NCBI RefSeq assembly: GCF_032854445.1
Contig: NC_088304.1
Location: forward strand, 30,263,732 to 30,327,731
DNA length: 64,000 nucleotides
Direction of reading: 5' to 3'
Source: Liolophura sinensis
Lineage: Eukaryota > Mollusca > Polyplacophora > Chitonida > Chitonidae
The translations under genes and the position numbers were made by a program. This document shows, piece after piece, positions 1 through 64,000 of this stretch; within the stretch, counting starts at the first letter, position 1; every line of letters begins with the position of its first letter. The notes below the pieces were generated by a model. The model searched no databases, was not told where the DNA came from, and saw nothing but the letters and a program-made list of their open reading frames with translations.

Positions 1-235
1 GTTCCGATAAACAGCTACGAATGTCAATAAATTTTACCAAGTTCGTGAAACGGTTCTGGCTTTTTCGGTCCCAAGCACTTCTGACACCATGTAGTGTTAG
101 TGCTGTTACGATCTAGTGTGGGTAAACAGATAACAGGATTTGACAGGAACTAATGGAAACGTTTACTTCAGGATGCCATGACACTGGGAAGCTATCCCAC
201 CATCCAATGCGCGAGTATACATAACACTACACAAC
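1..235. other. No feature recognised
   Basis: AT-rich sequence with no convincing coding frame or repeat that I can identify. It ends where LINE homology begins at about 236. Confidence 0.4.
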
Positions 236-396
236 CCTCTTCTTTTAAAAATTTAGAAGACTATAATCGTCCCATTAACATCGATGAACTAAGAACTGCA
301 TTAAAAAAGCACCGCTGGTGATGTTGTCACAAAATATTTGAAGGCCATTGGCCTATATCATAGAGTTTGTAAAGATATTAACAGATCAAAAATTGT

Positions 397-420
397 ATAT
401 ATATATATATATATATATAG
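397..420. repeat. (TA)n microsatellite
   Basis: Twelve or so TA units just before the SINE insertion site, inside the deleted LINE. Confidence 0.9.
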
Positions 421-444
421 ATAATTTTTATAAGTTTTGAAATA

Positions 445-716
445 AGGGGGCCTCCGTGGCTCAGTCAGTTAGCGCGCTAGCGCAGCGTAATGACCCAGGA
501 GCCTCTCACCAATGCGGTCGCTGTGAGTTCAAGTCCAGCTCATGCTGGCTTCCTCTCCGGCCGTAAGTGGGAAGGTCTGGCAGCAACCTGTGGATGGTCG
601 TGGGTTTCCCCCTGGCTGTGCCCGGTTTCCACCCACCATAATGCTGGCCGCCGTCGTATAAGTGAAATATTCTTGAGTAGGCTACGGCGTAAAACACCAA
701 TCAAATAAATAAATAA
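445..716 (+). mobile_element. tRNA-derived SINE, full length, with target-site duplication
   Basis: This 272-bp copy starts GGGGGCCTCCGTGGCTCAG. It has a tRNA-like head with A-box-like TGGCTCAGTCAGTTA and B-box-like GAGTTCAAGTCC, a central domain ('ggatggtcgtgggtttcccc'), a 3' part ending 'acggcgtaaaacaccaatc' and an (AAAT)n tail. It is flanked by a perfect 15-bp duplication, ATAAGTTTTGAAATA, at 430-444 and 717-731, which proves retroposition into the LINE 3' UTR. Short ORFs across it are incidental. Similar SINEs recur at 7530, 12700, 22634 and 29683. It resembles mollusc SINEs with a conserved central domain, but I cannot assign the family name securely. Confidence 0.9.
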
Positions 717-944
717 ATAAGTTTTGAAATATGCTGCTTTTCGAGTTTTAACTTTTATTTTTCTTTTATCTGATTTTAAACATGTCTGAACTTTTTCGTT
801 TCATTTTTAATGTTCTCACTGTCATATCGAAAAGCTCAACCGCCTCGTGTTTTCACCTTGTTCTCGCCACGATATGGCTGAAATATTGCCGATGTAGCGT
901 TAAGCCATAATCTTTCTTTCATTCATTCATTCAATCACACTGTC

Positions 945-1360
945 GTTGCTGCTCTTGGTTTAGTCTCTATGCTCTACGCCTATTAGACTGTCGTCGCTAG
1001 TCTGGATTTACTCTATGCTGTACCTCTATCACACTGTCGTCGCTGCTCTGGTTTTACTCCCTACGCTGTGCGTCTTTCACACATTCGTCGCCGCTCCGGT
1101 TTTACTCTTAATGCTGTACGTCTATCACACTGTCGTCGTTGGTCTGAATTTACACTCAATGCTGTACGCCTATCACACTGTCGTCGCTTCTCTGGTTTCA
1201 CTTTTTTTTGCGTCTATCACATTGTCATCGCTGGTCTGGTTTTACTCTCTGTGTTGTACGTCTATCAGACTGTCGTCGATGGTCTGGTTTTGCTCTCTGT
1301 GTTGTAAGTCTATTACACTGCGGTAGCTGGTCTGGTATTACTCTCTATCCCGTAGCCTAT
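945..1360 (+). repeat. 48-bp minisatellite (about 8 degenerate copies)
   Basis: Tandem unit of 48 bp with core 'cacactgtcgtcgctg' followed by 'tctggttttactctct' and 'gctgtacgtctat'. Because 48 is a multiple of 3, several frames stay open and give a repetitive hydrophobic ORF (1015-1326), which I regard as a by-product. The same core occurs once or twice at 17787, 18592, 53395-53490 and 54352, and inverted near 56282, so it belongs to a dispersed element whose internal repeat number varies. The LINE fragment on its left ends exactly at the array edge. Confidence 0.85.
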
Positions 1361-2935
1361 CTATGTGAGATGTTATTATTTGCTTGTCGTCCGTTTATGG
1401 GATGCGGATGGTTCGTGGGGTTTCCTCTCACCATGACGCTGGTCACCGTCGTAAAAGTGAAAAATATTCAGCACGGTGTAAAAGAGCAATCAAAGAAGGA
1501 AATGCCTTTAGGAGATAGATTCACAATTGCGCTGTGAATCTGGCCGTGAAAACGGACATCCTCATTCCAGCCGTCAACCCTCGCCTTTAATATCATATGA
1601 TCAAGTCGAACTAGCGATGAATGACCTGTGGATTTAAGTATAAGGAAGTGTAGATGGCGTTAAGACCGTATACATGTATCAATCAATCAATCAATGATGA
1701 CGTCACAAAGTTTCCGCCTTTGCATGCAGCTTTCTTTAGTGGTACAATAAATACTACACGTACTATCTTGGCATTGTATGGCAGATTTCTTCATTATAAC
1801 TACGTATATCGCTTTTGTTTGATTTGAACCGACGGCTATGCAACAGCCGTCCTACTGAGACTTAAGACCGTCACTGTTATTCAGTCAGATTCTTGCCTGG
1901 TCAAGTTTGGTAAAGGATTTCGGCCTAGGCAAATACCAAAATTCAAACTTTCTAATCAAGTACACTATATTGCAATTAAACACACGAATAACCAACTTTA
2001 AGATGAATGGAAGTATATATTAGATCAGATATAGGACTGTTTCTGCCGTTTTCAGCCCCTCTCGAGTTAGCAGAATGCACTTACGTTATCAGAAATGACT
2101 TGCCGTGGTAACCCGCTTACGTTGTTTTGTCCTGTGTGTTAAGCGCCGTAAATACTAATTTTTACACTAGTCCACGACATCTCGTTGTGGTGTGGTGTTC
2201 AGTGAAGAAGAAATTTTTGGCCAGCGTGGTAATATGAAGTGGAAAATTCGGAACGACGTTACACCCAATTCTGGCTGGAATTCAAACAAAGAACTTTAAA
2301 AACACAACTACTGGAAAAATAAACTGGTATAGTATTGAGATGAGGGAAAAAACAGATGTCGTAGGAATTTTTGAGTTCTTCGTAGCCTATGCTCTGACTG
2401 CACACGTGCATCGAGTGCTGGCGAATATCTTCTTGTGAAAATCCATGGGAGTATCTTCAAATATGCATGAGTTCATATACTGAGGTCGTGGATTAGTTTT
2501 TTGCATGATGCGCCTCTTCTTTACAAGATTACTCTGCATGCATATAATTACGGTGCACATTTTTACACCTTATGAAATCTTGATATCGCCGCAAAACAAC
2601 AACCGTACACGCCAGGCATTTGGATATGTTCTCATTTTAACGCACCAGTGAACTCTCTAAATGTATTCCTCTGTAAAAGCCTCTGGAATGCAGAGACCGC
2701 GGTGCACTATTACTGTACAATCCTAATACATCGCGACGTATGCAGTAGGTGTCTAGCGATTTGCTACATAACACCTCAGCTGTTGTGAAAAATTTGTATG
2801 ACATACAATTAACGTGGACCCTAACGAGAGCATCTAAATATCAAATCGATGTCAAACTAACTAAAATCTATTTATTGGATGTGATTTTTTATTTCCCTTA
2901 CTAGGGCAGTAAAACGGCTCAAAGACGACACTGTG
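1361..2935. other. No gene recognised
   Basis: About 1.6 kb without a usable ORF or recognisable family, apart from a short (CAAT)n tract near 1680. It is the sequence between the minisatellite and the duplicated TLR flank. Confidence 0.4.
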
Positions 2936-3979
2936 ATAATTTGAAAATGGTAACACGTAACCAGTTAAATCGGTGGAACGCCATACGCAGTTTATCTGTC
3001 AGGATTTTATCCTAACTCTACACGCAAATGCTTTAATAGTAACAAATTAAACGCCACACCCAGCATCGCAGCTGAAGCAGCATTAGGTATACAAATGCAC
3101 TGACGTTAATCGCAATTTATTAGGCGTGACTGGTGAAGAATTACTCAAAATGCTGCGTTGTCATCGCATTTAACGTACGATGACATGGAAATTGAACCCT
3201 CGTCTTGTCTGACTAAGCGATTGAAAGGAAAGTTTGTTCATCTTCCTGTATAACGAGAATGGCTGTGAACTTCCCTGTCTATAGTGCGTGTCAGTGGGTC
3301 ACCCCGATTCACCTGCGAAGGCTTCTTAAACCCTTAATAATGAGCACTTACTAATGACACTCTATAGTTAACTTAATCTGATATTTTATTTCTTCATTTA
3401 GGATTGTTTACAGCTTTACGAACAAAGACAAATCTCTTCAACATCAGATAAATCGCTAGCAACCTACGTCTACACACATAAAAAATACATCACAGTATCC
3501 CTGCCTTCATTCTTAATAACGTCCACGGAGACGTAACGTACATAACCACTGTCACACTTTCCTATCGTGCCTATGATGAGTTCATTGTAATTATCTGCTT
3601 TCATCATATTATTCCCTATTTACTTACGCTTTATCGGTTGATATTTATGGCGTTCACACGGTTGTCCACTGTATAAATGTCCTGTTTAGATAGCTACTGC
3701 CAATATATGATTAACTTTGTCCCCTTTGTATCGATAAACAGAAAAGATACATGGCAAAACCGGTTACATATAGATTCGTTTTTTTTGACCTAGTAAAATC
3801 CATTCGAAAATTGCACTTCAAATGTTGGATTCTTAGCTGTCTTTTTCTCAGCATATTGGGACAAGTGATGTTACATTAGGATTTTGTCACTTAATGCACC
3901 GAGATTGCTTGCTGCAACCAGGGTTACCTAACGACTACAATTACAACCGAAAACAAAAATATTATACCTTAGCTATTAT
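2936..3979 (-). repeat. Duplicated downstream flank of a TLR unit (copy 1)
   Basis: This kilobase aligns with 6785-8190 in the same orientation. Shared blocks include 'aatcgcaatttattaggcgt', 'gcgttgtcatc', 'agcgattgaaagga', 'cttagttaacttaatct'-like sequence and 'atatggttaactttgt'-like sequence. In both places it lies downstream of a minus-strand TLR 3' end. The left 300 bp (2940-3235) is a minus-orientation copy of the dispersed repeat also seen at 17530, 53155 and 56275. This shows a segmental duplication of TLR plus flank rather than two independent insertions. Confidence 0.7.
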
Positions 3980-4240
3980 CTAAGGGTGAGCCATTACCTC
4001 TAGCAGTCTGTCCCAGACAATCGCTTTGTCTTTTGGTTTATTTTCCCACGCAAGGAAAGTAATGTGTTTCCACAGGTTCAGTAACGATTTCGGCATTTCC
4101 TCCACCGGAAGCTCTTCCATTATGTTCACAATAATGGCGGCCTAACGATCGTCACTCACCATGCGCATGTCGGCCATTTGAATTTCAAACTCACACCAGT
4201 CTCTTCTCAGAAAGGTTGTGGTGATCACTAGAATCATTAG
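3980..4240 (-). pseudogene. TLR fragment: C-terminal TIR half
   Basis: Read on the minus strand this is the end of a TIR domain, from the 'LRSDWCEFEIQMA' region to the terminal 'MAHP' and a TAG stop. It aligns with 9201-9470 of the near-intact TLR. It contains an in-frame stop in the segment equivalent to 'GREDAIIV' (reads DR*AAIIV), and homology ends abruptly near 4240, so the LRR ectodomain, membrane segment and first half of TIR are absent. A relic; no function expected. Confidence 0.85.
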
Positions 4241-4524
4241 ATCCATACTACATGAGCGTCACACCGCCTTTCTTAGAAGTAACGAACTGGAGTCTTGTCT
4301 GTTCAGATGCCATGGTAGAGAATGTTGCACTTTTTTTGGTTTAAATACTGGTTTTAGGTTCACTTTCCTGGCGGATATCTTGGCCCATCAAATCAGTGTT
4401 TTATTTTTTTTAAACACATGAATATTTCTGATAGATAATGGCAGTGCTTTGGTATACTATTTGCATATGTACATGCGTCTGGAATTAATCCTTTTCGTGC
4501 TAGTATGTATATAGCTTATTGTTT

Positions 4525-6080
4525 AGGTTTAAATGCTCTCATGGTCATTTAACAAAAAGGGGATAAATAGTGAGCTATTTACAGAGATTTGTGTCATCTT
4601 TACATTAGAAATACATAGATCTACATGATCTTGTTGATATTTCTGTAGGCTCGATTTTGCTGCCTGATCTGCAATTTCATTTCCTCGAATATTAACGTGT
4701 GCTGGAACCCATGCTAGAGTCAGTTCGGTTTTTTGTTTCTGTATTTTGTTTGTAAGTGAGATTATTTCTTGTAGGAGGCCTGGTCTGCTCTCAGATTTGG
4801 AGTTTTGGATGGAAATTAATCCGTTGAGGGAGTCGCTTAGTATGGCTACTCGGTTTGGTTTGTTCTCAAGAATCCGTTGTAGTGACATTTTAACTGCAAC
4901 TAATTCACTGATATAGACGGAGAGGTGGTTGGGTAGTTTATAGTTTAAACCATGTTTAGGTCTGGTATTGCAAATGATGATCCAGTGTGACCCTGCACAT
5001 TTTTGGATCTGTCAGTATATATTTTAGATGACCGTTGTAGTGAATTGGGGCTGAGTGTTTTATCCATTTTTTTTTCCAAATATTCATATTCAGAATATGG
5101 GAGGATTAGATTGTAACATGGATGTGTAATAACGTAGGCGCTTATTTTTCATGCATAGGGTTTGAGGGTTATTTGTTCACTTCTGAGGTGAAGAGTTTTT
5201 CAAGTGTTCTACTTGGAGACTGCAAAGCGAAGTGCCGTTGAAAGCTCCCGTAGCTACTTTTAGGGCAGAATATTGGATACTATAAATTCGCTGTAGTAGA
5301 GTTTTCCATGTGGATTGATAGACTATTGCACCATAGTCTGTTTTGGAGAGAATTAGACACTGGTACATTTTTATGAGCGTGGTTTTGTTGGCTTCCCATT
5401 TAGTGCCTGAAATGCATCTCATTAGACTGAGATCGCGTTGGCATCTGATTGTGACGTCATCAATATGATCTTTCCATGTTAATCTGCTATCAAGAATCAT
5501 GCCTAGGTATTTCACTTTGTCTTTGAATTCAATTTTCTTTTTACCTTAGAAAAGTTCAATAGTTACTTTTCTTCTGTCTGTGAAGGCAATTCTTGTTGTT
5601 TTAGTGGGTGAGAATTTAAATCCCCATTTGTATGCCCAGTTCGATGTTTAGTGGTGTTTAGTGTTTATGTATATGTATTATGTTTTATTTTCTGTATATA
5701 TTTGCCTGTTTTTGATATTGCCGCGTCGTCAGCAAATAGTCACTGTTCTATTTTTGGATGGTTACTATTTATTGCCATTGCTAAACCGTTTATCAGAATG
5801 TTAAATAACGTCGGGCTTAGTACGCTTCTTTGAAATGTTCCATTTTGTTGGGTGTGTCTTTTAGATGAAGTTTGTCCAAGTTTAACTTTGAAGTTCCGAT
5901 ATCTTAGGAAATCATTTATCCAATGTTGGATTCTTCCTTTTATCCCGAGTTTATCGAATTGGAGTATAACTCCATCCTGCCAAACGAGGTCGGAGGCTTT
6001 TTCAGTATCTAGAAAAACAGCCAGAGTGTATTCACGCCTACTTATCCCCTTTAGTATTCGAGCATAGTATTGCACTTTAC
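4525..6080 (-). mobile_element. Second LINE family: decayed RT-RNase H fragment
   Basis: Minus-strand reading gives a reverse transcriptase segment (5740-6075: 'LAVFLDTEKASDLVW', 'SVLSPTLFNILINGLA'). The catalytic FADD box follows at 5725-5736. Next is the post-RT region (5177-5515: 'KYLGMILDSRLTWKDHI') and RNase H (4529-4930: 'ISELVAVK', 'ILSDSLNGLISIQN', 'WVPAHVNIRGNEIADQAAK'). The catalytic D/E residues are still visible, but the frame is broken several times and the gag, endonuclease and 5' part are missing. It differs clearly from the 29-42 kb family (FADD rather than YVDD, different linkers), so it is a separate lineage of RNase H-bearing LINEs. Confidence 0.85.
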
Positions 6081-6357
6081 TATGCTTGAATTATTTATAA
6101 GCCACTATGGCTGGCATTTTGAGTGAATAAAGCCAGAAGATGAAAACAGTTCATTTCTATGACACTGCTGAAAGTGTGCATGTAATAAATTATGAAAGAA
6201 TGGTGTCTTCGCATTTCGCCTACCTAAAATCGATAAGGCGAAATGCGAATAGCGGTCCAGATGGATTGGAGGCTCTTACCAGGTATCAGTCGGAAAGGGA
6301 TATTACATTTTATTTTTTACAAGTCACGTACAACATGAAGAATAGAATAAGTTAACA

Positions 6358-6361
<4 letters not shown>

Positions 6362-6419
<58 letters not shown>

Positions 6420-6436
6420 ATATATATATATATATA
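6362..6436. repeat. (TA)n microsatellite with minor interruptions
   Basis: Three runs of TA separated by short 'taata' interruptions, next to the MULE-like fragment. Confidence 0.95.
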
Positions 6437-6451
6437 CACACACTGGCGTAT

Positions 6452-6782
6452 TATAAGGCTTTAATCGAGTATGACGCTGCATCTGTATACTGTATGGGCG
6501 GTTTCAATCCACTGGTCAGAGCTGCTTTTAAGGAGGAAAGCTTGTCATTAGTATTTGGGTACTTTCTCTTTTTCACGGGACGAAGGGCACTCGTTTTGGG
6601 TGGGCCTTTATCACTACACTGTTCAGTTTTCTGTGCCATCGCTCCAGACGATTCTTTGTGCGAGGTCCACCGTTTCTATATTGATTCCAAACAGGGTGGA
6701 GAAAGTGGCCTTTAAACCAAGTTTGAGTGACATAATCGGCCAGGTTTGATGCTGCTCCGTGACGGGTCGATGTAAGGGACAC
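6452..6782 (-). pseudogene. MULE/FLYWCH-like transposase C-terminal fragment
   Basis: The minus strand encodes 'VWNQYRNGGPRTKNRLERWH' followed by 'RKLNSVVIKAHP' (6573-6782). After a frameshift near 6590 it continues 'KKRKYPNTNDKLSSLKAAL' and 'IQYTDAASYSIK' (6451-6590). A 'W-N ... R-T-N-N ... E-G-W/F-H-R-x-L/F-N ... HP' motif and a following 'L..LK ... Y..A.SY' stretch are, to my knowledge, typical of the C-terminal part of animal MULE-like/FLYWCH transposase-related proteins. Here the Asn-Asn and Glu-Gly positions have drifted (TKN, LERW). No catalytic domain or terminal repeats are visible, so this is a short relic. The family call rests on motif memory only. Confidence 0.5.
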
Positions 6783-7529
6783 TTTTTAATTTAGCTTAGT
6801 TGAAGATTTATTCTAACTGTTCATGTAAATGCTTACATAATAGCAAATTCCACGCACCTAACTACTATAACTTTAGTAGAATTACGTTAAAAAAATCCAT
6901 TGAGGTTAATCGCACTTTATTGGGCGTTACACGTGTAGAATTACTCCAAATACTGCGTTGTCATCACACCTAAAATACAGTAACATAAAAATTAAACCGT
7001 CTCGCCTTACATAGCGATTGAAAGGAGATCTTCCGATATCACGTGAGTGGTCGTGACCCAGACACTTCCTTGCCTATTGTGCACCGGGTTATCCCGTTCT
7101 ACCTGAATACGTGTGGAAGACGCCAGTCTTTTTCACAGAGCTGAATGAAATCTCTCGTCTCGGGGAGAAATATCTGTTAACACAGTATAAATACAGTATG
7201 TTTGTAGCAAAGCGCCTTAACCTTAATCTGTTGCTGAAAGCAAATACACATAAACGATTTACTTACCGGTACATGAACACTTCATAACCAAGACGCTTAG
7301 TTAACTTAATCTTCAACTTTATTTGCTTTATGAAGATTGTTCACAGCTTTAACAGATCTCAGTCTCTTTAACAGATCTCTTCCGTTTGACATAGCTCGCT
7401 AACAACTTAGCTGTATACACATTTGAAAAAATACCATACCGTATTAAGTGTTTCTAACTGTGAATAATACGTATTTATATACATGTGGCCGATACCTGTA
7501 AATCAAAGTCAAAATCAACACTGTATTAA

Positions 7530-7712
7530 TTAATTAATTAATTTATTTATTTGATTGGTGTTTTACGCCGTACTCAAGAATATTTCACTTATACAACGGC
7601 GGCCAGCATTATGGTGGGAGGAAGCCCACCTGGACTTGAACTCACAGCGACCGCATTGGTTAGAGGCGGCTGGGTCATTACGCTGCGCTAACGCGCTAAC
7701 CAACTGAGTCCC
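7530..7712 (-). mobile_element. SINE copy with internal deletion
   Basis: Same family as 445-716, reverse orientation. The tRNA-like head (about 7640-7712) and 3' tail (about 7530-7615) are present, but the central domain of about 90 bp is missing (junction near 'ggaggaagcccacctggac'). The element is flanked by CTGTATTAA at 7521-7529 and 7713-7721, a plausible 9-bp target-site duplication. Confidence 0.85.
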
Positions 7713-7821
7713 CTGTATTAAAATTTCCAGTTAAGAATAACACATCTTAATGCAGCCCAGGAAACACTACTACCATCATATTTTCCCACAGTCCTTTACA
7801 TGTGTCAATTGTAATTACATG

Positions 7822-7980
7822 CTTTCGTCTCAGTGAAGCAGCACTAAATAAAAGAGCGGTGGAAATCCGTCCTGCAACAAGGAGGCACATTACACGTACA
7901 TGCACCCTAATGATTCCTTCGTCGTCATATGACTGAAAAATTGTTGAGTACGACGTTAAACCCCAAGCACTCACTCTATT
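7822..7980 (+). mobile_element. Second SINE-like family, 5'-truncated
   Basis: From 'cgtctcagtgaagcagcact' to 'gttaaaccccaagcactcac' this copy matches 21381-21540 almost base for base. The 3' end 'atatgactgaaaaattgttg...acgacgttaaacc(CACT)n' is a repeat tail distinct from the first SINE. Only the 3' half is present here. Confidence 0.75.
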
Positions 7981-8205
7981 GCGAATATATGGTTAACTTT
8001 GTTCACGTTGCACTAATAAGCTGAAGAAAATACACTGCAAAATGGGCTACATGTAGGTTATGTTTTTCGACATAATAAAATACATTCTGAAAAATACATT
8101 TGAAAAATATTTAAATCTTTTGATTTACTGTTTCCTTTATTCCAGTTATGTCACAACAGGTCTTTGCCACTTAACACTCACACACTGCTAGTCATATGCA
8201 TACAG

Positions 8206-8206
<1 letters not shown>

Positions 8207-8300
<94 letters not shown>
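8207..8300. repeat. (TA)47 microsatellite
   Basis: Uninterrupted TA run of 94 bp in the flank of the minus-strand TLR. It is likely to vary in length between individuals and to be error-prone in assembly. Confidence 0.97.
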
Positions 8301-8303
<3 letters not shown>

Positions 8304-9200
8304 CATTTCCAGGTCATTGGTTTAAATATGGCTATATGTATTTGATACAGAACAGACCACAGTGCAGAGATTAAGCGAAGACAGCAGCAAAGACAGTGTT
8401 ATGGTTGGCACACGTGTCCTGAGAAATACGGTCGCTTGTCAATCTACATGTGCCTCAGCCCTGGTTTTATTCCAACTGGTCATATGAACGATTAACAATC
8501 AGCAAGTTACATACCCACTGGTACCAGTTCTTAAGCAGAGTTAGGAAAAAACAAAATGGATGCAGTAACGTTGAAATATATTAGACGGCAGTGCTCCAGA
8601 ATTACTCAAATTCAGGATTGTTGCCACATTTAATACACACAGACATTTTTAATACAAACACTAACAACATAAAAATGTTAACATAATGAATGATAATAAA
8701 CTGCAGAAAGAACCACTTATGACGCTGTGTTACAGTGTGTCAGATTAGTTCATTGATGAATGCAGTAGCCTTATGCAGAGAATATCCCATAATCCCTCTA
8801 CTCTTATTCTCACTGTGAGAAGTGGTTCTTGTTTTACTGAGTGATGGGTTGATAATATGTCTGCAGAAACAGAAAACTGATGTTACTTCAAGTGCAGAAT
8901 CGGGAACCATGAGCTTTATAAGATTGTTAAAATACAAAACTCAGTATGGAATGACCAGCAGTGGCTGTGCTGATGTACATTAAAACCGAATAGTAAACTT
9001 ACATGAATCCAGTTAGTGTCAACAGATAATAGCATCCGTGGCAATTAACGATAACCTAACACGTTGTCAGGCGTTATCAATACAGACAAGTCACAGGTAC
9101 ATGTGAATCGTTTCCCATTACTACGTGATCGAGAAAACTCATTTACAACGGTGAAACTAACTTTTCACGGTGTTACACGATAAATCTTTAACACTTTTAA

Positions 9201-11660
9201 TTAAGGCCGTGCCATTACCTCTAGCAGTCTGTCCCAGAAAATCTCTTCGTTCGTTTGCTCATTTTCCCACATGAGAAAAGTAATGTTTTTCCATAGATTC
9301 AGTAACGACCTTGGCATTTCCGCCACCGGGATCTCTTCCATCATGATCACAATAATGGCGTCTTCACGACCGTCTGTCACCATGCGCATGCCCGCCATTT
9401 GAATTTCAAACTCACACCAGTCGCTTCTCAGAAAGGCTCTGGTGATCACCAGGATGACTTTCCGGCTGTTGTTCACGGCGTCTACAATGTTCTGTTGTAT
9501 GCTGACACTTACAGGGAAATCACGATCATGGAGGCAAAGTGTGTAATTGTTTTGCGTTTCCAAAACATTTCTCAGAACAATGCAAGCCCACTGGTAGTTA
9601 CTGTAATTGTAGGCCACAAAGGCGTCAAATTGATAATGTTCCATGGCCAGTTCGTCATATACAGGGCCTCTACGACAGTTTGTCCTCATCCAGTATTTTA
9701 TGTTCCATCTGTAATGGTAACCCAGTATTGCCGATATTATGGAACGGGTTAACAAACAGGATCCAACAACAGAAAATGTCAGCCAAAACTTGCTGACACA
9801 GCTAACATCCATGTTTTCTACCTGTGACTTCAAGCTCCATATATTTGTCACTGTTCCGTTTTTCATGCTACACGACAGGCTACCATTTTCAATGATGTTG
9901 TGAGAATTGTCTAGAACCCAGTGCACGAATGTCAGCGTGTTACATGTACAGATAAATGAATCATCACCAACAGAGACAGTCACTGATTCATTTCTTACAG
10001 AAGAACGTGTAGAAGTAAGCCAATGCATTGTCCCAGCAGAAAACGAAGAGAGAACGTTGACTGATAAATCTAAATATTTCAACCACCCAACGGTAAACAG
10101 AGCCTCCGGAAGTACAGTTAGCTTGTTGTTTCTGAGGATAAGGACCTCCAGATTCACAAGAGGTTTAAACAGGTCTTTGTGAAACGTCCTTAAATCGTTG
10201 CTGGACAAATCAAGGGTTTTTAAAAATTTTATTGGACGGAACGCCGTGCCATAAGGGTCATTAACAAAGCCTTGCCTCAGTCTGCAGTTTTGGGCAACAA
10301 GGGTGTGTAAGCCCGGAAAAGAATAAAAAAATTTTGGCTTCATCCTCGAGCAGTCTATACTGGAAATATTTAACACCTCTACTTTTTGAAGGCCAACAGT
10401 ATCAGTGGAGCACCCCACAATTCCAGCAAATGAAATATCAATGGTTCGAAGGCCGTTGGCCTCTAAGAACGTAATATGTTCTATATCTACAGTGCCACCA
10501 ACAAAGCTTATATTCACCGTTTTAAGTGATGGTGGCAAAGACATAGTATAGTGTGTGGCGCCGGTAAAGCCAAGAGATTCCTGGCTACTTAAAGGAAAGG
10601 GCAACTCGTTGTCAGGATTGTAGAATTTTTTGCCAGGGCTTACATTAAGGTATCTGAGATTTTTAAACCTCATCAAGCCTGCAAATATCAATATGTGAGT
10701 GGCTATAGGCAAGTAATTTTCACCGACATTTAGCTTTACAAGACAATCTGGGTATTTAAATTGAAACAATACTTGAAAATCCCAGCGGATAATGTAATTG
10801 TTACTGAGATCCAGATGTTTAACACATAATGTTCCCAAATGAGCTGTATTTATCCGGTTGAGGATTAAGTTATTTGGATCCAAACGCCCACGCAACGCAG
10901 AATTGCAGTTGGATAAGGAAAGAGAAGTGAAATTCCGATATCGGACGTCAGCGAGAGCAGATAAAGCGTGACTTAATCCTATGGTGATAATGTGCAAACT
11001 TTTCAAATCAGGAAAATGTTTCAAACTGCCCGGCTCGAGTGTTGAACAATGAACTTGCAACGACTCAATTGCCAAGTTCGCAAACACAACGAACGTTTCC
11101 TCGGGTACATCTCCCGCTGTAGGCTGTAAGTTTACATGTAAAGTCTTCAGGTGAGGCATGTGTTAAAGTCCTTGCCCAAAAGGTAGTCCGTTAATACCAT
11201 CAATGGCAAGAAGTGTCACAGATCCTAGGTTACTGAACAGTTGATCTGGATACCCATTTGATAGATCTTTTCTGTCCATGTTAGCATTGTAGATTATCTT
11301 TAATGTCTCTAACCGCTGTACTGTACGAAAGACATTAGGAGGATAGGCTTCGTAGGTTAGCCGAAGTTTGTTATGGCTTAGATTGAGAGACAAGAGCTTT
11401 GACAATCCTCTGAAAGCCCATGGTTGTAGGGTTTCTAATCGGTTGTACGATAGATCCAAAGACGTCAGAGAGCTCAGGTTGATGAACGAATCATTATTGG
11501 CTATGGCCCTCAAGAGATTCCAACTCAGATCTAATCTCTCTGTTAATGCCGAGATGTTGCTCGGTATCGTCTGCAGTCTGTGTTTCTTAAGGTCAACATG
11601 ACCTCCATCCGTTGTGGTCCGTAGCAGGATTATCAAAATCACAGGTAAGTAACGATTCAT
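9201..11660 (-). pseudogene. Toll-like receptor, complete except for one in-frame stop (819 codons equivalent)
   Basis: Minus-strand reading starts with a signal peptide (MNRYLPVILIILLRTTTDGG, ATG at 11660). It continues through LRRs ('LTSLDLSYNRLETLQPWAF', 'LKTLDLSSNDL', 'LEVLILRNNKLTVLPEALF'), an LRR C-terminal cysteine cap ('DDSFICTCNTLTFVHWVL'), a membrane segment ('FWLTFSVVGSCLLTRS...') and a full TIR domain (FDAFVAYN; LCLHDRDFPVSV; FWDRLLEVMARP). Codon 166 is TAA (11163-11165). The next codons (CAC ATG) are in the same frame, so a single nonsense change splits the reading into 165 and 652 aa. The intact paralogue at 48683 has a Leu codon (CTA) around this position. No other stop or frameshift is seen, suggesting very recent loss, a polymorphism or a sequence error. 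No introns are needed for the reading. Confidence 0.93.
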
Positions 11661-12150
11661 GGTCTCTTCAATTCTTAGTTGTTGAGCAACTCAGTCGTTG
11701 AAAGAAAGTTCTTAATCACTGGATATACAAACAAACCAAACGTTTCCTAAGCTCTGAGCTTGTGGAGGTTTTCTTTCACAATGACGAATAACATTCAGTT
11801 TGAAGCATTAGGTACTCGATTACCTAACTCATGCTATAGGTATATTTTTACCATCTTAGGTCATATTTTTAGTATACCTTTTTGTATGTTCATTGGAGAC
11901 TGAATACAACAAGGAGACTACCTTAACATATAGTTATGAAAGATATGGACACATTCACACAAAACAGTCATAACTGTAACTTATGAGCACAATGGAGTAA
12001 GTGTTCAATACCCGATGTGTTATATATACACTTCTTCACTTCCTCAATTATGAATGGCCCTTCGCCTGAAACTATTGCCCTGCTTTGTGGAAGCCAATCA
12101 GTTTTATAGTCGTGTGGTGAGTGACTTTCTCAGGGTTTATCATAGCAATT
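11661..12150. other. Upstream region of the minus-strand TLR; nothing specific recognised
   Basis: Half a kilobase of AT-rich sequence upstream of the TLR start. It would contain the promoter and 5' UTR of that gene when it was active. I see no similarity to the upstream sequence of the intact TLR at 48490-48682 and cannot place a TATA box or a splice site reliably. Confidence 0.3.
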
Positions 12151-12180
12151 CTATGTCACAAGCTTACCCTTGTGACATAG
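12151..12180. repeat. Short perfect inverted repeat
   Basis: Arms CTATGTCACAAG (12151-12162) and CTTGTGACATAG (12169-12180) with a 6-base loop. It could form a small hairpin; no element ends or duplications around it were recognised. Confidence 0.7.
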
Positions 12181-12217
12181 TGGGAAAGTTCGACTAAAGT
12201 TTTTGGTAAAGTTTTTG

Positions 12218-12286
12218 GTATGACCCGACCCAGGTCCAAGGTCTCTCGACGGACATGCTAACCGTTAAGTTACGGAAGCGGTCACA
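12218..12286 (-). repeat. tRNA-like SINE head, degenerate
   Basis: On the minus strand 'taacttaacggttagcatg' followed by 'gacctgggtcgggtc' resembles an A box and B box of a tRNA-derived SINE. There is no CCA or acceptor stem good enough for a functional tRNA. Low confidence; it could also be chance. Confidence 0.35.
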
Positions 12287-12414
12287 CTACTCCAGTAAGT
12301 TTGTCGTACTGATATGCAGGTAACAGAGTGCTAATAAAATGAATAAACTGCCGTACAGCGCTACAATAAACGGCCTGATAGTCGGCGTGTCATCGCAGCA
12401 CAACGACTCAGGGG

Positions 12415-12650
12415 CTCTTCGCCATTGAGATCTGTGTGAGATCAACTTATGTTGGCTTCCTCTCAGGTCGTATATGGAAATGTCTACATGCAACTTGGCT
12501 TCCTCTCAGGTCGTATATGGAAATGTCTACATGCAACCTGGGGATGATTGTGCGTTTTTCCTGGTGTCCTTTCATTACAGTGCTAGTCATATTAATGGAA
12601 TATTCTTGAATATGGCGTAAAAGACTAATAAAATAAATGAAAAAAATACA
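12415..12650 (+). mobile_element. Diverged SINE with a 43-bp internal tandem duplication
   Basis: Old copy of the first SINE family: 'ggcttcctctcaggtcgtat', 'gatgattgtgcgtttttcct', 'atattcttgaatatggcgta' and an A-rich tail. A 43-bp block starting at 12452 is repeated perfectly at 12495-12537, evidence of a recent local duplication inside an old copy. Confidence 0.75.
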
Positions 12651-12699
12651 TAAATACAACGGCAAGAATACTGAGCACTACCGAGGCTTGCGCTTTGAT

Positions 12700-12969
12700 A
12701 TATTTATTTATTTATTTAATTGGTGTTTTACGCCGTACTCAAGAATATTTCACTTATACGACGGCGGCCAGCATTATGGTGGGTGAAAACCGGGCACAGC
12801 CCGGGGGAAACCCACGACCATCCGCAGGTTGCTGGCAGACCTTCCCACTTACGGCCGGAGAGGAAGCCAGCATGAGCTGGACTTGAACTCACAGCGACCG
12901 CATTGGTGAGAGGCTCCTGGGTCATTACGCTGCGCTAGCGCGCTGACCGACTGAGCCACGGAGGCCCCC
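12700..12969 (-). mobile_element. SINE, near full length, reverse orientation
   Basis: Same family as 445-716 with a (TTTA)n-type tail on the left and the tRNA-like head ending 'ccacggaggccccc' on the right. TGCGCTTTGAT at 12689-12699 recurs at 12975-12985, a probable 11-bp target-site duplication with five extra bases on the head side. ORFs on either strand here are incidental. Confidence 0.9.
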
Positions 12970-13304
12970 TCAGATGCGCTTTGATTCCAGCTGTGTATAT
13001 ATCCAACGTGGGGTTCAATTCAACGAATATTCAATGAATATACAGTCACAAGCCCGGGTTAAGCCTAATTAAATACAATCATGAAGCAGAGCGCCAGAGA
13101 TTATACACACGCTGTCCATATTTACTTACACGAGAATTATAGGCCTACTCATGTTAAAATTTAAGACACTTGGAGAGAAGGCGCTCGGTGGAATAACCTT
13201 GACACACTAATTTTGCAGTAATAAATTGTGATGTTAATTGAAATCGTCACACAACACGCAGGATCTAACAAATGCCACAAGGCGAGACATGCACACGCCA
13301 TAAT

Positions 13305-13625
13305 TTACACTGCCAAAATTAAAACTCTCAGTCGTCTCGTAAAGAGAGAGTCTCCTGCAAGAGAGAAAACGGTTTTGATAATTTTAAAAATATAGGTAGA
13401 GAAAAAATGTACCAATCTGGAAATTTTCTTAATATCCAACGAAGGCTGTGAAATATCTTTCGCAGCCTTTGTTATGTACGGATTGTTTAAAGCCAGTAGA
13501 TCATCAATATACCGTTTAATGAATGAGAGAGATCGTGCCTGGCGAGGATTACTTCTTAACATTTTCTGCATATGGTTCTACTCATAAAAGAACAGGTATA
13601 GGTGCCCAAATGGGGACACAGTTTG
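13305..13625 (-). pseudogene. Penelope-like (YIDD) reverse transcriptase fragment 1
   Basis: The minus strand reads 'SLSFIKRYIDDLLALNNP' with the catalytic YIDD box, followed by 'YITKAAKDISQPSLDIKKIS'. 'RYIDDLL(A/S)LNN' followed by '...P.EL.(L/I)K' is the arrangement I know from Penelope-like RT proteins common in aquatic invertebrates. Only this motif region survives, without the thumb or the GIY-YIG domain. A related fragment lies at 20587-20900. The family assignment is by motif only. Confidence 0.55.
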
Positions 13626-13639
13626 CACCCATCGGAATA

Positions 13640-13960
13640 ATTATACACTTCTGATATATGGTGTTCCTGAATTTCACATATTTGCTGTTGATGAGAAATT
13701 CCAGCAACTCAATGAACGTGGAGACATCCCACGAAGGGTAACATTTTTATGTTTAGGAACTGAAGAAGGCTTTGTTGCCTCTGACGTTAATATAGAGGTG
13801 ACCAGTTTCATTAAACACCGAAACAAATTATACCTATTAAATCCGTGTGAGGAAAAGAGATAGAGAAATCCCAAGAAGATAGGTCTTTATGGCGTATGTG
13901 TATTATTTCTTCAGTGAGTCGTTTGGAGCCTTTAAGTATCCACATACAGTTGACACTTGT
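13640..13960. other. Boundary zone between two retroelement relics
   Basis: Sequence between the Penelope-like fragment and the end of LINE C homology. I recognise nothing coding; short ORFs on both strands have no family features. Confidence 0.3.
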
Positions 13961-13964
13961 ATTT

Positions 13965-16900
13965 TTATACGAGATATAAAAGATAGCTCAGTATCAAATA
14001 TTATACCTAAACATTTACTTTCTCCAACAATTTTAACCTGTTCACAACAAAAATTAAGCTCGGGGTCTAGATGAAGTTTCTGTTTATTACAAAAATGCAC
14101 ACCGACGGTTTTAGATGTAGAAAATCTAAACCATTGGCAACTGCCCATTTCTCGATCTTATTGAGACAAAGCTGCAATTGCCGCTTGATGTTATTTATAT
14201 TTTTAGCACGGTAACATATAAGGAAATCATCTACATATAAAGACCCCTCTGTGACAGATATTAATGTTTTAGCTAAGCTATTAATTTTTATGCTAAACAG
14301 TGTTGGCGAAAGAAAAGTGCCCTGGGTCACATCAATCTGCTGTTCATTAGAGTGGGAAAGAGTGGACCCCACTCTTACCTTAAATTGACGATTAGATGAA
14401 AATCCGGATATAAATATAGCTAAGCGACCCTTTAAACCCATATCCGCGAGGTCTTTTAAAATACCACATTTCCATGTGGAGCCGTAGGCCTTTTGGAGAT
14501 CGAAAAATATCGACACCACATGTTCATATTAAAAAAAAAACATTTCGAATAAAAGTTTCAAATCGAACAAGGTTATCTAAAGTAGATCGATCTTGACAAA
14601 AACCACATTGTGAATTAGATAAAAGCTTGTTGGTTTCAAGAAACAAAACAAGCCTATCATTTATCACTCGTTCTATAGTCTTACAAACGCAGCTGGTAAG
14701 AGCTATGGGACGGTAATTATTTGGATCTGTATGATCCTTACCCGGTTTAGGGACCGGGATAATACACGCCTCCCTCCGGAACGGCGGAAAATTACCAGTT
14801 ATCCAAATGTCATAAAGTAAGTCTCAAGTGGCTCAGTTGGTAAATGATTTAGAATGATTTAGTCCACACGCTGGATCGTGTGACTTTTTAAAAAGAAGTC
14901 TTAAGCTCTTCAACCGAAAAAGGACAATTATTGTCTTCTAAATTCTTAGAAGGAAAGGCCAAATTAATTTTCTCCTTCTGGTTTTTAATATGTTGGAATT
15001 CAGGAAAAAAATTCTCAGATGATGATTTCTGAGATATTGTTTCAGGTAGCTTATAGGCTATATCAGATGGAGATGTTAATAAAGTATCACCATCTGTTAA
15101 ATGCTGAACTTTGGCTTTATTGTTTTTGCCCTTAAACTTCTAAACCATGTTTCAGACCTTACACATTAGTGTTTTTGACGTAATGCCTGAAACAAACTTC
15201 GGCCAATAAAATCGTCTCTTGGACTTAATTAATCGACGAGCCTTCGGTCTAAATATGCAAATCTGCTTTCAATTATCATTATCAGGATAATGATTAAATT
15301 TGCGCTCGGCCTTTTTACGGTCCTTAATGGCCTTTCGACAATCTTTATCAGACCAGGATTTACATTTGAATTTTGGATTTGTCGCGGTCTTAGGGATAAG
15401 TTCATTAAGTTAATGGCCTTACGACAGTCTTTATCAGACCAGGATTTACATTTGAATTTTGGATTTGTCGAGGTCTTAGGGATAAGTTCATTAAATTAAT
15501 GAACTTTAATATAAGTTCATTAAATTTTAACGCAAGATCATCTGCAGCATTGAGATTCTCTTGAGTGATGTCAGCCTCACAAAACATCACATCTCAAATG
15601 CCAGCCAATTTGCCTTATCGAGCTTCCACCTAGCTACACGTTCTCAAGAATTAGAAGTCAGATGCTTTAGGACAATAGAAAAATGGTCACTATGACAAAG
15701 ATCGTCATGTAACTTCCAAGAAAAATCAAGGAGAAGTGATGGATCTGTGATAGTGAGGTCGATAGCAAAATATGAACCATTACCCGGATGTAAATAGGCA
15801 TTAGAATCATCATTGAAATAACACAGTTCGTCTTTTGGTAAAACATCTTCCCATGTTTTGCCTTTATTATTAATGTTATTACTGCCCCATAAGGCGTTAT
15901 GGCCATTAAAAACCCCCATAATTATAAAAGGGGATGACAGTTGTTTATTTATGTTGCTCTTTCTCATCAGAATAAGTGCTATAAAGTGTATAATTTTTTA
16001 GAGATAATCTATCTTTGTCAGATGTCTTCAAGTGAGTTTCCTGAAGACAAAGGGCAGTTGGGTTTAATGATTGAACTAGCTGTGTTATTTCAGTAAAATT
16101 TACCTTAAGATCTCGACAATTCCACTGCACAATTTTGTCTCAGAAAGACATGGAGCAAGGCCTATAGGGGATTTATCTTTGTGTTTTGACAAAGGACGAC
16201 CCTTCCTTGGAGATCGGCTGGAAGATCTCCCAGGTGCGGGTGATGTATCCATCACATCCGCATCTGATGTTGAAGGACCAACGATCCAAACCTATTAAAA
16301 GTTTGGACAGGATACCTCGTGGCCTTAAAGGGACGCTCTGTGGGGTCACTAGGTTTATCAGTTTTATAATTATTGCTTTGAGGTTTGTTTTGGACATGTT
16401 TTTGTCATTATTTTTAGGAAGATTGGGCTCAGGCTTATCAGGATGTTCTGTACTGTTACTGCTTTTATTTGTTGTGTTGAAGTAGTCTGAGTTGAGGAAG
16501 AATTAAAGGCAGGTTGAGACGATAGTTGCACAGAAATAGAACTATGTTTGTCGTTTCCAGTGGGCCAAGTCAAAACGTTTGAATAGCAACAGTTGCAACT
16601 CGTTTGACCACATTGGCAAACGAAGTCTTTAGAGAAGTATTAGAGAGTGAGATCAATTTCCGGGAGTCGAGGTAAGTGATATTGTTTTTAATTTTTAACT
16701 TCATAATTTGTTTTTCCTTAAGGAAAAGCGGACAGCCCCTTGAGGAGGGCATGTGACCTCAAGTTGCAACACTTAACTGTGTTGCTGCAGTCGAAACCAT
16801 CATGAACTTCACTGCCGCACCTGACACAAATCACTTTATTCTTACCTTGGCCCTTGCCGTAACCAATTTTGGGCAATTAAAACATCATGTAGGGTTAGCG

Positions 16901-17515
16901 ATATAGAAATCCAAATTAACCCTATACGGGCCAATGTTAATATACGACGGAAGGGAGGTAGTCTTGAAGGTCAACAGGTATGTATTTAGTTTAAAGATAT
17001 TACCAGATTTCTTCGTAATGAAGCGTTTAACTCTGGTAACCCCTAATTTAGTTCTCAGCAGCTTTTTTCCTGAGTTGGGTCGATTATATCGCCATCCCGG
17101 TCAGGAATTATTTGACCGCAAACGAAATTTGAGAAATAACATTTTTTTTCTAAATGGCCCGATGTTATAGAGGAAATTGGGACCACGCAGAGGCAAGACG
17201 TGACCAAGCCGATTGATCGGACCGTGCCCATCCGACCTCCCGTCACTCTCCAAGCAGGGTCCAAGTCAGGTGTTGGATGTGAGGAGCTCGTGAAACCAAC
17301 ACGCCCTCAGCGACAAGGATCCCATGTTCGGAAATTACGGGCCACAACCCACGGCAAACAGGTCGCTCCCCGGTTGCCTTTCACACAACCGAGAAGATGT
17401 GAGCCTATTCTATTCACCGCGCCCACACGAGAGAGCTCTGTGTTAGTCGTGTTTTACAACAGGTTTGCTTAGAGGGCTGAGATCCTCTTCTTTTCACCCC
17501 GCAAACCCCACGAGT
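13965..17515 (-). mobile_element. LINE C: minus-strand copy, 3'-truncated and multiply broken
   Basis: Same family as the 29-42 kb elements. On the minus strand it begins with the 5' UTR (about 17515-17125: 'cgtggggtttgcggggtg', 'acatcttctcggttgtgtga'). It then jumps by deletion into mid-gag (to about 16140, with the zinc-knuckle region degraded). ORF2 follows: endonuclease start (15945-16130: 'MQWNCRDLKVNFTEITQLVQ') and a further endonuclease part (15644-15967: 'IIMGVFNGHNALWG', 'CHSDHFSIVLKHL'). RT comes next (14067-14519: 'FFDLQKAYGSTWKCGILKDL', 'SLYVDDFLICYRAKN'). Homology stops near 13965, just after the post-RT 'LGIIFDTELSF', so RNase H and the 3' tail are missing. A block of about 110 bp is tandemly duplicated at 15290-15500. 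It cannot mobilise itself. Confidence 0.88.
15290..15500 (-). repeat. Local tandem duplication inside LINE C
   Basis: The block 'ggcctttcgacaatctttat...gggataagttcattaa' (about 15327-15405) is repeated as 'ggccttacgacagtctttat...gggataagttcattaa' (about 15413-15495). It represents a duplication of the endonuclease-RT linker region. Confidence 0.8.
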
Positions 17516-17529
17516 GAGATAGTTTATAA

Positions 17530-18630
17530 AGCTGTGACTGTGATGTTAATTGTGATGACAAGACAGCATTCTGAGTAATTCTACACGTGTGACGATAAAT
17601 TACAATTAACATCAGTACATATTTTTGTCCTAATTGTGTTTAGGCCATAGTGAAAGGGGACGTGTGATTTGCTGTTATTTGTGCATTTTCATGAACAGTT
17701 AGAACAAACCCCAAACTAAAAGCCCAAAGTTAACTGACATGAGTACGTATTGTACTTGTTATGTGTGACCATTTGTCAGATATCACACTATCACCGCTGC
17801 TCTGGTTTTTCTCTCTAGGTTGTACTTCTTAACTATATTCATGAACGTTAAGACAGAGACAGACACTTACAAATTGTCATACGAATGTGAAATTCACTTT
17901 GTTATACCTGTTATAACGATGTGCAATTTATCAAAGGTATTGTAAGTTTAGTTACACAAAATGAGGTCGTGAAGAGCGGAGACGACTCGTCTAATGGCCA
18001 CATCGTGAAAGGTTATAAAGTATCGTTTTCTGTAGTCCTTTTATTAAGGCATATGAAAGAAAATTCCCTGGAACATTCCGCACTATTACCACCCCTTTTT
18101 TCAGATAAATGAAGACTCTTACAGGAATGCTAAAGTAAAGAAGGGCCCTGAAGATCAGGCACGATTTCCTCTGTGATCACATTGTGAAAATGTTGGAGAG
18201 TGTCTTTTTACTTCCCAGTCTTCATGTACTAAGGACTGTGGAGGGAATTTCCCTAAAACTTTTCGCTGTTCTATTGGCTAATTGCTCAGGATGCGATCTG
18301 TACATAGCAGGAAGCCTTCCTTGTTCACTGGCACAAAGGGCAAAACGTAAACCCACTAGAATCGATAAACATGTCACAGAGTTCGCCTAGAATAGTACAC
18401 GTGAGAATCATTTAATGGTTTAGTAGTGATTGATATCATTTAATTTGATTGTATGTTAAATGTGATAATACAGCATTTTGAGTATTTCTAGACAAATGAC
18501 AAATTTATAAAATTTTATAAAATAAAAACCTAACTGAGGTAAATTAACAAAAGGCCTTGTTTTACCAATTACGTGTGACCATTTGCCAGCCATCACACTG
18601 TCGTCGCTGTTCCTGTTTGTCTAATAAATT
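17530..18630 (+). repeat. Segmental duplication copy 1, with dispersed repeat at both ends
   Basis: Aligns with 53155-54395 in the same orientation. Blocks in order: the dispersed repeat (17530-17830, ending in one 48-bp core), then 'acaaattgtcatacgaatgt', 'gtggccacatcgtgaaaggt'-like sequence, 'gtgatcacattgtgaaaatg' and 'aaaacgtaaacccac', then a second dispersed-repeat copy (18440-18625). A third partial copy follows at 18650-18785. ORFs in it (17921-18112, 18184-18390) are not preserved in the other copy and I do not consider them genes. Confidence 0.8.
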
Positions 18631-18859
18631 CAAAGTTACATCAATGCAATGTTTTTTCCTACTCTTTTAAGAGATGATGCTTTGGGAAATGTAATTTGCT
18701 ACTATTTTAACAATAATATGAACAACTACAATTAAAGCCCAAATGAGTTAAATTGGCAAGACCGTATTTTACCGGTTATTGTCCAAAGTAAAAGGAAAAG
18801 AGTGACAAATCAAAAAGGGATAACCTTTCTCAAGCAGGTTGGCTCAAATATGCGGATAT

Positions 18860-20145
18860 CTTCGGAGTATCCGTCATACGAACAACGGAGCTGTGAGAAC
18901 TACGACGACAAACAAATGCTGGATTGATGGTAATCAACAACGTGCGCTGTTCACATACACATTAATACTTCTGTGCCATAAATCTATGCGAATCAAGTGT
19001 TTCCCGTTATAACCTAACCAGGGACTCCCCGAACCAGAAGGCATCCACATCACATTTTTCTAGTCTATAGAAGAGATTATTCGGCCTTTGACAAAGTGCG
19101 TGTACTCCGGTTTTTGTTTCATTTCTACGGCTACATGGAGACCATGTATTTTTCCGTATCTTGGATGCGCAGCAGATGCCATATGAGTCAGTTAAATGGG
19201 TTATACAACTATAACCGACAGACAAAGTTCCCAAAGTTTATACTTGGGAAAGCGGAGACGATGTCTGTCGTCTTGGAAATTTCTCTGCGGTCGAGATATT
19301 GCTGCAATTGGTGACCATTGCACCCACTTTACACCTTCCTGTCGCCTTAATTCTGCGGGAAGCACACATATGACTTGATTACGGTCTATTAACGTAACCT
19401 GATGTGTTGTTCAGCTCAACTGTTCAACGTTTGCATCGGCTGGAGTCTGACGTTCTATCGAGATGAAACAAACTTGCTTATCATAGTAACAGAAGATAAA
19501 TAATTACCACGTAGCAGAAATGTCACGTGATTCACTGTACGACATGGTTTTGTTTAGAAACTGTGTATTCCAATGAAGGCTGTTATCTTAGAATGTAGCC
19601 TGTGTGGAATGTACTTTTGTGATGCAATTTGTTCGCACTTTTTACATTCATTTAATTTTAATGCATACTTACTTATTTGGCATCGCGTTGACGACAAAAC
19701 TGCTCTCCTCTATCAGGCGTGTCAACTTCTGGCTCGTGGAAAAGGGGTACTTAACACTTCTTTTTGTGTTTGATCCAGCTGTGGCGACAGTATCCTGTAA
19801 GACATACCAAGAAATCCGCGAACTACAGACAAATTGACAATGCAATACATTGCTGTAATCTGCTGCATTATGAACACAGTTACCGGGCAGTCACATGAAA
19901 ACAATGCCAAGAGATCAGGCTTCGGGACCGTTTAGTCCACCAACAGCATTCTGGTTTATAAAGGTATGCAATACAAATACTCCTTTCTTGAAACTTGTCA
20001 GTGGACTGCACATCTGTATCACACGAGGAGATAATACACGTCTATTACTGAACTTTTAGCTAGTATTAACGGTGTATATGATACCAAAATTGTGGCGTCT
20101 TCGTACAAAATTCCACACTTGAAACGAAATCATGGCGGAGGGGTT
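18860..20145. other. No gene recognised
   Basis: About 1.3 kb with several overlapping short ORFs on both strands (60-77 aa) that show no domain, no codon regularity and no partner elsewhere in the window. Confidence 0.35.
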
Positions 20146-20146
20146 A

Positions 20147-20330
20147 GCACGCCAGTGTGGTATAGTGATCTAGAAGGCTCTCACCAATGCAGTCGTTGTG
20201 AGCTCCAACTCATGCCGGCTTTCTCTCCAGCCGTACGTGTAAAGGTCTTCCAGTAACTTGCGCATGATTGTAGGTTTCCTCCCGGCTCTGCCCGGTTTCC
20301 TTCCACCTTAATGCTGGCGGGAGCGAAGCA
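20147..20330 (+). mobile_element. Diverged SINE fragment
   Basis: Old copy of the first SINE family: 'ctctcaccaatgcagtcg', 'ccggctttctctccagccgt', 'gcatgattgtaggtttcctc' and 'ccaccttaatgctggcggg'. The head and the 3' tail after 'gctggc' are lost. Confidence 0.8.
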
Positions 20331-20586
20331 GAGCACCAGTGATTCTGAACGCTCTGCGTACTTACAATAGAATTGTACTCACTGTAAAACTTAAGAAACT
20401 TGAGGTAATGGCGCTTAATACGCTAGTTTTTGCAGTAATAGTAATAGGTTTCGTTGTGACGTAAATTCAATTATCACACAATACACAGGATTTAACATAT
20501 AGACACGCCACATGCAGGACCCTTAGGTATATTGCTCTCCAAGTTAGGGAAATTTATAGTGAAATTTGAAACTATCGATCCTTTTC

Positions 20587-20900
20587 CTAAAGCCTGCTAA
20601 AGATTAAACCGTTTTGCGGTTGTACAAATGTAGGTCCAGATAAGATATACCATCTGTAGAGTCCAGCGAAGGTGGGTAAATATCTTTCACAGCCCTTTGC
20701 TATATATGGATTGCTTAAAGCTAGCAGATCGTCAATATACCATTTAGTGAATGAGAAAGATAAGGCCTTTTGAGGAATACTCCTTAATAGTTTCTGAATG
20801 AAGTGGTGCTCAATTGAGAACAGGCATAGGAAGGCCACCTGATTTCCATCAATATGGTGTGCATATTTGTGCGTCACGCGTGGGAAAGTTCCTTCGGTAA
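20587..20900 (-). pseudogene. Penelope-like (YIDD) reverse transcriptase fragment 2
   Basis: The minus strand reads 'ALSFSFTKWYIDDLLALSNP' followed by 'YIAKGCERYLPTFAGLYRW', preceded by 'FLCLFSIEHHFIQKLLRSIP'. It is clearly related to 13305-13625 (same KRYIDDLLALNNPYI pattern, Arg replaced by Trp before YIDD). A short relic with no further domain. Confidence 0.55.
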
Positions 20901-21269
20901 AGGTGGGTGATTTACGCACTCAAGTTTCCTCAACCTATAAAACTGATGAAATAATCTTGGATTTGGCATTATAATAGGTAAACATCAATATATAAATCCT
21001 TTCTTGCATCTACTAAAATGTTTATGTACTTGTATTTGCCGGTGATATCGCTCTGTTTTCATTCCCACTGGTTTTTTGGACCCTGATTAATGCATTTTAT
21101 GCATATTGTCTAGAATGGAAGCTAACCCTAAAAGCTCAAAACGTGCGTCGAAATTCTGACGGTTCTGCTATAACTAATGTCATGACAAAATAGCTTCAAG
21201 GTAAAGTCGGGACCGGTAGATCCAGGATCAATCCTTGATCGAGTCACACCTAAGACTTTAAAAGAGGAA

Positions 21270-21540
21270 GTTGTAACTTCCTCGCTTGGCGTTCAGCATG
21301 AAGGGGATAGTGCGACGACTGGTTGACCCGTATCAGTATAATGGCTCGGGCGGGGCAGCTTACTTGCCTTCGGTAAGTCGTCTCAGTGAAGCAGCACTAG
21401 ATAAAAGAGCGGTGGAAATCCGTCCTGCGGCAAGGAGGTTCTTTACACGTAAATGCACCCTAAGGATTCCTTCGTCGTCATATGACTGAAAAATTGTTGA
21501 GTACGACGTTAAACCTCAGGCACTCACTCACTCACTCAAG
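21270..21540 (+). mobile_element. Second SINE-like family, longer copy
   Basis: Contains the segment shared with 7822-7980 and extends about 110 bp further 5' ('cgctgggcttgg'-like start, 'gtgcgacgactggttgaccc', 'ggctcgggcggggcagctta'). It ends in (CACT)n. The 3' motif 'catatgactgaaaaattgtt' is diagnostic. No clear tRNA head or target-site duplication was found. Confidence 0.7.
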
Positions 21541-21544
21541 GTAA

Positions 21545-22312
21545 AGTCTATTTAAATCTGAAAACATTGAACTTGCACAAGGTAAAAAGCGAAAGGACAG
21601 AAGTGTTGCGTATATTTTCGCCCTTAGATGAACTATCGATAAGTGTTTACTTTCAATTTTTGTGGGTTTCGCAACAGAGAAAATGTCTAAAAAAAATGGA
21701 TGCTTTTCAGTCAGGCAAACTCCCTCATTATCAACCAGTGATTGCGGGTAAGCTGTGCGGAAAAAAGGTTAGTAAGAAAGGAAGTAGGAAGTGCACGCAG
21801 GTGAATGCTTTGTGGCTATATGATCATGGTCAAATCTGTTCACCTGATCAAACTATTTGTCGTATTCTGATGACACTTCGCAACTGTTATTTAGCTACGA
21901 CTGGAATATCATTCTTAAATTGAACGTAAATGTTTGCCTACCGATGCTGCTTAACATGCTCCATTTAGTACTTCCCAACTCGCTCAGGTTAGGAGTTGTC
22001 GATTTGTTCATCGGATTAAATTAGATCGCGGCCTATGATATATGAACAGTTGCAAGGGTAATTGACTACAGAAAATCACTCAGGAAGAAACAGTTGTTAA
22101 TAGGCAATTTTTTTTCCTCCGACCATGCTGGGGACCACTTCAGCATTCAAATAATAATTTATCCGTCTTCAAAACATACTGTCCCGAACGGAAAATCCAT
22201 ATTAGGGGATTATTTTGGATGGCGCTTGATCCAGTTTTTCTTGTGGCTTAAATGACAATGTTGTGGGTTTTTTTAACATAACATCCAGTCAACCACATGA
22301 TTCTAAAAACAC
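21545..22312. other. No gene recognised; one weak 118-codon ORF
   Basis: A plus-strand ORF (21567-21923) is the longest in the stretch. It has no signal peptide, membrane segment, repeats or motif that I recognise, and no copy elsewhere. It is more likely chance than gene. Confidence 0.25.
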
Positions 22313-23770
22313 ACCTCTGGTGGGTTCCCCGCGGTGTAAGTAATAGCGCCTCAGCCCTTTAGGCAAGATTGTCGTAGAAGATAACTAACCTAGAGCTCTC
22401 CCGTGTGGGCCCGGTGAATATAACAGGCTGGCATCTTCTCGGTTGTGAGAAAGGCAGCCAGGGAGCAGCCTGTTTGCGACCCGTTATCTCCGAGGGCGTG
22501 TTGATCTTGCGAGGTCCTCACGCCCAACATTCCAGTTTGGAAGAGAGACAGAATGTGGGATGAGCCCGGCCTGATCAATCGGCTTGGTCACGTCTGGCCT
22601 CAGCGTAGTCCCAAAATTTCTCCATAACAATACGATTTATTTATTTCATTTGCTTGGTGTTTTACGCCGTACTCAAGAATATTTCTCTTATACGACGGCG
22701 GGCAGCATTATGATGGAAAAAAACCGGGCTGTGAAACCACGATCATCCGCAGGCTCCTGACAGGACCTTCCCACGTACGGTGGGAGCATGAGATGGACTT
22801 CACAGCGACTGCATTGATAGGAAGATTCTAGGCCATTACTCTGCACAGGCGCGCTAATCAACTGAGCCACGGAGGCCCCTACAACACAATTGTGAGAATA
22901 AATGTTATTTTTCAAATTTCGTTTGCGAGATTACGTTTGACGCGGTAGCTCGAGGATCAGTCAAGTAGTTCGTGTTATGTGCTACCTTCTTTATTTGGTG
23001 GTAGACCTAGGTGCTTTTGAAGGGGATCTGAGTTTGCTCACAAAGCTATCTAGTCAAGTATACCTCGTGGAGCCTGTTCCTGCTGGGTATCCCCATGTTC
23101 AGGCATCGCCATTATTGGAACTTGGCGGTAAGTGGGGAACACATAGGGTAAACTTATATTATCTATATGCCATGTTTTCTTTAAATCCTTTCTCAAATGT
23201 CTCTATTGTAACTACTAAGTCTTTCTCTCAGCCGATTTCAAGTGTTGACTAACAGAGAAAGTTTGAGGTTTTGTCGAACTCTATTGATAATGAATAGGAT
23301 AGTTGGCCGGCTTTCATCGTTCTCTCAACAAAGAGTAAACAAAAGCTGGCCTCCAAAATTCATTCATTTGTATTAGGAAGGGCTTTGCAGGGTCCAGCGG
23401 GAACATCAAAAAACGTTAAAAAGTTACCTTCCAGAGACATTCTCATTAATGTTTCCGGAAATAACAATCAAAATATTTTTCAGCTTTACACAAAGTTACT
23501 GATATTCCTGTTTTTACATCCCCTCACAATTTCGTGAATACCTGTCATAGACAGAGACGTGACAGTGATCAAGATATCATTAACTTTTCAGAAGAGGAAA
23601 TATGCTCAGAAATGAACCCACAGATTGAAACACTTCACTGCAACGTAATCTGGTAACATCCTTAAAATAAATACATGTCTTTTGACCTTCAATACTAAAT
23701 TTTTCCTCGTATATGTCCATTGGCCCGTGTATGGTTAGTGTGGACTTACATATTCATAACCCGACCTACA
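22313..23770 (+). mobile_element. LINE D: 5' UTR and partial gag, split by a SINE
   Basis: Starts with the family's 5' UTR ('ggcaagattgtcgtagaaga', 'acatcttctcggttgtgaga'-like sequence, 'gatcaatcggcttggtcacg'). It is interrupted by a SINE (22634-22878) and continues through the rest of the 5' UTR. The gag start follows near 23173 ('MFSLNPFSNVSIVTTKSFSQ') and then 'SWPAFIVLSTKS'-like sequence with frameshifts. Homology ends near 23770 within gag, so everything 3' is missing. That is unusual for a LINE, which normally loses its 5' end, and implies a later deletion. It sits only about 100 bp upstream of the plus-strand TLR pseudogene, in the same orientation. Confidence 0.82.
22634..22878 (-). 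mobile_element. SINE inserted in LINE D 5' UTR
   Basis: Reverse-orientation copy of the first SINE family: (TTTA)n tail at the left, 'ttacgccgtactcaagaata', and head ending 'gagccacggaggcccc'. Some central bases are lost. It interrupts the LINE UTR between 'ccataacaatac' and 'acaacacaattg'. Confidence 0.88.
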
Positions 23771-23874
23771 AGTAGTATATTAGACTTTTGGGCAACAGGT
23801 TGCACCTGATTTCGGAGCTCTTTCAAGTATTCACGTCAATTTAAGGTCAGGCAACAACCTCAAGGGTTCATAGA

Positions 23875-26087
23875 ATGTTGCTTACCTATATTTGTAGTGG
23901 TCCTGGTACTGATCAGAACTGATGAGCGCCACGTTGACCTACCTTATTGTAGATTGCAGACGGTACCAAGCAACATTCGTCATTAACAGAAAGTTTAAAA
24001 TTAAATTGGAATCTCTTGAGAACCATAACCAATTATGCCTTCATCAACCTGAGCTCTCTGACGGCCTTGGATCTGTCCGGTAACCGACTACAAAACCTAC
24101 AACCATGGGCTTTCAGAGGATTGCCAAAGCTCTTGTCTCTCAATCTGAACGATAACAATCTTCAATTAACCTAGGAAGCCTATCCTCCTAATGTCTTTCG
24201 ACCACTTCAGCGGTTAGAGACGCTCAAGGTAATCTACAAAGCTAACACTGATAGGAAAGACTTTTCAAATTGACATTCAGATCTGTGGCACTGCTTGTCA
24301 TTAATGGTATTAGTGTGCAACCTTTTAGACGGGGGTTTTCAATCATGTCCCAGCTTATGCTATTGCAGGTGTACTTAAGGAAGTAAGATACACCGAATGA
24401 AACGTTTGCTGTTTTCGGAAGCTTATCAATTAAGTCGTTACAAGTTGAGTGTGCAAAACTTGAAATAGGCAGTTTGAAACAATTCCCTCACATGAAAAGT
24501 TTAAAGATCAAAACTGATGGATTAAATCATGCATTATCTGCACTTGCCGACGTTTGCTACAGGAAGTTTACATATCTTTCCTTGTGTTACTGTAATGTCA
24601 ATATATACAGCCGTCCGAATCCAGATAATTTAATCATCACACGAAATAAGGTTGCCCTCTCTTGCAACCTTATGTGTTCAAGACCTAGATCTTAGTAAGA
24701 ATTATATTATCCGCTTGGATATTATAGCCATGTTTAAACTTAACTATCCAGAATGTTACGAAAGGGCGAACATTGGAGAAAATTATTTAGTTATAGCAAC
24801 TCACGTATTAATATGTGTATGTTTCCTGAGATTTACAAACCTCAATTTTCTAAACATCAGCCTTGGGAAAAGGTCAGTATGCCAGTCAGTAAGCCATTGT
24901 CCCTTGCAGCTAAACAGGGCCTGCTTAGTACCGCAGATACATTGCACCTAACAATTCCCTTTCTACCGTCACTGCAAACTGAATTCTAGCTGGTAGTAGT
25001 GAGTTCTCAAGAAATAATGTTACATTTAAAAACGCAGACAAACTTCGAAATGTCGACTTGGCATTCACCAAATGCACATGGCGTTGACTTCCGCTCTATT
25101 AAAAACTTAAAATCCCTTCACCTATCGAGCAACGTTTTAACAACGCTGCACAAGGAATTGTTTAAGCCACTTCTCAGGCTCGAAGTCTTGATCCTCAGAA
25201 ACAATAAGTTAACCGTAATTCCCTTGGCTCTCTTCAACATTAAGCCTCTGCCGTATTTGGATTTAACAGTCAGTGTTCTTTCCTCATTTTCCGAAGAAGA
25301 AAGGCAGTGGATCACTTCTACAACTTCTTTGGAAGGACAAGAGTCGGTGATTCTGTCTCTGAGTAATAACTCCTTCCTCTGTATCTGTAACACGCTGCCG
25401 TTTGTCCATTGAGTTTTAGCAAATTCTAACAATATCCTCGATCATGAAAGCCTGTCATGCAGTATGGAAAATGGAACAGTGGCAAATACAATGAGCCGGA
25501 AGTCAAAGGTAAAGGAAATGGATGTCTGCTGCGTCAGCAAGTTTTGGTTGACATGTTCTGTTGTTGGATCCTGTTTGTTAACTCTCTGTGTAATCTTGGC
25601 AATACTGGGTTATCGTTACAAATGGAAGATAAGGTACTTGATTAGGCCAGATGTCGTAGAGGTCCTGTATATGACGAATTGGCCATGGAACATTATCAAT
25701 ATGACGCCTTTGTGGCCTACAATTTCCAGAACTACCAGTGGCACTACCAGTGGTAATCTACGTTTTACGAAACGTTTTGGAAACTGAGAACAATTACAAA
25801 CTTTGCCTCCATGATCGTGATTTCCCTGTAGGTGTCAGCATACAACAGAATATTGTAGACGCCGTGAACAACAGCCGGAAAGTCATCCTGGTGATCACCA
25901 GAGCCTTTCTGAGAAGCGACTGATGTGAGTTTGAAATTCAAATGGCGGGCATGCGCATGATGAGAGACGGTCGTGAGGACGCCATTATTGTGATCATGAT
26001 GGACGAGATCCGGGTGGCCGAAATGCCAAGGTCGTTACTAAATTTGTGGAAACACATTACTTTTCTCGTGTTTTCTCACGCCCTTAA
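23875..26087 (+). pseudogene. Toll-like receptor pseudogene, many frameshifts and stops
   Basis: Homologous to the intact TLR over its whole length. It starts with a recognisable but frameshifted signal-peptide region (23875). LRR stretches are preserved in pieces (24060-24130; 24474-24695; 24652-24951; 24999-25412 with 'LEVLILRNNKLTVIPLALF'). The LRR cap ('FLCICNTLPFVH') is followed by TGA where the paralogue has a sense codon. The membrane segment 'FWLTCSVVGSCLLTLCVILA' (25530-25600) and TIR pieces (25738-25923: 'KLCLHDRDFPVGVSIQQNI') follow. Trp of 'SDWCEFE' is now TGA (25921-25923). Near 26070 about 55 bp of the final coding sequence is deleted, joining 'cttttctcgtg' to 'cacgccc' and the stop at 26085. 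Non-functional. Confidence 0.93.
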
Positions 26088-27021
26088 ACATGAACAGCAA
26101 TTATCCTTTTGTTAATTTTGTTCGTATATCATGGTGTTCTGAGTTGCAGTGGATAACGTTTGCTGGGCGTACATTGTTTTAAAATGTGATAATATAAAAT
26201 GCTTTAGAAGGTCTTGTACATGTGGAGCTATGAGAAATATGATCACAGCATATGCTGAACTCCCTAAATCATGGGGTATGTTTGATGTTATATCGTTGCT
26301 GAATCAGTGGTAACAGATTACTTATGTGGAGCGATGAGAAATATGATAAGAGCATATGCCGAACTCCCTAATGCATAGCGTGTGTATGTTTAATGTCATA
26401 GCGTTGCTGAATCAGTGGTAACGTTACTTATCTGGAGCTATGAGAAATATGATCACAGCATATGCTGAACTCCCTAAATCATGGGGTATGTATGTTTAAT
26501 ATGATATTGTTATTGAATCAGTGGTAACAGAATACTTATGAGCAAACTGACGAAAAGATTTTCAAAACAAAAAGGCTTCAGCAGGTGCTGGAACGCCCTC
26601 AGACAAGACAGTATTGCTATGTGTAGGCACGCTTTTTTCTGGAACATTTTCTTTTGTTCTAAAACTTACAACCTCGGAAACGTGTTTTCCACTTTATTCA
26701 CCCCCCAAGCTTTCGCTACTATCAGTAATGCCAAATGCATACCGGTATGTCAGTAAGGCATCTTGAAGACTTTCAACATAATTCTACCGTGTATGACAGT
26801 TCACTTACTGCGCCTATTTTTGTGTTGGGTCTTGTTTCTCACAGTTTGCACTCTGTATTTAGTGTTTGCGCTTAACTAAAATACATCACCAACAGTTTAG
26901 TAGGTGGTTACATCACACAGTAATGAATTGGGTTCTGTTGCCCGCGGAAGTATTTGTAAATTTGTAAGAGTAATTTGGTTATACACCGCGCCGTGGCCTG
27001 AAATACACACTGCAGCTCTTA
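26088..27021 (+). repeat. TLR 3' flank module (copy with 3 satellite monomers)
   Basis: Matches the flank of the intact TLR (51113-51930). It contains 'ttgttctgagttgcagtgg', three monomers of the 108-bp satellite (about 26210-26535) and a relic of the TIR end ('gagcaaactgacgaaaagat', 26538). 'ctcagacaagacagtattgc', 'gcataccggtatgtcagtaa' and 'tacaccgcgccgtggcctga' follow. No gene in it; the 72-aa ORF at 26538 is within this repeat. Confidence 0.8.
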
Positions 27022-27099
27022 TTTTCATGTGAGGAAATGAGCAAACGAGGGAAGGGATTTTCTGGGATCGACTCCTAGAAGTAATGGCACGCCCTTAAA
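27022..27099 (+). pseudogene. TLR 3'-end fragment
   Basis: Encodes a corrupted 'FS C(E)EMSKRGKGFSGIDS' equivalent of the last TIR residues, followed by 'gaagtaatggcacgccctta', identical to the end of the TLR coding sequence. It is the missing end of a TLR copy whose body is absent, standing in front of the satellite array. Confidence 0.85.
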
Positions 27100-28320
27100 C
27101 ATGAACACCAATTATCCTTTTGTCAGTTTTGTTCGTATATCATGTTGTTCTGAGCTACAGTGAATAACGTGCGCTGGGCGAAGATTGTTTTAAAATATGA
27201 TAATATAAAATGCTTTAGAAGTTTTTGTACATATGGAGATATCAGAAATATGATCACAGCATATGCTGAACTCCCTAAATCATGGGGTGTGTATGTTTGA
27301 TGTTATATCATTGCTGAATCCGTGGTCAGAGATTACTTATGTGGAGCGATGAGAAACATGATCAGAGCATATGCCGAACTCTCTAAACCTTGGGGTGTGT
27401 ATGTTTAATCTTATACCATTGCTGAATCAGTGGTCAGAGATTACTTATGTGGAGCGATGAGAAACATGATCAGAGCATATGCCGAACTCTCTAAATCTTG
27501 GGGTGTGTATGTTTAATCTTTTACCATTGCTGAATCAGTGGTCAGAGATTACTTATGTGGAGCTATGAGAAATATGATCACTGCATATGCTGAGCTCCTA
27601 AATCATGGGGTAAGTATGTTTAATGTCATAGCGTTGCTGAATTAGTGGTAACAGATTACTTATGTGGAGCGATGAAAAACATGATCACAGCATATGCTGA
27701 ACTTCTAAATCATGGGGTAAGTATGTTTAATGTCATAGCGTTGCTGAATTAGTGGTAACAGATTACTTATGTGGAGCGATGAGAAACATGATCACAGCAT
27801 ATGCTGAACTCATTAAATCATGGGGTAAGTATGTTTAATGTCATAGCGTTGCTGAATTAGTGGTAACAGATTACTTATGTGGAGCGATGAGAAACATGAT
27901 CACAGCATATGCTGAACTCCGTAAATCATGAGGTAAGTATGTTTAATGTCATAGCGTTGCTGAATTAGTGGTAACAGATTACTTATGTGGAGCGATGAGA
28001 AACATGATCACAGCATATGCTGAACTCCCTAAATCATGGGGTAAGTATGTTTAATGTCATAGCGTGGCTGAATTAGTAGTAACAGATTACTTATGTGGAG
28101 CGATGAGAAACCCGATCACAGCATATGCTGAACTCCCTAAATCATGGGGTAAGTATGTTTAATGTCATAGCGTTGCTGAATTAGTGGTAACAGATTACTT
28201 ATGTGGAGCGATGAGAAACATGATCACAGCATATGCTGAACTCCCTAAATCATGGGGTAAGTATGTTTAATGTCATAGCGTTGCTGAATTAGTGGTAACA
28301 GATTACTTATGTGGAGCGAT

Positions 28321-29178
28321 GAGAAACATGATCACAGCATATGCTGAACTTCTAAATCATGGGGTAAGTATGTTTAATATCATATCGTTGCTGAATCAGT
28401 GGTAACAGATTACTTATGTGGAGCGATGAGAAACATGATCACAGCATATGCTGAACTCTTAAATGATATGGTAAGTATGTTTAATATCATATCGTTGCTG
28501 AATTAGTGGTAACAGATTACTTATGTGGAGCGATGAGAAACATGACCACAGCATATGCTGAACTCCCTAAATCATGGGGTAAGTATGTTTAATTATATAT
28601 CGTTGCTAAATCAGTGGTAACAGATTACTTATGTGGAGCGATGAGAAACATGATCACAGCATATGCTGAACTCTTGAATCATGGGGTAAGTATGTTTAAT
28701 ATCATATCGTTGCAGAATCAGTGGTAACAGATTACTTATGTGGAGCGATGAGAAACATGATCACAGCATATGCTGAACTTCTAAATCATGGGGTAAGTAT
28801 GTTTAATATCATATCGTTGCTGAATCAGTGGTAACAGATTACTTATGTGGAGCGATGAGAAACATGATCACAGCATATGCTGAACTCTTAAATGATATGG
28901 TAAGTATGTTTAATATCATATCGTTGCTGAATTAGTGGTAACAGATTACTTATGTGGAGCGATGAGAAACATGACCACAGCATATGCTGAACTCCCTAAA
29001 TCATGGGGTAAGTATGTTTAATTATATATCGTTGCTAAATCAGTGGTAACAGATTACTTATGTGGAGCGATGAGAAACATGATCACAGCATATGCTGAAC
29101 TCTTGAATCATGGGGTAAGTATGTTTAATATCATATCGTTGCAGAATCAGTGGTAACAGATTACTTATGTGGAGCGAT
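28321..29178 (+). repeat. Higher-order repeat: two 429-bp four-monomer blocks
   Basis: The blocks differ from other monomers by shared variants in order: 'gaacttctaaatc', 'gaactcttaaatgatatgg', 'catgaccacag ... ttaattatatatcg', 'gaactcttgaatc ... gttgcagaatc'. All four variants recur in the same order in the second block, which is diagnostic of a block duplication. Confidence 0.92.
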
Positions 29179-29297
29179 GAGAAACATGATCACAGCATAT
29201 GCGGAACTCCCAAAATCATAGGGTATGTACGTTTAATGTTATATCGTTGCTAAATCAGTGGTAACACATTACTTATGTGGAGCTTTGAGAAACATGA

Positions 29298-29310
29298 TCA
29301 CAGCATATGC
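29298..29310 (+). repeat. Left target-site duplication of the LINE block
   Basis: TCACAGCATATGC here and TCACACCATATGC at 41701-41713 (12 of 13 identical) flank the entire LINE array. Both lie inside satellite monomers. Confidence 0.75.
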
Positions 29311-30426
29311 CTCCGTGGGGTTTCTGGGGTGATAAAAATAGGACCTCAGCCCTCTAGGCAAGCTTGTAAAAGTCGACTAACCTAGAGCTCTCCTGTGTGA
29401 GCCCGGTGAATATAATAGGCTCACATCTTCCCGGTTGTGTGAGAAGCAACTGGGGAGCGACCTGGGTTGCGACCCGTAATCTCGTGAGGACGGCCCCCGT
29501 GGGGTTTCCGGGGTGATAAGAATATGACTTCAGCCCTATAGGCAAGCTTGTCGTAAAAGTCGACTAACCTAGAGCTCTCCTGTGTGAGCCCGGTGAATAC
29601 AATAGGCTCACATCTTCTCGGTTGTGTGAGAGGCAACCGGGGAGCGACCTGTTTGCCGTGGGTTGCGACCCGTAATCTCCGATTTTTTTTTTTTTTTTTT
29701 TTTTTGATTGGTGTTTTACGCCGTACTCAAGAATATTTCACTTATACGACGGCGGCCAGCATTATGGTGGGTGGAAACCGGGCAGAGCCCGGGGGAAACC
29801 CACGACCATCCGCAGGTTGCTAGCAGACCTTCCCACGTACGGCCGGAGAGGAAGGCAGCATGAGCTGGTCTTGAACTCACAGCGACCGCATTGGTGAGAG
29901 GCTTCTGGGTCATTACGCTGCGCTAGCGCGCTAACCGACTGAGCCACGGAGGCCCCCGTAATCTCCGAGGACGGGATCCTGGTGGCTGAAGGTGGGTTGG
30001 TCTTGCGAGATCCTCACGCCCAACACGTCACTTTGACCCTTACTTGGAGTGAGACGGGAGGTCGGATGGGCCCAGTCCGATGAATCGGCTTGGTGATGTC
30101 TTGCCTCTGCGTCATCCCAAAGTTTTCTCTATAACATTCATAAGAGAATAAATGATACATTTTAACTTTCCTTTGAGGGATTACGTTTAAGGCGGTGGCT
30201 CATGGGTCAATCGAGTAGTACGTGTCTAATGGGTGACCTTATTCACTTGGTGGGAGAGAGAAGCTTGTGGTGGGGTTTGCTCATTGAGGCCATTTATTCG
30301 AGTATACCTCATGTGGAGTCCTTGGTGTGGTGTCCTGCTGGATCTCCGCAGGTTCAGGCATCGCCCTTGTTGGCACTCCGTGGTGGGTGGGGAACACATG
30401 GGGTGAATTGTTACAAAATATATACC
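29311..30426 (+). promoter_or_regulatory. LINE A 5' UTR with tandem partial repeat and nested SINE
   Basis: The first UTR segment (29311-29491: 'cctccgtggggtttctgggg', 'acatcttcccggttgtgtga') is followed by a second start of the same UTR (29492 onward). A SINE splits the second one at 29683. UTRs of this family are expected to carry the internal promoter. The repeated 5' segment may reflect addition of an extra promoter unit or a truncated older copy. The same UTR occurs at 22313, 63838 and (minus strand) 17515. Confidence 0.75.
29683..29954 (-). mobile_element. SINE inserted in LINE A 5' UTR, perfect 14-bp target-site duplication
   Basis: A 272-bp full-length copy, reverse orientation, with an uninterrupted 23-base poly(T) tail at 29683-29705 instead of the (TTTA)n of other copies. 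CCCGTAATCTCCGA at 29669-29682 recurs at 29955-29968. The pure tail and perfect duplication indicate a young insertion, later than LINE A itself. Confidence 0.95.
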
Positions 30427-31799
30427 ATGTCATCTTTAAATATTTCTCAAAATGTTTCTCAAAATGTTTCTAATGTGTCTATCAGATCCTCCTCTGGGAC
30501 CACTGCAAGTACCGACAAAAAGGGGAGGTTGGAGGTTTTGTCGGACTCGCTTGACAAATGTGATAGACCGGACAGTTGGCCGGCTTTTATTGTTCTCTCA
30601 ACAAAGAAGGGCTAGCCTCTAAACTTCATCCTTTTCTATTAAAACGGGCTCTTCAGGGTGTAGCTGGGACCTTAAAAAACGTAAAAAAGCTGAGATCCGG
30701 AGACATTCTCATTGAATGTTTCCGCCAACAACAATCAGTCAATTTATTATCTTTGAAAAAAATTTCAGACATACCAGTGTTTACATCCCCTCACAGTTCC
30801 CTCAACAATTGTCGGGAAATAATTCGTGACCGGGATCAAGATATTTTGGAACATTTGGAAGAAGAAATCTGCGACGAATTAAAATCACAGGGTGTTATCA
30901 GAGTGAAGCGCTTCACCACGAAGAAAGCTGGTAATATCCTTAAACTAAATACATAACTGCTGACTTTTAATAGTACCTCTCTTCCATCGTACATCTACAT
31001 TGGTCCGTATAGGGTTAGTGTAGATTTATATATCCCAAACCAAACCCGCTGTTTTACTTGCCAAAAATTTGGTCACGGCAAGGGCCAGTGTAAAAATAAA
31101 CTGGTTTGTTTTCGATGCGGCAGTGAGGGTCATGATGGTTTTGACTGCAGCAGCACATTTAAGTGCTGCAATTGCAGAGGAGATCACATGGCCTCCTCTA
31201 AGGACTGTCCGCTTTTTCCTAAGGAAAAGCTAATAATGAATTTAAAATCCAAAAACAATATATCTTATCAGGAGGCCCGTACGCTGGCCTCTCTTTCTAA
31301 TACTTCACTGCAATCTTCGTTTGCCAATGTGGTCAAGCGAGTAGCATCTGTTGCTACTCAAACTTCAATGACTTGGCCCATTGCAAACGACAAACCTAGT
31401 TTTACTTCAATGTCACTTCCGGCTCACCCTGCGCTTCATTCCAGCTCAACCCAGACAACTGCAGTACAGGAAAGAAAACCAGTAAATAATCCATATCAAA
31501 CTGAAAAACCTGAACCTAATCAATCCAAAACAAAAACTCCCAAAACCAAGTCCGGAAATAAATCTCAAAATGATCATAACAAACCTAGTCGCCCCACAGA
31601 GCGTCCCCCTAAAGCCACTAGGGACCTTATCCAAACTTATAATAGGTTTGGATCATTGGAGGACGTTGGTCCTTCAACATCAGATGCGGATGTGATGGAT
31701 ACATCACCCGCACCAGGGAGATCTAACAGCCGATCTCCACGGAAGGGTCGTCCACGGTCCAAACATAAAGATAAATCCCCCATACGCCTCCCCCCATAA
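30427..31799 (+). pseudogene. LINE A ORF1 (gag-like, three zinc knuckles), disrupted
   Basis: Starts MSSLNISQNVSQNVSNVSI at 30427. It is frameshifted near 30610 (a few bases lost relative to LINE B), continues as 'KNVKKLRSGDILIECFRQQQ', meets TAA at 30954 (TAC in LINE B), and stays in frame to 31799. The RNA-binding part (about 31050-31210) has CFTCQKFGHGKGQC, CFRCGSEGHDGFDC and CCNCRGDHMASSKDC, i.e. three intact CCHC-type knuckles. A Ser/Lys/Pro-rich tail follows ('SPRKGRPRSKHKDKSPIRLP'). The protein would package element RNA. The stop codon overlaps the ORF2 start as TAATG. Confidence 0.88.
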
Positions 31800-34700
31800 T
31801 GTATTCTTTAGACAAAATTATACAGTGGAATTGTCGAGGTCTTAAGGTTAATTTTATTGAAATAACACAGCTAGTTCAATTACTAAATCCTATTGCCTTT
31901 TGTCTTCAGGAAACTCACCTGAAGACATCTGACAAAGATAAAATAACTCTTAAAAATTATTCATTATCTTGTACTTATTCAAATGAGAGCGAGCTGCAGG
32001 CGGCTCCTCGAGCTTTATCAATAACAATATTATCCACAGCCCTATTGCTCTGCATACAGAGCTTGAGGCTGTGGCTGTCTGTGTTTCATTGTCTGAAACA
32101 ATCACATTATGTTCAGTGTATATTCCTCCTAACATTTCTTTGTCAGCTTTACAGTTACATAAATTAAAAGAACAATTGCCAAAACCTTTTATAATAATGG
32201 GAGATTTTAATTCCCATAACCCCCTTTGGGGCAGAAATACCATAAATAATAAGGGCAAGATAGTCGAAGACTTCTTATCGAAGGAGGAACTGTGTTATTT
32301 CAATGATGGTTTACACCTATTTACATCCGGGTAATGACACTTATTCTACTATCGAACTCACTATCACGGATCCATCACTTCTCCTTGATTTTTCTTGGAA
32401 GGTGCATGACGATCTTTGTGGTAGTGACCATTTTCCTATAATCCTAGAGCATATCACTTCTAATTCTTTAGAACGTGTAGGTAGGTGGAAATTCGATAAA
32501 GCAGATTGGATCGCATTTGAGATGTTTTGTGAGGCTGATATCACCTCAGAAGCTCTCAGTGTAGTAGATGATCCTATATTAAAATTTAATGAGCTTGTTT
32601 TACAAGCGGCTGACAGAACTATCCCTAAGACCTCGACGAATCCAAAATCCAAAAGTAAACCCTGGTATGATCAGGACTGTCGCAAAGCCATTAAGGACCG
32701 CAAAAAGGCCGAGCGAAATTTTAATATATGTCCTACTGATAATAACTTAAACCAGGTTCGTATTTTTAGAGCTAAGGCTCGTCGACTACTCAAGTCCAAG
32801 AGACGATCTTGTTGGCGGAACTTTATTTCGGGCATTACGTCAAACACACCCATGCGTAAGGTCTGGAACATGGTTCAGAAACTTAAGGGCAAAACTAATA
32901 AAGCAAAAGTCCAGCATTTAAAAGATTGAGATAATATATTAACTTCTCCACCCGATATAGCTAATAAACTAGCTGAAACAATTTCAAACAAATCCTCTTC
33001 TGAGAACTATACTAAAGAATTCCAACGTATTAAAAACCAGAAGGAGAAAATTAAATTGTCCTTCTCTTCTAAGAATTTAGAAGATTATAATCATCCTTTT
33101 AATATCGGTGAACTTAAAACTGCATTAAAAAAGGCCCACGATACTGCTTGTGGTCCTGATAATGTATATTATAAGTTTCTGAATCATTTACCACCTGAGT
33201 CACTGGAGACTCTCTTGGACTTGCTTAATGATATTTGGATAACCGGTAATTTTCCACCATCATGGAGGGAGGCGTGTATTATCCCGGTCCCTAAACCGGG
33301 TAAGGATCATACTGATCCAAATAATTACCGTCCCATAGCTCTTACCAGCTGTGTCTGTAAGACTATGGAACGGATGATTAATGATAGACTTGTTTGGTTT
33401 CTTGAAACCAACAGGCTTTTATCTAACATTTAATGTGGTTTTCGTCAAGGTCGATCTCCTTTAGATCACCTTGTTCGGTTCGAAACCTTTATTCGCGACG
33501 GCTTCATCAATAATGAACATGTGGTGTCCATATTTTTTGACCTTGAAAAGGCCTACGACACCACATGGAAATATGGTATTTTAAAAGATCTCGCGAATAT
33601 GGGTCTTAAAGGTCGATTACCTATATTTATATCCGAATTTTTGGCTGATCGTCAGTTTAAGGTACGGGTGGGTTCCGTACTCTTATGAGCAGGAAATGGG
33701 TATACCCCAGGGCAGCATTCTATCACCAACTCTGTTTAGCATAAAAATAAATAGCCTAGCAAAAACATTAACATCTGGCACAGAGGGTTCTTTATACGTC
33801 GATGATTTCCTTATATGCTACCGAGCTAAGAACATCAATAATATCGAACGTCAGTTGCAGCTTTGTCTCAATAAGATCGAGAAATGGGCAACTGAAAACG
33901 GTTTTAGATTTTCAACGTCTAAAACCGTCGGTATGCATTTTTGTAACAAACGGAAACTTCATATTGACCCTGAGTTTAATTTTTGTGGTAAACAGGTTAA
34001 AATTGTTGGAGAAACCAAATTTTTTAGGTATAATATTTGATAGTAAGCTATCTTTTATACCTCATATAAAAATGCTTAAAGCTAAATGTACAAAGGCTCT
34101 CGATATAATTAAGGTCGTGTCTAGCACCGATTGGGGTGCTGACCGATCAGTTTTACTTAATTTATATCGTTCTCTGGTGAGGTCTAAATTGGACTATGGA
34201 TCCATCATTTACGGTTCCGCGAGGAAGTCGTACATTAAAATGTTGGATCCTGTTCATCACCAAGGTTTGAGGCTCAGCCCTGGTGCTTTTAGAACCTCAC
34301 CAGTAGAAAGTTTGTACGTGGAGGCAAATGAACTTTCTTTATATATCCGACGTATAAAACTGAGCCTTCAATATGCTACAAAGCTTAAAGCACATCCAAC
34401 AAACCCTGCCTACGACTGTGTTTTCAATCCATTGTATGTAGACAAATATACTAAATGTCCTAACAAGATCCCTTCGTTCGGTCTTCGCATACAGGACCAT
34501 ATTGTGGGAGCTAACATCAAGCTGGAAGATATAGCTCCGGTGTCTTTTCCGGAATCTCCTCCATGGCTTCTCCCACAACCAAAACTAATATTTGATCTAC
34601 GTAAATGTAATAAATCGAATATAAATCCTCTTATAATTCTGCAAGGTTTTGCTGAAATTAAAGCTAATTATATGGATTATAAATTTATATATACTGACGG

Positions 34701-35481
34701 GTTCAAGAATGGGGACAGGGTTGCGACTGCGGCTGTCTTAGAGCAGCGGGTCTCTTCCTTTCGTCTTCCATCCTCTTCTTCAATATTCTCTGCCGAGGCC
34801 AGAGCTATACTCCTGGCCTTAACATATGTTTCTTCTGGGTGTGCCCAGAGGGCAATGATATGCACTGACTCGTTGTCTTGCTTATTGGCAATACAGAATA
34901 ATAAATTTAAAAATCCCTTGATCCTTCAAATTTTAGCTATACATAGGAAATTAATTAGAAGAGGTAAAGATATTATATTCTGCTGGATACCAAGTCATAT
35001 TGGTATCCATGGAAACACAGTCGCAGACAGGGAGGCGAAAACTGCCCTAAATAAACCCATATCTAAGATAAAAATCCCTTATACTGACGTGAAGTCCAAT
35101 ATTCTTAAATATATTCGTGGCCTTTGGCAGGGTGAATGGAACTTGCAGGCCCATAATAAACTGCATGCTATTCATCCGGTCATCGGCTATAATTCATATA
35201 CACTTAATATGTCTCGTAGAGACCAAGTCGTTTTAACGAGATGCCGTATTGGACATTCTCATCTGACACACAATTTCATCTTGGATGGGAGCAGTGCTCC
35301 CGAGTGTGTTGGATGTGATGCTCAATATGGCATCAAACATATTCTGGTTGACTGTGTAGACTTTGCCCATGTTCGGCAGAGATTCTACACGGTCAACTCT
35401 ATATATGATTTATTTGACAGCATTGCTGGCGATGTTGTCATAAATTATTTGAAGGCCATTGGCCTATATCATAAAATATAA
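31799..35481 (+). pseudogene. LINE A ORF2: endonuclease, reverse transcriptase, RNase H; disrupted
   Basis: The endonuclease begins 'IIQWNCRGLKVNFIEITQLV' (31814) and includes 'IIMGDFNSHNPLWGRN' (32195) and 'GSDHFPIILEHI' (32422). RT begins near 33056 and includes 'VPKPGKDHTDPNNYRPIAL', 'IFFDLEKAYDTTWKYG', 'IPQGSILSPTLFSI' and the catalytic SLYVDDFLICY (33793). RNase H has 'IYTDGFKNGDRVATAA', 'AEARAILLAL', 'MICTDSLSCLLAI' and 'IPSHIGIHGNTVADREAK', keeping all four acidic residues. The C-terminus has C-x2-C...H...C ('ECVGCDAQYGIKHILVDC'). Defects: frameshifts near 31995, 32315, 33685 and 34023, TGA at 32927 and TAA at 33430. The last 480 codons (from about 34025) are one open frame. Confidence 0.92.
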
Positions 35482-35742
35482 ATTTTAATTGTCATAAATA
35501 TCTATAGATAAACAGTTATATATATATATACATGTACTATAACCCTGGTTTTTGAGTTTTAAATCTTATTTTTCTTTTATTCGATTTTAATCACGTCTGT
35601 ACTTTTTGTTTTACTTTTGGTGTTCATATTATCATATCGAAAACCTTAACCGTCTCTTGCTTTCACCTTGTTCTCGCCACGGTATGGCTGAAATATTGCC
35701 GATGTGGCGTTAGGCCATAATCATTCATTCATTCATTCATTC

Positions 35743-36265
35743 TCGTAGAGACCAAGTCGTTTTAACGAGATGCCGTATTGGACATTCTCGTCTAACACAC
35801 AATTTCATCTTGGATGGGAGCAGTCCTCCCGAGTGTGTTGGATGCGATGCTCAATATGACATCAAACATATTCTGGTTGACTGTGTAGACCTTGCCCATG
35901 TTCGGCAAAGATTCTACACAGTCAAATCTATATATGATTTATTTGACAGCATCGCTGGCGATGTTGTCATAAATTATTTGAAGGTCATTGGCCTGTATCA
36001 TAAAATATAAAATTTAATTGTCATAAATATCTAAAGATAAACAGTTATATACATATAGAATATAACCCTGGTTTTCGAGTTTTAACTCTTATTTTTCTTC
36101 TATGTGATTTTAAACATGTCTGTACTTTTTTTTTGCTTTTCATGTTCATATCATATCGAAATCCTTAACCGTCTCGCGTTTTCACCTTGTTCTCGCCACG
36201 ATATGGCTGAAATATTGCCGATGTGGGGTTAAGCCATAATCATTTATTCATTCATTCATTCATTC
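35743..36265 (+). mobile_element. LINE A': 5'-truncated copy (last 520 bp of the family)
   Basis: Starts 'tcgtagagaccaagtcgttt' immediately after the (ATTC)n tail of LINE A and repeats the sequence from 35213 to the 3' end with a few changes (Tyr to Asp at 'QYDIKHI', Ala to Val near the end). It carries its own 3' UTR and (CATT)n tail. A classical 5'-truncated insertion into the tail of LINE A. Confidence 0.92.
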
Positions 36266-36678
36266 GTGAGGACGGGATCCTGGTGGCTGAGGGCGTGTCG
36301 GTCATGCGAGATCCTCACGCCCAACACTTTGGCCCTTACTTGGAGAGAGACGGGAGGTCGGATGGGCCCGGTCCGATCAATCGGCTTGGTCATGCCTTGC
36401 CTCTGCGTGGTCTCAAGCCCCTCTATAACAGCACATCATTTAGCGAACAAATGTTATTTCTGACATATCGTTTGCGGGACTGCGCTTTGAGGCGGTGGCT
36501 CAAAGGGTCAATCGAGTAGATTGAATTTAACCTTTGGTATAAATCAATCTGTTCGACCATACCTCACAGGGAATCCTTGGTGCCTTTCCTGCTGGGTATT
36601 CCCAGGTTCAGGCATCGCCCTTGTTGGCACTCCGTGGTGGGTGAGAAACATATGGGGTGAAATTTATATATACATACC

Positions 36679-38022
36679 ATGTCTGCCGTACAATTTTCAT
36701 CAAATGTTTCTAATATATCTAATAGATTTTCCTCTCAGCCGACTTCGCCTTCAAGTGCTGATAAAAAGAGGAAGTTGTCTGACTCACTGGATAATGAACA
36801 GAGCAGTTGGCCGGCTTTCATTGTTCTCTCAACTAAGAGTGAACAAAAGCCGGCTTCAAAAATTCATCCGTTTCTACTGCAAAGGTCTTTTCAGGGTGCA
36901 GCTGGAACTCATAAAAACGTTAAAAAAACTTAGATCCGGAGACATTCTCATTGAGTGTTTCCGGCAACAACAGTCAAAAAATTTACTTAAATTAAATAAA
37001 ATATCTGACATATCTGTTTTCACGTCCCCTCGCCATTCCCTGAACAACTGTTAGGGAGTCATTCGTAACAGGGATGGTGATATAACTGACCTGACTGAGG
37101 AAGAAATTTGCCAAGAACTAAATTCACAGGGTGTTACCAGAGTGAAACGCTTCATTACGAAGAAATCTGGTAACTTCTTTAAACTTAATACATACCTGCT
37201 TCCCTTTAACACTACCTCCCTTCCGTCTCATATCCACGTTGGCCCGTATAGGGTTAATGTGGATTTATATATCCCCAATCCTACATGTTGTTTTAATTCC
37301 CAAAGATTTGGTCATGTCAAGGGACAATGTAAGAACAAACTCATTTGCTTCAGATGCGGCAGTGAAGGGCATGATGGTTTCGACTACAGTAACACAGTTA
37401 AGTGTTGCAACTGCAGTGGAGATCACATGGCCTCCTCAAGGGACTGTCCGCTTTTCCTTAAGGAAAAACAAATTATCAACTTGAAAATTAAAAACAATAT
37501 CTCCTATCAGGACGCCCGAAAATTAGCCTCACTTTCTAATACTTCTCTACCGACTTTGTTTACCAATGTGGTCAAGCGAGTAGCAACTGTTGCTACTCTT
37601 GGACTTGGCCCATTGGAAACGACAAACCTAGTTATGTTTCTGTGCAACTTCCGTCTCAACCTTCATTTAATTCTTCCTCAACTCAAACTCCTTCAAAAGA
37701 ACAAATAAAATCAGCAAATAGTATAGAACACCCTGGTAAACCAGCTGAGCCCAATTGCCCTAAAAATGACAAAAATAAGTCCAAAAGTCAATCTCAAAAT
37801 AGTAATAAAATAACTAATAAAGCTAGTGGCCCCACAGAGCGTCCCTCTAAAGCCACTAGGTATCCTATCCAAACTTTTAATAAGTTTGGATCGTTGGAGG
37901 AAGTTGGTCCTTTAACATCAGATGCGGAGGTGATGGATATATCACCCGCACCAGGGAGATCTTCCAGCCGATGTCCTCGGCCCAAACATAAAGCAAAATC
38001 TCCTATACTTCTCAATCCATAA
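36679..38022 (+). pseudogene. LINE B ORF1 (gag-like), disrupted
   Basis: Starts MSAVQFSSNVSNISNRFSS. An extra A in a run near 36925 shifts the frame ('NVKKT*' against 'NVKKLRSGDIL'). A TAG at 37052 and a frameshift near 37600 follow. Two zinc ligands are also lost: the first knuckle reads C-F-N-S (Cys to Ser) and the second ends in Tyr (GFDY). The protein would be non-functional even if frames were read through. It ends ...SPILLNP with TAATG overlapping ORF2. Confidence 0.88.
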
Positions 38023-41000
38023 TGGCGATATATGACAAAATTATACAGTGGAATTGTCGAGGCCTAAAGGTAAATTTTATTGAAATAACACAGCTTGTCC
38101 AATCATTAAATCCTATTGTCTTGTGTCTTCAGGAAACTAACGTTAAGACATATGACAAAGATAAAAAAAATTCTTAAGAATTACTCATTATACAGTACTT
38201 ACTAACGAAGAACTGTGTTATTTCAATGATGGTTCTAATACCTATTTACATCGGTGTAATGACGCTTATTCTGCTATCAGCCTCACTATCACAGATCCAT
38301 TACTTCTCCCGGATTTTTCTTGGAAGGTGCATGACGATCTTTGTGGTAGTGACCATTTTCCTATAATCCTAGAGCATATAACTTCTAATTCTTTAGAACG
38401 TGTAGGTAGGTGGAAATTCGATAAAGCAGATTGGATCGCATTTGAGACGTTTTGTGAGGCTGATATCACCTCAGAGACTCTGAATGCAGCAGATGATCGT
38501 ATGTAAAAATTTAATGAGCTTGTTTTAGAAGCCGCTGACAGAACTATCCCTAAGACCTAGAAATCCAAAACCCCAAAGTAAACACTGGTACGACAATGAC
38601 TGTCGCAAAGCCATTAAGGACCGCAAAAACGCCGAGCGAAATTTTAATATATGTCCTACTGATAATAACTTAAATCAGGTTCGTAATTTTACAGCTAAAG
38701 CTCGTCGATTAATCAAGTCCAAGAGACGATCTTGTTGGTGGAACTTTGTTTCAGGCATTACGTCATAAACACCCATGATTGGTTCAGAAACTCAAGGGCA
38801 AAACTAATAAAGCAAAACTATAGCATTTAAAAGATGGAGATAATATATTAACCTCTCCATCTCATATAGCCAACAAATTTTCTGAGACAATTTCCAAAAA
38901 ATCTTCTTCGGAAAATTGTACGAAAAAATTCCAATATATTAAAAACCAGAAGGAGAAAATTAAATTGTCCTTTTCTTCTAAGAATTTAGAAGATTATAAT
39001 TGTCCGTTTTATATCGAGGAACTTAAAACTGCATTAAAAAAGGCCCACGATACTGCTTGTGGTCCTGATAAAGTATATTATAAGTTTCTGAACCATTTAC
39101 CACCTGAGCCACTGGAGACTCTCTTGGACTTGCTTAATGATATTTGGATAACTGGTAATTTTTCACCATCATGGAGGGAGGCGTGTTTTATCCCGGTCCC
39201 TAAACCGGGTAAGGATCATACTGATCCAAATAATTACCGTCCCATAGCTCTTACCAGCTGTGTCTGTAAGACTATAGAACGGATGATTCATGGTAGACTT
39301 GTTTGGTTTCTTGAAACCAACAAGTTACTTTCTAATATTCAATGCGGTTTTCGTCAAGGTAGATCCACTATGGATCACCCTGTTCGATTCGAAGCCTTTA
39401 TTCGCGATGGATTCATCAATAACGAACATGTGGTGTCCACATTTGTTGACCTTGAAAAGGCCTATGACACTACATGGAAATATGGTATTTTAAAAGATCT
39501 CGCGTATATGGGACTTAAAGGTCGATTACCTATATTTATATCTAAATTTTTATCCGATCGTCAGTTTAAGGTACGGGTGGGGTCCACTCTTTCTGAATCT
39601 TAAGAAAAGGAAATTTGCATACCCCAGGGCAGCATTCTATCACCAACTCTGTTTAACATAAAAATAAATAGCCTAGCCATAACATTAACATCGGGCACAG
39701 AGGGTTCTTTATATGTTGATGATTTCGTTGCATGCTACCGAGTTAAGAATATGAATAATATCGAACGTCAGTTGCAGCTTTGTCTCAATAAGATCGAGAA
39801 ATGGGCAACTGAAAACGGTTTTAGATTTTCAACGTCTAAAACCGTCGGTATGCATTTTTGTAATAAACGGAAACTTCATCTTGATCCTGAGCTTAATTTT
39901 TGTGGTGAACAGATTAAAATTGTTGGAGAAACTAAATTTTTAGGTATAATATTTGGTAGTAAGCTATCTTTAGACCTCATATTAAAATGCTTAAAGCTAA
40001 ATGTACAAAGGCTCTCGAAATAATTAAGGTCGTGTCTAGCACGGGGTGCTGACCGATAAGTTTTACTTATTTTATATCGTTCTCTGGTGAGGTCTAAATT
40101 GGACTATGGGTCCATCATTTACGGTTCCGCTGAGAAGTATATTAAAGTGTTGGATCCTGTTCATCACCAAGGTTTGAGGCTCAGCCTTGGTGGTTTTAGA
40201 GCCTCACCAGTAGAAAGTTTATACGTGGAGGGTAATGAGCCTTCTTTACACAACCGACGTATAAAACTGAGCCTTCAATATGCTACAAAGCTTAAAGCTC
40301 ATCCAACAAACTCTGCCTACGACTGTGTTTTCAATCCATATATGTAGACAAATATACTAAATGCCCTACAAGATTCCTTTCGTTCGGTCTTCGCATACCG
40401 GACCATATTGTGGGTGCTAACATCAAGCTGGAAGATATAGCTCCGGTGTCTTTTCCGGAATCTCCTCCATGGCTTCTCCCACAACCTAAACTAGTATTTT
40501 ATCTACGTAAATATAATAAATCATATACAAATTCCCTTATAATTATACTTATAATTATATATGTTTTATAATTAAACTTATAATCTCTTATAAGTTTTGC
40601 TGAAATCAAGGCTCATTATATGGATTATAAATTTATATATACGGACGGGTCAAAGGATGGGGACAGGGTTGCGGCTGCGGCTGTCTTAGAGCAGAGGGTC
40701 ACTTCTCTTCGTCTGCCACCTTCATCTTCTATCTTTCTACAGACGCCAGGGCTATACTCCTGGCCTTATCATAAGTTTCCTGTGGGCATGCCCAGAGGGC
40801 AGTGATATGCAGCGACTCTCTGTCTTGTCTTTTGGCGATTCAGAATAATAAATTTAAAAATCCACTGATACTTGAGATAATAGCTAAACATCGAAAACTA
40901 ATCAAAAGAGGTAAAGATATTATATTCTGTTGGATACCAAGTCACACTGGTATCCATGGAAACACAGTCGTGGACAGGGAAGCGAAATCTGCCCTATATA

Positions 41001-41442
41001 AACCTGTATCTCGGGTTAAAGTCCCTTATACTGACGTGAAGTCTAATGTTCTTAAATATATTCGTCGCCTTTGCCGGGTGAATGCGACTTGCAGATCCAC
41101 AGTAAAGTGCATGCCATCCATCCTGCCATTGGCTACAATGCCTATACTTGTGAAAAGTCTCGCAGAGACCAAGTAGTTTTAACGAGTAGTCGTACTGGGC
41201 GTTCTCATCTAACACACAATTTGATCTTAGATGGGAGCAGTGCTCTCGAGTGTGTTGGATGTGATGCACAATATGACATCAAACATATCTTGGTTGACTG
41301 TGTAGACTTTGCCCATGTTAGGCAAACGTTCTACACAGTCATGTCTATATATGATTTATTTGACAGCATTGCTGGCGATGTTGTCATAAAATATTTGAAG
41401 GCTATTGGCCTATATCATAAAATATCAATTTCAATTGTCTGA
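38022..41442 (+). pseudogene. LINE B ORF2, endonuclease largely deleted
   Basis: Begins MAIYDKIIQWNCRGLKVNFI. After 'LYSTY' (38200) it jumps to 'NEELCYFNDGS', losing roughly 240 bp of endonuclease including the GDFN segment. RT is mostly intact (38965-39603, then 'SLYVDDFVACYRVKN' at 39700). Post-RT and RNase H are fragmented (39751-41176), with an AT-rich rearrangement at 40540-40590. The C-terminal zinc motif 'ECVGCDAQYDIKHILVDC' is present. Inactive. Confidence 0.9.
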
Positions 41443-41713
41443 AATATTTATAGATAAAAGTTGTATACACACAGCTTTTCAGATATACTATTTTTTAAAT
41501 ATGATGGTTTTCGAGTTTTAACTGTTTTGGTTTCTTCTTATCTGATTTTAAACATGTCTGTACTGTTTGTTTGATTTTTGATGTTCTCACCATTATTTCG
41601 AAAACCTTAACCGTCTCAGGTTTTCACCTTGTTCTCACCACGATATGGCTGAAATATTGCCGATGTGGCCTTAAGCCATAAACATTCATTCATTCATTCA
41701 TCACACCATATGC

Positions 41714-42115
41714 GGAACCCCTAAATCATGGGGTATGTATGTTTAATGTTATATCGTTGCTAATTCAGTAGTACGAGATTACTTATGTGGAGCTATGAGA
41801 AATATAATCAAAGCATATGCTGAACTCCCTAAATCATGGGGTATGGATGTTTAATGTTATATCGTTGCTAATTCAGTAGTACGAGATTACTTATGTGGAG
41901 CTACGAGAAATATAATCAAAGCATATGCTGAACTCCCTAAATCATGGGGTATGGATGTTTAATATCATATCGTTGCTAATTCAGTGGTAAGAGATTACTT
42001 ATGTGGAGCTATGAGAAATATAATCAAAGCATATGCTGAACTCCCTAAATCATGGGGTATGGATGTTTAATATCATATCGTTGCTAAATCAGTGGTAAGA
42101 GATTACTTATGAGCA
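41714..42115 (+). repeat. 108-bp satellite, right part of the split array (4 monomers)
   Basis: Monomers with 'ggtatgtatgtttaatgtta' / 'ggtatggatgtttaatatca' and 'tcaaagcatatgctgaactc'. They carry GTATGT/GTATGG where the main array has GTAAGT, so they represent an older or separate subfamily. They continue the array interrupted by the LINE block. Confidence 0.9.
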
Positions 42116-42471
42116 AAGTGACGAAAAGATTTTCTAAACAAAAAGTCTTCAGCAGGTGCCGGAATGCCCTCAGACAAGACGGTATTGCTACACTCTTTTT
42201 TGGAAACGTTTTATTGCGTTATTTAATTTACAACCTTGGAAATGTGTTTTTCGCTTCATACCCTCCATCCCGCCCCACGCCACGTTAATCGTTCGCTAAT
42301 GTCAATAATCCCAAAGGCATACCGGTATGTCAGTAAGGCACCTTGAAGGGTTTCAACATTTGATGTTTATCCTTACCTAAAATATATCAACAGGTTAGTA
42401 GGTGGTCACATGACCCAGTAATGAAATAGGTTTTGTTACTCGCGGAAGCATTTGTATGTTTGTAAGAGGAA

Positions 42472-42571
42472 ACACATTACTTTTCTCATGAGTGAAAATA
42501 AGGAAAAAAAAATAAGCGGACGAAGAGATTTTCTGGGATCGACTCCTAGAAGTAATGGCATGCCCTTAAAC
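42472..42571 (+). pseudogene. TLR 3'-end fragment
   Basis: 'ggaaacacattacttttctc' is followed by corrupted 'MSENKE', 'gattttctgggatcgactcc' and 'gaagtaatggcatgccctta'. It is the last about 33 codons of a TLR, including the box 3 region FxWDRL, frameshifted by an A-run. Confidence 0.88.
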
Positions 42572-42600
42572 ATGAACAGCAATTATCCTTCGTTATTTTT

Positions 42601-42683
42601 TGCGTCTCGGGTTTTCACCTTGTTCTCGCCACGATATGGCTGAAATATTGCTGATGTGGCGTTAAGCCATAATCATTCATTCA
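42601..42683 (+). mobile_element. Ultra-short LINE 3'-end insertion (83 bp) with 12-bp target-site duplication
   Basis: 'gttttcaccttgttctcgcc', 'gatatggctgaaatattgct' and an ATTC tail match the LINE family's 3' UTR. TTCGTTATTTTT occurs at 42589-42600 and 42684-42695. The corresponding flank of the intact TLR (51120 region) lacks the insertion. Confidence 0.9.
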
Positions 42684-43089
42684 TTCGTTATTTTTGTTCG
42701 TATATTATGTTGTTCTGAGTAGCAGTCGATAACGTGCGCTGAGCCTAGATTGTTTTAAAATGTGATGATATACAATGCTGTAAAAGGCCCTGTAGATGTG
42801 GTGGTATGTGAAATATTATTACAGCATATGCTGAACTCCCTAAATCAAGGGGTATGTACGTTTAATGTTATATCGTTGCTGAATCTGTGGTAACAGATTA
42901 CTTACGTGGAGCTATGTGAAATATGATCACATGCGGAAGCCCCTAAATCATGAGGTGTGTTTGTTTAATATTATATCGTTACTAAATCAGTGGTAACAGA
43001 TTACTTATGAGGAAACGGACGAAAAGATTTTCTAAACAAGCTTCAGCAAGTGCAGGCATGCCCTGAGACAAGAAAGTATTGGTATGTGT

Positions 43090-43828
43090 AGACACGCTTT
43101 TGATGAAACATTTTGTTTCGTTATTTAACTTACAATCTCAGTTTTTCTTTTCATCCCTCCGCCATCCCCTCCCCCTAATCCTTCGCTACTGTCAGTAATC
43201 CCAGACAAATTGATGTTATTCAGGCATTTTGAAGAGATTCAACATAATTTTACTTACCGTGTAGGACAGTTGATTTTTGGGCGTCTTTTTTGTGTTGGGT
43301 CTTGTTTCTGACAGTTTGCTCTCTGATGCATTTGATGTTATCCTTAACTAAAATACATCAACAACAGTTTAGTGGGTGGTCACGTGACGCAGTCATTAAT
43401 TGGGTTCTGTTTCCCGCGGACGCATTTGTATGTTTGTAAGAGCAATTTGGTTGTATACCGCGTCGTGACCCGAATAACACCTTGCAGCTCCGTGAAACGC
43501 CATGTTCAATACACCAGACAAACGCCACGTCCAACCACAGATAACCGGCCAGTATTTCGCCTGTCTTTTTTATTTGTCACTCGATCTGGCTGTATTTGTC
43601 GTTTTATGTGTTTCTGTTCCAACTGACACGCTATCACGCGGCCGAATTTCACCGGTTATTTGTGTCCATATAGCAAATATCATACAATCCAGTGGTAATA
43701 CTTCGGCAGTCGTGTGTAACTATGTGCCATTTATCACAAGAGCACGTGATAATATTTCACCTTATGAGAATATGTCCGAATCTCAATTGTCACACTGTAA
43801 TTTATACTTATTTTGCGGTTTATATTTA
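43090..43828 (+). repeat. Downstream TLR flank, duplicated block
   Basis: Includes 'tgttgggtcttgtttctgac', 'acatcaacaacagtttagtg' and, from about 43440 to 43790, sequence matching 51900-52250 ('accgcgtcgtgacc', 'ccagacaaacgcca', 'tttcaccggttat', 'agagcacgtgat'). ORFs 43372-43858 overlap this non-coding repeat and are not conserved in the other copy. Confidence 0.75.
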
Positions 43829-43987
43829 AGAAATAATGTTCGCGTCAGGGTAGTCTAACGGTAGTTTTACATCAAATCGATGCGGAAAAGTTTATATTTT
43901 AGGTCGAAGGCCTAAAGTTTGTAAACTCTTCCACATCGATTTGATGTAGAACTACCTTTAGACTACCCTGACGCGAACATTATTTCT
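43829..43987. mobile_element. Long inverted-repeat (foldback/MITE-like) element
   Basis: Arms of about 71 bp (43829-43899 and 43917-43987) are complementary with only a handful of mismatches. The left arm begins AGAAATAATGTTCGCGTCAG and the right arm ends with its complement; a loop of about 17 bp ('aggtcgaaggcct') lies between. The transcript would form a very stable hairpin. No transposase or clear target-site duplication was seen. It could be a MITE, a foldback element or a hairpin-RNA locus. Confidence 0.85.
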
Positions 43988-43989
43988 AT

Positions 43990-44985
43990 TCAGTACCTTG
44001 GTAGAAGCAAAATGTTTTCGTAATTATAACAAAAACGCCATTGCGGTATAAATTAACAGCAAAAAACGCCCCCACTTTCCCTGACACCTTGTTTTCGTCC
44101 AACCGAACGTTCTGAAGGGGCGTGACCTAATTCTGCACGAAACCATGCTGTGTTTTAGAGGGGGTGTTAAAATGCGATGCTAAATATTACGGACGTGCTT
44201 CACGACTAGAATGGAATAATAAAAAGAATACGTTTTTTTTTCGAAAACAATTCCGACTCTAAAATATAGCACAAATATAGCATATTGTCCTGCTTTAAGC
44301 TGAGACGCTGTTATCAGGGTGGGCTTCAGTAGGACAGGCACGGTGTCAAACAGTGACAAACACTGACAGTGAGCCCGGAGGTCGCTCGTTGCTGGCAGGT
44401 CAAAAGTTTTCCCAAACTCTGTCTGACAGAGCTAAAGGAGCTGGAAACCTCTGGCATCAGCAAAACGACAACAGAAGTGGGGAGTTCAACTGTGTAAACG
44501 TAATTAAAGTCTGAATAACGTACGAAAAAATAATAATTCAAACACACAAAATTAGGTTAACAATAGTTTGATACTGAATTTTATTTGGTTTACTTGTGTA
44601 AATGCTTTGCGGTCGTGTTTTATTCTGTATCAAATTCATAAACACTGGGTAACGAATGTTGGAATAATGGAACACTTCAGTTTACATTTTCGATTCAATA
44701 TTAATTTCTCAACATATGTTGATAAATAACAAAACAATAAAAACATGACAGATATGTGTTTATGCTTATTATAAGCAGGCAAATAAATATATTATAATTT
44801 ATATGTTGAAGGTATCATGAAAATAAATAGGATTTGCGTTTATTGTATTGTGAAATACAATGGATGGCTATCACAGTTTAAATTTGTAATGACGCAATCT
44901 GTACAAAGTTATATGTACATTAAACCAGCCCCCGTGCACGTGTTTCACTCAGTGCGCCGTACCAGTTACGTAAAATATACACGTC
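43990..44985. other. No gene recognised
   Basis: AT-rich kilobase between the inverted repeat and the recombinase fragment. A 73-aa minus-strand ORF (44326-44547) has no recognisable feature. Confidence 0.35.
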
Positions 44986-44989
44986 ACAC

Positions 44990-45720
44990 TCATGCATAAA
45001 GGTCACATGATGTACCAAATTTGAAGATCTGGGTCAACGGCAATTTATTGGCGGCAGTCAGACAATAGAGTTCGCAGAGAGAAAACATGAGCAAACGGAC
45101 TGAACATTGTGGGTAAAAAAACAACGGTTTAACTCGGATAAACATCAAACAAGAATTGGGAGTTGAAAAGGACGATCTGCAGTCAGTCTGCTTTCCAGAG
45201 GATGTGAAGTTGATGTGAACTCTGCTGTTATTTATTGTTGCATTGTTGAACAGCCCTCCAAAACTTTGAGGCGTGACTGAAAACTGGAATTTTGCCATTT
45301 GGATTGTATTGTCATTATTATGTGTAACATTACAGTCGACAACGTCGGGCATTTGCAGTGGGATTGGCGTGACTGACATGGGAGTATTTTCACTCAACGT
45401 CATTTTCACTTTCAACATTTTCTGATAACACACTTGAAGCATGCAGGATAATGCTGATTTCACGGCGTTTTGAAACGGACGGTTTGGGTGACATAACTCC
45501 CTACATTGGATTCATTGCGGTGGCCTGTCACAGACATAACGTCCATCACAGAAACCCTGAGATCAGCAAGAACTGTGGCTGTCGTAGCCCGGACGCAGTG
45601 ATTCGTGTACCGGCGGCTAAGTTTTGCATCGAGGGAAATATCAGACATTATTGATCCGATCTTTTTAAGACCCATTGGTTGATTACCATACCATGGTTTG
45701 TGGTCAACTGGGACGTTCAG
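44990..45720 (-). pseudogene. Crypton-like tyrosine recombinase, C-terminal fragment with frameshift
   Basis: Minus strand: 'WYGNQPMGLKKIGSIMSDIS' (from 45693), 'LSRRYTNHCVRATTATVL' and 'VMSVTGHRNESNVGSYV', then after a one-base frameshift near 45463 'AVKSALSCMLQ' and a tail with 'FGGLFNNATINNSRVHINF'. The spacing H-x-x-R ... G-H-x(8-9)-Y is that of tyrosine recombinases: His and Arg of the second catalytic group, a His third, and the nucleophile Tyr. W-Y-x-N-x-P-x-G, Y-T-N-H-x-x-R-A-T and the polar 'FxNATIxx...V.INF' tail are what I know from Crypton-derived proteins of molluscs and other invertebrates. The first catalytic Arg and the N-terminal part are absent. Alternative: a domesticated Crypton-type gene exon, but the frameshift argues against it. 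Confidence 0.7.
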
Positions 45721-46164
45721 GAGAAGCCGCTGAAGAAGACTCGGAGGAAGAATTATCAGGTCCGTATGTAAAAAAATAAACGTTTGCTCCGACAGAAAAA
45801 AATAGCAATTTTGTTTCTTTGTTTATATTTGTCGTCTGCTTTATTCAATGTAAACAACAACCTCTGTCCACCCATAGAACTACAATAGACCCGTCCAGAA
45901 GTTAAACGCTTCTGTCTCGTGATGGCGGGTATCGCACGACTCAGATAATGTGCACTTGGCTTAGCGCCAAGCAGTGCGTTGTATGAAATAAAAAGGAATG
46001 GAACGGTAATAGAATTTCGTACAAATGACAAGTCCCAATCTAACATCAGTGGTGAAGGTCGTCTTGATTCACTTTTTATCTGCTATATATTTAGAGAGCA
46101 CTGCTTTATTCGAAGAATAAGCAGAGTTTAAATTATCATTTAGGGTCTTGAATAACTGTGCGTG

Positions 46165-46420
46165 TTGTTATTCTAACTGTCTCTATTGCTACTGTAGCAA
46201 TCCATATAGTTATTTTCCAACCGTGCAAATTGTTGTTAAAAATGTCGGTTTTGCTGTTGTAACTGTCCTCTTTGTTGCTTTTAGAACGGTCCTTATTGGT
46301 GCTAAGCTGTCTATATTGTTGTTAAACTGTCTCTATTGCTGTTGTTACTTTCCCTACTGTTGCTAAAACTTTTCCTGTTGCTATTTTATCTGTCCATATT
46401 TTTGTTAAGAGTGGTCAACA
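46165..46420 (+). repeat. Degenerate tandem repeat, unit about 30-36 bp
   Basis: Repeated 'ttgttgttaaaactgtctct / attgctgttgtaactgtcc'-like units give a low-complexity Cys/Leu/Tyr-rich ORF that I do not regard as a gene. One related unit is at 52350-52390. Confidence 0.65.
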
Positions 46421-46554
46421 CCCTAATCAACAGTGTTATTGTAATTAGTGTCAGTGATATCAGACGTATCCCCCTAATCAGAAGTAAAGTTGCCTCCATA
46501 GGTATAGTTGTAATAATTTGGAATCATTATGTATGCTTGGCTTTTAACGTCGCA

Positions 46555-47000
46555 CCCGTTCTACATATTGTAAGTGCCACGGTAGTTATTCACCGCCGTG
46601 TAATCACCGAAAAGTGAATACAGTTACATTTATCATCTTGTAAGTTTTGTAATGTTTTCTTCTGTACAATCATCTTCCAGTGATTTCCAAACTTAGATCG
46701 AAAGATGCTTGTCCCGTTGTCTTACGAGAGAGTCATGTCTGCAAAAACAGAATCGCGTGTAATCAGGTGCGACATAAAATTTAGAACATTTGCTAGAGGT
46801 TGCAGTTATATATAATCACCTCCATACTATAAAACGCACAAGTTTGCCGAAGAGAGTTTCAGTAATCTTCAGCCCTGAAGATAGGGAAGTCATTCAACGG
46901 CAAACACAGAACAGCATCGCCGTAAACCCATGTGAGTGTAAATATTGGGCGTCTGTGTCTTATGCATTCAGTCGAGCAGACAAATAAGGTAGTTTATTTA
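46555..47000 (+). repeat. Segmental duplication block matching 52390-52830
   Basis: 'tattgtaagtgcca', 'atcatcttgtaagttttg', 'gatgttttcttctgtac'-like, 'agatcgaaagatgc', 'atcgcgtgtaat' and 'gatagggaagtcatt' recur in the same order. No coding potential is conserved between the copies. Confidence 0.8.
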
Positions 47001-48500
47001 ACAAGCGTGGGACCACTTTGGGTAATATAGTCTTTGTGTAATAATGTTATAAATAAGGTTACAACACATGTTTAACAATGATATTTGCACTACAATTTGG
47101 TCTCTTCAGCTAATAAATGTGTTCAACCTGAATTTTTGCCATATTTAGAATTTTTATTTATTTATAGATATTATCATATTGTAGATTAAATGCATATATT
47201 TGGATACAAACAACAAATTTCCATTCAAATATATTTATTAGACATGGATCACATCCTTATTTAGAACATTATTGTGTGGTGACGATAAAAACTGTGAAGT
47301 ACTTATTATTCACTGGGATTTATATTAGCAGATTTACTCCAAAAATATGTTGGTGGGAATTAATTTTCGCGTGTTTAATTAAGGGAATACTGGAAAAAAT
47401 CTTAACACTTTTTATTTTTCCTTGTTATAAAATGGCCTAAATTGCTCAAGCACTTCAAACAGGTATCATCATGGGTCGCTTTAATCCGCCTTTGTTTCGT
47501 ACGGTGCTACTAATTCTTGTAATCTGGATCAGGGGTTAACGCAATAGGGGGTGGATTATCACTGTGAGAGAGGATTATTTTTGCACCTACCTTGAGCAGT
47601 ATTCACAAAATTGTCATTTTTTTCGAACCTGTGATAAGTACTTTTAATGGAGCGGCAAATTGACCAGTCACCTTTTCAGCAGTTCAACGCAAATGAATTT
47701 GTCATTATCGGCGTCAGTGATTCATTTATTCATTATCAAGCAACACGATTAACTTTGCTTCGATTTTTTAATGTAGCCGGTTAGAAACCGCAAACAATTC
47801 TGTAGCTGTCAAACGGCCATTGCGTTGTTGTACAAACTTCACTGTTTGTTAGAAGCTCAATCATTGGTCCACAAGAGAGACCCGGCCAATGGGATAGTGT
47901 GTATCAGAGCGACATTCCCTGGAAGTCAGCCCGTGTTGGTATCTACTTTTCTTTCACTCTACCATCATACCGAAGATTGATCAAACTAAAGACGAATGAA
48001 CTCCCACTTTGTTTTATACCCACCAAGACTTAGCACCAGACTTTGTATATATATGCAAAGCTTTATTTCCCCTCCCTGCGGCTAAAATTTAGCAGACCCG
48101 CCCGGCGGAGATTTCACTTCCTTAATACTACTACCTGTATCATATGATTCAATACTGCATTTTTCTTCCTGAAATTATTTTTCGCGGTAAATTATTGACC
48201 GTGAAAAATGAAATATTAAGTACAAAGTACCAAAAGGTTGTCCCAAATACCCACCACAGAAAAATATATTCACACACCCCTTTCTCTTCCAAAAGAAAAA
48301 ACTTGAAAAATATATTAAAGACCATACTTGTAAATTCGTTTTTTTACGCTTGTTGTTCTAAATTTTGCCTCATTTGGCGTTTTCTTCTTTAACATTAAGA
48401 ATTGGAAAAAGTGTTACAACTGCCTTTTCTTTTCAATAATATACGCCCAACATGTCAAAATGTAGACTTTGTGGTGTTTTTCTTATAACGCCTGACTTCC
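47001..48500. other. Upstream region of the intact TLR; nothing specific recognised
   Basis: AT-rich 1.5 kb. It should hold the promoter and 5' UTR of the TLR. I cannot place a start site; 'gtatatatatgcaaag' near 48045 is TATA-like but unconvincing. Confidence 0.3.
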
Positions 48501-48682
48501 TGGTGTAGTAGCCCATTCACATGACTCCATCGCTGCCTGTGTTTTGTTTGCACCACACGCTCCTAGTAAAGAAAAACGAAAGCCAACTTCTCCACGTGAT
48601 ACTTGCCTACCTGATTCTACGGCAGACGGGTTGTATATCGGGAACGGTTTTCCTCGTGGTAATAATTGAACTGGGTGAGATC

Positions 48683-51112
48683 ATGGAGCGCTTTTTACCC
48701 GCCATTGTTGTGATTGTGTCACTAACCAGAACTGATGGCCGTCATATTGACCTGTCGCATCGCAGATTAGACAAGGTACCGATTAACATTTCGTCAACAA
48801 CAGAGAGCATGGACTTAAGCTGGAATCTCCTGAAGGTGATATCCAATTATACCTTCATCAATCTCAACTGTCTGACTTCCTTGGATCTTTCGCACAACAG
48901 ACTGTATCGCCTAGAATTAGGCGCTTTCAGAGGATTGTCGAAGCTCTTGTCTCTCAATCTAAACCATAACAATCTTCAACTAACCTACGATGCCTATCCT
49001 CCTAATGTCTTTCGTCCACTTCAGCGGTTAGAGACGCTCAAGGTAATCTACAATGCTAACACGGACAGGAAAGATCTTCCAAATGGATATCAAGACCAAC
49101 GGTTCAGCAGCCTTGAATTTGTGACAGTGCTTGCCATTGATGGCATTGACGGGCTACCCTTTGGGCGAGGATTTCTACGCATGTCTTGTCTGAAGTCTTT
49201 ACAGGTTAACTTGCTGGGAGCTGTACAGGAAGAAACGCTGGCTGTGTTTGCGAACCTATCAATTGAGTCGCTACATGTCGAGTGCTCAAAGCTTGAAATT
49301 GGCAGTTTGAAACATTTTCCTCATTTGAAAAGTTTAAAGATTAAAACTGATGGATTAAACCGTGCCTTATTTGCTCTCACCGACGTTCGTCATAGGAATT
49401 TGACGTATCTTTCCTTGTCCAGCTGTAATCTAGATTTAAGAAGTCGTTTGGTTTGGGCTAACTTAATTCTCAGCAAAAACAATACAGCTCATTTAGTTAC
49501 TTTATGTGTTAAACATCTAGATCTCAGTCACAATTTTATCATCCGTTTGGGAGTTCAAGTTCTTGTAAACATGCAATATCCTGGTTGCATCGAAACGCTA
49601 GATATTGGGGAAAATAGCTTAGCTATAGCCAGTCATTCCTTTGCCCTTTATGCCTTGGTGAGGTTTAAAAATCTCAGAAACGTCAACGTCAGTCCCGGTA
49701 TAATGTTCTACATGCCTTTTAACAATGTTAACAATCCCGGCCTCGTAGATGCGCTGCACTACACTGTGTCAGTGCCACCTTCCCTTCAGCTGTTAAACGT
49801 GAGCTATGTTGGCAGCACCGCTATTCGATTACAACATGCTACAATACTAAACGCAGATAATCTTCGTATCATTGATTTTGCATACACCAGATTGGTAGGT
49901 TGCTGGTTTGCCGCCTCAGGATTTCAGGCAGTGCAGGTGTTAAATATTTCTGGTATCGACTGCTCAATGATGAATCCACAGTTTTTTTATTCTTTTCCAG
50001 GCCTACACGTCCTTGTAGCCCAAAACTGCAGATTTCGACAAGGCTTTTTGCTTGACACTCATGGTAAAGCCTTTCGATCTCTTAAGTATCTAAAAACGCT
50101 TGACTTGTCCAACAATGATTTAACAACTTTGCACAAAGATGTGTTTATACAACTTCTAAACCTTGAAAACTTAATCCTCAGAAACAACAAGTTAACTGTA
50201 ATTCCCGTGGCTGTGCTCAACATTCAGTGGCTGAGATATCTTGATTTGTCATTCAATGTTGTTTCGTCTTTATCCGCCAAGGATATTTGCTGGGTCACAT
50301 CTACTCGTTCTTCTCCGAATAATAAGTCAGTGACTTTGTCTCTTAATGATAACCCCTTCCTCTGTACCTGTGACACGCTTACATTTGTGCACTTTATTCA
50401 AGACAACTCTCACAATATCCTCGAAAATGGTAGCCTGTCATGCAGCATGGGAAATGGAACAATGACAAATATAATGAACTTAAAGTCAAAAGTAAAGGAT
50501 ATGGATGTCAGCTGCGTCAGCAAGTTTTGGTTGACATTTTCTGTTGTTGGATCCTGTTTGTTAACTCTCTGTGTAATCTTGGCAATATTGGGCTACCGTT
50601 ACAGATGGAACATAAAATACTGGATGAGGACAAAATGTCGTAGAGGCCCTGTATATGACGAACTGGCCATGGAACATTATCAATTTGACGCCTTTGTGGC
50701 GTACAATTCGCAGAATTACCAGTGGGCCTGTCGTGATCTACGAAACGTTTTGGAAACTGAGAACAATTACAAACTTTGCCTCCATGATCGTGATTTCCCT
50801 GTAGGTGTCAGCATACAACAGAACATTGTAGACGCCGTGAACAACAGCCGGAAAGTCATCCTGGTGATCACCAGAACCTTTCTGAGAAGCGACTGGTGTG
50901 AGTTTGAAATTCAAATGACGGGCATGCGCATGGTCAGAGACGGTCGTGAGGACGCCATTATTGTGATCATGATGGAAGAGATCTCGGTGACGGAAATGCC
51001 AAAGTCGTTACTGAATCTGTGGAAACACATTACTTTTCTCATGTGGGAAAATCAGCAAACGGACGAAGAGGTTTTCTGGGATCGACTCTTAGAAGTAATG
51101 GCACGCCCTTAA
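48683..51112 (+). CDS. Toll-like receptor, intact, single-exon (809 aa)
   Basis: Type I membrane pattern-recognition receptor; the TIR domain would recruit MyD88-type adaptors (family knowledge). The open frame extends to an ATG at 48521, but I choose the ATG at 48683 because it gives a normal signal peptide (MERFLPAIVVIVSLTRTDG) aligning with the start of the 9201-11660 paralogue. LRR ectodomain about residues 25-555 ('LTSLDLSHNRLYRLELGAF', 'LKTLDLSNNDLTTLHKDVF', 'LENLILRNNKLTVIPVAVL'). LRR C-terminal cap about 556-612 (NPFLCTCDTLTFVHFI with C561). Membrane helix about 615-640 (FWLTFSVVGSCLL...). TIR about 666-806, with box 1 FDAFVAYN (F668), BB loop LCLHDRDFPVGV and box 3 FWDRL (F798). Only one cysteine cap is visible, as in vertebrate-type single-cysteine-cluster TLRs. 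Many N-x-S/T sites. The ligand is unknown. It is the only intact gene of the cluster. Confidence 0.95.
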   Translation: MERFLPAIVVIVSLTRTDGRHIDLSHRRLDKVPINISSTTESMDLSWNLLKVISNYTFINLNCLTSLDLSHNRLYRLELGAFRGLSKLLSLNLNHNNLQLTYDAYPPNVFRPLQRLETLKVIYNANTDRKDLPNGYQDQRFSSLEFVTVLAIDGIDGLPFGRGFLRMSCLKSLQVNLLGAVQEETLAVFANLSIESLHVECSKLEIGSLKHFPHLKSLKIKTDGLNRALFALTDVRHRNLTYLSLSSCNLDLRSRLVWANLILSKNNTAHLVTLCVKHLDLSHNFIIRLGVQVLVNMQYPGCIETLDIGENSLAIASHSFALYALVRFKNLRNVNVSPGIMFYMPFNNVNNPGLVDALHYTVSVPPSLQLLNVSYVGSTAIRLQHATILNADNLRIIDFAYTRLVGCWFAASGFQAVQVLNISGIDCSMMNPQFFYSFPGLHVLVAQNCRFRQGFLLDTHGKAFRSLKYLKTLDLSNNDLTTLHKDVFIQLLNLENLILRNNKLTVIPVAVLNIQWLRYLDLSFNVVSSLSAKDICWVTSTRSSPNNKSVTLSLNDNPFLCTCDTLTFVHFIQDNSHNILENGSLSCSMGNGTMTNIMNLKSKVKDMDVSCVSKFWLTFSVVGSCLLTLCVILAILGYRYRWNIKYWMRTKCRRGPVYDELAMEHYQFDAFVAYNSQNYQWACRDLRNVLETENNYKLCLHDRDFPVGVSIQQNIVDAVNNSRKVILVITRTFLRSDWCEFEIQMTGMRMVRDGREDAIIVIMMEEISVTEMPKSLLNLWKHITFLMWENQQTDEEVFWDRLLEVMARP

Positions 51113-51900
51113 ACATAAACAGCAATTTGTCAGTTTTGTTCGTATAACGTGTTGTTCTGAGTTGCAGTGGATAACGTTTGCTGGGCGTACATTGTTTTAA
51201 AATGTTATAATATAAAATGCTTCAGAAGGTCTTGTACATGTGGAGCTATGATAAATATGATCAGAGCATATGCCGAACTCCCTAATTCATAGCGTGTGTA
51301 TGTTTAATGTCATAGCGTTGCTGAATCAGTGGTAACGTTACTTATCTGGAGCTATGAGAAATATGATCACAGCATATGCTGAACTCCCTAAATCATGGGG
51401 TATGTATGTTTAATATGATATCATTACTGAATCAGTGGTAACAGAATACTTATGAGCAAACGGACGAAAAGATTTTCAAAACAAACAAGCTTCAGCAGGT
51501 TCTGGAACGCCCTCAGACAAGACAGTATTGCTATGTGTAGGCACGCTTTTTTCTGGAACATTTTCTTTTGTTCTTAAACTTTCAACCTGGGAAATGCGTT
51601 CTCTACTTCATTCGTCCCCCCAATTCTTCGCTACTGTCAGTAATGCCAAATGCATACCGGTATGTCAGTAAGCCATCTTGAAGACTTCCAACATAATTCT
51701 ACCGTGTATGACAGTTCACTTACTGCGCCTATTTTGGTGTTGGGTCTTGTTCGTATCAATTTGCTCTCTGTTGTATTTGGTGTTTACCCTTAACTAAAAT
51801 ACATCACCACCAGTTTAGTAGGTGGTTACATGACACAGTAATGAATTGGGGTCTGTTGCCTGCGGAAGCATTTGTATGTTTGTAAGAGCAATTTGGTTAT
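51113..51900 (+). repeat. 3' flank of the intact TLR with two satellite monomers
   Basis: After the stop comes 'ttgttctgagttgcagtgga', then two 108-bp-type monomers (51235-51452). The TIR-end relic AGCAAACGGACGAAAAGAT follows at 51455, then 'ctcagacaagacagtattgc' and 'gcataccggtatgtcagtaa'. It is the template from which the flanks at 26088 and 42116 are recognised. No canonical AATAAA is obvious; 'aatataaaatgct' at 51209 is the nearest AT-rich candidate. Confidence 0.8.
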
Positions 51901-52830
51901 ACACCGCGCCGTGGCCTGAAATACACCCTGCAACTCAGTGAAGTGCCATGTCCAATACACCAGACAAACGCCATGTTTAGGCACAGTTAACAGGCCAGTA
52001 TTTCGCCCGTGTCATTTATTTGTCGCTCGACCCGGCCGTATTTTGTCGTTTTAAATTTTCTTATGACAGCTGACACACTATCAAGCGGTTGAATTTCACC
52101 GGTTATGTGTGTCCACGTATCAAGTGTCACACAATCCGGTGGTCGAATTTCGGCAGTCGTGTGTGATTGTATGCCATTTATCAAAAGAACACGTGATCAT
52201 ATCCATGAACATGTGTCCCGGAGCTAATTACAATGTTAATTACCACACAGCTACATTATATGTTTGTGAGTCCAAAAGTGAGTTGTTATGCTGTTAAAAG
52301 TTTATGTTTTGAAAGTTATTTGTGACAGTATGTGTTAGTTATTTGTATCCATATTGATGTTAAAACTGTTCCTATGGTTATTGTAGCTGTATATTGTAAG
52401 TGCCACCGTAGTTATCCACCGCCTTGTAATCTCGGAAAAGTGAATACATTTACAGTTATCATCTTGTAAGTTTTGTGATGTTTTCTTCTGTACATTCATC
52501 TTACTGTGTTTTCCAGATTTAGATCGAAAGATGCTAGTCCCCTTGTTTTCAGGAGAGAGTGATGTGTCTGCAAAAACCAAATCGCGTGTAATCTGGATCA
52601 AGACGATATAAACTTTAGGCGTTGCAGTTAGATGTAATTACATCAATACTTTAAAAAGCACAAGCCTGCCGAGGAAAGTTTCAATAATCTTTAGCTCTTA
52701 AGATAGGGAAGTCATTCCAGGGCATACAAAGAATAGCATTGCCTTAAACTGATGTGAATGTAAATATTGGGCGTATGTGTCTAATACATTCAGTCAAGCA
52801 GAAAAATAAGGTAGTTTGTTTAACGGGCGT
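51901..52830 (+). repeat. Further duplicated downstream block
   Basis: 51900-52250 matches 43440-43790 and 52390-52830 matches 46555-47000, in the same order and orientation. The whole 3' flank of the TLR is therefore a duplicated unit, with the inverted repeat and Crypton region lying between the two parts only in the left copy. Confidence 0.78.
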
Positions 52831-53154
52831 CGTCACGCTAGGGAATTACCCATTTGTTGGTGCTTAAGGCTGCATAAATATGACCTAAATGTCCAAACAT
52901 ATCTTTGTTGGGCAAGTTGGAAATAGAGGACCAACGTTCATTTTATATTTATGACCCCGACGGAGACAAGGAAGTATTCGTCTTCACAAGCCAACTTATG
53001 GAATTAAAAGTGGAGAAAACATAAATATTACAGACAGTTGAGAGGGAAATGTGCGAAAAGTTAGTCGTAAATGTGGTCTTCAATATTTTGCCGGTTTTTT
53101 TTTAAAGTGAATAGGATCATACTAAATTACCATACAACACTGAACTAGTCGACA
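52831..53154. other. No feature recognised
   Basis: About 320 bp between the duplicated TLR flank and the segmental duplication; no ORF or repeat seen. Confidence 0.35.
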
Positions 53155-54395
53155 CAAGTCGACGTGTGATGATAACACAGTATTCTTAGTAATTCTAGAC
53201 ATGTGACGACTAATAAATTGCAATAACATCAGTGCCTTTTTTTCCACCTAATTCACCTTAAGCCATGTTGCAAGGGGTGTGTAGTTTGCTACTATTTTGC
53301 ATTTTCATTAACAGTGAGAACAAAGCCCAACCTGAGTTAAATTGACGTGAGAACGTATTTCACCAGTTACGTGTGACCATATGACATTTATCACACTGTC
53401 GCCGGTGCTCTGGGTTTTTTCTCTTGGCTGTACGTTTATCACACTGTCGCTGCTGCTCTGGTTTTTCTTTCTAGGGTGTACATCTTAATTATATAAATGA
53501 ACGTTAAGAAACGCTGAGACAGACACTTACAAATTGTCATACGAATGTTAAATTCACTTTGTTATGCCTGTTATGAGGATGTGCGATTTATCAAGGGTAT
53601 TGTAAGTTTAGTTATGTAAAAGGAGGTCGTGAAAACACGGAAACGACTCGTCCCGTGGCCACATCGTGAAAGGTTATAAAGTATCTTCTTGTTTTCTGTA
53701 GTCCAGGTAATAAGGTATATGAAGTGAAATTCCTTGGAACATTCCGCACCATTGCCACCTTTTCTTTGACAGATTGACAAAGGCTCTTAGAGAAATTCTA
53801 AATTAAAGGAGGGCCCTCAGGCACGATTTGCTCTGTGATCACATTGTGAAAATGTTGAAGAGTGTCTTTTTACTTCCCAGTCTTTATGTACTAAGGAATG
53901 GGGAGGGAATTCCCCTAAAACTTTTGGCTGGGGAAGGCTGTTCTATTGGATAGTTGCTCAGGATGCGACCTGTACATAGCAGGAAGCCTTCCTTGTTCAC
54001 TGGCACAAAGGACAAAACGTAAACCCACGAAAATCGATAAACATGTCACAGAGTTCGCCTAGAATACTACACGTGAGAATCATTTAATGGTTTAGTAGTG
54101 ACTGATATCATTTAATTTGATTGTATGTTAAATGTGATAACACAGCATTTTGAGTAATTCTGGACCAGTGACGTCTAATAAATTGCAATTCATATCACTG
54201 CATTTAACCTAATTCTGCTTAAGCCATCGAGCCAGGTGGGAGGGGGAGTAATTTGCTAATATTTATACATTTACAGTTACAATAAAACCCTAACTAAGGT
54301 AAACTGCCAGGGCGCCGTTTTTCACCAGACACGTGTGGCCATTTGCCACCTATAACATTGTCGTCACTATTTTGGTCTTTCTCTCCATGCTGTAT
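53155..54395 (+). repeat. Segmental duplication copy 2, with dispersed repeat at both ends
   Basis: Partner of 17530-18630, same orientation. It contains dispersed-repeat copies at 53155-53490 (with two 48-bp cores) and 54120-54395 (one core), and between them the shared unique block (53520-54080). Copy 2 lies 2 kb downstream of the intact TLR. Confidence 0.8.
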
Positions 54396-54549
54396 ACTGT
54401 GGGAAGGTCTGCCAGCAACCTGCGGATGGTTGTCAGCTTCCTTCTGGCTCTGCCGGGTGTCCTTCCACCATAATGATGGCCGCCGTCGTATAAGTGCGAT
54501 ATTCTCTAGCACGGCGTAAAACACCGATCAAATAAAAAAATAAATAAAC
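54396..54549 (+). mobile_element. 5'-truncated SINE
   Basis: Starts 'tgggaaggtctgccagcaac' and runs to 'ggcgtaaaacaccgatcaaa' with an A-rich tail; the tRNA-like head is missing. Confidence 0.88.
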
Positions 54550-56270
54550 ATATTCGAATTGGCCGACTTGAGGTTTGTCTGTAGGTTTGTGTTTGGCATC
54601 TCTACGGTGATTATTCACGTTATATAACGACGGTATATCTCCTTCACCGGCTGAGCCATGTCTTAATGGCATCATTACATTGCATACAGTGCGACCTCTT
54701 TTGAGCACCACATGGAATACCCCAGATATGACTTGGATTTGCTCACAGTGTTCACTTGTAGCGCGCGCTCCGGTTTTTGACCTATTCTTTTACGTTGAGT
54801 GCTGAACCAAAAATTTTAAGGGACCGAGTTCGAGTACCTAGCTTTCAAGGTATACAGTTTTTAACAATAAGCTACAACAATGGGGTTGTAACATTCGGAT
54901 ATCAGACCATGTAGGCGTATTGATAAGACAGGGTCCCCAGAGTAGCATTCCATTTTGCCTATTGTAAACCTTTAGTGTTATAGATTTGCAGTATGGTTTC
55001 CAGCATTCGTCTGGAAAATTTGGATGGTTAGCAGGCCGTACACTTAAAACGGCTTGAGCTTGCGTACTTCATCTTGGTCTCCCAGAAGATATGTAATACC
55101 ATACTGTTGTTGAAAGAAGAGAGTTTACCAATTTCTCGAAATCACTGCTAATTGTTATTTCAAAAAACATGGACGTCTACACAAGTCACTATATGCAAGA
55201 AGGATGGTAAAAGTATATCAGATAACTCAGTCATGCAATCATGCACCGAATTTCCTCCCTTGAGGTCTCTCTCCCGCTTGAAAGGTGAGTTTTAAGGAGT
55301 AAACTGTTTTTAGGTGGGATCTCAGTAAGTGACAAATGGCAAGTTTCACAAGCTGGTTGAAGATCTAGCGTTAAGACTGATTTTTATTTTGTAACCCTAC
55401 ATGTATTTGGAAGTCCAGAATAAACGTTACGCATTTTTTAAAGCCATTCAGAGATAATTTTAAGATCCTGCCCCTAATTAAATACAACAGACTGTTTCGG
55501 CGAACTCTTCAGCTGAACACATCAAATTTTGCGACACTCAGGGCGAATTTCATGGGTTTTTGTTTCTACGTTCTGTTGCCTTAAAAATATTTCTCACTCT
55601 TTTGGCTACGCCCATATTCTACATACTTTAATAGGCTACGTCGAACCTCTCGTAGTTTCACGCATCAAAAACAAATCTCACGTCGCAGTCTCTGTCGTGT
55701 ACATGAAACAAGGGAGGTAATTCAGAGCAGGCCCGTTCAGAATAGCCAAAAACAAATCTCCAATTAGAATTCCCAATATCCATTTTTATCACAGACTGTG
55801 TTACACAAATACTTTGAGTTTGACTCACACACCTTGTAGTTTCTATTTTTACGGTCCTGATCTAATGGTAAGCCATACCTCTACAACATACACTATTACA
55901 TGTACCTCCAAACGCTAAAGAGCTGAGGTAAAACGAGCTGTCGTCAGATCAATCTCAGATCTGCGGAACACGACACTGGCCCTGCTTTCTCAACATGACT
56001 GAGAAAAGTTCTGGAAAAGAAAGTCTTATATGATCATCACCCATCAACTAACACAAGTGTAACTGGAGATAAGTGATTATAGACTTATTAGTCCATGGCG
56101 GTGCAAAGCATATGCATTATGGAATAAAAACTGGGTGAACTACTAAATGATGGAAAGTACAGAGTGCCCTTTCTGAAATTCTGCGTTATAAATGTTTACC
56201 ACGATTCATATGTTCGGTGGAATGACACCCTTTTCTGTACTAGTATATTTAAAGATGCACTGCATAGAGA
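54550..56270. other. No gene recognised
   Basis: About 1.7 kb with only short unsupported ORFs (for example 55529-55720). Neither an exon-like reading nor a repeat was identified. Confidence 0.35.
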
Positions 56271-56274
56271 GTAA

Positions 56275-56690
56275 GACTAGAGCAACGACGACAGTGTGAT
56301 AGCTGGTATACTTTCACACGTAACCAGTGAAATACAGCCTCTTGTCGATTTACCTCAGCAAGGGTTTTATTCTAACTGTTCATGTAAATGCATAAATGGT
56401 ACATCTAGCACCATGAACTACTCATTGCAGTGATGTTATTGCACTTTATTAGACGTTACTGGACTAGATTTACTCAAAATGCTGTCTTGTCATCACATTT
56501 AACATACAATGACATTAAAACAATTCAAAGAGACCAGGCCTCGAGGATGCCGAGTCCAGGTTCATGCAGGAATACAATATAATTAAGAGCCTCTTGTCAA
56601 TGTACCTCAGTTATGGTTTTATTCTAAACTGTTCGTGTAAATGCATAAATAGTGCATAAATCATGCCGTCGCCAATGCGCATGTGTAGTG
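56275..56690 (-). repeat. Dispersed repeat, minus orientation, one full and one partial copy
   Basis: The first copy (56275-56560) reads, reversed, 'cacactgtcgtcgttgctct' at one end and 'agtaaatctagtcc' near the other. The second, shorter copy (56571-56690) repeats 'cctcttgtcaatgtacctca' and 'gttcgtgtaaatgcataaat'. Same family as 2940, 6785, 17530, 18440, 53155 and 54120. Confidence 0.75.
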
Positions 56691-58600
56691 GACGTTGACA
56701 CCTACAATGTTGTGGGTCTAATAAACAGCTTAGTAGTTCCGTAAATGAGAAGACAACGCCGTTAACGCTTGAAAAACAGAAAATTGCAGGAATGGTGTTG
56801 ACACAAAATTATTAACACGCTTTGCTCCGATATCAGACGAACTAGTAGCGTATGTAGTTAGGCGAGCACAAGTTTAAGCTTTCAAACATAAGTATGTAGG
56901 AGTATGTGCGTCGAACGGACATTCGTATACCAGTCGTCGACCAAGAATGGACGTTCCAAGGCACACTACGAATGAATGCTCTGGGCGAGTGAATGAAAAT
57001 CAGTATTTAAATATTGTATCATGCTATAGTCAATTTCTTGTAGACAGTCGCCTATATTCAGTAAACTAAGTCAACCTAGCTACACCAGGGTTTGCACAGG
57101 TATAAGAAAACGAAATTCAAGGAGATTTTTGTTATTTTCAAGGCTAGTTTAAACATACCATGGTGCAAATTATAGGATATATTTTAAGTGTGAATTATAG
57201 ATGCTTTAATTTGCATGTATGTACATTGAATAATATGCTTACTTTTTCAAGAAATATCTGCCCTTCACCTCTGTAATGCGACACATTCTTTGACCCGGCC
57301 TTGGCTCAGAAAAAAAATGAACGCCATATTTCCTCTGGGTCAGTATTTTTTCACTTTAGCCACTCATCAGATTTTGTAGTAAATACTATTTTTGTTTAGC
57401 CATACTTCCTTAGTAGCCATGACTCTTGTAGATCTCCTTCTGTAATTCGTTTTCATCTGCCTTGGTGTAGCTGCTAGAATCAGTTTGGTCTATTCAATCT
57501 TTATCTGGAGGTTTTCAACCTATCTGTAAGATCCTAGTAAATTGTAATTTCCTCTTATCAGAAAAATTTGTTACGAAATTAATTTGTAAATTCAGTTTAT
57601 TTAAATGCAACATTATGATCAGTATATTAAAGTATCAGTCTGACAGGAGAAAACCAGAGGGCGTACACATTTATGTAACGGCACATATCCTGAAACATTT
57701 AATTTACTTTGGATAAAAAAAAATAGTTTATTATGTGGAAAAGTTTACATTTTTCATGGGAGGTAACTTCATTTACAGATGTAACTCTACCTTGATATTT
57801 TTTTTTACAATTGGCGATGAAAGGCATCCCCCAAAATGCCATGATTCTCATTCGTTATTTAACAAAACTGATTTAAAACGTTATTTAATGTAAGCCAACT
57901 TGCAACAATACTGAACCCCCGTTGTAGATTCCTGGCAAGTAATCGCCATACAACTGTGATGTTGTTGTTTCGCCAAGATGAGGCCATTTGAAATGCAAAG
58001 TAAGTGGATTATTTCACAGGAAAAATTGCGAAAATCTGCTAAAAATCCTATAAAAGTCTCATGGTAGATTTTGTATATTTGTTGCTAAAAACATTTGCAT
58101 TTTCTTTCAAATTTTATCGCCATTTCAAAAATTTGTTCTAAATTTGCCAGAGTGGCGAGTGCCAGCCGAAGCCCTCGTTAAGGGAGAATTATCAGCGAGC
58201 TCCCGAATACAGACTCGGCGGTCAGCAGACAATATTTAAGTTCGGGACAAACACAGATTTTCAAGGAGTTCCCAGGAGTATTTGTCTTTTTAAGGACTTT
58301 CAAGTGCTTGAAAATGAAATTGTATTTTTCAAGCACTTTCAAGAAGTTTTAAGGACTGTCCCCACCCTGTACACCTAACAAGATCAACACACTGATATGT
58401 TGAACATCCATATCATTACAAAGAAAATGCAGTTAGAATGTTTTTTGTAATTCATAATCAATTCTAATAACTCCGTAAGCTTAGTTTCAACACCCAGAAC
58501 TCATTGCCTCGAGTGACGTCTAAATTAAGTTGACGGTTGTGCAACATGCGTGGACAGTAATTTATTTTACAATGCAGCAATAAAAGATTAAAACAAAATG
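56691..58600. other. No gene recognised
   Basis: About 1.9 kb, AT-rich, no ORF of note and no internal repeat that I can see. Confidence 0.35.
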
Positions 58601-58736
58601 CACTCAGTGACACAGCCTACACTACCGTCTGTGCCACTCAGTGACACAGCCTACACTACCGTCTGTGCCACTCAGTGACACAGCCTACACTACCCTCTGT
58701 GCCACTCAGTGACACAGCCTACACTACCCTCTGTGC
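58601..58736 (+). repeat. 34-bp minisatellite, four copies
   Basis: Unit 'cactcagtgacacagcct' + 'acactaccgtctgtgc'. Four consecutive copies; the last two carry 'ccctctg' instead of 'ccgtctg'. Confidence 0.96.
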
Positions 58737-60345
58737 GGACAGACTACATCACTTTAAGTTCCTAACATCCATCTCTAAATCTATACTGCCTTGAGATCAT
58801 GTACTGCAAGAGATAAAATAAAATTCACGTATAACGGTTATATTATACTAAAACGTGTAAACAACATTAAATGTGACAGTGTCAGTAACAGGGTTTACAG
58901 TTAGGTCGATATCATGTTCTCGAGAACATGAACTGCAAAATGTTGACGTGTAGAGCTTGTGTTGTTACCTGTCAGTGGACTAAAGGCAATGTTGGTAGCT
59001 AGTATTGGTGATTTTACACACATCTGAATACAGGCAACTAGATACAAAAATGACTATATTACATATGTTGACGATAAATTAAACTTGGCAATCTTATAAT
59101 ATAACAAGTGAATCTACAGATTTAAATCTTGGTAAACGGGTGCATCCTTTAGCACAAATCTCACTGCTATGTATGCAGAAATTTCCTCACTACTGACATT
59201 TGGAAAATAGTCTAGATTTCAGTCTAATTTGTCTATAGTGTCGGATATTTTCAAAAGTTCCTGGATTTGGATCACCATGATACCTTAATGCGTTGATCCC
59301 TAGCTTAAGTCCAGACAAAAAATATAAACCTATGGAAACATGACCGATTTTGTCACGGTGAAATTGTCCTAATGTCTGGTGTGGGGTTATGATAGTATGT
59401 GTGGAAGCTGATTAAGGCCACTATGAACGATACTACAAAGCCATGGGTCGATAATGCGAACCCATGACACGAACTGCGAACTTAGCATTGTCCCATCGCT
59501 TCACATTATCGTGTCATCACTTTGTTCTTTTGGTTCAGTTTTCCTTACTACCAGTGATGCATCGTGTGGATTATCTTTTTAACTCGACTGTGGAAACTTA
59601 TGCTGTACCCCGAGCGTTGGTGTTGGTGGTGTGCGCCTAGTACTGGGTAAGTCATGTTAAGGTAAATGGAGCGGTATCGTTAAAAGTAGAGCATGTATTA
59701 AGCTCAGGCTTTGCACACATGTACATTCAGAGCACAATGGGATGAGGAGGATTTTCCTCCTTCATGTATTGAGCTGAGATTATATACATGTTATCACTGT
59801 TCCATCATTGACGCTATGTGTGCATGGTAAATTACCACAAATCACAAAATTACCGACCTCAAGAAGGAAATGTTCCAGTGTTGATGTCTGGAAAGTTTTG
59901 TTAATTTACTTTAATTTGTATAATAAATTCTCACAGAGCCCTTTTTTGCCCCCGTTAAGATATATAAACAATTAGAAGCGAGTTTAATATGGAAACGTGT
60001 TAGATCTGTGCGGTCGAAACAAGCATTCGTATACCAGCCAATAAGGAAGTTCCGGGTCACTAATCGGATGGCCAATTCCCAACACGATGTTTAACACAAA
60101 TTACCAAAGAAAAAAGGAAGTGAATAAAGTACAAAAATAGGACAAAGAGAAGTGGTGAACAGTTTTCAGTGACGTAGGAAAGGCACAAGGTGTGTTCTAG
60201 ACGACTATATGATATAATATTACCCTAAGATATTAAATAGTTTAGGTTCAAATAGTCAAAAACGGTGGACGGGCAAATATTTGTATTTGTACTGTCGCTT
60301 CTGTAACAATCGCAAATCTTGAATAGTGTCATCCGAAAACTTAGT
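58737..60345. other. No gene recognised; one 18-bp palindrome
   Basis: Non-coding stretch. CATGTTCTCGAGAACATG at 58913-58930 is a perfect palindrome containing TTCTCGAGAA; otherwise nothing stands out. Confidence 0.4.
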
Positions 60346-60539
60346 TTAACATTTGGTAGCAAGGCTACTGTAGGAAACACATAAGTACAAAAGTGCTGAC
60401 GTGGTATATTTGCTGATTTGGGGTAAGTGATATGCAGATATCACCCCTAACATTTTGTTCAACTTTGATTCCAGTGCACAATACATTAAGTCGTGATATT
60501 TGTAATTTATGGTATTAAATTTGCACAGCTGACAACACA

Positions 60540-60790
60540 CTAGTGTCTTGTTTAACTGATTTTTCACAGAGGAGAACTGATCGACCACCAGTGTCTGGTT
60601 TAACTGATTTTTCGCAGAGGATGGCTGACAAACCACCAGTGTCAAGTTTAAGCGATTTATCGCCGAAGATAACTGACCGACCACCAGCGTCTTATTTAAC
60701 CGATTTCTCGCAAAGGATAGCTGACAAACCACCAGTGTCAAGCTTAAGCGATTTATCACAGACGATAACTTACCGACCTCCAGGGTGACC
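60540..60790. repeat. 48-bp minisatellite, open on both strands, alternating two-unit pattern
   Basis: Five or so 48-bp units ('ccaccagtgtctggtttaac', 'tgatttttcgcagaggat', 'ggctgacaaa'). The plus strand reads a 16-residue repeat (PPVSGLTDFSQRMADK) and the minus strand a different 16-residue repeat (RLNLTLVVCQLSSAKN). Successive units alternate (DFSQR / DLSPK), suggesting a 96-bp higher-order unit. Degenerate relatives continue to about 61170. Whether either frame is translated is unknown; the surrounding ORF limits look accidental. Confidence 0.8.
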
Positions 60791-61205
60791 GTTTTCTCAC
60801 AGATGATTGTTGACAACCCACTATTGTTACACAGGAGGTGCATGAATGCAAAACTTCAGCTCTATACATAAAGTGCTGAAGCCGTAAATTTGTTTATTTG
60901 CGCTAAGTGATATGCACACTGTGTTTAATATGGACATAAAAACTTCAGGCCAGTACATAAGTGTCATGTTTAACGGATATCTCACAGAAGATAACCGACT
61001 GACCTCTAGGGTTACGTTGAAACCATTTCTCACAGAAAATAGCTGACCGACCACCAGTGTCACATTTAACCGATTTCTCATAGACAGCTGGCCGACAACT
61101 GAGCGTCACGTTTAACCGATTTCTTACAAAAGACAGTCGACAGAAGATAGTCGACCACAAATGTCGTATTTAATATGCAACACATGTAGCTGACTACCCA
61201 ACAGT
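60791..61205. repeat. Degenerate continuation of the minisatellite and a local duplication
   Basis: Units such as 'agtgtcatgtttaacggata', 'agtgtcacatttaaccgatt' and 'gcgtcacgtttaaccgattt' recur with irregular spacing. 60845-60930 resembles 60370-60480 ('agtgctga', 'taagtgatatgcaca/gat'). Confidence 0.6.
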
Positions 61206-61206
61206 G

Positions 61207-61290
61207 TGATATGGGAAGGTCTGCCAGAAACCTGATGCCTGGCTCTGCCCTTTTTGCTCCCACCATAATGCTGACCGCCATCGTATACAA
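61207..61290 (+). mobile_element. SINE fragment
   Basis: 'tgggaaggtctgccagaaac' through 'ccaccataatgctgaccgcc' to 'atcgtata'; head and tail missing, with an internal loss. Confidence 0.8.
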
Positions 61291-61299
61291 CACAAATCA

Positions 61300-62769
61300 T
61301 AATAAATAGATCACATTTGCTCGACCTCTCACGGAAAGTAGCTGACCACCCACAAGCCCAACCTAAATCTGCTTCTCGTAATGGAAAAGTGGTCTACCAT
61401 TAACTCTAGCATGTAATCAGTTTCTTACAAAGGTTAGCACACCACCCTTCAGGCCTCAGACCTACATTAATTTTCCATAAGCGGCAATGTTAACGTCTAG
61501 CGCTGTAGCTCAGTCCCAAACATTCCGTGGCCAATGAGTTTTGGTACATACTTGGCCCAGCCTGTGAGAAACAAGCCATAAAAATCTTGACACAGGTTGA
61601 CCGTCAAAATCTGGACCTTTCCATGCCGGCAGCTGGGAGGCGTGCCTAGCAACGCCAAGGGAACGTCACTCGCAGCCTCATCACTACCTCACATCTTGTG
61701 TCCTCTTGCCCACAATTTCAATCTTTCATCAATAAAGCTCATACCTCCTCGAAGTTTAGAGAGTTTCCAGCATTTTAATACCAAACATGCCCCTGTACAC
61801 CAAAAATGGCGGCCTGGGAGCAAAAGAAGACTTTATACCCTAAACTACACAGAATTACAATAGAGGTCTGTCCTATCATCTCCGCCATTTAACCATAGAA
61901 AGCACATGCTATAAAGCATCTTTAGAATTATATCTCCTGGAGTTCACCCTTCTGTATTTTTGACTAGTTGTTCTAAACACATTTGTACTTTACTCTTATT
62001 TGGTTCACCTGAACTAAGAGTGAATAATAATCAGTTGATCTTAAAATCTGTACATAATTTTATAAGCATCTCCAATAGATTCACCATCCAAGCCCAGCAG
62101 TAATATGATTTGATTTTGATCTTTCTTTGTTCCCATCACCTTATTCTGTACATGTACATGTCATTTGTTCTCTTTGTTTTCTATGTTGGTGTATATACGT
62201 TGATGTCATGTTGAGGAGATCCCCTCGTGTCTCTACAGCTGTGGGAAATCCTCAATAAACAAAGAATTACAATTTAACCGCAAAATGTTACTGACGTTCT
62301 GTTTGACCCGTGTTGTAAACCCGTCCCTCACAAATTATACCTTATTCCTATCCGCTCTAACTTTTGTATCGGTTTTCTAATGGGATAATGACACTCACTC
62401 CAGATCGCAGATCTCTCACAAAGGATAGCAAGGCCTTCAACTTGTCCGTCGCAGGGGGTGTCATTCCAGTCACCGTCTATCATCATTTGCACTCAATCTT
62501 CGGAGCCTGCAAAAGGTGCATCGCTTGGCTGGCCTAAAAAAGAGCCGGTTGAGCACTTACTTTTAATTCCTTGTATGTATGTATATGAACAGTGTATGTC
62601 CACTTGGCATATTTTGCGCCTATATTTAGTTGCCACCGAAGTAATGTACCGAAGATCTCAGACGTTATACTAACACTGGGCTGATCAGTTCTGTTTTGCT
62701 CTTGTAAACTCTCAGTGAAGAGCGCCACAGAGGAAAGAACAAGTACTATTTTTATACATCGTTGACTCC
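61300..62769. other. No gene recognised
   Basis: About 1.5 kb. Short ORFs (61597-61863, 62458-62673) lack recognisable features. Confidence 0.35.
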
Positions 62770-62865
62770 TCCATGGTCAAGGTAGTTAGCACGCCGGCGC
62801 AGTGCAATAACCTAGGAGCCCCTCACCAATATCAAATAAATAAGTATTAAATTCAATAAATAATC
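62770..62865 (+). mobile_element. SINE fragment with internal deletion
   Basis: Head remnant 'gtagttagcacgccggcgca', 'gtgcaataacctaggagccc' and 'ctcaccaat' is joined directly to the tail 'atcaaataaataag', so the whole central domain is deleted. Confidence 0.7.
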
Positions 62866-63837
62866 TTGACCCTAAAGTACCACACCCAATTTCTTGGATG
62901 TGGATATTGATAACGAGTCATATCATATACAGAGAACATGTTTAAAATGGGAAACATAGAACGGCTTTCGACACGATAATGAACTGTTAGAATCAAACAA
63001 AAATATACCAACCTTTTTAAAGCCAGTTAGAATAAGGAGCTAACAGTTTTTGAGTGCAATAACTTGCATACATGTGTCTGCGTGAGCGAGCATGCCGTAA
63101 TATTTCACGTAGTTCCCAATTTATTTATGTGTATCATATGGTGCCTGGATTACCTAATTTGCATGTACTACCCAGCTTGAACTAATAAGAATGGATGGTA
63201 TGCACATATTGTCTCAGGACGCATTATCTTTCGTTCCTGCCTACGCAGTTTCCGTGAAAGGTCCAAATGGATATTGTGCACTACTATTATTGGTTCGCAC
63301 AAACATTGTTCCCGGATATTTTCAGATATATATTTGGGACTGTCCATTTTATGCGCTTGTTGTGTGGTATCCGTTTATAAAGAAGAGTTTAAAGTTCAGT
63401 TATAGGCGTAGTTTTGGGTGGTACTGAAAAACGAGCGAATGTAGACAAGGCATAAGCAATGTTAAGTGAAAGGTCATAGTTATCAAAATGAGGCGTTTTG
63501 ACGCCACCGATATGTTTGTAATCCTAAGACAAAATTCAGACGGTTATAACCAAGACTGCCACTACAGATGACTAAGCGGGTGGGTATTTATATCCCAATA
63601 GTATTCGCCGATTTAGAGGCTTATGTGTTGCATGAAACTTGAACTTCATAGCTGTGTACTGCACAGATCAGGCTTCTGCTAATGGAGTAAACATCACTGA
63701 GGAATGTTCCTTTTCCATTGGTTTAATGTGATTGTATTTTAAGGCCGTTAAAATACTCCCTGGAGGTACAATAGGTTTTCCAAAGTAGAAGGATAAGAGA
63801 GGCAAATCAAAGAAAAATAACCTTTTTCAAACAGGCT
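62866..63837. other. No gene recognised; short block shared with 18780-18840
   Basis: 63780-63837 ('aaagtagaaggataagagag', 'ggcaaatcaaagaaaaataa') resembles 18785-18845. A 78-aa ORF at 63191-63427 has no recognisable feature. Confidence 0.35.
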
Positions 63838-64000
63838 GCACCCGTGGGTTTCCGGGGTGATACGAATAGGACCTCAGCCCTCTAGGTAAGCTTGTCGTAA
63901 AAGACGACTAACCTAGAGCTCTCCGGTGAATATAATAGGCTCACATCTTCTCGGTTGTGCGAGAGGCAACTGGGAAGCGACCTGTTTGCCGTGGGTTGCG
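63838..64000 (+). mobile_element. LINE 5' UTR running off the right edge
   Basis: 'cccgtgggtttccggggtga', 'ggacctcagccctctaggta', 'acatcttctcggttgtgcga' and 'ccgtgggttgcg' match the LINE A 5' UTR (29492-29670). A further copy of this family, in plus orientation, presumably continues beyond the window. Confidence 0.88.

Follow-up and report, generated by a model that had tools for sequence, protein, structure and literature searches.

A 108-bp tandem repeat behind TLR genes of the chiton Liolophura sinensis, apparently derived in part from TLR coding sequence

TLR genes and repeat blocks in the window

The window, by which we mean the whole 64-kb stretch of Liolophura sinensis DNA that was analysed (contig NC_088304.1, positions 30,263,732 to 30,327,731 of the forward strand; positions below are counted within the window unless another contig handle is given), contains on its plus strand an open Toll-like receptor (TLR) frame of 866 codons, stop to stop (48512-51112), in which an LRR ectodomain and a TIR domain are joined in one chain (Pfam matches LRR_8, 2.9e-24; TIR_2, 1e-14; TIR, 1.5e-12), the TIR match spanning residues 726-861. 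Behind this frame lies a series of elements that recurs elsewhere in the genome and that we call the cassette. The TLR tail is followed by a 3' flank, from the stop codon to the first monomer (51113-51240), that is common to the cassette copies, and by two monomers of a 108-bp tandem repeat (51241-51454; 51241-51442 as delimited by TRF), of which the last is continuous with a TLR-like relic. At 51452-51936, this relic, the first ~75 nt of which correspond to the TLR tail, is followed by ~430 nt of flank for which no source was detected. Relic and flank are found again, all on the plus strand, at 26538-27018, at 42109-42471 (with a deletion) and at 43007-43490.

The longest block of the repeat, 19.2 copies of a 108-bp unit, was delimited by TRF at 27244-29310 on the plus strand, as were the related smaller blocks at 26223-26539 and 41700-42111; two further monomers were identified by BLAST at 42810-43013. 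On this strand, a TLR pseudogene with frame changes (23870-26097) lies upstream of three monomers (26223-26540) that pass into relic and flank. The long array is headed by a TLR tail fragment (27022-27098) that begins at ORF nt 2525 and has its own 3' flank (27119-27232). An insertion (29311-41699) separates the long array from 3.8 monomers at 41700-42111, next to which stand relic and flank. A second TLR tail fragment (42468-42569), beginning at ORF nt 2510, follows with its 3' flank (42683-42798), two monomers (42809-43013) and, again, relic and flank.

On the minus strand, the window includes another TLR tail fragment (3981-4234) and a TLR at 9201-11690 that encodes a 69% identical protein with one TAA and whose 3' flank does not match the 3' flank of other members of the subfamily. 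Several tandem repeats of other kinds are also present: a similar 48-bp unit (CACACTGTCG..GCTGCTCTGG), distinct from the 108-bp repeat, at 934-1348 and 53387-53481; a 34-bp repeat with 99% matches at 58601-58736; and 48/96-bp repeats at 60527-61128. At gathering scores, Rfam gave no match within the 64-kb window.

A single array split by an insertion

The long block stops inside a monomer, at monomer position 23 (29310), and the block at 41700 resumes at position 10. The sequences that border the insertion, ATCACAGCATATGC and ATCACACCATATGC, differ at one of their 14 nt, and removal of one of these copies restores an in-phase monomer of 107 nt, with identities of 0.944 and 0.916 to two monomers at 41798-42013 and a mean identity of 0.892 to 18 monomers of the long block. 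The 12.4 kb between the blocks match RNase H once and reverse transcriptase twice, one of the latter matches falling below the Pfam cut-off. Given the in-phase junction, the 13/14-nt duplication and the reverse-transcriptase-bearing insert, the two blocks (27244-29310 and 41700-42111) form one array of ~23 copies that was interrupted when an insertion entered it, with duplication of the target site. The first-pass annotation, which was made from the letters of the window and derived the repeat from a TLR 3' end, was right in this core. Its statement that TIR codons follow every block does not hold for the block at 27244-29310, which ends mid-monomer against unrelated inserted sequence. The region 29311-41699 may be one element or several. 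Its left end carries 187-bp tandem repeats (29309-29651), and its right end is resembled by the end of a short insertion (42590-42690) that terminates in ATTC repeats and has copies of CGTTATTTTT on either side within a TLR 3' flank.

Resemblance of the repeat to TLR codons

The 3' part of the monomer is homologous to the plus-strand TLR codons at 51005-51035, which encode SLLNLWKHIT (residues 832-841). Reading the window directly, we find TCGTTACTGAATCTGTGG at 51005-51022, TCATTACTGAATCAGTGG at 51421-51438 and AGCAAACGGACG at both 51054 and 51455, exactly as these strings had been quoted. A single monomer consensus aligned with the whole TLR ORF scored 45 over 41 columns, a value that neither of two sets of 1000 shuffles reached (highest scores, 37 and 33; Gumbel p values, ~5e-6 and ~8e-7, respectively). 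The consensus of the last monomer and the post-array sequence scored 72 against the TLR-tail consensus, compared with a maximum of 37 in 1000 dinucleotide shuffles (p ~1e-11). This alignment consists of 31 nt (28 identical), a 15-nt loss and 27 nt (25 identical), with the TLR codon order kept; taken separately, the monomer part and the relic yield p values of ~1.5e-9 and ~4e-7. A further stretch of the relic, TGGAACGCCCTCAGACA, is weak by itself (49 of 1000 shuffles scored as high) and stands in the correct order.

In a scan of the array-masked window, divided into 428 tiles, the six highest scores (42, 42, 39, 32, 32 and 32; next, 28), each referring to a tile and not to a place within it, came from the tiles containing the window's four TLR tails, namely, those near 51 kb, 25 kb and, on the minus strand, 4 kb and 10 kb. 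Among 20 TLR tails compared with monomer plus relic, the subfamily and its nearest neighbour, six tails in all, scored 71, 71, 71, 67, 66.5 and 63, the genes at C10:6.7 Mb 37 and 35, and the tails on C11 and C12 29 (eight tails) and 36.5 (two tails); the 25k pseudogene, with its internal deletions, scored 38 and the diverged 4k fragment 47. The gradient is not strict because these two local tails are low and the two C12 tails at 36.5 exceed one of the C10:6.7-Mb tails (35). Short as the shared segment is (31-41 nt), the shuffles behind both scores, the 20-tail comparison and the masked scan all speak against a chance likeness between the repeat and TLR codons, and we consider the probability of such a coincidence negligible.

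These sequence comparisons support the view that TLR coding sequence supplied part of the 108-bp repeat, and the first-pass annotation was apparently correct in naming this source and in recognizing the relic behind the blocks as TLR codons in the right order. An alignment by itself has no direction, and one might imagine an older repeat from which the TLR took its last codons; the shared codons, however, are part of the Pfam TIR match and are seen again, with growing divergence, in the paralogs at C10:6.7 Mb and on C11 and C12, where the genome searches found no monomer, so we regard a transfer from repeat to gene as highly improbable.

The TLR-like share detected at first in every monomer stands at ~31-41 nt, about one third of the 108 bp; it does not extend to the whole monomer, 64 nt of which have no detected source, and 15 TLR nt are missing before the relic. 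The 64-nt part showed no excess over shuffles in alignment with the TLR-tail consensus (868 of 1000 as high), in anchored alignment with the TLR codons just upstream (844 of 1000), or in comparison with the region X of a repeat-free locus described below (423 of 1000). Both the 64-nt part and the ~430-nt flank scored within shuffles against the TLR loci at 51k and on C5 (both strands) and against window positions 44001-48511 (plus strand). With the ~430-nt flank behind the relic, shuffles did as well in 299 and 564 of 1000 cases against the TLR-tail consensus and in 15 to 60 of 60 against the loci and neighbouring sequence. With the remainder scoring within shuffles, the monomer is best described as a chimera, about one third TLR. 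Division of the monomer into an internal dimer was unsupported (score 14; 291 of 1000 shuffles as high), and derivation of its ATGTGG from TLR sequence after a 5-nt loss is ambiguous, since the TLR 3' flank, too, supplies ACATGTGGAGC. The TLR-derived frame of the repeat contains a TAA stop, as read from the sequence, which makes a coding use unlikely; most likely, the repeat is neutral non-coding DNA.

Distribution of the cassette in the genome

Genome-wide, there are at least 42 monomer matches, in four regions: one is the cluster in the window, with which a remnant at C10:30.342 Mb is counted, and the others lie at C5:9.396 Mb, C10:10.905 Mb and C10:0.124 Mb. A second monomer query found the same places, again as a lower bound. 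A 27-nt core of the non-TLR part, with up to 3 mismatches allowed, yielded 25 matches, all at known repeat loci (18 in the window, 6 on C5, 1 at 0.124 Mb and none at 10.905 or 30.342 Mb), compared with 0 for the control. In the searches that were run, the counts of which are lower bounds, the monomer was seen only at loci of one TLR subfamily or beside fragments of its 3' cassette, and the repeat was not found away from these, in agreement with the TLR-bound origin proposed for it at the outset.

A TLR tail with its 3' flank directly adjoins the left side of six of the nine blocks (26k, 27k, 43k, 51k, C5 and C10:10.905 Mb). The other three are the 41700 block, which is the right half of the split array; the 30.342-Mb block, in which the left edge is replaced by unrelated sequence and a TLR fragment lies 3.3 kb upstream; and the C10:0.124-Mb block, which has no TLR within 4.5 kb on its left side. 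On the right side, relic and flank accompany eight of the nine blocks (at 0.124 Mb with the relic partly deleted), the exception being the 27k block, that is, the left half of the array whose right half (41700) has both. A ninth copy of relic and flank, at C5:9.410 Mb, retains a few terminal monomer letters, beyond which the sequence is unrelated. The same 15-nt loss is present in seven of eight post-array sequences; in the eighth, that of C5, more sequence is deleted at this point.

The first-pass annotation spoke of a satellite. Satellite DNA is characterized by very high copy number in long arrays; here, we find tens of copies (as lower bounds) in short arrays beside genes. Head-to-tail units of ~10 to 100+ bp in a local array, at few loci genome-wide, are the marks of a minisatellite, and the 108-bp repeat looks like a local gene-derived minisatellite that arose by ordinary duplication steps and not like a satellite or a new kind of element.

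Copy number, edges and the TLR gene tree

In this one assembly, copy number differs between paralogous loci, with 1, 2, 3, 7 (the last partial) and ~23 monomers; the single-monomer state is found at locus L011 (C10:10.905 Mb). Within-array identity is 0.914 at 27k, 0.923 on C5 and 0.964 at 42k, compared with 0.871 between arrays, and within the short blocks it is 0.875 (26k), 0.844 (43k) and 0.851 (51k). Because the two-copy blocks (0.844 and 0.851) fall below the between-array value, only the longer arrays look homogenised. An exact duplication of 429 bp, comprising four monomers (28322-28750 and 28751-29179, 0 mismatches), is a recent block expansion.

Among eight representative monomers, the TLR-like part is slightly better conserved than the rest (mean column identity 0.916 vs 0.874). 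Together with the TLR tail fragments that begin inside or just after the shared segment (ORF nt 2510 and 2525), this would fit repeated gene conversion by TLR tails of an older, unrelated repeat in the 3' flank. Such conversion seems unlikely, given that the relic extends the TLR order past the monomer, as a truncated gene end would, and that the 15-nt loss is shared by seven of the eight post-array sequences, with the further deletion in that of C5.

The left edge of the repeat reads ACATG|TGGAGC at three of six loci, with variants at the other three, and the right edge reads TTATGAGCAAA at seven of nine loci. At L011, the edges ACATG|TGGAGC and TTATG|AGC share ATG exactly and GAGC loosely, whereas the published model considered below has repeats of 5-10 bp.

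Two TLR genes, at C10:30.353 and 30.333 Mb, have the coding sequence and the 3' flank up to ...GAGCTATG, followed by a region denoted X, and lack monomers, relic and flank. In a tree of 11 TLR coding sequences, this repeat-free pair joins the 25k pseudogene (96/96) within a five-gene group (100/100), outside which stands the repeat-bearing 51k gene, the six coming together with 84/86; two rows of the underlying alignment are under half filled, and the count of changes on this tree cannot separate gain from loss. The X-region tree does not fix where the repeat-free genes belong, and the 3'-flank tree does so weakly. Nested as they are inside a repeat-bearing clade, the two repeat-free loci look like losses, and one gain plus one loss is the simplest reading, provided that the root set by the outgroups is correct and that the topology is not distorted by gene conversion. 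L016 and L013/L030, once considered as a pre-insertion site, were dropped in view of the coding tree.

The two repeat-free loci lack exactly the monomers, relic and flank, and their sequence resumes at TTCAATAC, much as at an unoccupied site. Helitron-like elements that contain internal repeats are known from molluscs, and the cassette could be imagined as a mobile element, for example a non-autonomous Helitron carrying tandem repeats, that picked up part of a TLR and was inserted behind a TLR gene. However, each of the nine flank copies listed, a lower bound, belongs to a TLR-linked cassette or adjoins monomers or what remains of one, and none of them is dispersed to an unrelated site; the two outer edges have only ATG in common; and, for nested repeat-free loci, a deletion between ATG microhomologies is simpler. 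Accordingly, mobility of the cassette appears improbable to us.

A probable origin of the repeat

From the directly observed homology and codon order, cassette, single-copy state, edges, recent block duplication and split array, we arrive at the reading, with a probability of roughly 0.7, that the repeat is a gene-derived minisatellite in which a TLR 3' flank was fused to a truncated TLR tail and amplified between ATG-ending edges. The starting event, in the ancestry of a single TLR subfamily, would have been a fusion between the 3' flank of a TLR gene, from ~130 nt past the stop codon onward, and the truncated tail (last ~36 codons) of a TLR copy, either by partial tandem duplication or by deletion between tandem TLRs. 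The product would have been 108 nt made up of ~10 nt of TLR 3' flank, ~64 nt without a known source and 31-41 nt of TLR codons, with ACATG|TGGAGC as its left limit and TTATG|AGCAAAC as its right one. The first-pass annotation had the segment between two TIR blocks amplified; more precisely, the unit is delimited by an ATG in the TLR 3' flank and an ATG at the gap within the truncated TLR tail. Slippage or unequal exchange between these edges may have produced the first duplication, and further unequal exchange could account for growth to ~23 copies, including the recent duplication of the 429-bp block. Copying of the TLR genes would subsequently have carried the complete cassette along, from TLR tail and 3' flank through n monomers to relic and flank; the tree suggests its loss from two of these genes, and in the window one array was cut by the retroelement-bearing insertion. 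Against this reading, comparisons with TLR, 3'-flank and neighbouring sequence yielded no source for the 64 nt or the ~430-nt flank, and the searches turned up no ancestral locus in the unjoined state, both repeat-free TLR genes being nested in the repeat-bearing clade. Also on this side of the balance are the C10:0.124-Mb block with no TLR nearby, the edges with only ATG in exact agreement, the two-copy blocks without signs of homogenisation and the uneven gradient of TLR-tail scores.

Conceivably, the arrays and the TLR genes pair via their common tail codons, which would make the 3'-end cassette self-reinforcing, with TLR tails being partly duplicated and lost time and again. The shared segment spans ORF nt 2494-2524, and the tail fragment at 27022 begins immediately behind it (nt 2525), that at 42468 within it (nt 2510), as array-gene exchange would predict. 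We consider this extension doubtful; if it were true, an immune gene family would be feeding its own instability.

Comparison with known systems

The source of many tandem repeats is no longer visible. Here, the steps by which coding DNA gave rise to a repeat can be traced, because the source family, a single-copy locus, short and long arrays and apparent losses are all present in one genome. Among the open-licence papers listed in literature searches, we saw no report of a TLR-derived repeat. In coding-sequence macrosatellites, such as those of USP17 and DUX4, the tandem units hold whole reading frames. The present repeat likewise consists of tandem units with gene sequence and differs in that only a dead ~31-nt fragment is involved.

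In the model of Haber and Louis, a unique stretch with very short similar edges turns into a tandem array that grows by unequal exchange (PMC6947457). The present case is alike in that a short-edged stretch becomes an array, with L011 as the single-copy state. It differs in that the edges share only ATG exactly, along with a loose GAGC, and in that the seed is a chimera with TLR codons, whereas transposable elements are named as common seeds there. Satellite DNAs for which rDNA spacers or transposable elements served as seeds (PMC5615363) resemble the 108-bp repeat in having a non-satellite seed and in the joint copying of multi-monomer blocks; in our case, the seed includes immune-receptor coding sequence, and the copies number in the tens and are not dispersed. 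The nearest parallel that we have seen for repeats beside immune genes is that of the sea urchin Sp185/333 gene clusters, which are flanked by short tandem repeats, GA and GAT (PMC5103432). In both systems, tandem repeats flank a clustered, duplicating immune gene family; in the sea urchin these are simple repeats, whereas in L. sinensis, known from one assembly, the repeat is 108 bp long and comes in part from the gene itself.
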